Assembly (NCBI GenBank): GCA_026874595.1
Contig: CM049307.1
Span: forward strand, 76,236,643-76,300,642
Source of the DNA: Sipunculus nudus
Taxonomy: Eukaryota > Annelida > Sipuncula > Golfingiida > Sipunculidae
Direction of reading: 5' to 3'
DNA: 64,000 nt
Shown here: positions 1 through 64,000 of the stretch, in pieces
Numbering within the stretch: the first letter of the stretch is position 1
Layout of the letters: every line of letters begins with the position of its first letter
Translations under genes and position numbers: made by a program
The notes under the pieces: generated by a model
What the model was told of the DNA's origin: nothing
The model's input: only the letters and a program-made list of their open reading frames with translations
The model's database searches: none

Positions 1-1266
1 TCCTTATCACTCCATGAGCTGATACAAAAGGGATATCACAAGTGTCACTGACAATTATGGGCACATAGTGAGATGTACCAGTTGTGAGTGCCATATGGTT
101 ATATATACAAGAAAACAAGAAAAATAGAGATGGTCTACAAAATAAGTTATTGTGAACATCCCTGACCTATGACCTTGGCCTTTTGCCCACATATCAACTG
201 GATTCTTTCTAAATGATGGGTAACTACTAACCACTTACATCTGGCCGGGTGTAATTACTTGGCAACCAATGAGTGAATAACTTAGACCTGCAACCTTTAA
301 CCTCCTGACCAGCTGACCTCAAAATCAATTAGTTATTTCTTCATGCAAAAAGACCCATAAATATGAAGTTTGAATCAAATTCAGTGATGCATAGATGTGG
401 CATATGTGAAAGACTGAAGGTTTGGGTTGAACAGTTTCACTTGAAATATGTTCACAAGCATTTAGAACAATATTGTGACCTTGACCTTTGACCTTTTGAA
501 CTCAACATCAATAGGCTTCTTCTCCTGTTGGTAGGTAAGCCATATATGACAGATGGAAAGTATAGATTGAAAAGTTTGCTGAAAATGACTCCACGCAAGA
601 AGAGGGTGCGGTGAACTTGACCTTTGACCTCAAAATCAACAGGTCTTTACCCCTGTTGGCAGAGAAGCAATATCAGTGCTGAAAGGTTTGGAATGAAAGG
701 TCTAGCTTGAAATGTGTCCACAACCTTTTAAAAAAAGTGGATCCTGTGACCCTGACCTTTGACCTTGTGACTTCAACATCTATAGGATTCTTCTCCCACT
801 TAGTAGGCGAGCTACATGTGAAAGATCAAAGAATTGGGATGAAAGGTTTGGCTTAAAATGCATCCTGAGGCTTTTCAAAGAAGTTGGTTCTGTGACCTTG
901 ACCTTTGACCTTGTGACCTCAAAATAATTATGGTTCTTCCCCTGTTGGTAGGTGAGCTGTATGTGAAAGCTGGATGGTTTGGAATGAAAATTTTGGCTAA
1001 AAGAATTATTTCTGGGGGGTGCAAACACACCCCATAACTTCGAGAATATAGGTTGCAGTGACCTAATTTCAGGTTTGCAAGGAGATCTTTTTAGAACCTC
1101 TAAGACTGCATAGGGTTCATGGCCCTAGCCCCTATGGTTACCATTTGTGCCCTGCTAACAGACGGATGGCCAACCGTCTGGCCGGCCGGACGGACAGACG
1201 GAAGGACACCAGACAAAGACCCATCGCTATAGCCCAGCATGACTGAAAGTCAGCTGAGCTAAAAAT
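1..1266 (+). mobile_element. Pearl/HINE-like element, 3' part (left end outside window)
   Basis: Diverged tandem blocks of roughly 170 bp run from the left edge. Each carries a 'gtgaccttgacctttgacc' stretch, a 'cctgttggtaggt' stretch and a 'gaaaggtttggctt' stretch. They are followed by a CCGGACGGACAGACGG-type microsatellite (about 1150-1205) and a terminal hairpin (about 1230-1261) ending in GAGCTAAAA. The same tail occurs at 51000, 55630, 59171 and 63842. Architecture (tandem core, GACG microsatellite, terminal palindrome, no coding) fits non-autonomous pearl/HINE-like elements of bivalves; that class assignment is inference. Confidence 0.65.
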
Positions 1267-1785
1267 TGCAGCAGCTGAAAAAGGGGGTGTCCACATAACT
1301 GGACCCCCCCCTCTCTTTGGATCAGCATCTGTTATATCTGTTTACTATTGTTGCAAAGATACATTGGTACTCTGCCACTGGTACATCATGATGCAAAGCA
1401 GAATATCTTGTATCAGGAAGCTTATAGACTGGAGATCCAACCCTAGATCTGGTTGTGTCACATATGGCTGACGGGGTTATAAATCTTGCTAGTAAAAGGC
1501 ATAGACAGATGCCACTGATAAGACTTTGACTTAACAGCAGAAAAACATGACTGCAAGGGAATTGTTTTTGTCATTTATTTTATGTTCTCTTATATTAGTT
1601 TTAAGAATTTAATGTAAATATCTTAACATTCTTAAGTTCATATAGACATCAAGTAGTCTACGTGTGTGAAACCATCATTGCCAAAGACACCTACAGTAGC
1701 TGAGCCATTGCTGGGCAGTGGTAAACACAGGTGATAATATGAGAATAACAAAATTAATGATGCAGGGGGCATGAGCTAATTGTTA
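1267..1785. other. Non-coding stretch, no recognisable feature
   Basis: Lies downstream of the last visible ACSM exon on the minus strand, so it is probably intron. I see no exon, RNA gene or clear repeat in it beyond a short C run near 1305. Confidence 0.4.
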
Positions 1786-2385
1786 GACACCAATCATCCC
1801 TGTGAATATGAGAAAGATCAAGCATGTTCTTGTTGATACATCGCACAAATGAAGATTACTGATTGTGCTTTGGGGGCCATATTGGAATTCCAACAGGTCT
1901 GTAATTCGAAAGGTCTGGATCCCTCATAGGTACCAATCATCACCGTGAATTTGAGAAAGATCAAGCTTGTTGAAATATTGCATGCTTAAAAAAATCACCA
2001 ATAGTGCTTTAGGGGCCCATATTGGAATTCCAACAGGTCTGTAATTTGAAAGGTCTTGAGCCCTCATAGGTACAAATCATCCCTGTGAATATGAGATAGA
2101 TCAAACATGTTCTTGTTGAGATATCACACTAATGGAAATCACCGATTGTGCTCTGGTGGCCATATTAGAATTCCGGCAGGTCTGTAATTCAAAAAGTCTG
2201 GAGCCCTCATAGGTACCAATCATCCCTGTGAATATGAGAAAGATCAAGTATTATCTTGTTAAGATATGGCGTGCGAAACAAAGTTTCACTGACAGATGGA
2301 CAGATTTAAGCAAAGACAGACGGACGGATGGACTGACACTGTGATCACTATAGGGCACCACTTTACAAGCGGGGCCCTAAAAGGC
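1786..2385 (+). mobile_element. Tandem-core repeat element with GGGGCCCTAAAA right end
   Basis: Four diverged copies of a unit of about 143 bp begin near 1788, 1930, 2072 and 2214, each opening with 'accaatcatccctgtgaat'. They are followed by a GACAGACGGACGGATGG microsatellite (about 2315-2335) and a tail with TATAGGGCACC and GGGGCCCTAAAA. A very similar tail occurs at 62345-62390. Same layout as the pearl/HINE-like copies but with a different terminus, so a second subfamily is likely. It lies immediately downstream of ACSM exon 4 on the minus strand, inside the next intron. Confidence 0.55.
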
Positions 2386-2398
2386 ACTTATGTCTTAC

Positions 2399-2517
2399 CT
2401 CTTCAACTTTGTCCATGTTTTTTTCATCTGTGATGATGCTGCGAACTTTTGCTGTTTTTATACGATATTCAACATCTGATGATGACATCATGGTTGTCCC
2501 TGGCAACAGCACCACTC
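2399..2517 (-). CDS. ACSM exon 4 of the coding series
   Basis: Acceptor TTGTCAG, donor GAG|GTAAGA. Encodes [20 protein letters not shown] followed by a block ending DKVEE, matching the LIPGTT region of ACSM. The next exon is not visible and should lie left of the window. Confidence 0.85.
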
Positions 2518-2649
2518 CTGACAAAGAAGTTCATAACTTGTAAAGGGTTCAATTAAAACCTTATGCTATGAAAACCAATATAAAACTTTCTCATTTGGTC
2601 ACCATTTCTTTATAATGTATCTTTCACTTGAAATTAAATATAAATATAA

Positions 2650-2729
<80 letters not shown>

Positions 2730-5064
2730 CCTCATTTTTCTGCAAATAAAGGCCCTAAGTTTATAAAAGCATAAAGTAAGTACAAAAACATGATATTTCA
2801 ATAATTCTATTAATAACTGCAAAAGCCTAAAAAGTAGAATAATTTATATCAGAAAAAAAGGTTAAACTTGATGCTGATGACTTAATTTCTACAGTTTTGA
2901 CACATATCCACTTTTTCCTCTGAGACCATGTTCCTTAATCAGAAAAAAAAAGACAAACATTCAAACCTGTGCGAACACAAGCAATGTTCAACAACCACCA
3001 CTGTGGAATTCTGGGAAGCATCACTATTAGTCGGTCCCCTTGCCTCAACCCCATGGGACCTGTCAGCACGTTGGCACATCTGTGTACAAAAAAAATATAA
3101 ATATAATTACAATTAAATCATTCAATTTAATCAGACTGATTTACCATCACATAGCCTAAGATTAATGTGAGCAAACAAAACCTGGAATTTAACCCCTTCA
3201 TTCCAGCTTGAATGTAAACGGAACAATGAATCTTTATCTTTAAAATATTATCCTGTGTTTTTATGTGAAACACAGATAATTATCCTGGGTTCATAAGGGA
3301 CTTTCCTGGGTTCACATGGGACTATCCTGGGTTCACAATGATTATCCTGGGTTCACATGGGGCTATCCTGGGTTCACAATGGATAATCCTGGGTTCACAA
3401 TGGATTATCCTGGGTTCACATGGGACTATCCTGGTTCACATGGGACTATCCTGGGTTCACAATGGACCATCCTGGGTTCACAATGGATTATCCTGGGTTC
3501 ACAATGGATTATCCTGGGTTCACAATGGATTATCCTGGGTTCACAATGGATTATCCTGGGTTCACAATGGATTATCCTGGGTTCACATGGGACTAGCCTG
3601 GGTTCACAATGGATTATCCTGGGTTCACAATGGATAATCCTGGGTTCACATTGGACTATCCTGGGTTCACAATGGACTATCCTGGGTTCACAATGGATAA
3701 TCCTGGGTTCACATGGGACTATCCTGGGTCCACATGGGACTATCCTGGGTCCACATGGGACTATCCTGGGTTCACAATGGATTATCCTGGGTTCACAATG
3801 GATTATCCTGGGTTCACATGGGACTATCCTGGGTTCACATGGGACTATCCTGGGTTCACAATGGATAATCCTGGGTTCACAATGGATTATCCTGGGTTCA
3901 CATGGGACTTTCCTAAGTTCACATGGGACTATCCTGGGTTCACAATGGATAATCCTGGGTTCACAATGGATTATCCTGGGTTCACATGGGACTATCCCGA
4001 GTTTACATGGGACTATCCTGGGTTCACATGGGACTATCCTGGGTTGAAATGGGACTACCCTGGGTTTATGGGAATTTTTACTTGCATCAGATTAGTGGTT
4101 ATCTGTTAATGTAAAGCCCTGTACAAGGTACAAGGCCAGCAACATGTACAGGTACATACTTTTTTGTCATATCAGCCAGCTCCTGGTAGGTCCACTTGAC
4201 TTCCTTCCCACGTTCATCTATCCACCAGAATGCAGGCTTTGTTCTTCCCTCTTGCTATAAATAACATATTAAATATTGTAAATCCTGTTTATAGCTACTT
4301 ATATTTGTTTGTTTTCATTTGAGAAATAAACTAAATATTGTGCAAATTAATTTTTGTGAATCTAAAATTCTGGTATATTTCACAAAATAGGCAAACAAAT
4401 ATCTTAACACGAGCATAGAGTAAATATCCCAATAAAATACCTGGGACCATGCCAACTTGAAAAGTAGTATATAATTTTTTTCCTGCATATGTACATGTAT
4501 CTGGCACAATACAGAACCATTTTCTTAAGGTGTGATGCACTTAGTGCAGTGTCTTTATATTTCACTGGCCTAAAAATGTTGCTTGAGACAATATTCTAAA
4601 TTTTCTTCTCACAATAACCACTCAGATGGAACATTTTTTTTATGAGACAACACTTATAACACTATCATCTTTTAATCAGGATATATTCATCCTCTTTATT
4701 GATATTTTACCAAAGAATCTTTCTTGTGAGTATATTATGATCAATCTTACTAAAAAAAAATAAAAAAAATTATTTTTTTAATGACCACATCTTTCATTCT
4801 TCTAAATATCTAGAAGGAAATACCTCATATTTTAAGGCCCATTTATCCAAAATATCTGAAGCAAAATTAAAATATTCAGGGGCCTTGAGTTGAAAATTAC
4901 GGCATTCCTCTTCATAATCGTTAAAGCCAGCAACAGAAGGTGCAGTTCCCCTATTGGTGACTGTCCGAACTAGCTGCTGAATCCCATAATACTTCCTGCT
5001 GTAAAGTTTCAATCTGGCAGCTGAGGAATATAATCTCAAAGCAGGTCGAATGCTGGCCATGGTC
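2399..5064 (-). CDS. Medium-chain acyl-CoA synthetase (ACSM family), 5' half, four exons
   Basis: Known role of the family: ATP-dependent activation of medium-chain fatty acids to acyl-CoA in the mitochondrial matrix. Exons (descending) are 5064-4824 (ATG at 5060), 4254-4160, 3079-2967 and 2399-2517. Junction phases 0, 2, 1, 0 are mutually consistent and all sites are GT-AG. The join gives 188 codons. The first 25 residues are Arg/Ser-rich and amphipathic, like a mitochondrial presequence. Then come ACSM signatures: an [20 protein letters not shown] block, [32 protein letters not shown] and VLLPGTT. The AMP-binding core and C-terminal domain lie beyond the left edge. A CTTTAG acceptor just before the ATG implies an upstream non-coding exon. 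The exact ACSM subtype cannot be told. Confidence 0.87.
2637..2728. repeat. TAAATA/TA microsatellite in ACSM intron
   Basis: Four TAAATA-type units grade into an uninterrupted (TA)n tract of about 65 bp, between exons 4 and 3 of the ACSM gene. Confidence 0.95.
2967..3079 (-). CDS. ACSM exon 3 of the coding series
   Basis: Acceptor ACACAG (AG at 3081-3080), donor CAG|GTTTGA. Encodes the [20 protein letters not shown] and [14 protein letters not shown] blocks, closely ACSM-like. The 113 bp start in phase 2 and end in phase 1. Confidence 0.87.
3281..4071 (+). repeat. 21-bp minisatellite in ACSM intron
   Basis: About 37 tandem copies of a 21-bp unit, TATCCTGGGTTCACATGGGAC, with a common variant ending ACAATGGAT. 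It sits in the intron between ACSM exons at 4160 and 3079. Because 21 is a multiple of three and units are well conserved, long reading frames are open on the plus strand in all three phases (up to 243 codons). These are low-complexity by-products, not genes. Confidence 0.95.
4160..4254 (-). CDS. ACSM exon 2 of the coding series
   Basis: Acceptor TTATAG (4256-4255), donor GTATGT (4159-4154). The 95 bp encode [17 protein letters not shown] and then a block ending ELADMTK. The PAFWW core is an ACSM hallmark. Confidence 0.87.
4824..5064 (-). CDS. ACSM exon with start codon and presequence
   Basis: The acceptor CTTTAG (5066-5065) precedes a short leader GACC and the ATG at 5060. Coding runs 79 codons to a GAG|GTATTT donor (GT at 4823-4822). 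It encodes the Arg-rich mitochondrial presequence and the [18 protein letters not shown] block conserved in ACSM proteins. Reading past the donor soon hits a stop, as expected for intron. Confidence 0.85.
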
Positions 5065-6887
5065 CTAAAGTATAAACATGACAGAAAACATAACCAGACT
5101 TATACTAAAATCATATACAATACATACTGGTAATGTGCTAATTAATTGATTATATCAATAATTGGTAGTTTTCTTTCAAAATTGATTTAACTGGCTGCAT
5201 TTCTGTACAATCAATCACCAACAATTTTGTGTAGAAAAGGAAAGAAGTCATATAATATCTTGTCAGATATAAGATTTTAAAGGCAGGACACATGAACGAA
5301 TAGCATTAAAATTAAACCTTGTGCAGCAAAAAAGTGTCAACAACCCTGTTGATATATTGACCACTCAGCTTGATGTACACTTGAATTTACTATATCAATA
5401 TTTCAGGAATATCTCTTTACACCAGACTCCATGGTAATATATAGAAGGTAATAATATAATCGATTAATAATCGATCATCAGTGTTTTTTTCTTTCAGTCA
5501 TCGCACACAAGTTAAAAAAGTAAAACAAATTCATACTATTTATATGTATGCATAAATTTGATAATACATTATTCAGTAATCAATAGATCATGATGCACTA
5601 GAAAATTTCCCAGTGCTTCTGGTATTAGTCATGCAGATTTATATAACAGCAGTACCTAGTGTTAAGTCCATGACAAAAAATTTCCTTGGAGATAAAATTT
5701 ATAAAAAAAGAACTATTTTATGTTAGAGTTTAGAGCTGAAAATATGCAAGTAAATGTGTCTGTTAGTAATTCTGACAGTATTCAAACTAGAATACTTGTG
5801 TATTTCAAATACATACATAGCTATACAATATACTGTGGTTGCCCTTTTTTTCCCCTAGGGTTTTAATTTCGCTATATTTGCAAATGTGAAATAAACCCAA
5901 ATAGGAAACCCTCGGTAATAAGATGTTCTATCAACTAAGATGACCTCTGGAAACAACCTAATCACCCATGCATCCAATTATTGTAAAACTTATCCATTAT
6001 TGTAAAACATGTCATACTTACAGAGGCTATATCGAATGTGATACATGTCATAAGTTACTGACTGAACCAGTAATTAGATATGGTATTTTAGGATTCATTC
6101 TAACTTTAAAATTTAATACAAGTACTACTGATTTTATAGTTTCTGGTGCAGTAGCGAAAATGAAACCTACGTGAAACGTTCAAAATAAAGAAATCACAAA
6201 ATTTCAGCCTCGTGAATACAAAGCCAACCACAGTATTGATCAAGTGATTGTAATATTAAGTCGATATGTTACTCATAAATTCATGCTTCTGTCACAGGTT
6301 CTTAATCATTACAAATCCCTTTCAGACACTATCCAGCATCCCACGGCACAGATACACTGAATCTTCACTGATTCAACGTTACCCTTGGATGCTGATAAAT
6401 TGGTCGACAAATAGTTGAAAATGAAAGTTGATTCAACACTGACATGTATATGAGCATCATTCTGCGTTGAAGGACTATAATGATTCAACTTCCAAATACT
6501 AGTTTTCAACATTGTATTAATGTTTATTTGACAATGTTGAATCAACTTTTATTTTCAACATTGAAGGAAAATATATTGAATCTAAAATGGTATAGTTGAT
6601 TCAGAAGTCAATTGCAGCTACTAAGTTTTCAACACTATAATCAACATTATTCCAACATTGAAAGAGAAAATGTGTTTTTTCTTGTATTTATTGGATTTTA
6701 ATCCATGGTAAACATCCTTGGGGTATTATACCCTCTGGTCCTAGGACTGTAATCTTCCTCTGAAGACTTATTTAATTTTCTGGAAAAAAAAACTCAAAAC
6801 CTAAATCTAGTAAGTTTTGCCAAAGCATCTATCCTTTTCAATGGATTTTTTCTTACATTCATGCAATAATGGGATATGTACTGAAAA
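5065..6887. other. Probable ACSM 5' intron / upstream sequence
   Basis: No exon, RNA or clear element found. AT-rich. From about 6330 to 6670 the words TTCAAC and GTTGAATC recur on both strands, including an inverted pair CAATGTTGAA / TTCAACATTG at 6532-6562, suggesting a decayed palindromic repeat. Confidence 0.4.
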
Positions 6888-9800
6888 ACAAGGGACCCAT
6901 GGGTCACGTTGCTCAGCTGAATTTTGGAAAATTTTAGCAAATGCAAAATATACATATTTCTATTGTTTATATATATATATATATTAGCATTCAAAAGATA
7001 AGAGGAAATCGTTTTACTATCTCATGATAATCAAGTATTAAATATAAGTGTGCTGGACTAATACTGTGCACTTTTATGCACTCTATCAAAGATGCAGGCG
7101 CCTCTTCTGATCCAATATTTCTAGAAGTATCATTTTTCAGCTATGTGACTGTATTATGTGAATTAAATATCCATATTTGTGGAGATAAGCAGAAGTACAA
7201 TAATAAACATTTAATTTATTCACTGAAATAAAATGCTGTAAAAATAAAAACTTTCCATTTTCAAATAAGAATAAACTAATTCTGAAAATATATTGTATAT
7301 AATATATTGTACTTTATAATACATGAAAATTGTGGCCTGAAACCATTCAATAATGCAATAAGTTAAAAACATTATGTGCCTGAGAGTTATATGAAAGGAC
7401 AGATTTGACCAACAAAAAATGTGTTAATATTATTAATAATTCTTGAAACAGGTTAACCATTTCCATATGCAAATTTAAAACAATTTAATCATGGATATAA
7501 GTACCTTCTATCATGGATTTAAAATATCATTTATAAGACTGAACATATGTCAATTTACAGCAATATTATTAAGATACAGATTGCAGAACACTTGCATTAA
7601 TTCTACACATAAATTAAAAGGAAATTAATTTCTTTAAACATTCTACATCACCTCTAGTTTGGTCCTTGAATTACTTTTATGAAGTAGGCGATGGCATATT
7701 TGTTTATTAAGAAATATTTCAAGGAATATTTCACATTTCATATTTTACAGATACAAACTCAGTTTCAGGCATGTCAGACTGAACAATTAATGACTCCCCA
7801 TAATTAATGACACAGACACCCTGTCATCCAGTCACACACATGTAGGCTTCTCTCCAAATTTAATCAGAGAACAGTACACCAAACCATTAAGACCTATTTT
7901 AAGTCTGTGCAAATGGAACTAGTGTCACAGAATGACTTATGTGTTTAGTCTTTGTGAGGGAATGGTAGAACACAATTAAAACATGTTATTTCATGAGACT
8001 CTACATATGTATGTAAGCACTGTCCTCCAGATAGAACTGAAATTAGATTGATTCTTGTTTCGCAATAACCATACCGTCTGGGTTTATTTATGCTGACGTC
8101 ATTTGACGTCAGTTATATCAGTGTCCAAATTTAGAGGTACACTTATTTCTGTCACCCAATCAGGAATACTTCTTGTGAAGAAATGGTGAAATCATTTAAT
8201 GAATATGTATCTATAAGGTCATGTCTGCGTGTTGAACAAAACAATCTGTAGTGCACACTTTGGAAAACTGGGTGGTTCTCTCAGCAGAGAGACTGTCCCA
8301 GATCGCTTGCTATTGAATAAAGACTTCTATCATTAAACTGGTCTTGGAACATTGTCAGCAACGCACATCAGCAACTGCTTGTGATACAGGTTGGGACATC
8401 CCCAACCCCACCTTTGTAACATTATGGTGGAGACCAGATCTTGTATCATTACTATCTCAGGCAAAATTTGGTACATTAGAGTGATAACAGCTTTATAATT
8501 AAGAAAATACAGTTCAAACAATAACAATTATTTCATTACACTTGGTGAATATTGCTCTTTGTGTGGGAGTGGGGTGGGGGGATGGGTGATATGAGAATTA
8601 CTGTACCCTGTGACAGCTGTTGTAATAAGAATGTAAATGACTTAAGCCTCTCACAGGAGATAGGCCCTGAAACCTGACTTAGGCAAGCCCGAGATTTAAG
8701 TCTGTTGCAGTAATGTTGTTTTAGCCATGACTGGCTCAAGCCCTGGAAATCACTCACCACATCATGATGCGCATTGCTGCCGTTTTTAAACGACTTATGC
8801 CACCTCCGGGCAGGCTTGGGGCTTAAGCCTGGTACCAGGCTTAAGTCTCATCGTTTTAATTTATTGCAACAGATTTATGTTGTTTCGCACTTGACTTAAG
8901 CCAAAAAAGGGTTATATCCCGCTTAAGTCATGATAATACAACAAGGCCCAGGGATGCACAACCAGTGCTGCATTTATAATTAAGTTACCCAGGCATGGCT
9001 GAAGTGAACAGGAGATGGCTGCCTAGGGATTGACAATGCAAGTCAATTCAATAGGCCCTCCAAATAAAAATTTTATTTCTGGCCCAATTTTTGAGCTTTT
9101 ATTTTCAAATTTCAGATTTTTAAAGATTAAATCCTTATTAAGTATACATACTGTGAAAATTAAATCAATAGTCCTAACAGGAAAAAATGTGCCATGGTCA
9201 AAGTTGGGCCGAATTTAAGGTACTGATTTTACAATTATGCTAATAAATTTAAAAAATTATGAAAATCTGATCTGATTTCTACTATATAATTAAATCTTGC
9301 TAATAAACATATATTCTCAGATAAAAAGTCTCTATCTTCAACATATGATTAATCTGTTTGGGTGAGTAAATATTTTTTCCCATTTTTGACAAAGTGCCTT
9401 ACGTTTGAGCCAATACTTCAACAGTAAATCCAATATTGACCTAATTTCTTGGATGTGCATAGGAAATATATGCAGGAATAGTTATTTCAAACAGAAATCC
9501 ATTAACTCCAGTGGTTTTTATAGTGGGCAGTTCTGAAGTGTAGCAATGATTTTTTTAAGTGAAAACAAAGGATTTTCCTTACTTTCTCAAAGGAACACAG
9601 TCACAGTGACCCAGTTTTCAGTTTGTTCGTGGAACCTGGAGACATCAAACTGTATGTCGAATTTTGGATTCGCAGGTCCAATGGTTTCAAATTGTGCCTT
9701 GTAAACATACATCCGGACAGACAGACAATTCAATTAAGGACCATCATCATATTGTAACATTCTTATCCTTTGACCTGGACCTCAGTTGGCAAGGGGTGGG

Positions 9801-10275
9801 GCATCAACACTGATTGACAGTCAATATAGAGATGCCCCATAACCAATCACAATGCAGGGTTTCTACCCTGCCTTCTGTAGCCTGTATTCAGAAATTCTCT
9901 CCCTCTTTTCGGAAAAGACAAGTGGGCCCTATAGAAGGCTGGCCTGCAGGCCAGCTAGGGTATGGCTTCTTATTCACTTTGGTGTTGGTTTTACGACAGT
10001 GTTGGCTAACCAGGTGAAGAGCCACGTACACTTCCAAAGAGCAGCCTTTTTATCTAGTCTGGTAAGTACCTTTCTGTTTCATTTATAAGTTTAGATAATA
10101 ATATGCAGTCCTGATAATTTGAAGGTATAGACTCTAAATTTTATTCAAGTAAAAAAGTGTTATTTTATCTCTTTATTTAAATTGTGCGAGTGCATGTTGC
10201 CCAAGCCCAATTTCCTCCCAGAATAAATAAGCAGCTACAATATGATAGCTCATATATGACTTATAGTCAGCTGAG
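6888..10275 (+). mobile_element. Pearl/HINE-like element, interrupted or composite
   Basis: The left terminus at 6888 has ACAAGG, the palindrome GACCCATGGGTC and GCTCAGCTGA. Core family sequence is recognisable at about 8985-9745 ('gccatggtcaaagttggg', 'ggaattttggattcgcagg'-like words, then CGGACAGACAGAC). A right terminus 'gacttatagtcagctgagct' followed by AAAA lies at about 10252-10275. All three are in the same orientation. About 500 bp of unrelated sequence separates the microsatellite remnant from the right end, so this may be one damaged element or two overlapping ones. Confidence 0.5.
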
Positions 10276-11525
10276 CTAAAATCCTTAAAATCACACCTAT
10301 GCATATTTTTAAAGGCCTCTCAAGTGATTTTACTAACCTTGTTTATATGACAAAAATATGCTGATTATAATCATTGTTGATATGGACTAAATCAGATGAC
10401 TAGCTGTGATTTTGAATAATTAATCTAATTTCAGATGTGAAATTTTCTAAAATTCTCAAGGAAAAAAAATATTAAATGATTACAACCCTTATGCAGTAGA
10501 AATGGAATTGACCAAAACCCATCTAAAATCACATTTATTTATGAGGAGAAAGGGGTTGTGGTTCGAAGATTGACACAATTAAATGACTCGATCGCAGTGT
10601 TGCACCCACACCCTCGACCAAATTGGTTCGGGTCGAGCTGGCAATAGGCCGACTTATATATCAGCAATTTATTACATGTATTTATCAAAGGTAACTGGAC
10701 GCGTTCAATCATTAAAAAGTAAATTATTCATCTGGGTGAGTGAACTTTGCTTAGATGTCTGGCCACATTGAACTGGTTGACATCCGGACAAAAACCATGA
10801 CACCTCGTTCACTTTTAGTACCAATAATAAGAGATCGACCACGTCAAAGCTCCCTTTGACATGCATTTGCTCCTTCGATGTTTATGTTTGTAAACCATGA
10901 ATTCACTTGAATTCGATTCAATACACACGGCACCATTGATATCTATTTCATTTCCGAACCAAGAAACTCCCAGAGCTCTTTGTGCCCTCGGCCTGGACGC
11001 CAACTCGGCCCGGCTTGGTTGCTTCAATCAAAACTTGACAACTTTACATGCTGCCACTTGTTGCAGCTTAATTAAACGGACACTAAATAAATACTCACCA
11101 ATCTGTGCGTTTAGCTTTCCATGAGGATATTTCTCCTTGATGTTCGGGTATAAACTTGACTAGTTGGGTGCTGTGACCTGCGATAAACTTTATCTAACAA
11201 AAAGTCACGTTCAGCTCTCCGCTACCGTAACTTTACAAATGCGATTCACAAATGCTCGGTAACTTTATTTTTTACTGGTTTTTAATTCGCTGGACTCTGG
11301 ATATAGTAGGTCTATATATACACCATATTAATTGGTCTTGAAACAAGACAAAATGCGCTACTTCCATTCATTTATATCTTTGTAAAGTAAAGTTACTCCC
11401 GAAACAACAACTCTCCAACCCCGAGAGAAACCTTAGGCCTACCACGATCCATAGTTATAAAAAAAAAATAATCATAATAATTAATAAAAGCTATATATAT
11501 ACGTGCACACGGTAAATGCATATAC

Positions 11526-11579
<54 letters not shown>

Positions 11580-13080
11580 ACCTATACTACATGTTTACAA
11601 GAAATAATATATAATTATTTTTTTTTAATTTACTGAACTGAGATATAAAATATTACCAATATGAATTTTTATATTCAATGTTTTATTGAAAGCCATCACA
11701 ATTATCATGAGAAAATAAATATAGGAACAGGGGCCCACTTACCAAATTGTATCTAAATTTCTATTGAACTGATTAATTTAATATCTAGCGAACAGATCTG
11801 GTCTAAAATATTAAGGAATTAAACAATCATTTTCCAGATGATGTAAACTTCTTTCCATATTTAGGAATTTATGCCCAAATAATTTTAAATCTTGGTTTAA
11901 AGTGTATATAAGTCATGTATATAAGTATATACAATCAACAACATGGAGTAATTACCTGTCGAAAACTATTTTGTGTAGTCATGTATATACAGTATTAAAT
12001 TATTTATCCGATTAGTTACTATAGAACATGCATCCAGTGTATTCGGAAATTTGATCAATCAGATAAAGGAAAAATACATATAATTTAATTATGTTAAATT
12101 CCATGTTTTAAGTAAGGAAAACATAGTATTTCTGATGACTGGAATACGGGCAATCGATTAATACTACAAACAAATGCTCATTGTGATTTTTGCACTCATA
12201 GCCCAAGGTCACGGTTGTCAAATTATAAGACTACCGTAGTATTTTGATGAAAAGCTTGCAACATAAATCATTTTAAGCTTATATTATAATCTAATTAAGC
12301 AATCAAAAATCCATGTTGCCATTTGTTCCCTACAGTTTCATAACAAAACAAAATTAAGGTCAAGGTCAGGCATTTAATACTAGTATGTACTAGTATATTG
12401 AATTTTGCCAGGGTCAGTTGTCATTTCGTGGGAATTGCATGAAAATAACTGGCAATTAATATATATCATTTTAAAGGTTTTAACATCAAGTTATATCGAT
12501 CAATCTAAAAATCCATGATGCAATTTTCCTTATGCAGTTTCAAGGTCATCAAACAAGGTCAAGGTATTGGGTTTTGATATTTATTACATTTTCCAATGCA
12601 TGGTCACTTGTCATTCGAGAGGATTTCACGAAAACAACTGACAAAATACATGATTTAAAGATTATAACCGTCCTTATCAACCTACAAACCTAAGTTGCCT
12701 CATTTTCTTTATAGGATAAAGGTCAATGGGCAAGGTCAAAGTCATGGCTTTTGATATTTCATTTCCTTTCTTCATTAAATTCCCGCGGAATTACAGCTGA
12801 TCCTGGACTATCAGATCGACTCACTGCATGGCCAACCTACATATGTTGGATGTACCCACGTGGACCAGCATACATTGTCATTCAACACTGGTCAATTAAA
12901 TTTGCATATTGGAACTATATACTGTGGTTGCCTTTTGTTCACCAAGGTTTTAATTTGGCGATATTCGCGAATGGGAATAATTCGCGAATATTAAACCCTC
13001 CGGAATAAGACCCATCTAAGGTGAACAAGAGATGATGATGATTATGCACAAAGAGAATAGGCCTATTATAATAGTTATTA
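10276..13080. other. Intergenic or intronic sequence, mostly featureless
   Basis: AT-rich and non-coding. Contains a (TA)n tract at 11530-11577. From about 12300 to 12745 there are three diverged copies of a unit of about 187 bp marked by 'caaggtcaaggt' and 'gtcatt'. No convincing exon except the weak candidate near 11099. Confidence 0.45.
11099..11170 (-). other. Candidate non-coding first exon of ACSM
   Basis: On the minus strand the sequence ACAGATTG|GTGAGTATT gives a strong donor (GT at 11098-11097) in a less AT-rich patch upstream of the ACSM coding exons. The first coding exon is preceded by an acceptor, so an upstream leader exon must exist. This is one plausible place for it. Speculative; the 5' limit is unknown. 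Confidence 0.22.
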
Positions 13081-13290
13081 GGCCAAAAAAAAATTATAAA
13101 AGGTATGGTTCTCAGGGACCGCCCGCGTCAATTTTAAACCCCCACATCAAAAATTTTTACTTTTATGCTTTTCCCTTGTCTTTAACATTTTCATCGAAAC
13201 ATACAAAAATTAAAAAGAAAAAAAAACGCTTGCCCGCATTGATTTATGAAAAAAGGTGCCTGAGAACCACACATTATTTTTTATTTGGCC
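13081..13290. mobile_element. GGCC-TIR MITE, copy 1
   Basis: Termini GGCCAAAAA and ATTTGGCC, with inner inverted GGTATGGTTCTCAGG / CCTGAGAACCACAC. Flanked by TTA on the left and TTG on the right (target site likely TTA). Same family as 36343-36678 and 40857-41100. A 3-bp TTA target duplication and GG-starting TIRs suggest PIF/Harbinger relatives. Confidence 0.75.
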
Positions 13291-13765
13291 TTGCAACTTT
13301 GAAAATATTGTTCGTTAATCAGCAACCTAATGTGTGCTTGGAATCGGAGCTGGCCAATGCAAACATGCACGCATTCATTATTGTAAAACATGCAGTAAAT
13401 CACCAGGGATATATCTGACTTAGGGCATAAAAAATGACTGTAACAGAAATGAGTGAGGTAATGTCGGATTTATTTTTATGTTATAATAAATACGTACATC
13501 TACTGCCTCCATTAACCCTACATTCTAATTAGCCGGTCCAAGAGATAGCTAGCCGTGACAAACACGACACAGTTAGGACCCCCTCTGGCAAGCTCGTAAT
13601 CTGGCCATAATGTCAGAGGGCCGATCTAGCGCTAAGAGATAGCCGGCTTGTCACCAAGCTTTGTCTGAGCCCTGTAGAGGGCGGAGTCATACACTTACTG
13701 AATTGTGATTGGCGGATAAGCCAGGGATTGGCGGGTTAACAAGTGGACAAAAGAAAGCCGGGGGG
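13291..13765. other. Intergenic, no feature seen
   Basis: Mixed-composition sequence. A GC-richer patch at 13530-13760 contains short words such as 'gagggcggag' but no reading frame or terminal repeats that I can support. Confidence 0.35.
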
Positions 13766-13856
13766 CAGGGGCGTAGCCAAGGGGGGGGGGGGGCCGCAGG
13801 GGGCCATGCCCCCCCCCGCATCCAGTACCTCGCCGTTCTTTTTGAATTTCACTTAG

Positions 13857-13935
<79 letters not shown>

Positions 13936-14694
13936 CATTAAACTGCTTTTCTGTCAGTGGCGGATCAAGAGGGGGCGCCTTCGGCGCGCGGCCCCCCATC
14001 GAGCTGCAATATCTCTTACTTTATCTAATTTCCCAATTTTCGTGATTAATTTTCATTTTTCATTTTATTAATCTATTATAAACAGTTAGATTGTAGTGCA
14101 GTTATCTGCAGTTTATTAATTTCAAATTCATTAGTTGAGGATGATGATATTTATGAACAGCTGCAAAACAACTGCAGAGCACCAAGGCCTGGTTGGGCGC
14201 GATCTGTGCTCTTAGGAGTCCTGTTTGCTGTCGAGACCACGGGCTCCAGTAAAATGCAAAGTTTAACATAAGACTTCATCATTTCAGTTAATTTTCTCCG
14301 AGCATTACATTAAAAAGATAAAATTTTGCAAGTTATTAACGTAAATGCGCCCTTTGCGCCATTGACTTTAACATGTTGAAAACGATTGAAATTTTATATC
14401 ATTATTTTGAAGAAATATAAAAAATTAAATATTAAACCTCTTTACAGTATGACATCATCACTCAAAGAGTTAGGAGAACAGTTTTTCAGGAACAGAAAAT
14501 CCTCATATTTTTTGTGTGTGAAAATTGCCTCAAAATGTTCTCTATATATTGTTTATTAAACTAAAATTCCCAATATTGAAGGGGGATACCCCCTCCATAC
14601 CCTCCCGTGGCACCTGTAATTAACCTTGATAAAACCATGTTTCATAATTGAAAATAAAAAAAATCTATATTTTCAAACACTAAAATATATAACG

Positions 14695-14777
<83 letters not shown>

Positions 14778-14897
14778 ACACTTAGTTTTCATAAATACTA
14801 TTACATATTAGCGCCCCTGTCTCCTAACCCCTTCTCCAATTTCTGGATCCGCCACTGATCATGGCCCCCTCCCCTCCCTCAATCCTGGCTACGCCCC
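13766..14897. mobile_element. TIR element with CAGGGGCGTAGCCA / TGGCTACGCCCC ends
   Basis: Inverted termini with G runs just inside the left and just outside the right end. The target duplication cannot be read because the flanks are poly-G. It carries another TIR element (13955-14857) and two long (TA)n tracts (13860-13933, 14698-14778). Non-coding; termini starting CAG suggest a hAT-type non-autonomous element (inference). Confidence 0.55.
13955..14857. mobile_element. TIR element CAGTGGCGGATC / GATCCGCCACTG, nested
   Basis: About 903 bp, no coding. It shares interior words with 35963-36878, for example 'ggaacagaaaatcctcat' and 'atttctggatcc' near the right end, and a (TA)n tract at the same relative place. 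It lies entirely inside the 13766-14897 element. No clean target duplication at this copy. Confidence 0.65.
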
Positions 14898-16523
14898 GGG
14901 GGGGGGGGGGGGTAATAGGTTCCATAATAACAGCTCCCTCGATCAGCAACAACAAAGTAGGACAGGGTGGTTTCTATGTTTGGACCGGTCTTGAAAGGGG
15001 AAAGTTGAAGATACTAATAGAATGATAAGGCGAGAGACGTTGAGAACACTGGACGCTGAGTGGGCCACTGGGCCCACGTCTGGATTATTCAAGCACAAGC
15101 GGAAGAGTAGCAAATCTTTGGCCCCGGCCCTTGACAAGCATACTTTACATTAGGATGGCCTATTATTGGGTCAAATATAGATAAGAGGGATGGCAGGCCA
15201 TATATCTTACAACGCCACACCAAGCCAAGCGCAAAGTGACCCAAGAAGCTTCCCCAGGTCAGCTCCAGACCGCCGTTCACCGGCTCCAAGAAGCGAAGCC
15301 GGACGAGAGAGCAAAGCAGCAGCAACCACGCCCACTCCGTGCAGAACGCCCATACACCGCCTTAACCCGCATGCAGACAACACAGCCTTTCCTAGGACTC
15401 TTTGTTGCGAATGTTAAGATAGCGATCATTGTTTTCTTCATCAGCCTCCAGAATGAGATATACAGGGGAACAGCTAGTGGCGGATACATTTTCTTAGAAG
15501 GGGGGGGGGGGGGGGGTGGACACTCCTGGCACAGGTTAAGACAAGCTTAATATTCGATAAATCTTTGGCAATTTATAAAATAAATCACTCGATAGCGACA
15601 CCATCCAGAAGGGGATGACCCCCCCCCCCCCCTTTTTTTAGCCGTCGCCACCCCCTTTTTTTGTTTTCTCAATGCTTTACATATGTAAGTAAATTGTTCA
15701 TACGAGCTTTCTGGACTGTGGTTTCGCTTAAAGAGCTAGAGAATCATGCTGTGTACACTCACAGTCGTGTAAGACATAAGGCTGGTAATGTGTCCTTTAT
15801 CAATAATACTGTTCAATTGACATCTGATCTCCCAACAGTTACACAGGATGCAAAGACAAAATAATAACGGATAATCAGTAATTGTTATTTCAACAGTGCT
15901 CTGCACTTTTTTCTGTGACACTTCTTTCTCTTTTTTTTTTACCACTAAATCATTGAGTAGAAAATTAAATTCCCTTGATGCATCAGACCTACTTGGACAT
16001 TTTCTAATAGGTCATATAATCGGCCTGAGGAGTGTGTATATAGACACATTGGCTGCTTTCACATACAGCCTTTCACTAAACGCAACCCATCCGGCCGGGA
16101 ATCAAGCGGGTAATGCATTAACATGCAAATGACATGCAGCCGGATCATTAACAATAACATTTTTTTTTTATTTTAGGACATTCGTCTGTTCAAGGGAACC
16201 CTTTATTATTGCCTTGTATTTTTTTATATAAACACAAAACAGTTTTCTTATGTGTGGACGTGTATATCCCGCTTGGTTATAAATTATAATGTACAAGAAA
16301 ACAGAGGAAGATCATATATTGAGCATGTCAGTTTGTCTTTCTGTTGCATGGTGTAAGATGTCTATACAAAGTTTTAAAGATTCTCAATTTTCACCATTTT
16401 TAGTTTTAGTTATCTTAGTTTTATTTTAAACAATTGTTATTTCTAAAACCTTTTTTTAGTATAAACAGTCTTTTTACTGAAAATTGTGGTCTGGCATGTT
16501 AATCACTTCTCTTCATCACTTCA
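14898..16523. other. Intergenic; homopolymer tracts and one GC-rich patch
   Basis: Poly-G at 15500-15517 and poly-C at about 15620-15632. A GC-rich patch at about 15190-15420 is open in several frames on both strands for 70-100 codons. None matches a family I know and no splice pair is evident. A decayed exon or mobile-element fragment is possible. A CAGCTAGTGGCGGATAC word at 15468 resembles the left end of the GCGGA-TIR family without a matching right end. Confidence 0.35.
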
Positions 16524-16989
16524 TTTTTAGCTCAGCTGACTATAAGTCATCTGAGCTATAGTCGTGGTCCATTGTCCGTCGTCCGTCCGTCTGTCCGTCC
16601 GTAGATGTGGCACGTTTTGAAACCGTAAGACCTAGGAATCCAAAATTCAGCATACTGTTAGATGTCCCCAAGATCTCCTACCAAGCCGAAAACTGGGTCT
16701 TTGCGACTTCGTTCCTTTGAGAAATTAAGAAAAAACCTCAATTTTTTATTAAAATCCTATTTTCACACTTCAGGACTGCCTAATATCAAAACCACTCATC
16801 TGTTTTTCCTCATATTTACCATAAATATTCCTCTATATAGTTCATATGTACATGCCAGAAATTAAGTCTGTAAAGTATAAATTCTTTAAGTTATGGGCCC
16901 AAACATAATGGACTTTGTAAAAAATCAGGAAAAATAATAACTCACTTAACATGAAAAAATTTTAAACTAGAGTCTATTATATCAAGTAT

Positions 16990-16994
16990 ATAAC
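16990..16994 (+). repeat. Target site duplication, left copy (ATAAC)
   Basis: ATAAC immediately precedes the 5' LTR. An identical ATAAC follows the 3' LTR at 23679-23683. Confidence 0.93.
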
Positions 16995-18110
16995 TGTCAC
17001 CAGAAATCGGTGACAATATGTACGGTGTTTTGTATCATAGTTTAACGAAGTCTGTTCTCTATTGATATTGACGTGAAGCGTCATCCTAAAGCGTTGACAG
17101 GTCTGGATTATATATATATATATTGTGTATTCTTGTATGAAATCCCATCGGCTATCAGCTGATTTATCTGTGTCACGCATCGTGTGTGGGTCGCCATGGT
17201 GACGTTAACAGTCAAACTAGGTCACATACATCCTTATATGGGACACTTGAGAAATAAGCCAATCAGAGAACCGGATCGCCGTATTGTGACGACGATTGTG
17301 ACGTCAGAGTTCAGGGAGAGACGCTGGAAGCTGCCTTCAGTTGGGTCTTGAAGCTTGAGGTGGCAGCACGCACGCACGAACATTGAAACGCCAGGGACGG
17401 CATAGAAGCAAGCTTCTGCATGAGGCAAGGACCCAGCTAATAAGAACTCAGCCGTGCTGCCGAAAGAGCTTCGTATTGGCGATATAGAGAGAGCGCGTTT
17501 GTCACCTGCCGGCCTAGTTCAGCTTGACCTAGATACATAACCGCCGTAAGCCGTGAACCGTTGCTACAAGAGCAAGGTCAAGGACTCTAAGCTCCTCGTA
17601 AACAAAGGGCGCTATTGCATGCATGTGAACGTGAACCTACCCGGGTCGCTGACAAGCAAGATCAGTTGAAGATAGCTAAACTCAGAAAGACTAGATATAT
17701 ATGGTACTAACCATACGCTAGATTCTGCACAAAACAGTAACCAGAGATCTCTGAAGGAACTGGACTTTATGGTTTATTATACAAACCAGTGACTCAGTAA
17801 ATATCCTATAATTTTAATGTGAAGAACTGTCGTATTGACACATCATCGCACACACTCACATTTGTGTCTCTGTAAGTATTGTCTTGAATTATATTTGTGA
17901 ATTTAACCTGATGTCTCATAGTTTCTATTGATCTGGGTGTATGATTGTCTGGTATTTTTATACACGTCCTTAAAAGAACCTGGAAATGTCACCTGTAATG
18001 ACCGGGATCTAATTTCTTGATTAATGAAATCAAGTGGCGAGCGTTAACCCATCCTATTGTTTTATAGGATATATACGTTGTAAAGTTTTCACGTTAAGTA
18101 AGGGGTGACA
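16995..18110 (+). repeat. 5' LTR
   Basis: 1116 bp, starting TGTCACC and ending GGTGACA (7-bp inverted ends). The same TGTCACC/GGTGACA pair also forms a small hairpin in the first 22 bases. Differences from the 3' LTR: an A/G change next to a TA run that is one dinucleotide longer here, A for C near 17440 and A for T near 18026. Confidence 0.95.
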
Positions 18111-18115
18111 TTGTA

Positions 18116-18133
18116 TGGCGAGCGCGCCAGGAT
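18116..18133 (+). other. Candidate tRNA primer-binding site
   Basis: Five bases after the 5' LTR comes TGGCGAGCGCGCCAGGAT. It starts with TGG (complement of the tRNA CCA end), and its spacing fits acceptor stem plus T-stem. The TGGC...CAGGAT pattern is reminiscent of serine-tRNA primers used by some gypsy elements. The tRNA identity is not established. Confidence 0.4.
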
Positions 18134-18797
18134 ATAATTAGCCTTAAAAAACTGGCTAATTACAGTAAGTTTCAGAAGTTTTGAACTGAGAAAACAGTAC
18201 TGAAACCAGACATTCATATACTCAAACTAGAGTTGATCTGAATTAATAATTGGATATGACACCAAATTGATGTTGTAGTGTATACTTGCACAATGAAATT
18301 ACCCCACTGTTAGGAGTTAAGCACAACATTGTTTCAGGATTAGCATATACCTTGAAGATTTGGCTAGAACACATGCATGTTTTGTGAGTAATGCTAGTTC
18401 AGTGATACCTGGACATCATTATTGGGTTGATATAAACCCAGATTAGAGTGAAAATTTTTGATGTTGTTAGATACGCCTTGGTATAATTTTTCCTACACTG
18501 GTTTGTGATTGGTCACGTGGTAGGGTCTCTTGACAGGTAAGTTTACCCCTCCCGATTGGCATGGTAATCATAGGTGCATGGTGTTTATTGATATCTTGAT
18601 ATCCATCCGTCCATCCGTCTGACCCTTCGTCCGACCGTCCGTCCGTCCGTATAAGTAGATTTTGATGCGTGGAGCTACCGTAGTGTTATTGTACGGATAC
18701 CGCCGGTTCGTTAGGTTGGCTTTAACAGTACGTATTTACGGATTTTTAAGAGCGGATATTACTAGATACTGGAATCTTACTAGGTTAGAGCGTTACC
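18134..18797 (+). other. Retrotransposon 5' leader
   Basis: Untranslated leader between the primer-binding site and Gag. It contains a CCGTCCATCCGT / CCGTCCGTCCGT microsatellite at about 18605-18650, similar in unit to the GACG tracts of the pearl-like elements around it. Confidence 0.6.
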
Positions 18798-21746
18798 ATG
18801 GAAACGTTAGAGTCACTTGTTAGATGCGGACAGGCCTTGGGGCTTAAGGACCAGGCTTTACAAGATTATGTTGAGGCTAGACGGCGTGCGGATGAGGAAC
18901 GCGAGGAAAGAGCTAGGCAACGTGAAATAGAGAAGGAACAGCGGGAATTAGAGCGTGAGCAGCGGGAATTAGAGCGCGAGCGAGAGGCTAGAGCCCACGA
19001 ATTAGAGGTTCTAAGGTTAAAGTCTGACTCTGGGGTTAAAGAAGAGAGAAGTAGGGATGTATTCCCGAAAATCCAGCTTCCACCTTTTGATGAGGCTCAC
19101 GATCAGCTTGATGCGTTTCTTGAGCGATTTGAACGATTAGCTGTATGTCAAGGCTATGATAGGGAGAATTGGGCGTTACACCTGAGTCTGTTACTGCAGG
19201 GTAAGGCGCTAGGGACTTACACACAGTTATCGGTTAGTGAGGCCATGGATTACGATAAGTTAAAGATAGCCTTGTTAAAGCGATACCAAATGACCGAAGA
19301 GGGTTATCGACACAAGTTTCGGACTTGTAGGCCTGAGCGAGGCGAAACGCCGAGTCAGTTTGCGGTGAGACTGAGTGGATACCTAGACCATTGGATAGGG
19401 ATGGCAGGGGTCGGAGGTGACTACGACGGGGTAGTTAACCTGTTGATGTGTGAGCAGTTCGTAAACTGCTGTAGTAGGGATCTCTCTATGTTTTTGAAAG
19501 AGAGACGGTGTCGTGACTTTGATAGTATGGTAGACTTAGCCGAGAGTTATACGGAGGCTCACGGTGTACACAGCCTTACAGCAGGTCCTCGTTATGGCAA
19601 TAATGTGCCGCGTCCAGCGCAACCGGTATCTCAGCCTAGAGAGAAGCGAGAGGTTGAGCGCAGTCCGGGCGGTCAGACATTTAAGCCATCAGGAGGCATC
19701 AGATGTTATTTATGTAATGAACTGGGACATAAGGCGCGGGAATGTAAGACTAGTGCCCGGTCGAGGCCTAGGTCTTCCCCTCAAGTAGGGCGTGCTGCTG
19801 GCGATCAGCAGAGGTATAGGACTAATTTTAGCCCCCTGTATAACCCAAAACAGAAACCGGAGACTATGTCAATGGCAGTAGTCGAGGCGGAAACGGAGAC
19901 AGTCGGTGCGGTGAAACCGGAAGTAGAGAGTCCGAGTCAGTCGTTAGGATTTGCTGCTCAGACAGAAGGCGGAATCTCGTTACCTGTGTGTGAAGGGCTG
20001 GTGAATGGTAAGTCAGCGAGGGTGCTGCGGGATTCGGGATGTTCCTCGGCAGGAATACGTGAGTCGTACGTGGAGCCGAATCAGTTCACCGGACACCAGG
20101 TCGAGTGTAGGTTGTTTGACGGGTCTGTAAGACAATTTCCTACGGCTAGGATTAATGTGGACTGTGCGTACTTTGTCGGTACTATCGAGGCAATGGTGGT
20201 CGGGGATGCTGTATGTGATTTAGCGCTAGGTAACGTAGCGGGAGCGCGTGGTCCGTATGATCCGGACCCGACGTGGAAGTCTGAGCGGTCCTCAGGCATA
20301 GTGTGTGACGGTGTAGAGTCACAAAAGGAGGTGTCGTCCGCGGTGGAGACACGGAGCGCTGCACGAGAGAAACAGATACCGACGCGTAGCTTGAATGTTG
20401 CAAGCCCAGTTGCCGATGTGAGTCCGGCCGAATTTTTGAAGGCGCAGGAGGAGGATGGGTCTTTAGCGCCGTATTGGAGGCTAGCTAGAGAGGCTAGAAA
20501 TGATAGTCCATTTAGAATTGAGGACGGATATTTAGTTCGGGTTGTGAGTGATAAACGGGGAGATCAAGATGGATCTCGAGTGGTGGTACCTCAGACGTTA
20601 CGGTACGACGTAATGAGGAGGGGCCACGAAGCGGTTATGGCGGGCCATCAGGGCATAGACAAAACGCACGACCGCGTGAGAACTCAGTTTTTCTGGAAAG
20701 GGATGTATAATGACATTGCTGAGTTTTGCAAGTCCTGTCCCATTTGCCAGAAAACCATACCGAAAGGCAAGGTGCCTGGAGCTACGTTAGGCCAGATGCC
20801 ATTAATTGATGAGCCCTGGCGTAGAATTTCGATGGATCTGGTTGGGCCGATCCATCCAGCGTCTGAGAGAGGTCACAGGTATATTCTGACCGTTATGGAT
20901 TATGCCACTAGATATCCGGAGGCTGTTGCTTTAAAGAACATAGATACAGTCTCCGTGGCTGATGCGCTAGTTGATATTTATGCGCGGTTAGGAGTGCCGT
21001 CAGAGGTGCTTACTGACATGGGAACACAATTTACGTCAGACCTCATGCGAGAAGTTAGCCGTGTTTTGTCTGTAAGACAGCTCACCACTACTCCTTACCA
21101 TCCTATGTGCAACGGAATGGTGGAGAGATTCAATGGAACGTTAAAGTTAATGTTGAAACGGATGTGCGAGGAAAGACCGCGAGATTGGGATCGGTACCTC
21201 AGCGCCGTGCTTTTTGCGTACCGAGAAGCGCCACATGAGAGCACAGGGTTCTCACCCTTTGAGTTGCTCTATGGTAGGATCGTTAGAGGACCGATGCGGA
21301 TTCTAAGGGATCTGTGGACCAAGCGAGATACTAGCGTCGAGACTAAAACCACGTACCAATACGTCCTGGACCTACAAGACAAACTAAGCGACACATACGC
21401 GTTAGCTAGAGAGGCGTTGAACAAATCAGCGAACAGACACAGACTGTTATATGATAGAGGTAAATGCACGCGCAGGTTTGAGGCCGGAGACGAAGTTTTG
21501 TTGTTACTCCCGACGGAGCGGAACAAATTAATGGTACAGTGGAAAGGCCCCTATACTATTGTAAACAGGGTTGGGGACTTAGACTATCGGATTAAGATTG
21601 GCGATAAGGTTAAAACCTTCCACGTGAATATGCTGAAACGGTACCATGCTAGAAACGAGCCCCAGCATATTCTGGCAGCGGTAGCCAAGGGCGCACCTGA
21701 TTCTATACATGATCCTGACTGTGTAGACGGGGAAACAGAGCACTGA
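18798..21746 (+). CDS. Gag-protease-integrase polyprotein of Gmr1-like element
   Basis: 982 codons from an ATG in strong context (ACCATGG). Residues about 25-72 are a Glu/Arg coiled coil. About 90-260 are a capsid-like region whose C-terminal half ([18 protein letters not shown]) resembles the SCAN fold known to derive from Gmr1-like Gag. A CCHC zinc knuckle uses C303, C306, H311 and C316. An aspartic protease-type DSG is at 412-414. Integrase follows directly: zinc finger H610, H617, C647, C650; catalytic D680, D740, E776 (35 residues between the last two); then a GPY/F-like module around 913-935. Gag, protease and integrase are in one frame without a frameshift. The frame ends in TGA just before the RT remnant, which continues in another frame. 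The missing RT is a deletion, not a family trait. Confidence 0.9.
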
Positions 21747-22344
21747 TAGACCTAAGACAAAGAAGGCTTTGCGAGCATTCCTAGGTCTTACAGGGTACTA
21801 TCGAAAATTCGTGCCAAACTATGCGGAAATAGCGGTCCCCTTGACTGATTAAACGCGTAAAGGTCAACCTAACAAACTAGACTGGAAACCCGTACACGAG
21901 AACGCGTACTGTTCTCTAAAGGCTAAACTGTCAGACCCTCCCATACTGAAGCTACCTGATTTCAGTAAACGATTTTATTTGAAATGTGATGCATCTGATG
22001 TGGGTATTGGCTGTATCCTGATGCAAAGACACGAGGGGATCATGCACCCAGTAGCTTATGCCAGTCGTAAACTATTGCCCAGGGAGAGAAATTACTCCAC
22101 CATCGAGAAAGAGTCATTAGCAATTGTATGGTCTGTACAGAAATTTGAGATGTACCTGGCTTGTAGACCGTTCGCCATTCAGACCGACCACAAACCATTA
22201 AAGTGTATTAGCAAATCAAAATGTGCTAATAAGAGAGTAATGAGATGGGCACTGGTTCTACAAGAGTTTAGATTTGATATTGAAGCAGTGTCAGGTAAAC
22301 TAAACCATGGACCTGATTTTCTTAGCAGACTGCCTGAGTGTTAG
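21742..22344 (+). pseudogene. RT thumb plus RNase H remnant of the retrotransposon
   Basis: It continues from the integrase frame but shifted by one. It opens with a typical gypsy RT thumb/connection block ([17 protein letters not shown]) and is broken by an in-frame TAA at 21850-21852. RNase H follows with acidic residues in CDASDVGIG, EKESLAIVW and TDHKPL, and ends HGPDFLSRLPEC then stop. The upstream RT fingers and palm, including the YxDD catalytic motif, are missing. The frame change places the deletion junction near 21740. The RNase H half alone is open from 21979. Confidence 0.88.
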
Positions 22345-22549
22345 GATGTAATGAGCTATAATGTTTAGCCAGTTAAGTCTAAACATGTACAAGATTTTGC
22401 CCTGTGTCATAGACCGTGGGCATGTACTAATGACAACTTGTTACATGACCCTTATGTATTGCTATGTATTGCTACATGTAAATATGTTTAGCTGGACCCT
22501 GTAAGATAGAACGATACGATGTATCGAGAAAATACTGTGTATTTTCCTT

Positions 22550-22561
22550 AAAAGGAGGGGG
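22550..22561 (+). other. Polypurine tract
   Basis: AAAAGGAGGGGG ends three bases before the 3' LTR, the expected site of plus-strand priming. Confidence 0.85.
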
Positions 22562-22564
22562 TGA

Positions 22565-23678
22565 TGTCACCAGAAATCGGTGACAATATGTACGGTGTTT
22601 TGTATCATAGTTTAACGAAGTCTGTTCTCTATTGATATTGACGTGAAGCGTCATCCTAAAGCGTTGACAGGTCTGGATTGTATATATATATTGTGTATTC
22701 TTGTATGAAATCCCATCGGCTATCAGCTGATTTATCTGTGTCACGCATCGTGTGTGGGTCGCCATGGTGACGTTAACAGTCAAACTAGGTCACATACATC
22801 CTTATATGGGACACTTGAGAAATAAGCCAATCAGAGAACCGGATCGCCGTATTGTGACGACGATTGTGACGTCAGAGTTCAGGGAGAGACGCTGGAAGCT
22901 GCCTTCAGTTGGGTCTTGAAGCTTGAGGTGGCAGCACGCACGCACGAACATTGAAACGCCAGGGACGGCATAGAAGCAAGCTTCTGCATGAGGCAAGGAC
23001 CCAGCTCATAAGAACTCAGCCGTGCTGCCGAAAGAGCTTCGTATTGGCGATATAGAGAGAGCGCGTTTGTCACCTGCCGGCCTAGTTCAGCTTGACCTAG
23101 ATACATAACCGCCGTAAGCCGTGAACCGTTGCTACAAGAGCAAGGTCAAGGACTCTAAGCTCCTCGTAAACAAAGGGCGCTATTGCATGCATGTGAACGT
23201 GAACCTACCCGGGTCGCTGACAAGCAAGATCAGTTGAAGATAGCTAAACTCAGAAAGACTAGATATATATGGTACTAACCATACGCTAGATTCTGCACAA
23301 AACAGTAACCAGAGATCTCTGAAGGAACTGGACTTTATGGTTTATTATACAAACCAGTGACTCAGTAAATATCCTATAATTTTAATGTGAAGAACTGTCG
23401 TATTGACACATCATCGCACACACTCACATTTGTGTCTCTGTAAGTATTGTCTTGAATTATATTTGTGAATTTAACCTGATGTCTCATAGTTTCTATTGAT
23501 CTGGGTGTATGATTGTCTGGTATTTTTATACACGTCCTTAAAAGAACCTGGAAATGTCACCTGTAATGACCGGGATCTAATTTCTTGATTAATGTAATCA
23601 AGTGGCGAGCGTTAACCCATCCTATTGTTTTATAGGATATATACGTTGTAAAGTTTTCACGTTAAGTAAGGGGTGACA
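22565..23678 (+). repeat. 3' LTR
   Basis: 1114 bp, TGTCACC...GGTGACA, nearly identical to the 5' LTR (about three substitutions and one TA unit). It is followed by ATAAC at 23679-23683, the second copy of the target duplication. Confidence 0.95.
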
Positions 23679-25433
23679 ATAACTATGTTTAATTAAGATT
23701 CAATTGTTTACCCAAAATTAGATCTGAATTTTGTAAATTTTTTAAGTTATTAGCATAAAAAAAATCAGTACCTTAAATTTTGCCTAACTTTGACCATGGC
23801 ACGTTTTTTTCCTGTAAGCACCATTGATTTAATTTTCACAGCATGTAAACATAAATATTTAGTTTTTCTAAATCTGAGATTTGAAAATAAAAGCTTGAAA
23901 ATTAAGCTAGTTATTGATTTTTTTCTGTAGTCACTTGCTTTGATTACAGATGCAGGGTCCCACTCCAGGTCACTGGAAGTCAGCTATGCCAGGGTTTCTG
24001 ATTTGTTACAGTCACTGGGGGAGATCCCCTGCTGTGACAGGTGTACAGTTATTCTCATATCACCACCCCAATCACCCCCCCCCCCGCAAACCCAACCCAC
24101 CAAGTGTTATGCAGTAATTGTTATTGTTTTCACTGTATCTCCTTAATTGTAATGCTGTTTCCACTCCGATATGCAAAAACTTTCCTTAAAAAAATAATTC
24201 AAGGTGTAATCCAGAAGATGCAATGTTGTGTAATGTAGCATTTTTAAAAAAATCAATTTTCTTTTTTATATGATTTTAACAAATATAAATGAACCCATCA
24301 GTATGCTTAAATTATTATAAAATATGAAGCCCATTATGGATAAATAAAGACACAATTAAAAATTGTGAAATCTAAATCAAGTATTATTTTTAGATATTTA
24401 TTGTTTTACAGATTAAAAAGATATATTTTTGTGGTAAAAAATTAATAAACATTTGTATGCATGATGTGGTGTTATCTGACAAGATTGAGATTTATGATGA
24501 TGCAATTGAGAATTATGAATCAGCTTTTATATTCAGATATATATGTTATATTGGAAACGTATAGAAATATAAACTTAAATTAGAAAATAACTGATGTGAT
24601 AAAAAAATCAGGATTTAATACAAACATTTGTTCATTATTTTCCTGCCTCAGCAGAATTTGAGATCAGGCTTTGTTTGCCATGTTTTATGTTGTTAATTAG
24701 CTATATTTCAACTGTATACATTTCATAAAAAAATACATATATATTTAATAATATATATCATATAAAAAAATTGATTCAATTGAACAAATGTGTAAACTAC
24801 TGAAATGTCAACAGTTAATCGAAAAACCAACTAATGATCATGGTAATAGTACAGATCATTTGTTCACAAACTGCTCACATGCTTTAGTTTCAACATTAGG
24901 AAACACATGGTCAGGTCACAAAATATTTTTTGCAACAATTTCTTGCTCAACAATACAAACCAATCATATAAACCAACCATGGCCTTTATTACCTCTTCCT
25001 CTTACACTTTATCTCCATTAGATATTATATTAGATTTTTACCTTCAAGGTTAACGTCAGCTGAGCACAGTGACCCATAGGTCCCTTGTTTCTATTAAAGT
25101 CATATATTCTTCGTTGATCCGAGTATTCAGTTTCCTTATAAGTATATTGTTTTTTCTCCCTAGTGTTCGGGTGATCGAGGGTCAACGTGATGAAAGCCTA
25201 TGAGACCGTGAGAATACGATGAGGAAATTAGACCTTTAGCGCCCTCTTTCGGCGTGTAGAGTAACAAATCTTTCATTGGGGAAACATAACCATGAACGCT
25301 CACCACAAGGCAGAGATAGCAATATTTTGCATTACATATTTCAGATGGAAATAACCCTTTTTATTATATGTGACACATAAGAATTGTGTTTAAACGAAAA
25401 TATATGTAAAGCTTAGTTAAATAAATTTTAAGT

Positions 25434-25628
25434 CAGAAGCGGATTCAGGGGGGGGGTCCGGACTCCACTTTTTCATCAGAAGCAACGTTTGTTTGAGGGC
25501 TTCAGACAAAATTTTGCGGCCTGGACCCCCCTTTTCCAGACCTGGGGACCTCTTTTTACGGGTTTTAATTAGTCCTCCAGGGTTGGACCACCCCGTCCCC
25601 CCTTTCCTAAATCCTAGATCCGCCCTTG
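25434..25628. mobile_element. GCGGA-TIR MITE with 5-bp duplication TAAGT
   Basis: 195 bp. Left end CAGAAGCGGATTCAGGG, right end CCTAGATCCGCCCTTG, flanked on both sides by TAAGT (25429-25433 and 25629-25633). Same family as 34181-34316 and probably 35963-36878. Non-coding. Confidence 0.8.
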
Positions 25629-28600
25629 TAAGTATGATTTCATGCAACCCGTACATGTATACAACTTTCTTGATTAAGCAATATATTACATGTATTTCAT
25701 GCAAAACAATATTTCACGTTTGGTGAAAGTAAGAAAATATTTAGCTGATGCCAGTACCTATAGCGCCCTCTGACATTAAAGAAAGTCTATACGACCAGCC
25801 TACTGGCTGTCAAGTTAGGCTTACCATGCATGCAGTGCCTACCGAGTCTTGTTGTTATGGCTAGCCAGCACTAGAACTTCCATGTCTGAAATTTGATACA
25901 TGAAACCAGGGGAGAATTTTTTTTAGGGGGGGGGGGTAGGGTTGTCGCCCCCTCCGTCCTTTCCACATCAAAATATGAAAAAATAGAAAAAAAAACCCGA
26001 CTTCGCGTCTCTCACCGCTTAATTCCCTATTTCTGCTGGCGGTAATTATGTTTGTTTTACGTCTACTGGCATTCCCGGCATAATCGTTTACCTTGGCCAG
26101 GATTTTGCAACCCAAGCCTCTTGTCAAAAGTCCCCTATCCGTTCATGGAAACGGGTGGCTTAAAAAACATACACATAAAGTATACATTCGAGAAGAGAGT
26201 AAATCAGAAAACATCCCAAGTTGAATTGAGTTGTACTCACCAAGCAAATACGTACGCATGTTTTACTGCTTTTGTCCTCGGATTTCTAACTACGAAAAAT
26301 ATGTTCACGTTTCATGATAGACAACTAAAGTGTTAACTGTTTTCCTAGCTTCATAAACCGATTTATAACAGAGAAATAATAACAATACCCCTCATGTATC
26401 ATTGTTATAAACTTCAACTCGGGCTAGCGACAGCCTGACACCAAAACGTCAATTATTCATTAACTGAAGACGCTGAGGTAGCAGTACAAGCTATAGGGTT
26501 CGCATCAATTTATTCAATTCTAGTATAAGTAGATATGCACGCCATATCTAACAGTACTTTTTCGTTTCCATCTGCTTGTTGAAGTGTCATTTTCCCTAGG
26601 TTAGACAAAAGGTGACGTTATCTAATTTGAAAAATAATAAATATTACATTCATGGTTAACTTGCATGTATTCATGCAGCTGTTATTAATAACAAGACTGG
26701 TGTTACTCGGAATGTTTGTCTCTCCGTCCGTCATGACTGCTTGACAGCGGGGAGAGCAGTGGTCAAAACTGCTTGAAACCTTTAGTTTTCACCGCCAGAG
26801 TAATCGCCATAATTTTTTTGTTACAACAATTTTTCTTTATAATTTAGCAAGTAAAACACCACCATATAATCCTCTGATGTCAAATACTTCCAGACGGCGA
26901 ATATTTTGATCTGACCCTTAAAACGAATGCTCAATTATGACTTGTATCATGACTAAATGCCCTTATAAGTTTATTTTAAAAAGGCCTGGATGCCATGTTG
27001 TCATGGCTAACACTCGGATATGCCCAACTCTTATTGATCGAAGCATATGGTCCAGTCCTTGCCAAGCCCCGGAAAAAAATGTTTCAACTGATGAGAGCGG
27101 GGCATTCAAGAGCGTTAGCAAGACAATCATGCTTGGCACGGTGCCAATATACACGACTCCCCTGGTGGCGGTTTACGGCAAAAGCTCCCGGTGAGAGCAG
27201 AGGTATAGAATGATATGAACTACTAGAAATGGAATGAGTGCAGGGCCTGGTTTTTAATCTACAATGGTTGATTTGCCCAATTTTTCTCGATTTGCTCTAT
27301 CCTGCACGAGGAGTGGCTAGCATAATAGCATATTACATTTGACGGTGGTGGCACTCTACCGTTGTCACACTACTCCTTCGTTTTTGGTGTGGAAGTGTCT
27401 GGAACGATCCCCAGTGTATTTCTATGGGGGTTATTTTCAAGATTTTCCATATATCCCGAGAAATATGACATTATTTCACGTTCTGTCGATATCAGAAACT
27501 CGATATCAGTGAACTCGGTTCATGTCAACTCGGCCCATGGAAAATTAAGCCCGTCCCGCGCAAACTCGTTCGAAGTCAAGTGAGTATCTGTTCAAACGCA
27601 AAAAACGGGTAGTCAGCTAGTTTTTATAATACGTGGTCATATCTACCTTTGTCATGAATAAAATCTTCATATTTATGTTTCGTGTATATAGTTCAAACCA
27701 GTACGATTTGTCTTGGTGATAGGTAAGAACTATACATAGGGCCACGTGACTGAGCTCCATGTGACATATGAGATAACAAGTCCGATGAGTTTAAACTGAT
27801 AGAGTTCGGGAGACCTTAATGAAATCCATCATGTTTTTGTTTAGCCGTGATTATACGTCTTAGTAGGCTGATAAGCCTATACTGCAGTTGTGACACGTCA
27901 TGTGCTAGATTTTGCAACTATTGTGGAAGTCTCATCTCCTTCTTCCTCGCAAAAGATAAGTTGGAAAGACAGGCCGGAACAGAAAAATATCATGTAAAAA
28001 AGCTTTAATGAAAATACTTTGTAAGATACTGCTTTATATATACAATACCCTCTCAATTTAAGAATACGCCAGAGTTAGGAAATGTTTGGCAACTAGATCT
28101 ATGTCCTTTCCCGTTTACTATATCTCTAAGTTAGTCAAAATATTATTTTTAAAGACAGCAAATCATATTTAGAGTGTATACATCATTAAAAACGAAAGGA
28201 ATTGAATTAATCTAAACTCTGAAAAGAGGACTATGTACAGAAATCTCTTGCTGGAGTGCAAGAAATATATTATAAGGTATCGAGTATGGATACAAAATAC
28301 GTCGAAATGGTGGGCATTGATCAATGCAATAATACAAACTAGACAAGACGTCAAAGCGCGAACCGGAAGTTCAATTAAATATGTCTACTGCCAAAGGGCG
28401 CCATATACAGTTATAGCCGACCGTGTACGATGGTCATATCCAGATGTGAGATTGGCAGTAGTAACTTTACATGACTAACTCAAGGCCAAGTGCTCTTCGA
28501 AGGCTTAAAATTTCGTGAACTTTGTGTTTTGTGCTTTTGATGATGTAATTGGACATCCTGCAATACAAATGTCATGATGCATGTTCATTTTCTGAATAAA

Positions 28601-28694
28601 AAATGTACTTAGAAATATTTCGTCTTCTTTTGTAGAAAATGTTTAGGATTATGACCTTTTATTATATGATATGTATATGGTCTGTTTTAATCAC
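25629..28694. other. Intergenic region 3' of the Pro-rich 2-TM gene
   Basis: No gene could be supported. A patch at 26940-27200 is open in both plus-strand and minus-strand frames for 60-85 codons and ends near a CCCG|GTGAGA donor-like site. A GTCAA|GTGAGTATC donor-like site follows at about 27579. These could be parts of an unseen plus-strand gene but match nothing I know. Poly-G lies at about 25926-25937. Confidence 0.3.
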
Positions 28695-29514
28695 TCAAAG
28701 AGACGATTCGTCCACAGGAGGGCGCGACAGGTTTATTCCTGGAGCCGGACCTCGGTGCACCATATCAGGCGGGGGACCTATGCTTCCAAAAGAAGAGTTC
28801 AGATTTGGTCTAGGTGGAGGAGGGCCGCGTGGAAATGGTCCCCTCGGGAAGCCAGGCGGACCCATCCTAGGTGGACCCATGCCCGGAGGACCCATTCTGG
28901 GTGGGCCCATGCCAGGTGGACCCATGGGTCGCATACGTATATCTTCTCTACTACCCATGCCTGGAGGAGGACCCATGTATCGCATGCGGATATCTTCTCG
29001 GCTACCCATACCTGGTGGCGGACCCATAGGTCGCCGGATGTCTTCTCTGCTACCCATTCGTATCTGCCCTGGCCGTGGACCCATTCCCATCATTGGGGGA
29101 GGCGGCCCACCCATCATGCGTGGCGACGGTTCACTCGGTGCAGGACTGCCCATCATCGGTAAAGGCCCACTTCTTATTGACTGAGGGCCACCCATTATGG
29201 AGGGCGGGCCGCTAATGATTGATGGAGGCTCTCCCTCTTGTGGCGGCCTCGTTCTGGGACCAGCAGACGGCGGAGGACCCAGTCCCATTGGTCTATACTG
29301 CGGGGCTTCCTCTAACGTTGGGAGTTTTTCCGTCATGCTCACGTTCAGCATTCCTTTCTGGCTTCTGTCCAAACGACTCCCGAATGTACGACCGCTAGTC
29401 AGCGACATCATAGAAGGCGCACGGCTGCCCCCTCTTGTGTTTGCCTTCCTCTGACCACGTGGGATGTCTTGCAGCGCCTGCGGACTGAATGTCCCCGTTT
29501 GTAGGTTCTTTTCT
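28695..29514 (-). CDS. Two-TM gene B, exon 3 (Pro-rich tail)
   Basis: Acceptor TTTTTTCCATAG (AG at 29516-29515). The first base completes the codon from exon 2, and 272 codons then run to TGA. The Pro/Gly/Met-rich tail holds three GSREDIR repeats in a GPPPGM context and alternating GPPRM/GPPGM words. Plus-strand frames across it are shadows. Confidence 0.85.
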
Positions 29515-32473
29515 CTATGGAAAAAATACAAATCATTATAAAAATATTAATTATCAAAGTGCCAAAATGAACGGTAAAAATCTTACACAAATAACCTTAA
29601 ATGAACATGTACGTTGCGCCACCTATCTTGTACAACCAATTTTTTGTCCAGGAGCCATGGTCGAATTTGTTAATCTTGATTTAAATCCGTGCAATCCTTC
29701 AGAGTAGGTTTTACACCAATGTTCCTTTACCGGCTTAATTGTAACAAGGCCTACAGGCCTTATGCGAACCTGTGCAAGGGTTTATGCACCAGGTACAATG
29801 CTCCAATGCTGGGCCATTACTTTTTCAAGTAGGTCTACATGTCTTGTATACGACGAAGGTATCAGAGATGTATACATATGCCTAATTTCAGGCTGATATC
29901 CCCTCCTGAGAAATAAGCAGGGACATCCACTGTGCAAAAATTATTGTAGGTGGCGCCACCAGTCTTGTATACGACAAAGCTTTACGATTTGTATAAATTT
30001 GCCCAATTTCAGGCTGGTATATCAAATTCCCCTGGAGAAATAAGCAGACACATACACCTTGCAAAAGTCATTGTAGGTGGTGACACCTGTCTTGTGAACG
30101 AGAAAGCCATCATAGACGCAAAGACAGGTAAAAATATCAGGCCAATACATCAAACTTCTTGAGTATGATGCACTGGGCTGACTAGGCTTAGGTGAGAAAG
30201 ACAGTTGCCCCTGGTAAACTGTGACAAATTGCTGGCTCAAGCTACTGCACTGTGTGAACTCCTGACCTGTACCTGGCTGCACTGATTGATCTCTTGACCT
30301 GCTGCATAATCTGATACTATGGGCAGTTTGCCAAAGCTATTAATAGAATCCAGCTACTGCACTGAGTGAGCACTTGACCTATACCTGGCTGCACTGAGTG
30401 AACTCTTGACCTGTTGCCAAATCTGATACAGTTGCCAGTCTGCCAAAGCTATAAATAGATCCAGGCTGACCTTTGGCCTGTTGCAAAATCTGAAATAGTT
30501 GGCAGTCTGCCAAGCTATTTAACCTGAAATCTAGAAGCATGATGTTATAGATACTAATAAACTGGTTCTCAGGTTAGATGTAACTACTTCACAAAGCTAA
30601 CATATATGGTAAAATGACCCAATTCAATCTCCATAATTCAGCCAAAAATCTTTTATGTGGAACCATTAAAGACTATTATTATAAGAATTATTGTTAAGAT
30701 TATTCTTGTAAAACATTAAACAAACTGGCTTCAGTGGCGTCAGTCGTAAAACGTTTTGCAGGTTTATCACTCATTTAGGAAGAAACAGCAAACTGGCTAA
30801 GTTCAGCTTCCCGTAACTCAACCAGAAAGCACTGAACCAAAACCATTTGAACAAACTTGAATTATCAACATCTGAGGATAATTAATGTGTGACATTTAAG
30901 AATCTGGCCCAGTGGTTTCAGAGAAGAAGTTCTTAGTAGCCCTCAGTATGATACAGTCATTGATGACCCTACAAAAAAAAAGGCTGATGCAGGTGGCGCC
31001 ACCAATACCTCAATTTCAGATATGACTCATGTGACCAACACTGGCATAAAATTTGGTGATGATAGCTCCAGCCTCCAGCCGTTTCTGAGACTGAAATTTT
31101 AGTATTTTTTGACAGATGACTAAGTTCAACTACCTGTAACTCGGCTAAAAATCACCGAACTGGAACCATTCGAACAAACTTGAGAGAGATGGTATAAGAG
31201 ATTATTTCTGTAAAATATTGAACAATTTGGCTGGACCGTTTTGGAGAAGAAGATTTTTAAAAGTTTTTTTTTTACTTTTTTTTCTCTATAAAATCTAAGA
31301 AAATGCAGTTAGCAAAAAAAAAAAAAAAAGAAAAGCAAAATCCGATTGAGTTTCAGATGGCTATTTTTTTGCATAAAATTTCGTAATGCTAGCGCCTGTC
31401 ATTTTCGAGATAGTATTGGTTAACGTACAGACGACGGACGACGCCACACCATCGCATTAGCTCACAGGTTCGCTTAAAACTCCCTGTTATTTATACGAAC
31501 AGATTCAAATACTGGTTTGAATATTTGTACTTGCATGGCGGTATGACAACAAAAGCTAAGGCAAGCCAGGATAGTATTTGACAATTGAATCCTTTTAAGG
31601 ATTGTTATGAATAAGACCGCTTAAACTTAGAAATTACACAATTGTTATATATGAGACAATGTTATTTAACAACTGGCTTGCTCGATCTTTTGAGCTTTTG
31701 TAAGATTGTAATGCTTAAGACAACTAAATCTTTGAAATTACACAATTGTTATATATGAGACATTATCAAATAATTGGCTGACTCAATCTCCTCGCATGAT
31801 GATAGGAATACCTGTTTTAACTGGAACTACTAGTTATTTTAAGATTATGATTAAATGCAGAATATATTTGTCCACCAATCTTAAACAACATCAAAGATGT
31901 TACAGCGCTACTAGAGTTACTGCGACCTTATCATAATTCTAACCTTATACAGTTTGATTTTAGCCTGCTGACGAACAAACAGGACCGATCACTACAATGT
32001 AGTGTGCTTGGTCAAATACACCTGATTCAAATGACCAGTTTTGTATTTTATGATTCTTGAGGCAACTTTTGTAAGACAGAGAGCCACTCTGAAATTTTGC
32101 TCTTGAAAATAGATATATTTTGAGTAGGAGAACACTTTTTCACTAATTCACTTCTGAAAATGTACCTACAATCTGAACTAATGAAAATGTAGGTGGTGCC
32201 ACCTTAGAAAAGAATATGTTTGCTCATTTAAAATTGAAGACGCGAACACGCCATTTTTTAAGTGTATAAAAACACAGGATGGGGAATTTGAGACAAACAC
32301 TCTCATGTGAGCAGACTTTGTGACAATCCCAAGACCACTGTGTTCGACAGTTAGAGCAACAAAAGGTAGATACTTTTTGCAGAGCTTATGCACAGTAAGA
32401 AATAATTTCAAGTCATATTCTACGAGGAATACCAGTATTTTTCATGTTTACTTCATAATGAAACAAATAAATA

Positions 32474-32519
<46 letters not shown>

Positions 32520-32542
32520 ATATATATATATATATATATATA

Positions 32543-32592
<50 letters not shown>

Positions 32593-33550
32593 CTGTCTAT
32601 CTCACAGACACACACACCTATTCACTGTTGGACCCACTGTTATAACTGCATGGACTGTTCCTACTTTTTATTATTGATTTTGTTTACAGAGGGAATGTAT
32701 ATATTATGATTTTTGGGTCAACCTAATACTGATGACATGGGGTGCAGAACAGTGAACTTACAGCTCATTTTCTGGGTCTTCTGTATTATATGGCACCACC
32801 TCATCCATTCCCAAAGGTTTGAACTGAAAAACATGGCACGACCAGGTCATTATTGTAGGATTATTTCTGTCAAGATCATACATCAATGATAGATGTAAGG
32901 CTGAACATAATGTAAAATATGCATATGTGGGGTTCACATGCAGATACAAACATTTTTATTGTAGAAAAGGTTAATCAAAATATTACATGGAGTAATATAA
33001 GTCCAATAATAAGTTGTAGCGGATTAATCTTTTAAGAGAAGTTAACCTATAATTAGGTTTTATTTTATACTAAGTGTACTTAGTTTTCATGTTTGTTTAG
33101 AGAACGAAGAGCTTTCTTTGATTCAATTTGTTTAGTTGACGCATTTGATATGGCTGATCTTACCCTGAGCTGCGCGCGCCATCTGTTGCTGGCTAGGCGA
33201 GCCGAGTAGAAGCAATGCGAAGCCATCCCAATGCAAAGTATGGCTGCGGCGATGCAGAGAGGTCCCAGCATCTCAGTCCTGTAGACGATCATACGGCTGA
33301 CGTTCCTCAGCCCCAGATACGTTATCCCTGCAGCACCGAACAGCACCATCGCAATCAGAAAAGCGAAGGCATACTTACCATACGCTTTGCCGGGTCCTAT
33401 AAATGTACGGTTTAATAATGTTAGAGGCGACGGGCCGTAAGGCTTTTCAGGTTTTGGTTTCTTGAAGACGTAACCCGGTGGAAACAACGTTTGCGCCGTG
33501 GCCGTACTGGCCATAGACGCCAGAGAGGGGTATTTGTTTAAGTTAGACAT
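28695..33550 (-). CDS. Two-TM protein with Pro/Gly/Met-rich tail, three exons, complete
   Basis: Exons (descending) are 33550-33164, 32823-32762 and 29514-28695; phases 0 then 2, all GT-AG. Predicted protein is about 422 aa. Residues 1-60 are soluble and Pro-rich. Membrane segments are at about 61-81 and 95-117, separated by a short loop (RNVSRMIVYRTE). A basic stretch (ARLASNRWRAQLR) ends exon 1. Exon 2 encodes an acidic linker (FKPLGMDEVVPYNTEDPENE). Exon 3 encodes a 272-residue disordered tail with GPP-rich runs and three copies of GSREDIR. A minus-strand AATAAA lies 32 bases past the stop (28663-28658). I do not recognise the family; topology resembles small two-TM proteins such as TMEM200/PIRT only in outline. 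Same layout as the gene at 59890-46624. Confidence 0.8.
29743..31476 (+). mobile_element. Pearl/HINE-like element, second subfamily, in gene B intron 2
   Basis: Head: ACAAGG followed by the 7-bp palindrome arms AAGGCCT/AGGCCTT and GCGAACCTGTGC. The core has about three units of 126 bp (29815-30170, each with 'ggtggcgccacc'-like and 'atttcaggctg' words), then about three units of 100-115 bp (30235-30520, 'ctgcactgagtgaac'). Tail: GACGACGGACGACG microsatellite, then GCTCACAGGTTCGC and TTAAAA. The inner boxes GCGAACCTGTG and CACAGGTTCGC are inverted repeats. Same grammar as the GCTCAGCTGA subfamily with different words. Confidence 0.6.
32478..32588. repeat. (TA)n microsatellite in gene B intron 2
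   Basis: About 110 bp of TA dinucleotides with three short AATATATAAT interruptions. Confidence 0.95.
32762..32823 (-). CDS. Two-TM gene B, exon 2
   Basis: 62 bp between a TTTTTCAG acceptor and a CT|GTAAGT donor. Encodes a 20-residue acidic linker and leaves two bases for exon 3. Confidence 0.78.
33164..33550 (-). CDS. Two-TM gene B, exon 1
   Basis: 129 codons from ATG (context ACAAGATGT) to AGG|GTAAGA. Carries both membrane segments. Reading on past the donor is open for 27 codons, but joining to 32823 gives a continuous and better supported frame. Confidence 0.8.
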
Positions 33551-34180
33551 CTTGTTGGTTGTAGCTGTGATGTCCTGGTTAAAAACCTATTTACACAAAT
33601 CCTTTGGAGTTGTTCTGTTCTTTTCTTTGGCGGTCTCAAATATATAGTCTTCTATCGAAATCAACATGTCACGTGTCTGCTTGTCGCACAAGAAGACACT
33701 TTTGAGTTTCAACTCCGGAATCACATCTTTAAATCTTGGTTAGTTTCTCAGCTTGCTATGTCCGCCATGATGTTTGAAGCCGTTTAGCCCGTCCAAATGG
33801 GTCACCCAATCAGTTAATGATTAACCTACGGAAAACAGCGTCTTCACGTTGAGCTGATAATAGACCCGCGTAATGCCAAAGGTATGCGGTGAAATCAAAC
33901 TCAACCGCTCGGTAGCTCTCGAATGTGCTCGTTAGATAAACTATCCGCTTACAGTGAAGCCCTTTGATAAGCCGGCACACGCATCGAATGTTATATTCTA
34001 CATATGCACCCGTCACAAACGCCGTCCTCATTCAAAACAAAAACGTACAAATAGATAAGCATAGATAGATATAAACCGTGTTTTATACGTTTTCATCTCA
34101 ACTGATCAAAATTCATCTTTTAATTAATTTACATAAAGTGTTAACGAAACCCGCCCTGTGTGTCTGGCCGTCTGTCTAGC
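33551..34180. other. Upstream region of two-TM gene B
   Basis: Expected to hold the minus-strand promoter and leader. I see no clear TATA box. A 73-codon minus-strand frame at 34031-33810 starts MRTAFVTGAYVEYN but matches nothing I can name; it may be chance in a less AT-rich promoter region. Confidence 0.35.
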
Positions 34181-34316
34181 CAGATGCGGATATGCCCCCC
34201 CCCCCCCCCCCCCACTCTTTCAGCAACAACCCGGAGACTTTTTTTTTAGTTTTTGTCATTAGTCCTCCTGGGTAGGTACCCATCATTTTCCTAAATTTTA
34301 CATGGGTCCGCCCCTG
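34181..34316. mobile_element. GCGGA-TIR MITE with 5-bp duplication CTAGC
   Basis: 136 bp. Left CAGATGCGGATATG followed by a poly-C run, right GGGTCCGCCCCTG, flanked by CTAGC on both sides (34176-34180, 34317-34321). Shares 'ttagtcctcc' and 'cctaaat' words with the copy at 25434-25628. Confidence 0.8.
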
Positions 34317-35962
34317 CTAGCTGTCTCTTTCTGGTTGTCTGGTCAGCTGTCTGTCTCTCTCTGTCCGTCTCTCGCAAGCTTGGTATAATTAATCATCTAT
34401 ATGGAATTTGCAAAGAACCTTGCAGTCAGAAATTCGGTGATATTTTTTCACATTTACCTCCGCAAACGAAGGTGGCGGGGGTTATGTGATCAGACTGGTC
34501 TAAGAGTATATTATTTTTTTTTGTCCGAGAAGTATCTCCTCAAGTTCTGAATGACTTTGAATTAGAACGGTCTTGTGGAAGGAAGGGCCTTGGGTTATGC
34601 ACGTGACGTCATGATCATATATGGTTAAAGAATTTTATGGTATATCAGAAAGAGAGGGGCCGATCCTCAGTGGTATGCGGGTATATTTTAGCGGGGATGG
34701 TTTGGATGGAAAGCCATAATCATCTAGAATTTGTTTGGAATCTCTCAGAGTATACAATATTTCTATTTTGTCCATTCAGAAAAACAGCCTGTTTTTTTGC
34801 GATTTTCACTTGAAAAAAAACCCCTAAGTTTTGCATTTATCAGTCTTGCATACAGGTTGCATATATGTTTATACTCAAACCATTTTGAACGTATTTAGAC
34901 GAAACACTGCATGTAAGAGTTATAAGGTAACCTCAATCTACATGTACTAAATTATGGAGGCAATCTGGATCGCCATAGTATGCTTTGTTTGAATAGTTAC
35001 CATCGCGCAAGAAAGCAGTTGAAACCATCGCCAATCACTAGGTTTAGGGAAAACTTTAAAATGATAATTTCAGAATGGGCTGTCATTTAAATGAAGCCGC
35101 ATTTGTTCTGGCGTGCAGAGCCTGGCGAACCAAGGCCCATTTTTTTTGTGATCTGGTTATGCAGAATGTATATATGGAGTCTCTAGCTGCTCTCCAGTTT
35201 GAACATTTGTTGGTCGGTTTGAACGCATGAAAGTATTGACGTTTGAACATGCTATAATGTAAACCGAAGAGGTCAGCGCTAAATGGGTTTGATTTCTGAA
35301 TGTCTCACCATAGGCCTATGTAATTTATTGCAAGCCGTCAAGTGTGTCTCACGAGTCTTTTGCGACTGTTTGGTTTGCCAAACGGGTATGCTAATCATCA
35401 AAGGGACTTGGGCTTCGGTCTGTTAATTTACGTTTTATTTGAAAAAAAAAACATGCTTTTCCTACATGGAAGTTTCGGCACGACGATCTTCATTGTACTC
35501 GAACAATAGGCATTAGCGGCTATATATTTATATAGCCGTGAAAACACGACCCATGCAGAAGGGACTCGCATTGGACCAACAGGGTTTATATTAATGTTAT
35601 GACAAGCTGTAATGTGTCCTTATAATCAACAAACATATAGCGAACTATCAACTTTTATTAACAGTGTCAATCAAAATGAATACAGTTAAACTGTGGTGTA
35701 AATAAACACATCTCACCCAGTTATATTTTAATATAAACTCCTGGGTCTGGTGCACGCTGCGTGTAAATATCAAACAATCCAAAATATTCAGTGACTAGAA
35801 AAAACGCACAGTCATGCATACTTCTTTGTCTAAAATACAAGTACAAAATGAATTTACAATCTACAAATGTTTTCCTCCACGCCTAATAAATTATTTATTT
35901 CACCAAGTGTACTTAAGTGAAACTATACCCTTAGTAACATGTACATACTGGGCTTAGACGGT
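34317..35962. other. Intergenic, no feature seen
   Basis: No exon, RNA gene or terminal repeat could be supported. Contains short A and T runs. Confidence 0.4.
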
Positions 35963-36740
35963 CAGTAGTGAAACAAAAGCCCCCCCCCCCCCCATTGAGC
36001 TTAAACATCTCTCATTTCATCTATTTCTTTTAACATCTATCTCATTTTTTTCAGATTTCCTTTTTATTTCCTAGCAATTAGATGATAAAATTATCCACTG
36101 TTCATTACTTTCCAATTGAGGATATTAATGAACAGTTTTGTGATTTACTCCATCTAATAACAGTATCCGAATATTATTATAACGAGGGATGGAGTCTTTC
36201 CGTTATTACACTGTGCTGGGCCATATCACCGCGAGGAACCCTCCCCCCCCCCCCCTGCAAAATCATTTTAGAGAATAGTAGTTAAGGAACAGGAAATCCT
36301 CATATCATGTAACAGATGCTTCAAAATGTCCTCTTTACATTAGGCCAAAAAAAATTAAAGGTATGGTTCTCAGGCACCGCCCGCATCAATTTTAAACCCC
36401 CACATCAAAACTTTTTATTTTGATTTTCAAAAAAAAATTTCCAATTTTTAGCTGCTGCCGCTCCGAAATTTCTTTCAAGAAGATAAAACCATACAATTTC
36501 CTTTGTTTTGTAGTGCTTTTACTTATTTAGCAAAATAAAACTGTTATTTTCTTGCTTTACCCTTATCATTTGACATTTTTATCGAAACATACCAAAAAAT
36601 TTAAAATAAAAAAGCGCCCGCCCGCATTGATTTCTGAAAAAAAGTCCCTGAGAACCATACCTTTTTTTTATTTTGGCCTTACATATTTAACAATTACCTA
36701 CACCCAATCCCATACCCTCTCCTTTAATTGGTAAAATGGG

Positions 36741-36781
<41 letters not shown>

Positions 36782-36878
36782 AATTAATCGATAAAATTTT
36801 AAGAACTTAGATTTAATAATAACTATCCACCAGCCCAATATTAGCGACCCCTCTCTCGAATTTCTGGATCCGTGACTG
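35963..36878. mobile_element. TIR element of the GCGGA family with nested MITE
   Basis: Ends CAGTAGTG and ATTTCTGGATCCGTGACTG; flanks ACGGT / ACGAT suggest a 5-bp duplication with one mismatch. It matches the element at 13955-14857 in interior words ('ggaacaggaaatcctcat', 'ttaatgaacag') and in the position of a (TA)n tract (36743-36777). A GGCC-TIR MITE has inserted at 36343-36678. Confidence 0.7.
36343..36678. mobile_element. GGCC-TIR MITE, copy 2, clean TTA duplication
   Basis: 336 bp. Left GGCCAAAAAAAATTAAAGG then TATGGTTCTCAGG. Right CCTGAGAACCATACC then a T run and GGCC. TTA on both sides (36340-36342 and 36679-36681). The inverted ends extend about 33 bp. Best preserved of the three copies. 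Confidence 0.85.
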
Positions 36879-39800
36879 ACGATTGTCGTCTTTGGCCAAC
36901 GAAGACGCTGTCAAGGGGCAACCTAGCCGCCGACGTCGACGCAACAGTTTCAGGTTTCTGTTGCGTCGCCGGCCCACCAAAGGGCTAACTGGGGTTATAG
37001 CACGATACGATCTGTTACTCTTAGAAAGGAAATTAAATAAAAATATTTCCTATGGTTTTAGCAAACCAATGTTCACATAATGTTGTATGTCGAAAGGCCT
37101 GTAATAAAAAATAACCATTCTGGAAAGCATGAAGCACCTGTAACATCAACAACTGATAGTATTTGTCCAGAGAGAATTGAAGCATTAACAGCCCCGGTAG
37201 ACATCTTGCATTATGTGGCAGTTCTGTAGAAGGCTTTAGGCCTGTGTACTATTATGTTCATATTTTAAATACCTTGGTGCAAAAGAGGGCTGAGAGAGAA
37301 CAGTAATGTTTTCTAGTGGTCAAATATACAATACACATAGATGTACTGAACATTAATCAATGGATATATGTTAAATCTCACAGTTGTGTATGGAGTGTTA
37401 TAATCACAGTTAACTGCAGGTGCAATCTATGGACTCCACATTGCGTCAGTCACTGAAAAAAAGCAATTGAGGAGTTCATTCTTATGGGCTAGGAGCAACC
37501 CGGACAAACGTGTTGGTAGTTGGGGTCATTTACTTGTGGCAAGTTAATGATAAAGAAGATGTTGCGCAGACATGTTCTCGCGAAACAAACTAAATAATCT
37601 CATCTAACGTTCATTTCTTTTCAATTTTCCATATATATCTTAAATTTAATTATATCACATGCATGACAATTAATGATGACATGACTGCTCAGTTCCAACC
37701 ATTATTTTTATTATTAGAAGATCTATACTTTACCATTGTGGACACATTGCAAAAATACACGTTAGGCCCAGAATTAAACGTTTCACGTTTCCCATGTAGG
37801 TCCAACGTCTACATGCTATCTATAGGATTTATTTAAAAGTTGAAATGCAATAAAATAGTCTCCATTTGGCACCGTGAGTATATTGAGAAAAAGATAAATC
37901 TGCCAATCAATAAATTACTATGATTCGAAGAATAATATATCATTTAGTGGGATGTTGTTTAGTGGGATGTCAGATAATGAAAGATTCAGAGTTTTTTTCT
38001 GCCAAGTCGTATTGTAGTTCAATACAATATTAACATTCCTATTCCTGACTGGTATATTTTTTTAAAGGTTTACATCATATGTGAGGTCTGTTCTTTCCTT
38101 TGTAATGCCACGTTCAAGGTTCATATTGTACTCATTTGGTACAAAAGGGCATTATGACTTGAAACTTAATTATACAATGGAATATAATTTTACATGTACT
38201 TGCATTTACCTTGCAAGTAGATTGTTAAACACATGTACATCCCATTATAGTCCGCGGCCTATATTTTTATGACAGCAGTTTCTTATTAACCTTAATCCTC
38301 TCTATGTGGGGCGAGGAGAGTACTCTTAAGTCAAGCAATAACTGCCCCATGCCACAGTAATTCTATTTATATTCAACATGGCACATTTAATTATCACCTA
38401 TTTAAACATTCCCTTAACAAAAAAATCTACAAAAATACAAAATATTAACACTTTTAGTAACTTTTATCAATCCTTCCATGACGACCTATTACAACTATGA
38501 ACTATGTCATTCACTGCACTGCAATCTTTAACCATTATTTACAAATGAATTTTTAATACATGGTAATCCCATATAATTACAACATGCATGTACTTCTAAA
38601 CATATTTGTAAGTTCATTGTTCGCACTATTAATATACTTTTTAACATACCATTACCACCTGTTGACCAATTTATACAATATCTAGCATATCTTACTACCA
38701 CATGTTAGCTTACTCTTTATAATCCTATATATTATATTAGTCAACGTTAATATCATTCATAAATGTGTTAATCATATCATTACCAAATATGGGCTCACCT
38801 TACACTGTATTTTATTTATTGTCCCTGCCAGGAGAGTATACATTCATCCATGTTCGTGTGTGTTTTGTGTGCATTTGTTCTTAACATAACTCATGCATTC
38901 GTAAACAGAACCTCTTTAAAATGTTCAGGAATTGCGGGAATGGGCCAATGAAGAATAAATAAAGTTTTGGTGTGGATCCGGCACATGGTCCGGATTCAGG
39001 TACATCATCAAGGAATATTCACAATACAGTCACTCATGTAAGAATGTGGGTCAAATGATGAATGCAGACACCGTTTGGGAGCATACAACAAAAGGACCCC
39101 CCCCCCCCCCCCCGCATACACACACATAGTAGAGGCTTGCATTCCTTAGAATGCATATTTCTAGTTCCATACACTATCAGTGCTTTTTGTTACGTTAATA
39201 AATATTGACACTTCATGAAACATGTTTATCAAAATCATACCGTTTCTATCTTTTAGCAAGAACATTTACCTGTTTTGCTTACCTATATATAGACTGAACA
39301 ATATGCTAAACTAATTATCTGATATTCTCATTAATGATTTCAAAACTGCACTATTCTACTATGTAGCCTCCCTGGCAGCAATGTCACCAAAGCCCTGCAT
39401 CTTTTGGTGCTGATAATTCTAGGCATTTTAATCTGCATAAATATAACAATATTCAAACATATGGTGTAAGAATCCTTTGCCAGGCAGCAACGTTACAAAT
39501 GAAGACTGGCTCCCTGCTCCAGAAAAGAGCTCCAGCAAACAAAAGGTCAGCCATTTTGCTCATAATAATATATACAAGCCTGGCTCCCTACGCAATTTTA
39601 GCTCTGCTTCTGCAGGTCTTATACAGAATCGTTTCTTAAGGATCACATAGGGTCTTAATTTGTTATCTTAGGAGTAAACTTGCAGTAGAAAGCCAGTCTA
39701 TATTCCTGTTTGACAGGCTTGTCACTTGTCTTGGATTATAATTGAGCATCAAACAAGTCTACATAAATAGGACTATTTAACATGTGAAAACATGATGTGA

Positions 39801-40590
39801 CTATTGTCTTGTGACAGGTACAGTATACTGTTTAATTATATAAAATGATACCATGTGCTCAAAATAACATTCATACATCAACACAACCAGCCCTATATAT
39901 AAAAGGTGTATCAATCATTTATCTATAATGTTCAGTTGCAACTTAAATTCTATGACCAAAAAGTAATCCAATATGAGTAACCCTAGACCTAGGTGTGGTT
40001 TTAATATTTAATACAGTGTTTCATCACATGAAGATTTTGCAATTTATTCTATAAGCATATTAAGACAGGTATGGAGGTTTAAACTGAGGTTATAGTGCTA
40101 CAGTGACCCCTGTGAGCTTTTGCTCGAACTATGATACACACAACCAGCATTGAAAGCATGAAGCAAAATAATGACAACATACCATTAAAATCATTAATGA
40201 TTATCACACAAATTTTGAGGTAATAAGATAATACAACATATGCAAGGTAAATGAAAGGTAAATGTACAGCACAACCCCTGTTATGTAATAATGTACAGGA
40301 GGATACAAGTCAGTAATAAATGACTAAGTACAGCACACCTTCACCTGATCATTAATGGTAATACACCAATACAGATGTAATTAATACTGTTCAATCACTG
40401 TGAACACATGCTGACTAAAACAGGCCTGACACAGTATAATTTCTTCTTCAGTTATCTATGCTGTGATACATTATAACTTGTAATGGTAAACACTCACAAT
40501 TAATTGTAACATGCAGTGATACAGTGTGACCCCTCACACCACACATATCCATGTGACTGACTGTCTGTACTTAATGTGTTTTGTTTTGTG
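36879..40590. other. Intergenic, no gene seen
   Basis: AT-rich, with a poly-C run at about 39098-39113. Reading frames such as 36883-37080 are short and unsupported. No tRNA, terminal repeats or splice-consistent exons found. Confidence 0.4.
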
Positions 40591-40835
40591 GAGTGTGTTG
40601 GCAAAATGGTTACGGCGCTGAACTTCTGACCATCAGTTTGAGGGTTTGCTTCCCGTTCTGGCCGTCTCCCACGCTAAGACTCCTTGCCAAGGTCTTAACC
40701 ACAAGGGTGAGCCCTTTCAACCCAGGAGTATATGGGAACTAGTCTTGGGCTGCAGGCAGAGAAAATTAGAACAGGCCCAAAACACCAATAAGGCAAGGTG
40801 TAAAGTAGGGTGAAACTGACATTGTTGGTAATTTC
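40591..40835 (+). mobile_element. tRNA-derived SINE
   Basis: Starts with a tRNA-like head: an A-box-like 'tggcaaaatggttacggcg' and a B-box-like GAGGGTTTGCTTCCC. A body follows with 'ccttgccaaggtcttaacc' and 'cccaggagtatatgggaac'. The second SINE at 60945-61240 shares the layout and several words. Class call is from pol III box layout. Confidence 0.6.
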
Positions 40836-40856
40836 AGACTATAAACCTTACCTTTA

Positions 40857-41100
40857 GGCCAAAAAAAGGCTGGGTTCTCAGGCACCACCCACATCAATTT
40901 TATCCCCCAACATCAAACATTTTAATTTCGATATTCAAAAGAAATTTACTGATTTGTGTTTCAGCCTCTTGGACACTTGTTGTTTGCGGGTGAACATGTG
41001 TGTTTTTGTTTAAATTTATAATAATAAGGTAAAAAAGATCACCCTCCCTCACTGATTTCTGAAAAAAAGTACCCAAGAACCCAACTTTTTTTTTTTTGCT
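40857..41100. mobile_element. GGCC-TIR MITE, copy 3
   Basis: Left GGCCAAAAAAAGGCTGGG then TTCTCAGG. Right CCCAAGAACCCAAC then a T run and TTGCT (decayed GGCC). TTA flanks at 40854-40856 and 41101-41103. It lies about 20 bp after the SINE. Confidence 0.75.
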
Positions 41101-44100
41101 TTACCTGTACCTTTTTTACGATATGTATGTCTGTCTACAATTTCCTGTGTTTTGTGATCTGATATCATTGTATATATACATATATACATCATATATGATT
41201 TATTATGATATGTGACATGTCCACACTTTTGAACAGGCCAAAACCCATATGATTTGTTACAACTTCTTTCAACTGTATCCTTCGCTAATACTGATTTTAA
41301 CAGAGTGATGCTAAATCCCCATTAATGAATAGAGACATTAAGACTTTTTCATGCTCTTATAACTAACATGTGATAGCATTTTAAAATCATTTTAAAGTGA
41401 TCTAGAGGCAGCATGTACCTGTTACCTGATTAAGCAGGCACGGCCGGCATGGAAGATATAGAATTAAGCTACAGGTAAGATGACAAGATGAGCAAATCCT
41501 GCATGAGCTATATCATGGATATTAATGTATCTGATACAAAAATGAAGCCCAGGCATACTGAACTTATCATAGGCATATTATGTACATTAAGACTTGTATC
41601 CTGTTCTCAACAGCTTGGGCAATAAAATTAACAGGTGCTCTTATCTTTTTAGGGCAGTTTTTACATAAGCCTATGGGAAAATGAAAAGGGAAAGCCTATT
41701 GCTAAGATTAATGATGACCTCACCAATACCATAATACTGCAGAAAACAAGTCTATATTTTCAGGACACACATACACAACATATAAGTAGGCTATGGTGAC
41801 CTAGATTTTTATCTTCTACTGATCTTGACCATAGATGTTAATATAAAATATCACTATTCACACTATATACATATACACAAGGGTCTATCATGGAAAATGT
41901 TTTCCCCCGTATAACACACAACATTGCAGATAAATGTATTAAGATGTGTCTTCTATTTTTTAAATGTACTAAAGTCTATTATGCTTTGTCCATCATGTTG
42001 TGCAACCACCAATATAAAAGTACCGGTATACATTATGTCTATAATGCACATATATTAATACACAGTGCAAAATCAGCAGTTATGTTGCTTCTCGGATCCT
42101 ACCCAGAGTGCAAAAAAGCCATGACAAGTATGCTTATCATGGGCTACAAAAGGCAAATATACACAATGATATGTATTACTGTTAATCATCATTAAATGGT
42201 TATAATCTCAACATTGCATATCACATAAAACACTAGTTTGCACATACAACACAGACTTACCCAAGACCCTTGAAACCATAAGTAACACTTGTTTAAACCC
42301 CCCCCCCCCCCCCCCCCCCAGTCATATACTGTGGAACCCTGCCTTGCAACCATCCCACAATTATGACCACCCCCAAAATTATAACCACTTTTGTCTGTCC
42401 CAAACTTGGTCGAATTTGTGAGATTCCACTGTACTTATCTGCATATAACTAAAGGTGTAAAATTCAGTTCAGGAGTGCTCAAGGAAATATGGATGATTTT
42501 AATAGCCATAACAGTGGCACAAACTTTACACTTACATGAAGACAGGACAGACAACAATGGTTTTGATCACCAGAGAATAAACTCACAGCATTAATAATGG
42601 TTTTCAGTTGGGGGGAGTTGACATGGGCCAAGTTCAGTGGTGTAGTTTTTACAGACCTTCCATGAATTAATGTAAAATTTCTCTGGATTTATATGAAAAT
42701 ATGGAAAATGACCCCCACTTTGGACACACTTGCATATTTCTGACATTTCAAAATCATAAAGGGTAATTTTTAGGTATGCTCAAAGAGGAGTTGCATGACA
42801 ACAGTTGAGTGCCACCACCGTCAATGATAAAATACATTTAGTGGGAATATTACGCAGTTGAATCTGCAGAGCAGAGCCATGAAAACTGGTTGTCCCTACC
42901 AAGACAGGAGGGGCTTTTCGATAAGGGCAATTGTTGACATATCAGCACAGCTCTAACTGGGGTTGTCCTTAAAGGGAACTATATTCACATATAGACATGT
43001 TACATATTCTTGAAACATAGGGTTTCCTCCTCAGAATATTATGGCATCTGCCAAAGTTTCCTTCCAAAACCATTTGCTTACTCCTGTACACGATATTAAA
43101 TAAGTTTGCACCCGATGATCGGGTGTCATCAGTGAATCAAAACATCAATATTACACACATACCATCTAACGATTCAAGATTTTCAAGCTTCAAACCAGTG
43201 TTCCATCTTCCATCTCTTTGTTTGAGAGTTGTTACATATGCTCAAGATTGTACCTCTGGTTGCAAGGTGTTGTTGAGGTAAACAGGTAAATGTGAACAGT
43301 GTTTACCAACACACAGAACCATAACAAAGTATAAAACAGGTGTTTTTGAGATTGTAAGCCCATGTGCTTGGATGATTTTGCTGTAAAACATTTGATTTCA
43401 ACCAACATGAACTAAAAGTGTGAGTTAATACCTATATGATTGCAAATGGTTATGTACCTTTACGTTACATATCATTAACACTGTGAGTATGGGGTTAAAA
43501 CAAGTGTTACTGATGACTTTAAGGGCCTCTTGTCTAACTCAGTAACTGCCTGATATGACTTACATAGTTTATTCAGCATACTCTATAGATACTTAAATAT
43601 TTCTTTAGACAGATATTACAGGCAAAACAAATATGGTTTTGAGAATGATCAGACTGCTCTATATTGCAACAACAAGCAGTTCAATTTAAATGTGCATATA
43701 TAAATGTTACTTACTGGTAAGTGAGTGGGCACAACCATAAATTCCCCCTTAAGCCAAAGCGTGGTCTTGATAAATTTGACAAATTATTTTAGGAAATACT
43801 GGTGGAACACGAAAGATTCATCAAAATAAAAAATATAAAAATAAAAAAGGATTTGAAATAAAATATACAATATAAATGAACAATTTGCTAACACTGATAC
43901 TGTGACATGTTTAATGTTAAAACAGATGAATTAATTTTCTGCTTAATTTAATTTCCCTTCAAAATATAAATGTTACTTTTGGCACTTATTGTATGATGTC
44001 TTCAGAGACTGAACACAATTAATTCATGCTTACCGGTATGTATAATAGATTTGATTTTTTAATATCAGTGGTCATGCAGTTATACTACAGTGAAACAGTA

Positions 44101-44264
44101 ACAGACCAATGATAGTAATTCCCCAAGGCCTAAAAAATAATAAAATTACAAAAAATCCAAAATAATAATTCATAACAAATTAAATAGGCTAAAAAATATA
44201 TACACAACAAACAAAGTCTAAATCAGTATACAACCATCAACACGCCAGTAAATGAAACCCATCA
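41101..44264. other. Intergenic, no gene seen
   Basis: AT-rich and non-coding apart from short unsupported frames. Long poly-C at 42298-42319. Confidence 0.4.
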
Positions 44265-44690
44265 GCATCTGATATCTTGATCAACTTTATCAGGACCCGA
44301 TATCCTGATCAACTTGATCAAGACCTAATACACTGGAAAATTAATTTTGAATCAGGATCTGATATCTTCAAATCTCAAGGACCTAATATCCTGGTCAGCC
44401 TAATCAGACCTGATATCTGAAACAACTTAATAAAGACCCAATATCCAATTCAACCTAATCAGGGCCTGATATCCTTATCAACTTAATCAAATAGGCCCTA
44501 GAAGCCTGATCAAGTTAATTAGCACTGAAATCCTTAACAACTGAATAAAAACGTCATATCCCATTCAACTTAATAAGGATCTAATACCCAAGGCAACTTT
44601 AGATCAGATATCCTGGTCAACTTAATCAAGACCTAAATATCCTGGTCAATTTACATAAGGACCTGATAAATTTGGTGCCAGGATATTCTA
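44265..44690. repeat. Degenerate tandem repeat of about 45-50 bp
   Basis: Diverged units built on 'gatatcctgatcaacttaat' and 'caggacctgatatcct', about eight copies. Non-coding. Confidence 0.7.
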
Positions 44691-44754
44691 ATATTATGCT
44701 TTACTGCCCATGTCATGGCTCACATTCATTATTATGCTGCAACGAAAACACAGA

Positions 44755-45845
44755 ACCCCTGATACAGCTTACTTCTGATATATGATGCTCTGCTGAACCA
44801 AATTACAGCTTACTTCTGATATAAGGTCTGCTGAACCAAATTACAGCTTACTTCTGATATTATGCTCTGCTGAAAGAAATTACAGCTTTCTTCTGATATT
44901 ATGCTCTGCTGAAAGAAATAACAGCTGAATTCTTATATTATGCTATACTGAGCTAAGTTACAGTATATCTGATATTATGCTCTGCTGAAAGAAATTACAA
45001 CTTATTTCTGATATTTTGCTCTGCTGAAAGAAATTACAGCTTACCATTGATATTATGCTTTGCTGAAAGAAATAACAGCTGAATTCTTATATTTTGCTAT
45101 ACTGAACTAAGTTACAGTATATCTGATATGATGCTCTGCTGAACAAAATTACAGCTTACTTCTGATATTATGCTCTGCTGAAAGAAATTAAAGCTTACTT
45201 CTGATATTATGCTCTGCTAAAAGAAATAACAGCTGAATTCTTATATTTTGCTATACTGAACTAAGTTACAGTATATCTGATATGATGCTCTGCTGAACAA
45301 AATTACAGCTTACTTCTGATATTATGCTCTGCTGAAAGAAATTAAAGCTTACTTCTGATATTATGCTCTGCTAAAAGAAATAACAGCTGAATTCTTATAT
45401 TTTGCTATACTGAACTAAGTTACAGTATATCTGATATGATGCTCTGCTGAACCAAATTACAGCTTACTCCTGATATTATGCTCTGCTGAAAGAAATTACA
45501 GCTGAATTCTTATATTTTGCTATACTGAGCTAAGTTACAGTATATCTTATATGATGCTCTGCTGAACCAAATTACAGCTTACTTCTGACATTATGCTCTG
45601 CTGAAAGAAATTACAGCTGAATTCTGATATTTTGCTATACTGAGCTAAGTTACAGTATATCTGATATTATGCTCTGCTGAAGGAATTACAGCTTACTTCT
45701 GATATTATGCTCTGCTGAAAGAAATTACAGCTTACTTCTGATATTATGCTCTGCTGAAAGAAATAACAGTTTACTTCAGATATTATACTCTGCTGAACCC
45801 ACACATCAGATATTATGCTTTGCTGAACTATTTTACAGCTAAATT
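44755..45845. repeat. Satellite of 38-39 bp monomers with 154-bp higher-order unit
   Basis: The monomer resembles 'attacagcttacttctgata' plus 'ttatgctctgctgaaagaa'. Four variant monomers form a block of about 154 bp that recurs. Its marker 'gctatactgaactaag' lies at about 45096, 45250 and 45404. Flanking parts are single-monomer arrays. A 61-codon minus-strand frame here is a repeat artefact. Confidence 0.88.
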
Positions 45846-46623
45846 CAGACATTTTACAGAAACAAATTATATGCTATTCTACCATAGTAACAATGGGTCA
45901 TAATACACATCTGCAAGGCAACTATTTTTATCACATATACACATATCCTACTATTATATAATACAGCCATTTCATCAAGTTAAACTCTTATATCACAATG
46001 TACCGATTCCCCGTCATATAAGTCTTCTACATAATCTGAAGTGGTCATAATAGCAGCTGATTGAGCTAATACTGAACAATCCTGGAAAAAGGCAGCTCCA
46101 AGCTAGCAAGGAGATTTGAAACCAAGCCTCCAAACCAGGGTTGCTACATGGGATATTTTGAGGCCAGGGCTGTCTAATTTAGACATTTCAAACTTTGTCT
46201 TGCTGTTTGCTAAAACTTGGCTGTGGATATCTTGTTTTGCTTAATTTTGCCTAATTTAACTAATTTCCTGATAAGGATGTATTCTTATTCAACAATTTGA
46301 CAAGTATGATTATTCTTCAGCCATTTTGCTAATATAAAATGAAAATTTTAAGATCAGCCCATTTTATATTTAAAAGTTTTACTTTTTATTCTCATACAAG
46401 TTAAAAACTCAACCTGTCATATTCTTTTAATATATTATGGTTATAAAATTGTGAAACTAGCAAAAATGTCTGGCTATTGCCAAAGACAGGCAATTGAATA
46501 TTGCAGACCCTGTTTGGATGTAATTTTTCACCAAATTTTACTCTGAAGATGTATTGCAGCATTACAGGCAACCCTGATCATAATTAAAACATAAAAACAC
46601 TCCAGATCACCACTGTCAGGTTC
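45846..46623. other. 3' flank of two-TM gene C
   Basis: AT-rich. A minus-strand AATAAA at 46390-46385, about 235 bases past the stop codon, is the nearest likely polyadenylation signal. Confidence 0.45.
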
Positions 46624-47509
46624 TTATGCAACATCTGGGGTGTTCTCTCTGGTGCTTTGTAATGACTCTGTGACACAGAAAGAAGTGACTGATTGGTTCT
46701 CGCCTGACCTGGGACCAGTGCGGGAAGCAGTGGGTGAGCAGTTTATAATCGTTGCCGTGTATAAAAATGTATCGTCCACCGATGCGGTCGTTTCGTTTCT
46801 CGGATCTACAGGAGAATATGGTGGAAGATCTGCTGGATCTGGTAAAGGATCCACTGATCCACTTGGATCAGGTGGAGGATCCATATTTCTAGATGGGTCA
46901 AGTTCATCACGATTTATACACAGACTAGGAACAGGTTCCATAACATTAGATGGATCCGATGGTGAATCGTTTGTGTCTCTACACGGATCAGGTGCCAGAT
47001 CCCTCATCCTGCCTGGGTCCAAAGTGGGTTCCGTATCTGGATAAGGATCTGGTGAGCATTCTGACCGTTTATACGGATCTGTGACTGAATACGGAGGCAG
47101 TGCTGACACAGCAATGTCACGCGGCAGCGTGCTGTAAGCTGGTAACTGGGGTAGATCATTCCCTGACCAGTCTCCGTCCCTTGGTGTGTAAGGTGGAGCT
47201 TCTTCGTGGGGCAGATTCTCATTACTATATGGAGGTAAATACACTGGAGGCGTGACGTCGGTATTCCAGCTCTGACCACTGCTGCTGCCATCGTAAGCAG
47301 GTATGCTGTCTCTGGGTGTATATGGTGGAGCTCGTATAGGGTAACATGTCTGATCGGAAGGTACAGATGATGCTGTCGGGAGGCGTCGGCTGGTTATGAT
47401 GGCTGCCAGCTGACCGTTTGGGAACGTCATCATCTGGACCTCCATGTTGTCCAATAGGGCTAATCTGGTTGTGCCCTCTTCTCCCCGAAGCTGCTCAAAA
47501 GGTACAGAC
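46624..47509 (-). CDS. Two-TM gene C, exon 3 (PY-motif tail)
   Basis: Starts at CTGCAG|GTCTGTACC (AG at 47511-47510). The first base completes a codon from exon 2. Then 294 codons follow, beginning SVPFEQLRGEEG, to TAA at 46626-46624. The ATG at 47454 is internal, not the start. Confidence 0.82.
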
Positions 47510-50500
47510 CTGCAGTAAATACAAAAATATCACAAAAGAGAAGAAAGGTACGAACCTGCAGTAAATACAAAAAATATCACAAAGGAAAAGAAAGGTACAA
47601 ACCTGCAGTAAATACAAAAATATCACAAAGGAAAAGAAAGGTACAGACCTGCAGTAAATACAAAAAATATCACAAAAGAGAAGAAAGGTACAAACCTGCA
47701 GTAAATACAAAAAATATCACAAAGGAAAAGAAAGGTACAGACCTGCAGTAAATACAAAAATATCACAAAAGAAAAGAAAGGTACAAACCTGCAGTAAATA
47801 CACAAATATCACAAAGGAAAAGAAAGGTACAGACCTGCAGTAAATACAAAAATATCACAAAAGAGAAGAAAGGTACAATCCTGCAGTAAATACAAAAAAT
47901 ATCACAAAGGAAAAGAAAGGTACAGACCTGCAGTAAATACAAAAAAATATTACAAAAGAGAAGAAAGGTACAAACCTGCAGTAAATACAAAAAATATCAC
48001 AAAGGAAAAGAAAGGTACAGACCTGCAGTAAATACAAAAAATATCACAAAAGAGAAGAAAGGTACAAACCTGCAGTAAATACAAAAAATATCACAAAGGA
48101 AAAGAAAGGTACAAACCTGCAGTAAATACAAAAAATATCACAAAGGAAAAGAAAGGTACAAACCTGCAGTAAATACAAAAAATATCACAAAGGAAAAGAA
48201 AGGTACAGACCTGCAGTAAATACAAAAAATATCACAAAAGAGAAGAAAGGTACAAACCTGCAGTAAATACAAAAAATATCACAAAGGAAAAGAAAGGTAC
48301 AAACCTGCCCGAAATATAAAAAATATCACAAAAGAGAAGAAAGGTACAAACCTGCAGTAAATACAAACAAGGGACCTATGGGTCACGACGCTCAGCTGTT
48401 ATATGTGATAAAAAAATATTATTTAGAAATGAGGCACATGCTGGTTTTGGGTGGTAATAAATATAAGCTGTATTATGAGTTGTTGTTGTTTAGCTTATGT
48501 ATGATTTTGATAGTACCTTTGGAGACAGGGAAGAGGATTGATTTCATTTATTTTATTAACAAATGGAGTACTATTGTCACACAGATTTTGACTTGGCCAT
48601 ATAACTTATAAGCAGAACATATAATATAAGAGTTTAACTATTTATTAAAAAAAATTACAAAAATTGTCCCAAATATAATTTTTATAAAAAATAATAAGAG
48701 AATCATATGATTTTCTTAAATGAAATATAACTGATATGATTATTAAAATAATATTAAAGAATATATTCATGAATGCATTCATGAATACATTTTGAAAGTA
48801 TTTGCACGAGTATTCATATACTTTCATTTTTACCTGAATTCCTATTCTTTATGCAAGAAATTTTATAATGGAGTACATAATCATATTCGTATTTAAATAC
48901 AATTACAAAGTATTTGCACCATGTCTGGTATTTATTCAGTTTCACCAACCAATGATGTTGAGAATCCAGAATATACAAAATTCACACATTTAAATAATGA
49001 TCATAAGTACCTGGTTTTATGGCTTTTATTTATATTAAAAAATAACTGTAAAAAATTCATTTTGGAATAATTTCACTTCTATGTACACACTAGACACAGT
49101 AGGAATCTAGATTAATATTAACAACTGCATCTTTGTCTTTCATTAATTTCCTTCATAATATCCCTAATGATAAGTAATGAATAATATGATTTACTTCTTT
49201 ATCATTAAAATTGAACTGAAAAATGCCGTAGGTGACTGCATGGTGTTATTTTGAATATGTGACATTCTACCCATCGATACAAGATTCTTATATCATCAGT
49301 AACTGCAAGTTAATTTCCTGTTATTATAAACTAACAAATTCCTTTTCTATTTTTCTTTAATTTGTTATTAAAAAACAATAAAAATTTATTAATTTATTGT
49401 TTATTGTTATGTTGTTGGTTAAAACTACTAGATGAGTTGGGTTGGACACCTGGATCAACTGTGGCTGGCCATAAGCTGCCTGGATTCCTGTATGCCTCGC
49501 CTCAAGCGTGCATAATTTGATGAAAGGTCAACAAGGTCAACATACAGGTGACTCAAGAGGGGCTGGAGAGAGCCAAAGTCTGACAGGGTCTCATAAAAAA
49601 CATTAATAAAAGCTACAATTTTTGGCCAATTTCTTTCAGCTTTCTAAACTAAAAAGCTGAAATCCTAATGTGTGCATGATATGAAAATTATATCAACAGT
49701 GCTCACAGGACACAAACATGCCATGGTCACAGTTGGGCAAAATTTAAGGTACTAATTTTTTATTTATACTAATAACTTATAAAATTTGAAAAATTCAGAA
49801 CTAATTTTGGGGTATTCAATTGAATCTTGATTAAATAATGTTACATCCCTGACAAAAAAATCTCTAGCTTCAGCAATGCCCTTGTTAAGGGAGTAAATAT
49901 AGTTCTTGATATTTTACAAAGTGCATTATGTTTGGGCCCATAACTTAAAACAATTACGCAATACTGACATCATTCTGGCATGTGCATAGAGAATGAAAAA
50001 TATGTATATTATTTATGATTAAAGTCAGATCAGTGGTTTTGATATTAGGCAGTCTTGAAGTGTAACAATGGGTTTTTAATGGAAAAATGAAGTTTTTCAT
50101 TAATATCTCGAAGGTATTAAGTCCTAGTGACCAAATTCTTGGCATGGTAGGGGATTTTGGAGACATCTATCTGTATGCCAAATTTAAGGAACTAAGAGCT
50201 GAAGCTGGGGAGCTGAGCTCTTGCAAACTGCATAACACTAGCTTGATGTAAACAATATGTTACATGGTGATTGAAAACTTATTAAAATCTACAGTTTTTG
50301 ATCAACTGGTTTCAAATTTTTGGTGTTAACAGTTGAAATGCTAACAAAAACATGCTGTGAAAATTAAATCCACAGTACTTACAGGAAAAAAACGTGCCAT
50401 GGTCAAAGTTGGGCAAAATTTAAGGTACCAATTTTTATTTTTATTAATATTTTAGAAAATTTAAAAGATTTTCATCTAATTTTGGGTATACAATTTAATT

Positions 50501-53500
50501 TTTATTAATTAAAGTTATATTACTGGAAAAAAGGTCGATAGCTTTAACATTTTTTGTGTTAAGTGATCAAATATCTTTCCTGATTTTTTACAAAATGCAT
50601 TATGTTTGGGCCCATAACTTTTTTAAATTAAATAATACAGACATAATTTCTGGCATGTACATAGGAACTATATAGAGGAATATTTATGGCAAATATGAGG
50701 AAAAACAGATGAGGGGTTTTGATATTAGGCAGTCCTGAAGTGTGAAAATAGGTTTTTAATAAAAAATTGAGGCTTTTCCTTAATTTCTCAAAGGAACGAA
50801 GTTGCAAAGACCCAGTTTTCGGCTTGGTAGGAGATCTTGGGGACATCTAACATTATGCCGAATTTTGGATTCCTAGGTCTCACGGTTTCAAAACGTGCCA
50901 CATCTACGGATGGACGGACGGACGGACGGACGGACAGACGGACGGACGACGGACAATGGACCACGACTATAGCTCAGATGACTTATAGTCAGCTGAGCTA
51001 AAAATATCACAAAAGAGAAGAAAGGTACAGAGCTGCAGTAAATACAAAAAATATCACAAAAGAAAAGAAAGGTACAAACCTGCAGTAAATACAAAAAATA
51101 TCACAAAGGAAAAGAAAGGTACAGACCTGCAGTAAATACAAAAATATCACAAAAGAGAAGAAAGGTACAAACCTGCAGTAAATACAAAAATATCACAAAG
51201 GAAAAGAAAGGTACAGACCTGCAGTAAATACAAAAAATATCACAAAAGAGAAGAAAGGTACAAACCTGCAGTAAATACAAAAAATATCACAAAGGAAAAG
51301 AAAGGTACAAACCTGCAGTAAATACAAAAAATATCACAAAGGAAAAGAAAGGTACAGACCTGCAGTAAATACAAAAAATATCACAAAAGAGAAGAAAGGT
51401 ACAAACCTGCAGTAAATACAAAAAATATCACAAAGGAAAAGAAAGGTACAAACCTGCAGTAAATACAAAAAATATCACAAAGGAAAAGAAAGGTACAAAC
51501 CTGCAGTAAATACAAAAAATATCACAAAGGAAAAGAAAGGTACAGACCTGCAGTAAATACAAAAAATATCACAAAGGAAAAGAAAGGTACAGACCTGCAG
51601 TAAATACAAAAATATCACAAAAGAGAAGAAAGGTACAAACCTGCAGTAAATACAAAAAATATCACAAAGGAAAAGAAAGGTACAGAGCTGCAGTAAATAC
51701 AAAAATATCACAAAGGATAAGAAAGGTACAGACCTGCAGTAAATACAAAAATATCACAAAAGAGAAGAAAGGTACAAACCTGCAGTAAATACAAAAAATA
51801 TCACAAAGGAAAAGAAAGGTACAAACCTGCCCGAAATACAAAAAATATCACAAAGGAAAAGAAAGGTACAAACATGCAGTAAATACAAAAATATCACAAA
51901 AGAGAAGAAAGGTACAAACCTGCAGTAAATACAAAAATATCACAAAAGAGAAGAAAGGTACAAACCTGCAGTAAATACAAAAAATATCACAAAAGAGAAG
52001 AAAGGTACAAACCTGCAGTAAATACAAAAATATCACAAAAGAGAAGAAAGGTACAAACCTGCAGTAAATACAAAAAATATCACAAAAGAGAAGAAAGGTA
52101 CAAACCTGCAGTAAATACAAAAATATCACAAAAGAGAAGAAAGGTACAAACCTGCAGTAAATACAAAAATATCACAAAAGAGAAGAAAGGTACAAACCTG
52201 CAGTAAATACAAAAAATATCACAAAAGAGAAGAAAGGTACAAACCTGCAGTAAATACAAAAATATCACAAAAGAGAAGAAAGGTACAAACCTGCAGTAAA
52301 TACAAAAATATCACAAAAGAGAAGAAAGGTACAAACCTGCAGTAAATACAAAAAATATCACAAAAGAGAAGAAAGGTACAAACCTGCATTAAATACAAAA
52401 ATATCACAAAAGAGAAGAAAGGTACAAACCTGCAGTAAATACAAAAATATCACAAAAGAGAAGAAAGGTACAAACCTGCAGTAAATACAAAAATATCACA
52501 AAAGAGAAGAAAGGTACAAACCTGCAGTAAATACAAAAATATCACAAAAGAGAAGAAAGGTACAAACCTGCAGTAAATACAAAAATATCACAAAAGAGAA
52601 GAAAGGTACAAACCTGCAGTAAATACAAAAATATCACAAAAGAGAAGAAAGGTACAAACCTGCAGTAAATACAAAAATATCACAAAAGAGAAGAAAGGTA
52701 CAAACCTGCAGTAAATACAAAAATATCACAAAAGAGAAGAAAGGTACAAACCTGCAGTAAATACAAAAAATATCACAAAGGAAAAGAAAGGTACAGAGCT
52801 GCAGTAAATACAAAAATATCACAAAGGAAAAGAAAGGTACAGACCTGCAGTAAATACAAAAATATCACAAAAGAGAAGAAAGGTACAAACCTGCAGTAAA
52901 TACAAAAAATATCACAAAGGAAAAGAAAGGTACAGACCTGCAGTAAATACAAAAATATCACAAAAGAGAAGAAAGGTACAAACCTGCAGTAAATATAAAA
53001 ATATCATAAAGGAGAAGAAAGGTATCTTTGAAAGTAAGTTAGGCAATATACTGGTGTAATGCTCAATATATTTTATTTATGTATCATAAGCAGTATTGTA
53101 TATATCCAGTATTGTGGTAAACTTATTTGTAGAGATGTCATGCTAAAATGTGGTTGTTCCTAAATGCATGAATTCAGTGTTTGTTTGCTATCATTAACAA
53201 TTTGAAATGTTAAAATGTTAAGCACAGATTAATGGGAAGGTGGTGAAGGAAACTTGATCAATGTTATATCAGCTTTAAAAAAATCATCAAAATATTTCTT
53301 GTGTTGATTTTTGCAATACATACTGTATATCATCTGTATCCATTGATATATTATGATATCTATTGTCCTACTCTACTCTGAAGCAATAAAGTCCAGCAGT
53401 TTCTGCCTGGTCAATGATTTTTTTACAAACCAGAAGTCTTTCTTTGGTTTATAATTAGAAATAAAAAATAAAGCTTAAACAAATAATACACTGCTCAAAA

Positions 53501-56500
53501 CAACATAGACAGCAGGGGCGGTATCAGAATTAATGAAAAGGGGGAAGAGGGAGCTAGGGCTATAAAGCAGGAGGACAAATGAATAGAATTGGTCTTTAAG
53601 GATATGTTTTTGAGCTTTTTCAAAATATGCGTCTTGTGATCAGTTTGAAACCTACGTGTCTACCCAAACTGGAGTTATCATATATCAACTAATTTGTGAA
53701 TGGGTGGGCCCTGTGACTTTTGACCTAGTGACCCCAAAATCAAATGGAAACTTCCCCTATTGGCAGGTGCGCCACAAGACTGAAGGTTTGGGATGAAAAG
53801 TTTAGCTTGAAATGCATTCACTATCTTTCTAAATGAGTGGGTCTTGTGAATGACCTTTGACCTCATGACCCCAAAATCAACAGATTTCTTGTGTTAGAGG
53901 TAGGCCATATGTAAGTTAAGTCTGAACCTGATATGTCGACTGAAATTGATCATTCAACTGAGCTAAAACTAAAAAAAAAAGGTTCTCACGTCTAAAAAAA
54001 GAGAGAGTCCAGACAACAAAGTTTTGTCATAAATCCTTGAAAAAAAATTGAGGGGACTGAAAAACAAGTGACCCATGGGTCATGACGCTCAGCTGACTGA
54101 GAAGTTCGCAAAAGGAAATTTTATCATCTGAATGGTAGTATATACCAATTCAACTGAAGCATCAAACAGATTAACCAACAGGCCAAGATTGAGTCTGTGT
54201 TTATATATCTCAAAAATAGAGAAAAAAATGTGTAAACTTTAAAAAAATTCAGGTGGCTCCACCAGGCTGCAGAAACTAATATAAAAAAACATGGTAAATA
54301 TCCATGCAAACAATTATGGTGATCTCTGCATTAGTTGTTCAGATACTTCAGCTTTTGTATCAAATTTTACATTAATCTGAGCTGTACTTTGGAGTGCCAT
54401 AGCTCAAATGATATGGGTAACAGAGACCAAAATTCAGGTTTCCATGGAGACTTTTCATGGGTCTCCCTGTGTGTCAAGAATGAAGATTTTAGGTCCAGTC
54501 CTAACGATTTGTACCCTGTTGACAGATAACTACATCCTTAAAGGTCTCAAAAATAGAGAAAAAAAAAATATGGTAAAAATTTGAAAAAATACAGGTGCCA
54601 CCAGTCTGCAGGAACTGATGGAACGCCTCTTGATCAATATGTATGCCAAAAATCATGACCATCAGTGTTGTAGTTATTGAGATGTTGCAGTTTTTTTTAT
54701 CAAATTTTCCATTATTCTGGGGGGTATTTTGGAGCCCCACAGCTCAAAGGATATGGGTAACAGAGGCCTTATTTCTGGTTTCCATGGAGACATTTCACAG
54801 GTCTCTCACTGTGTCAAGAAAGAAGATTCTTGGTCAAGTTTTTACGATTTGTGCCCTCTCAACAGATGTTCATATTTTAAAAGGTCTCAAAAATGGAGAA
54901 AACAATTCGTAAAAAATCGAAAAATACAGATGGCACCACCAGTCTGCAGAAACTGATGAAACATCTCATGATCAATATGTATGCCAAAAATCATGACCAT
55001 CAGTGATGTAGTTAATGAGATATTGAAGTGTTTGTATGAAATTTTTGACTATTCTGGGGGGGTACTTTGGGGCCCCATAGCTTAAAGGATATGGGTATCA
55101 GAGACCTAATTTCTGGTTTCCGTGGAGACTTTTCATAGGTCTCTCAGTGTGTCAAGACTGAAGATTCTAGGTCCAGTCTTTACGATTTGTGCCCTGTTAA
55201 CAGATGTTCACATTTTTAAAGGTCTCAAAAATAGAGAAAAAAATTCTTAAAAAATCGAAAATACAGGTGGTGCCACCAGTCTGCAGGAACTGATGGAACA
55301 TCTTATGATCAATATGTATGCCAAAAGTCATGACCACAAGTGATGTAGTTAATGAGATATTGAAGTTTTTGTGTGAAATTTTTTACTTTTCTGGGGGGGG
55401 GGGGGGGTACTTTGGGGCCCCATAGCTCGAAAGAGATGGGTAACAGAGACCTAATTTCTGGTTTCCAAGGAGATTTTTCATGGACCTCTCAGAATGTCAA
55501 GTAACAAGTTTCTAGGTCCATCGGTTACAATTTGTTAATGGACGGACGGACGGACAGACAGACAGACAGACGGATGACGAACAAAGGGTGATCGCTATAG
55601 CTCAGATGACTTACAGTAAGCTGAGCTAAAAAACAGGGGGGGGGGAGTATAGACATCCCTATCTGCATCTGAACAGGTATCCAAATACTGTGGATGTCTA
55701 TCATGTCTTTATGTTTGCGAGGGTTTCAAATCTGTGATGTTCACAAAAAGGAAATTATCATGAAAATAAAAGCATTCTGCATAAGAGGCCCCATCAGCAT
55801 AGGCAAATCAAAAGAATGAAGATTGCTATTATTGATGATATGTCAAAACTTTCAAATGAAGAGGAATTTCTACTCCTTTGATTGTCTCTTGGGTCCCCTT
55901 CCAGTCATTTTTGCTCATATATTATCTATTCTAACATCAGAAATCCATATAATTATTTATAAGCTCTGTGTAAATTACTGTATGGAATGCTCATGAAAAT
56001 GGAACCATCGTGAAACAATGAAATAGTGAAAAAACTTGAAATTTTAACCCGGCAATATGAAGGCAACCACATTAACTTCAAACTGACCAGTTTATCAACA
56101 CCTGTCTCCAACAGTATTTGCAGTAAGCTCAGTGTATTACTTCTATTAAATTTCATATATCAACAAAAGGGGTGTGGTAATATAGCCAGACCCCTAATTG
56201 TATAGTTACAGACCATCTGTTCTCACCTGATGTCTGCTTCCAGGAGGCGCCTTGGAGCCGTATTCTCTTCATCTTCTTGCTGTAATTAATCATAAGTTTC
56301 CTTCATTAAATTTTTTTCTTCTTATTATCAATAAGTTATTGAAAACCCAGATAATAATGCAGGATATTGGGAGCTAGTTAATGATACAACACATTTCATG
56401 ATACACCCAGTAATAAGACACCCAATTTATTTCAAATTACTTTTATTTGAATTAATTCAATTAAATTGGATAAAAAGTACCTGTACTTAAACAAGGGACC

Positions 56501-59500
56501 CATGGGTCATGGCGCTCAGCTGAAGTTTGAAATTTTTACCAAAAATATGCAAAATATTCTATTGTAATGTTTTTCATTTATATAAGCATATGAGAAGCTG
56601 AGAGGAAAGGGGCCCTCCTACTTGGTTATAGTAAAGTTCTAAATATATGATTGCAAAACTAATACTCTGACAAGACTGTCATGAAGAAAAACAGTAACAG
56701 TTTTGAGATACTGTGATGCATATGAAACAAGGGACCCATGGGTCACGGCGCTCAGCTGATCGTGATTGGACTATAAATGTTTCTCCACTGTGATACTATA
56801 TCGAGTCGATAAAGCTTATGAATATCATGTACATGTTGGGCTATTATAAAGGAATGTAATGTAATATGTGAGTAAATGATAAATGAAATTACCTGACTGA
56901 TGGATTAATAGAGTCAAATAAAGTGGTTTATTTTTTATTTATTTAGGAGGGGTTGAAAATTGTGATATATTTGAGCAAATATGAATGCAATGACAGCAGT
57001 AATAAGCAGTAGTAGAATGATGATAAGGCTATTTGTTGAAGGATCTAAAGTGTATAGTAGTCTGCAAGCGTTCAATTTGACAGATATGATGTTATGATTA
57101 ACTATGCTGATGAAGTGATTTATGAATATGTGACTGTATGACACAATATCTCTTTAGTCTTGACAAGGTACATTATTGTGATGCCCACTATGTCTACATA
57201 TTACACAATATTGACATAATTTCTGGCATGTACATAGGTACCTATGGACGAATAGTTATACAAAATATTAAAGTATGAATATATCTGATTCATCTTGTTC
57301 TTGCTTACTGAGGCTGACTTTGGGATGGGGTTCGGAGAAGGGAAAAGTGAGGGCAGCACGAAGGTGGGTGTAGAAATATTTTATTGTAATGTTTTTCATT
57401 TATATAAGAATATGAAAAGCTAAGAGGAAAGGGGCCCTCCTACTTGGTTATAGTAAAGTTCTAAATATATGATTGCAAACTAATACTCTGACAAGACTGT
57501 CATGAAGAAAAACAGTAAAAGTTTTGAGATACTGTGTTGCATACGAAAATTTACAGATGGACAGGCAAGTGGACAGAATGGACTAATACCTTTATTTCAC
57601 TTTCAAGAGAATAATGCATTTAAGTTTATATATAATCCTATTTTTTTAAGCAGATCCACTTTTTCCATTAAGAAGTTTTTATCTGAATCATTTTTTTATT
57701 TACAGGTTAATAAATTTTTAATTAAAAAACCTGAAAATATAAGTTCAAATATTAGAATTGTTGCAAAAGTTGCAATCATTATATGTACAGAGTAAAAAAC
57801 ATTGGGTCATATTATGCATACACATATATTTTATTATTTTTAAATCATGAATGTTTAAACTGATTTTAAAAGAAAATAATGCCACAACATGGCATCTACA
57901 AGAATATTCCTTGAATCACTATTAAAAAGTTTTGCACATTGGAGTTTTCAGGATATGCTTAATTTTATTCACCAAAATAAAATAAAAGTAAATTTGATAA
58001 AATAAAACATCTTTTCAAATAAAGTATACACACTGTTGGTTGAATGAGGGACAAACAATATCATTGTGCTAATTACTATCCCAGTTTTAATTAATTACTG
58101 AAATTAATAGTCAATTTCACACCTGGTGAAGTTTTTACTCTTCTGAAGTAAGGAATTACTTATCTAATGAACATCCACACTTTCACAGCAATACACCACT
58201 TTGTGGACACAATTAAATGTACACTTTAATCATTGTAACCCTGGTGGTTCAATACAAAATCTAAAATGTAGCATGTCCAAGAATAAAATAAAATACAGAA
58301 AAATTATAACATTCATCTAGTTTATGCACCAGCTGGGGGGGGGGGGGGGATGAGTGCAGGGCAGAGGGGAAGCCTGCTAGTAGTGGCCAAGCTGGGCCAA
58401 GGTAAGCTGCCTGGGGTGGGTTACATAATGCAAGTGAAGGCTGTACTACTAGGTGGGCTAGATGTAAACAACACTTGACATGGTGTATGAAAACATGAAT
58501 AAAAGCTATTCATTCCAATCAATTTCTTTTGAAAGTTCAGATTTTAAAAGATTAAATCCTTATGCATATATGCTGGGAAAATTAAATCAACAGTGCCAAA
58601 GTTGGACAAAATTTAAGGTATTGATTTTTTTATTTATGCTAATAACTTGAAAAATTTGCAAAATTCAGATCTAATTTTGGGTAAACAATTGTATCTTGAT
58701 TAAATAAAGTTATATTCCTGAAAAAAAGTCTCTAGGTTCAGCAATTCTCATGTTAGGTGAGTAAATATATTTCCTGATTTTAAAAAAAATTGCATTATGT
58801 TTTGGCCTATTACTTCAAAATAATACCCAATACTGACCTAATTTTTGGTATGTTCATAGAAAATTATGGAAGTATATGAATACTAAATATGATCAAAATC
58901 AGATCAGTGGTTTTGATATTAGGCAGCCTTGAAGTGTAAAAATGGCTTTTTTTATGGAAAACAGAGGTTTTTCCTTAATATCTCAAAGGAACGAAGTCCT
59001 AACGACCCAATTTTCAGTATGGTAGGAGATTTTTGGGACATCTAATGGTATGCAAAGTTTTGGATTCGTAGGTCCAATGGTTTTAAAACGTGCCCTGTTA
59101 ACGGCCAGACAGACGGACGACTGACTAAGGACCACGACTATAGCTCAGATGACTTATAGTCAGCTGAGCTAATAAAACTAAAATTTCCTGTATTTGTGTC
59201 TGTACTTACGCTTAACAAATTCTGAAAGGATTGCGTGCATTTGCACTCAAGTACAGATTCCCTACACATGAGTCAACTCTTTCTTTTATACATGAGTAAA
59301 TCAGTATTAATTAATCAAAACAGATACAACTAGAAAAGCACTCAGAGGGATCAGACCTCCTCCAAGGCAGCTCATAACCCCCATATGACATTGTCAAAAT
59401 GGCATTATTTTTCCCTACAAAAATTCCTTGATCCAGATAGTGATCCAGATCACCCCACAAATTTAATAAATGTTTTCTTATATCATTGCCATTGTATCCT

Positions 59501-59890
59501 GCAATCTCACCAAATCCATAAATAACTTTTTGAGTAGCTTACAAACAAATAGGACAAACAAACCAACACAGGTAAAAACAAAACCTCCTTTGCAGAGGTA
59601 ATATTTAGAAAGATAGTGACCTGTAATTGCTCCTGAGACTCCCTGGCTTGAGCCAGTCTGTGGAGGACAGCCTTGGAGAAGCACAGGACAGCGCCCCCTA
59701 GCATCACAGGACCAGCGATGAAGATCGGGTTCTGTGACCGAATGTTACGGAATCCATCAGCCGTGATGATCGTACCCACAACCAGCATCAACAGCCCCGT
59801 GAAGAAGTATGCGGTGGATGCCCGAGATGACCGTAAAATGTCACAGACCTGTAACGCTGATGCTGGTTCCCTTTCTGTCTCTGAGTCCAT
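46624..59890 (-). CDS. Two-TM protein with PY-motif tail, three exons, complete
   Basis: Exons (descending) are 59890-59621, 56279-56227 and 47509-46624; phases 0 then 2, GT-AG. Predicted protein is about 402 aa. Membrane segments at about 27-45 and 55-76; the second opens AGPVMLGGAVLC, echoing GPLCIAAAILC in gene B. Exon 2 is an acidic linker (QEDEENTAPRRLLEAD). Exon 3 encodes a disordered tail with four LPxY motifs (LPPY three times, LPAY once), one PPxY (PPVY), two APPYTPRD repeats and a PDP/DPS-rich acidic part. LPxY/PPxY are ligands of WW domains, for example in NEDD4-type ubiquitin ligases, so a membrane adaptor role is possible but unproven. Introns of 3.3 and 8.7 kb hold mobile elements and a minisatellite made from the exon 3 acceptor. 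Family not recognised. Confidence 0.8.
47498..47545 (-). promoter_or_regulatory. 3' splice site of gene C exon 3, also the last unit of the minisatellite
   Basis: Minus strand: a pyrimidine-rich CTTCTCTTTTGTGATATTTT, then GTATTTACTGCAG and the exon bases GTCTGTACCTTT. The whole block is one unit of the array that continues upstream in the intron, so the true acceptor is followed by dozens of near-identical decoys. Confidence 0.8.
47498..48367 (-). repeat. Splice-acceptor minisatellite, segment 1 (about 19 units)
   Basis: 46-47-bp units. On the plus strand each reads AAAGGTACAAACCTGCAGTA then AATACAAAAATATCACAAAAGAGAAG in sense. Two unit types alternate: AAAAGAGAAG and AAAGGAAAAG. One unit has CCTGCCCGAAA in place of the CTGCAG core (about 48305). 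Frames open on the minus strand across the array are repeat artefacts. Confidence 0.95.
48368..51000 (+). mobile_element. Full-length pearl/HINE-like element inserted in the minisatellite
   Basis: Left end CAAGGGACCTATGGGTCACG with a GCTCAGCTG box. Right end has a (GACG)n microsatellite (50913-50950), then a 31-nt hairpin (50970-51000) ending CAGCTGAGCTA. Array units resume on both sides, so the 2.63-kb limits are known to a few bases within an A run. The interior has two related blocks of about 600 bp (about 49680-50215 and 50330-50890), both with 'gccatggtcaaagttgggca'-like and 'aaatttaaggtac' words. No coding capacity. No clear target duplication. Confidence 0.85.
50970..51000 (+). other. 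Terminal hairpin of the pearl/HINE-like family (type copy)
   Basis: Arms TAGCTCAGATGACT and AGTCAGCTGAGCTA pair over 14 bp with one mismatch around a short TAT loop. The same hairpin occurs at 16528-16558 (reverse), 55598-55628, 59141-59171, 63811-63841 and, decayed, about 1230-1261. Confidence 0.85.
51001..53030 (-). repeat. Splice-acceptor minisatellite, segment 2 (about 43 units)
   Basis: Continuation of the array after the inserted element. Units at about 51880-52740 are homogenised to the AAAAGAGAAG type, while the outer parts mix both types. It fades at 53020-53030 (AAAGGTATC). Each unit keeps CTGCAG and the pyrimidine-rich stretch on the minus strand. Confidence 0.95.
53031..54063. 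other. Gene C intron sequence with a decayed pearl-like tail
   Basis: 53640-53960 repeats the 'gaccttgacctttgacc'-type blocks of the element at 1-1266 ('gaaggtttgggatgaaaag', 'gcttgaaatgcattca') and ends near CAACTGAGCTAAAA. The rest is unassigned intron. Confidence 0.5.
54064..55632 (+). mobile_element. Pearl/HINE-like element, full length, about 315-bp core repeats
   Basis: Left ACAAGTGACCCATGGGTCAT with a GCTCAGCTGA box. The core has about 3.5 copies of a unit of about 315 bp ('caccagtctgcaggaactga', 'atgccaaaaatcatgacca', 'tttccatggagac'). A GGACGGACGGACAGACAG microsatellite (55538-55572) and the terminal hairpin (55598-55628) with GAGCTAAAA follow. Same ends as the copy at 48368-51000 but an unrelated core. 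Confidence 0.8.
55633..56226. other. Gene C intron 2, unassigned part
   Basis: AT-rich, no feature seen besides a G run near 55637. It directly precedes the exon 2 donor on the minus strand. Confidence 0.4.
56227..56279 (-). CDS. Two-TM gene C, exon 2
   Basis: 53 bp between acceptor TTACAG (56281-56280) and a CAG|GTGAGA donor (GT at 56226-56225). Encodes 17 residues plus two bases. Too short for ordinary ORF detection but fits both neighbours in phase. Confidence 0.8.
56491..59171 (+). mobile_element. Pearl/HINE-like element(s) in gene C intron 1, with second head inside
   Basis: Heads ACAAGGGACCCATGGGTCA occur at 56491 and again at 56727. The right hairpin is at 59141-59171. A block of about 170 bp (56556-56726) is repeated at 57377-57546 ('ggggccctcctacttggtta', 'actctgacaagactgtcatg'). 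The tail body at 58500-59130 matches the family ('aaatttaaggta', 'gttttgatattaggcag'). One element nested in or recombined with another is likely. Poly-G at 58336-58349. Confidence 0.65.
59621..59890 (-). CDS. Two-TM gene C, exon 1
   Basis: 90 codons from ATG, ending at CAG|GTCACT (GT at 59620-59619), a somewhat weak donor. Both membrane segments lie here. The open frame beyond the donor is intron read-through. Confidence 0.78.
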
Positions 59891-60629
59891 TCTAACCTGT
59901 AACAGTCATAAACATTGGGTTTAAAGATTAAATGAATGATTTACAGGGTTTGAAATTTTACGAGTCTACATGGCTTAGGCCTGTATTTTTAAAGATATAT
60001 ATCTGTTAATACAAAACTTATCTAATATATGACTGAAATTCACACTTATTATATTTATTTTACCCCCTGTAACTGTGTTTGAGCTCAGTTAACCAGGTGA
60101 AACTGACCTTTGCTGTATGGCCACCTTACACCAAATGTACAAGTGGAAACACACTGCAGCTAGTTGGGGGAAGGTAAAAGTTTGTTTGTGAGAAGGTACA
60201 AGTCTACTTTGCTGGGAGCAGGTGCCCGTCCAGGTGAAGACTTCAGTACGACATTGATTCAAAAAGCGAGGAGGTCGACTGAAAGACGACTTTGATGAGC
60301 GTTGGACATTGTCCCCAGTTTGGAAGGAAATACGATACGTCTAGGCTTTATTGACTGAGCTGTGTAGCAGCCAGAGAGTGGTCAACAACCTACTGTGTGG
60401 ATTTAACACTTTGTTATTGTTTATTGTCTTCCGCTATTCCCTTTCCATTGGTTGGTTACCACATAATCTCCCCCTCCTAATTTTGTGAAGGCTCATTATA
60501 ATATTCCAGCCCTGGTTCCTATTCAGATTGTACATCCAGGAAATTGTCACTTGAACACTGGTTTGGGAAGTGGTATAGAACAAAGAAATGGTATCTGTAT
60601 CTGTGTCTGGATCCATATCCATGTCTGGA
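59891..60629. other. Upstream region of two-TM gene C
   Basis: Expected promoter and leader of the minus-strand gene. No TATA box or motif I can defend. It also contains no other gene signal. Confidence 0.35.
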
Positions 60630-61770
60630 CTGCATAAGTGGAAACATGTGTACAGATCTTACAAGTTACATAGCTCTTTATCATACACAAAACTGATGCA
60701 ACTATTTTTGCATGGTATCCATCTGTTTGTCTGTCTAGGGAGGGTAAAAATCACTCATATCTTGGCTGTGGTTTGACTTATCCACCTAAAATTTTGCATG
60801 TGTATACATCTTGGATAGATTTTCATTGAGTTGGCAGGTGGCACCACCTATAAATATGTTACACAGCAAAAATCAATGCTAATATCTCAGGGCTGGTTTG
60901 ATGCATTGGCCTGAAATTTTGGATGGGTATAGTCAATCTTAAATGGAGGCAGTGGTGTAATGATTAAAATGCCGGGCTAATGTTCTGGAGGTCAAGAGTT
61001 TAAATCCCAGTCATAACTCTACCATGCCAAGACCCTTAGGCAAGGTCCCAACCCCAAATGTGCCTCTGTCCACCCAGCAGTAGAAATGGGTACCACTAAA
61101 TACTGCGAAGGTAATCTGCAATGGATTAGCATCCCATCTAGGAGGAGTTTAACTCCTAGGTCGCTTCACGATACAGAAACTGAGATAAGCTCTGGCCTGA
61201 TATGCCAGTAAGGTTTGGTTGAAAAATCAAAGCAGACTTTTTTTTATAGATCTTACATAGCTCTATAGCTTAATCAAATGTGGTGGCCCTACCTAAAACC
61301 ATTTTTGCATGATTTCCATCTGTTCATCTGCCTAGTATAAAAACACTCATATCTCAGCAGTGGTCGATTTATCCACCTGAAATTTTGCATGTGTAACATT
61401 TTGGATAGCTTTCTTGTTGAGTTAGCAGGTTGCAACACCCATAAACACATTTATACAGCAGACACCAATACTATTACAGTAATAGTAATATCTCAGGACT
61501 GGTTTGATGTATCCACCTTTAAAGTTTGCATGAGTATAGATCTTACATAGCTAGATGGCTTATACAAATGTGGTGGCTCATCCTACAACAATTTTTCAAT
61601 GTTGTCCATCTAGTCATCTGCCTAGCATAAAAGGTCACTTATATCTCAGCAGTGGTTAGACATATCCCTAAGAATTTTGCATGTGTATACATAATGGATA
61701 GCTTTCTAGTTCAAATGACAGGTAGCGCCAACTAGAATCATGTTTACGAAGCAGACATCCATGCTAATAT
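60630..61770 (+). repeat. About 300-bp tandem repeat split by a SINE
   Basis: Three diverged units marked by 'gatcttacatagct', 'ccatctgttcatctgccta', 'atatctcagcagtggt' and 'ttttgcatgtgtata', at about 60650, 61245 and 61530. A SINE lies between the first and second. 'ggtggcaccacc' words recur as in the pearl-like cores. Confidence 0.7.
60945..61240 (+). mobile_element. tRNA-derived SINE
   Basis: tRNA-like head with 'ggtgtaatgattaaaatgcc' (A-box region) and GAGTTTAAATCCC (B box). The body 'gacccttaggcaaggtccc', 'tgcctctgtccacccag' and 'aaatgggtacc' is typical of tRNA-derived SINEs of marine invertebrates. The tail ends in a T-rich stretch near 61235. Confidence 0.7.
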
Positions 61771-62329
61771 GCAACACATCTTACTCTATTTCCCCTTACC
61801 ACTCATATGAATCAATCCATGTGTCACTTCACCTATACCACTCTGATTTTGGCGTATACACATAGTAGACAAGTAGTACATGTACCTGTATTCTATATGC
61901 AATTGGATCAGTCTATCAAACCCAACAATTAACTTTGGTTAATTTGAAAAGTAATTAATGTTTGCCAGTCTAAAGGCTCCTGATCAACAGACCGTGTTTA
62001 TAAACAACTAAACTGTCAACACAAATGAGTTAACTGGGGTGTCATTGTATAAATGTTTGCTCATTAATGCTGATAGGACAATTTATTCACAAAAGTATCT
62101 TTTTTTTGTTATTCCTACTATTTTTGTGAATATCTTGAATTTGAAACCCACACAAATATGAAGCCAACCAAAATACATTTTGAGCAGCTGTACAATTATT
62201 ACAATAATACACTCAAAGTATTGACAAAAATGCAAAGGCAGATGCAAGGCTTCTGAAACCACAGAAATGAAAAGATCATGTGAAGATCAAACCTGTGTGC
62301 GGTTGGTTTTTATAACATCCTTCTACTTC
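61771..62329. other. Intergenic, no feature seen
   Basis: AT-rich with no exon or repeat boundary that I can support. Confidence 0.35.
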
Positions 62330-62390
62330 TACGGACAGGGTGATTAATATAGGGCATCTGCTTATTCAAGAGGGGCCCTAATAAACACAC
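62330..62390 (+). mobile_element. Right end of a GGGGCCCTAA-type element
   Basis: TATAGGGCATC, a short spacer, then GAGGGGCCCTAATAAA, matching the right end at 2345-2385. The body of this copy to the left is not recognisable. Confidence 0.5.
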
Positions 62391-62449
62391 AAGGTTTCAG
62401 GACACAGATGAAACCAATTATTATTAATTATTCATAATTAATCTGATAT

Positions 62450-63845
62450 AATCAATATAATTTGGCAGTCTGGCCATAAGGAAACAAGTGATTTTGACTG
62501 GGTGCTCATGTTTTTTATTAATGTTATATATTGTCTGTAAGAATAGCCTATGGCTAAAGTTACAGTGTTGAAAAATAGACAGAAAATAAAAATTTCAGGA
62601 TTCATAGGAGACCTGCCAAGGCCCCCCCTGGATTTCACAATTGAGGGTTCCAAGGAAAATGGATACAAATTGTGCCCTGTCTGTCTGGGTGCTCATAATC
62701 ATGTTTCTGGTCCATAGCTAGCAGAATATAGGTCACCATGATCCAATTTCAGGTTTCTAAGGAGAATTTCCAAGGATTTCCCTGAATGTCATTTTAAAAG
62801 AGTCTAGGGCTAATGGATACAATTTGTGCCTGTCTGTCTGGGTGTGCAAAACCGTTTTCAGCCCATAGGTCACACAATATAGGTCACCATGACCTAATTT
62901 GAGGTTCTCAAGGACACTTACTAGTACTTCCGTGAATTTAAAAGATTCTGCATCCAATGGATACAATATGTGCCCTGTCTGTCTGGGTGCTCATATGATA
63001 TCTTTTTGATAGGATGCAAAATATGGGTCATGGTGACCTAATTTCAGTTTTCCAAGGACACTGGCCAAGGGTGTCTCAGAAGGTAACATTAGAAGATTCT
63101 AGGCCTAACAAATACAATGTGTGCCCTGCCTGACATTCTAGGTGCTCAAAATCCTGTTTTTGGCTTGTAGGTCACAAAATGTAGGTCACCATGACCAAGG
63201 AGATTTGCATAGGAGCTCCCAGGATGTTGCATTAGAAGATTCTAGGCCTAACAGATATGATTTGTGCCAATCTGACATTCAGGAGGCTCAATACCAGGTT
63301 TTTGTCTCATAGGTCACAAAATGTAGGTCACCATGACCTAATTTCAGGTTTCCAAGGAGATCTGCCTAGAAACTCCAAGGATATTGTGTACGAAGATTCT
63401 AGGCCCCACCGATACAATTTGTCCCCATCATACATTCAGGGTGCTCATATGGCATCTTTTCTAGATATAGGTGGCAGAATATAGGTCATAGTGACCTAGT
63501 TTTCGGGTTTCCAAGGACATTTGCCTAGGATCTCCCAAAATATCAGGTTAAAATTTTCTAGGCCTACTGGATACAATTTGTGTCCCATCTGACTGTCTGG
63601 GAGCTCAAAATCATGTTTTTGGCCCGTAGGTCACAAAATATAGGTCGCAATGACCCATAATTTCAGGTTCCCAGGGAGATTTGCCCAGGACCTCCCTGGA
63701 TGTACAGTAAGAAGTTTCTAGGTCCAATGGTTACGATTTGTGCCCTGTTAACAGCCGGACAGCCTGATAACCGGACGACCAGATGGACGCCGCACAAAGG
63801 GGGATGGCTATAGCTCAGATGACTTACAGTCAGATGAGCTAAAAG
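62450..63845 (+). mobile_element. Pearl/HINE-like element, about 148-bp core repeats
   Basis: About eight diverged units of roughly 148 bp with 'ataggtcaccatgacctaat', 'ttcaggtttccaaggaga' and 'gattctaggcctaacagat' words. A weak CCGGACGACCAGATGGACG microsatellite (about 63765-63790) and the family hairpin (63811-63841) with GAGCTAAAA follow. The left head was not found. Confidence 0.65.
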
Positions 63846-64000
63846 TAACCCAAGGATAAGAACACCCTATAAATTATACAAGGAGGAAGCTAGAGATTTT
63901 ATTAACTGAAATACAGGAACCAGTAATATAAATTTTGATTATTTACATAGCCTTGGGAATATGAAACATATTGACATCTTTGTTCAGTACTTGTCTGAGT

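Follow-up and report, generated by a model that had tools for sequence, protein, structure and literature searches.

A minisatellite very likely seeded by the splice junction of a predicted Sipunculus nudus gene, and acceptor-like arrays at other exons of the same genome

Tandem repeats that arise at the border between intron and exon have been described from amphioxus, where so-called mirage minisatellites are reported for the globin genes BflGb6 and BflGb9 and for Adh3, troponin C and PGBD5 (PMC3087553, PMC3902484; the second paper adds PGBD5 and cites troponin C). The BflGb6 mirage is a tandem repetition of the 3' end of an intron plus the 5' part of an exon; many mirage units carry AG/GT, array length is unstable between haplotypes (PMC3087553), and the arrays reportedly leave splicing intact (PMC3087553, PMC3902484). 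The VNTR in intron 18 of human ABCA7 starts at a donor and comprises 12 to ~427 units of 25 bp: its length has a measured correlation with lower expression and with more skipping of exon 19, while an isoform that retains one repeat unit shows no change with VNTR length (PMC5954066). In human duplicated genes variable tandem repeats at exon-intron boundaries alter splicing, with support from RNA (PMC2812944). A sequence-only reading of the array reported here was aware of no described case of this kind: the amphioxus mirages and the ABCA7 VNTR are such cases. In the literature searched (most subscription papers lay outside it) mirages were met with in amphioxus only, and no further mirage or boundary repeat in molluscs or other taxa, nor any paper on recursive splicing with tandem repeats, was found.

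The array lies in the window – the whole 64,000-nucleotide stretch of Sipunculus nudus DNA that was analysed – within the predicted second intron of a minus-strand gene (Table 1). Joined in phase, the three predicted exons encode 402 amino acids, with two hydrophobic segments in exon 1 followed by a proline-rich tail bearing PPY motifs (as judged by eye). By the frame, also read by eye, a middle exon is required: exon 1 leaves off in phase 0, and exon 3 has to be entered in phase 2. Exon 2, which rests on frame fit, is the weakest part of the predicted gene model since its acceptor scores poorly. No Pfam family matches the gene above cut-off, so that the start of exon 3 is without a homology anchor. 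Array-free paralogs were sought by a protein search of the same genome: all three matches lie in this gene, two of them in exons 1 and 3 and a weak third where exon 2 is predicted. Another gene of similar design, with two hydrophobic segments and then a proline-rich tail, may occupy 28695-29546 and 33080-33586 of the minus strand, its kinship to the window gene being judged by eye. Just downstream of the gene lies a 39-bp minisatellite of 26.8 copies (44763-45797).

Table 1. Features of the window gene and its array (window coordinates), and exons with protein homology at which eight further arrays end. A caret marks a splice junction; values in the last eight rows are E-values.
Feature	Position	Strand	Basis or remark
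Predicted exon 1, coding part, ends ...EQLQ^	59621..59890	-	Sequence, joined frame
Predicted exon 2, 53 nt, phase 0 in/phase 2 out, donor CAG^GTGAGA	56227..56279	-	Frame fit, splice signals
TACCTTT at array 5' edge, proposed seed repeat	53018..53024	-	Unit parse
5' block of array: units 1-43 plus the opening 28 nt of unit 44	51000..53024	-	TRF, unit parse
Mobile-element insert splitting unit 44	48366..50999		Border uncertain by at least one T
3' block of array: the closing 19 nt of unit 44 plus units 45-62	47505..48365	-	TRF, unit parse
Exon-adjacent acceptor ...TTTACTGCAG^, part of unit 62	47510..47550	-	Unit parse, joined frame
Predicted exon 3 to stop codon	46624..47509	-	ORF 46624-47529, joined frame
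TACCTTT in exon 3 at array 3' edge, second proposed seed repeat	47498..47504	-	Unit parse
L039: USP39			1.2e-15; match from residue 1 of peptide
L048: helicase, FANCJ/RTEL1-like			FANCJ 3.7e-7
L049: MDM2			3.7e-17
L044: RIM C2A domain			4.3e-41 joined with two upstream exons; exon alone 0.1
L053: SLC6 transporter			2.5e-12
L057: leucine-rich repeat (LRR)			3.1e-10
L061: tyrosine kinase			8.5e-10
L058: dermatopontin-like			5.2e-7; match begins 43 residues into same ORF

Parsed in the TACCTTT...GTCTG register, the array consists of 62 tandem units on the minus strand (47498-53024): 31 are 47 bp long, 29 are 46 bp, one is 48 bp and one is interrupted. TRF divides it into a block of 47 bp x 18.6 (47498-48367) and a block of 46 bp x 43.6 (51000-53024). 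The sequence-only reading, which had reported about 60 copies of the gene's 3' splice site, 46-47 bp each, in one array from 47498 to 53030, was thus right as to copy number, unit length and start; the end lies at 53024, and the array is not continuous, being interrupted at ~48366-50999 by a mobile-element copy absent from that description. Among the 62 units 21 sequence types occur in irregular order: units 7-25 are near-uniform and the remainder are a mixture of a few main types, which is the pattern expected from growth by unequal exchange. In a mirage the edge units should escape homogenisation: unit 1, at the 5' edge, is a unique diverged type, in line with this, but unit 62, at the 3' edge, is identical to interior units (type B).

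The commonest unit forms read TACCTTTCTT(C/T)TC(T/C)TTTGTGATATTTTT(T)GTATTTACTGCAG^GT(T/C)TG. CTGCAG, which the earlier description took to be retained by most units, is present in 58 of 62 (types F, H, I and P lack it); the acceptor AG is kept in 61 and AGGT in 57, and at 56 places in the array the sequence CAG^GT[TC]TGT would place a donor directly behind an acceptor. Dozens of acceptors upstream of that predicted for exon 3 had also been claimed, and AG is indeed found in 60 of the 61 upstream units. The last unit reads ...TTTACTGCAG^GTCTGTACCTTT and continues into a 301-codon ORF, so that the repeat unit takes in the first 12 nt (GTCTGTACCTTT) of predicted exon 3; its description as the true acceptor plus 12 exon bases agrees with the reading frame, by which predicted exon 3 starts at 47509 in a 402-aa product. 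With up to two mismatches allowed, the unit core TTTACTGCAGGTYTGTACCTTT has 61 matches in the genome (1.43 Gb), 60 of them inside the array. The array is therefore neither a chance product nor, as far as a search of this sensitivity shows, a dispersed satellite. The remaining match, on contig C5, was rejected as an isolated 22-mer with flanks unlike the unit (by eye). For a 221-bp query all 18 matches listed, a lower bound, fell at the window locus.

The insert measures ~2634 bp (2.63 kb), and the parts of unit 44 on its two sides, 28 nt and 19 nt, together make one unit of the usual 47 nt. A query of 1233 bp from its low-coordinate end (48368-49600) gave 2933 candidate places in a first look; the 40 places scored, the array insert included, are all 98-100% identical to the query. 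This identity, together with the splitting of unit 44, shows that the insertion is recent and postdates the array: the insert is a very young mobile-element copy. Family copies with similar ends lie near 59180, 56750, 56510, 55640, 54090 and 63840 of the window; by a visual comparison of these ends, the family begins TTAGCTCAGCTGACT... and finishes ...GGGTCCCTTGTT. On the plus strand, 18789-22344 holds retrotransposon-like ORFs in which a zinc knuckle and integrase-/RNase H-like parts were recognised by eye.

Three acceptor-like 9-mers in tandem were sought genome-wide by pattern search. For TTTGCAGGT, gaps of 25-55 gave at least nine arrays and gaps of 56-86 at least two more, both among the matches listed to contig C9; the full set of matches with gaps of 25-45 held no new array. 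For TTTACAGGT, gaps of 25-55 gave at least 18 arrays among the matches listed to contig C5. Arrays with acceptor-like units thus number at least 29, and in 26 of these 29 the end of the array was read (that of L046, L059 and L065 was not reached). For eight of the 29 arrays listed, the end falls at or within an exon that has protein homology (Table 1), and at all eight the first bases of the exon recur inside the units, as judged by eye and, for four of them, also from approximate prefix lengths: since these exons belong to known protein families, copying ran from exon to array. The border at the dermatopontin-like exon is less tightly anchored, because the match begins so far into the ORF. 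For the helicase exon the label RTEL1-like is tentative, the Pfam ARCH_RTEL1 matches lying far below cut-off. A further 18 of the 29 arrays, likewise read to their end, showed no exon with homology: ORFs follow four of them (L040, L050, L052, L060) without a significant Pfam match, and at the other 14 no exon was recognised. Before the LRR exon, matches to a 49-bp junction-derived repeat extend over ~17.6 kb (C3:48125048-48142618, ending in L057). L046 (4671-9901 and beyond, on C9) is a 28-bp satellite of at least 5.2 kb with TTTGCAGGT in most units.

As a control, 401-bp flanks on both sides of 10 of the 11 TGTTGATGC arrays (that on C16 left out; 97 ORFs of at least 35 aa) were compared with the 401 bp past the last listed match of every acceptor array but L046 (28 of 29; 147 ORFs; the flanks of L059 and L065 still lie within the array). 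Four Pfam families matched the control flanks at 0.01, the best E being 0.0011, and acceptor flanks at three arrays (kinase, LRR, dermatopontin) matched with E < 1e-4. This blind comparison at 1e-4 (3/28 versus 0/20) points in the same direction and is not significant (one-sided Fisher p ~0.19, calculated by hand). The case for recurrence rests on position: known-family exons begin right at the acceptor of an array, and that array contains copies of them. One control array (C14:15927452-15927638) has a unit that includes TTCTTTCTTTGTCAGGAAG, itself acceptor-like. A reversed-motif control (6 arrays) was replaced by TGTTGATGC (same letters, 11 arrays), the motif containing a CpG that makes reversal unfair; raw pattern counts (231 versus 25 and 422 versus 92) were set aside, since single large satellites inflate them, and donor-motif arrays contrasted poorly with their reversed control (1032 versus 662 matches).

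The array opens and closes with TACCTTT. In the one-unit ancestral junction, reconstructed by eye, these copies would flank the intron-exon border at a spacing of 46 bp, precisely the length of one unit, and such a pair is the expected seed for slippage. The simplest route is that slippage or unequal exchange between the two copies duplicated 46 bp of sequence that began in intron 2 and reached into exon 3; further unequal exchange would have expanded the array to 62 units, and the mobile element would have entered unit 44 later. Each copy bears a near-complete 3' splice site and most, as they carry AGGT, would also be weak donors. That the array was seeded from the gene's own intron-exon junction, as the sequence-only reading proposed, is very likely, given the single locus, the TACCTTT ends and the eight similar exons elsewhere.

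In a frame computation the full 402-aa product is obtained from the acceptor of unit 62 only, and from none of the 61 upstream positions (60 with AG), which bears out the claim that use of an upstream copy would change or abort the protein. From all of these upstream positions the frame ends prematurely, after 127-162 aa among the units listed (40-61). The premature stop would fall in the last exon, where no junction-dependent decay is to be expected, and a truncated membrane protein could therefore be made. Upstream copies likewise give no in-frame open extension at USP39 (0/7, six with AG), the RTEL1-like helicase (0/16, 12 with AG), MDM2 (0/3) or RIM (0/3; all with AG in the last two). Selection on the AG of the copies was not seen in the two arrays concerned: the in-register AG is missing in 4 of 16 RTEL1-like copies and in 1 of 61 upstream copies in the window. 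With good confidence we read the locus as a mirage-type minisatellite derived from the junction of intron 2 and exon 3, in which splicing most likely continues to favour the exon-adjacent copy, the sole one that yields protein; joining to any other copy would be noise, with a truncated protein as its product, and the array itself would be nearly neutral.

Other readings give the copies a role. If upstream copies competed for the spliceosome, longer arrays would give more truncated product and less protein, and array length would act as a rheostat, the tuning of expression that the sequence-only reading suggested. In a scoring matrix that is badly calibrated, to judge from its poor score for the predicted exon-2 acceptor, 54 of the 61 in-register AGs of the array (the true one included) score at least as high as the true acceptor, against 10 of 324 intronic AGs outside the array and 6 of 122 in the insert; local sequence thus hardly distinguishes the true site, and no upstream choice yields protein. 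There is also a precedent on the donor side, ABCA7 VNTR length being negatively correlated with expression, although what changed with length there was exon-19 skipping and not the isoform retaining one unit (PMC5954066); amphioxus mirages, moreover, are said to leave splicing undisturbed. We consider such a rheostat unlikely. Alternatively, splicing to an upstream AG^GT would rebuild a donor at the exon-2 junction, from which a second step would remove the included units and rescue the protein. AGGT is present in 57 of 62 units, and computed U1 pairing of the unit donors (-7.2 and -6.6 kcal/mol) lies between that of the predicted exon-1 (-5.6) and exon-2 (-11.1) donors; of 318 other intronic GTs, 3 attain -7.2 and 6 attain -6.6. 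Known recursive sites, however, usually have the GTAAGT/GTGAGT form, which the unit donors do not show, one unit of 46 nt would probably be too small to serve as an intron, and AGGT may simply mirror the GT of the seeding exon; a recursive ladder is, we think, quite improbable.

The order of events could be reversed, the array arising first as an ordinary intronic minisatellite whose last unit later became an acceptor. The window gene, with no Pfam match to anchor exon 3, would allow this; the single locus, the in-phase protein and the eight other loci at which a known-family exon has had its start copied by an array make exonisation very improbable. Tandem arrays are prone to misassembly, yet the 21 unit types in irregular order and the insert at one place argue against an artefact, as the single locus, at up to two mismatches in the core, argues against a dispersed satellite: this pair of explanations is almost certainly wrong. 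A broader proposition, that junction-born minisatellites are recurrent genome-wide in this lineage and that some are length-variable acceptor ladders, competing or recursive, which set the level of functional protein, we regard as unlikely.

A single window thus led to nine such loci in an animal genome other than that of amphioxus, several in well-known genes (MDM2, USP39, RIM, SLC6). They raise three questions: how the spliceosome, offered dozens of near-identical acceptors, would settle on the one next to the exon; whether splice-junction arrays give rise to new introns; and whether differences in their length contribute to variation in expression.

The known systems each share part of this design. 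Introns attributed to tandem duplication of AGGT (Rogers 1989; Zhuo et al. 2007) have AGGT units as here, but there a new intron is reported to be made, whereas the window array sits inside a predicted existing one. The repeats of PMC2812944 are boundary repeats like the window array; they belong to human segmental duplications, and their splicing changes are RNA-backed. Like the window array, the ABCA7 VNTR begins at a splice site, carries one per unit and shifts the frame at the next copy, but it is donor-side with measured length effects; the window array does not begin at a donor but lies at an acceptor. The amphioxus mirages are, like the window array, tandem copies of an intron-exon boundary with AG/GT in many units; their units are 10-160 bp, and the BflGb6 haplotypes have 6 and 3 units compared with 62 here. 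With units that span the predicted intron-exon boundary and carry its splice site, the window locus joins the mirage kind; what differs from amphioxus is the animal genome concerned and the presence of nine loci within it, and this recurrence of junction-derived arrays in one genome is the new part.
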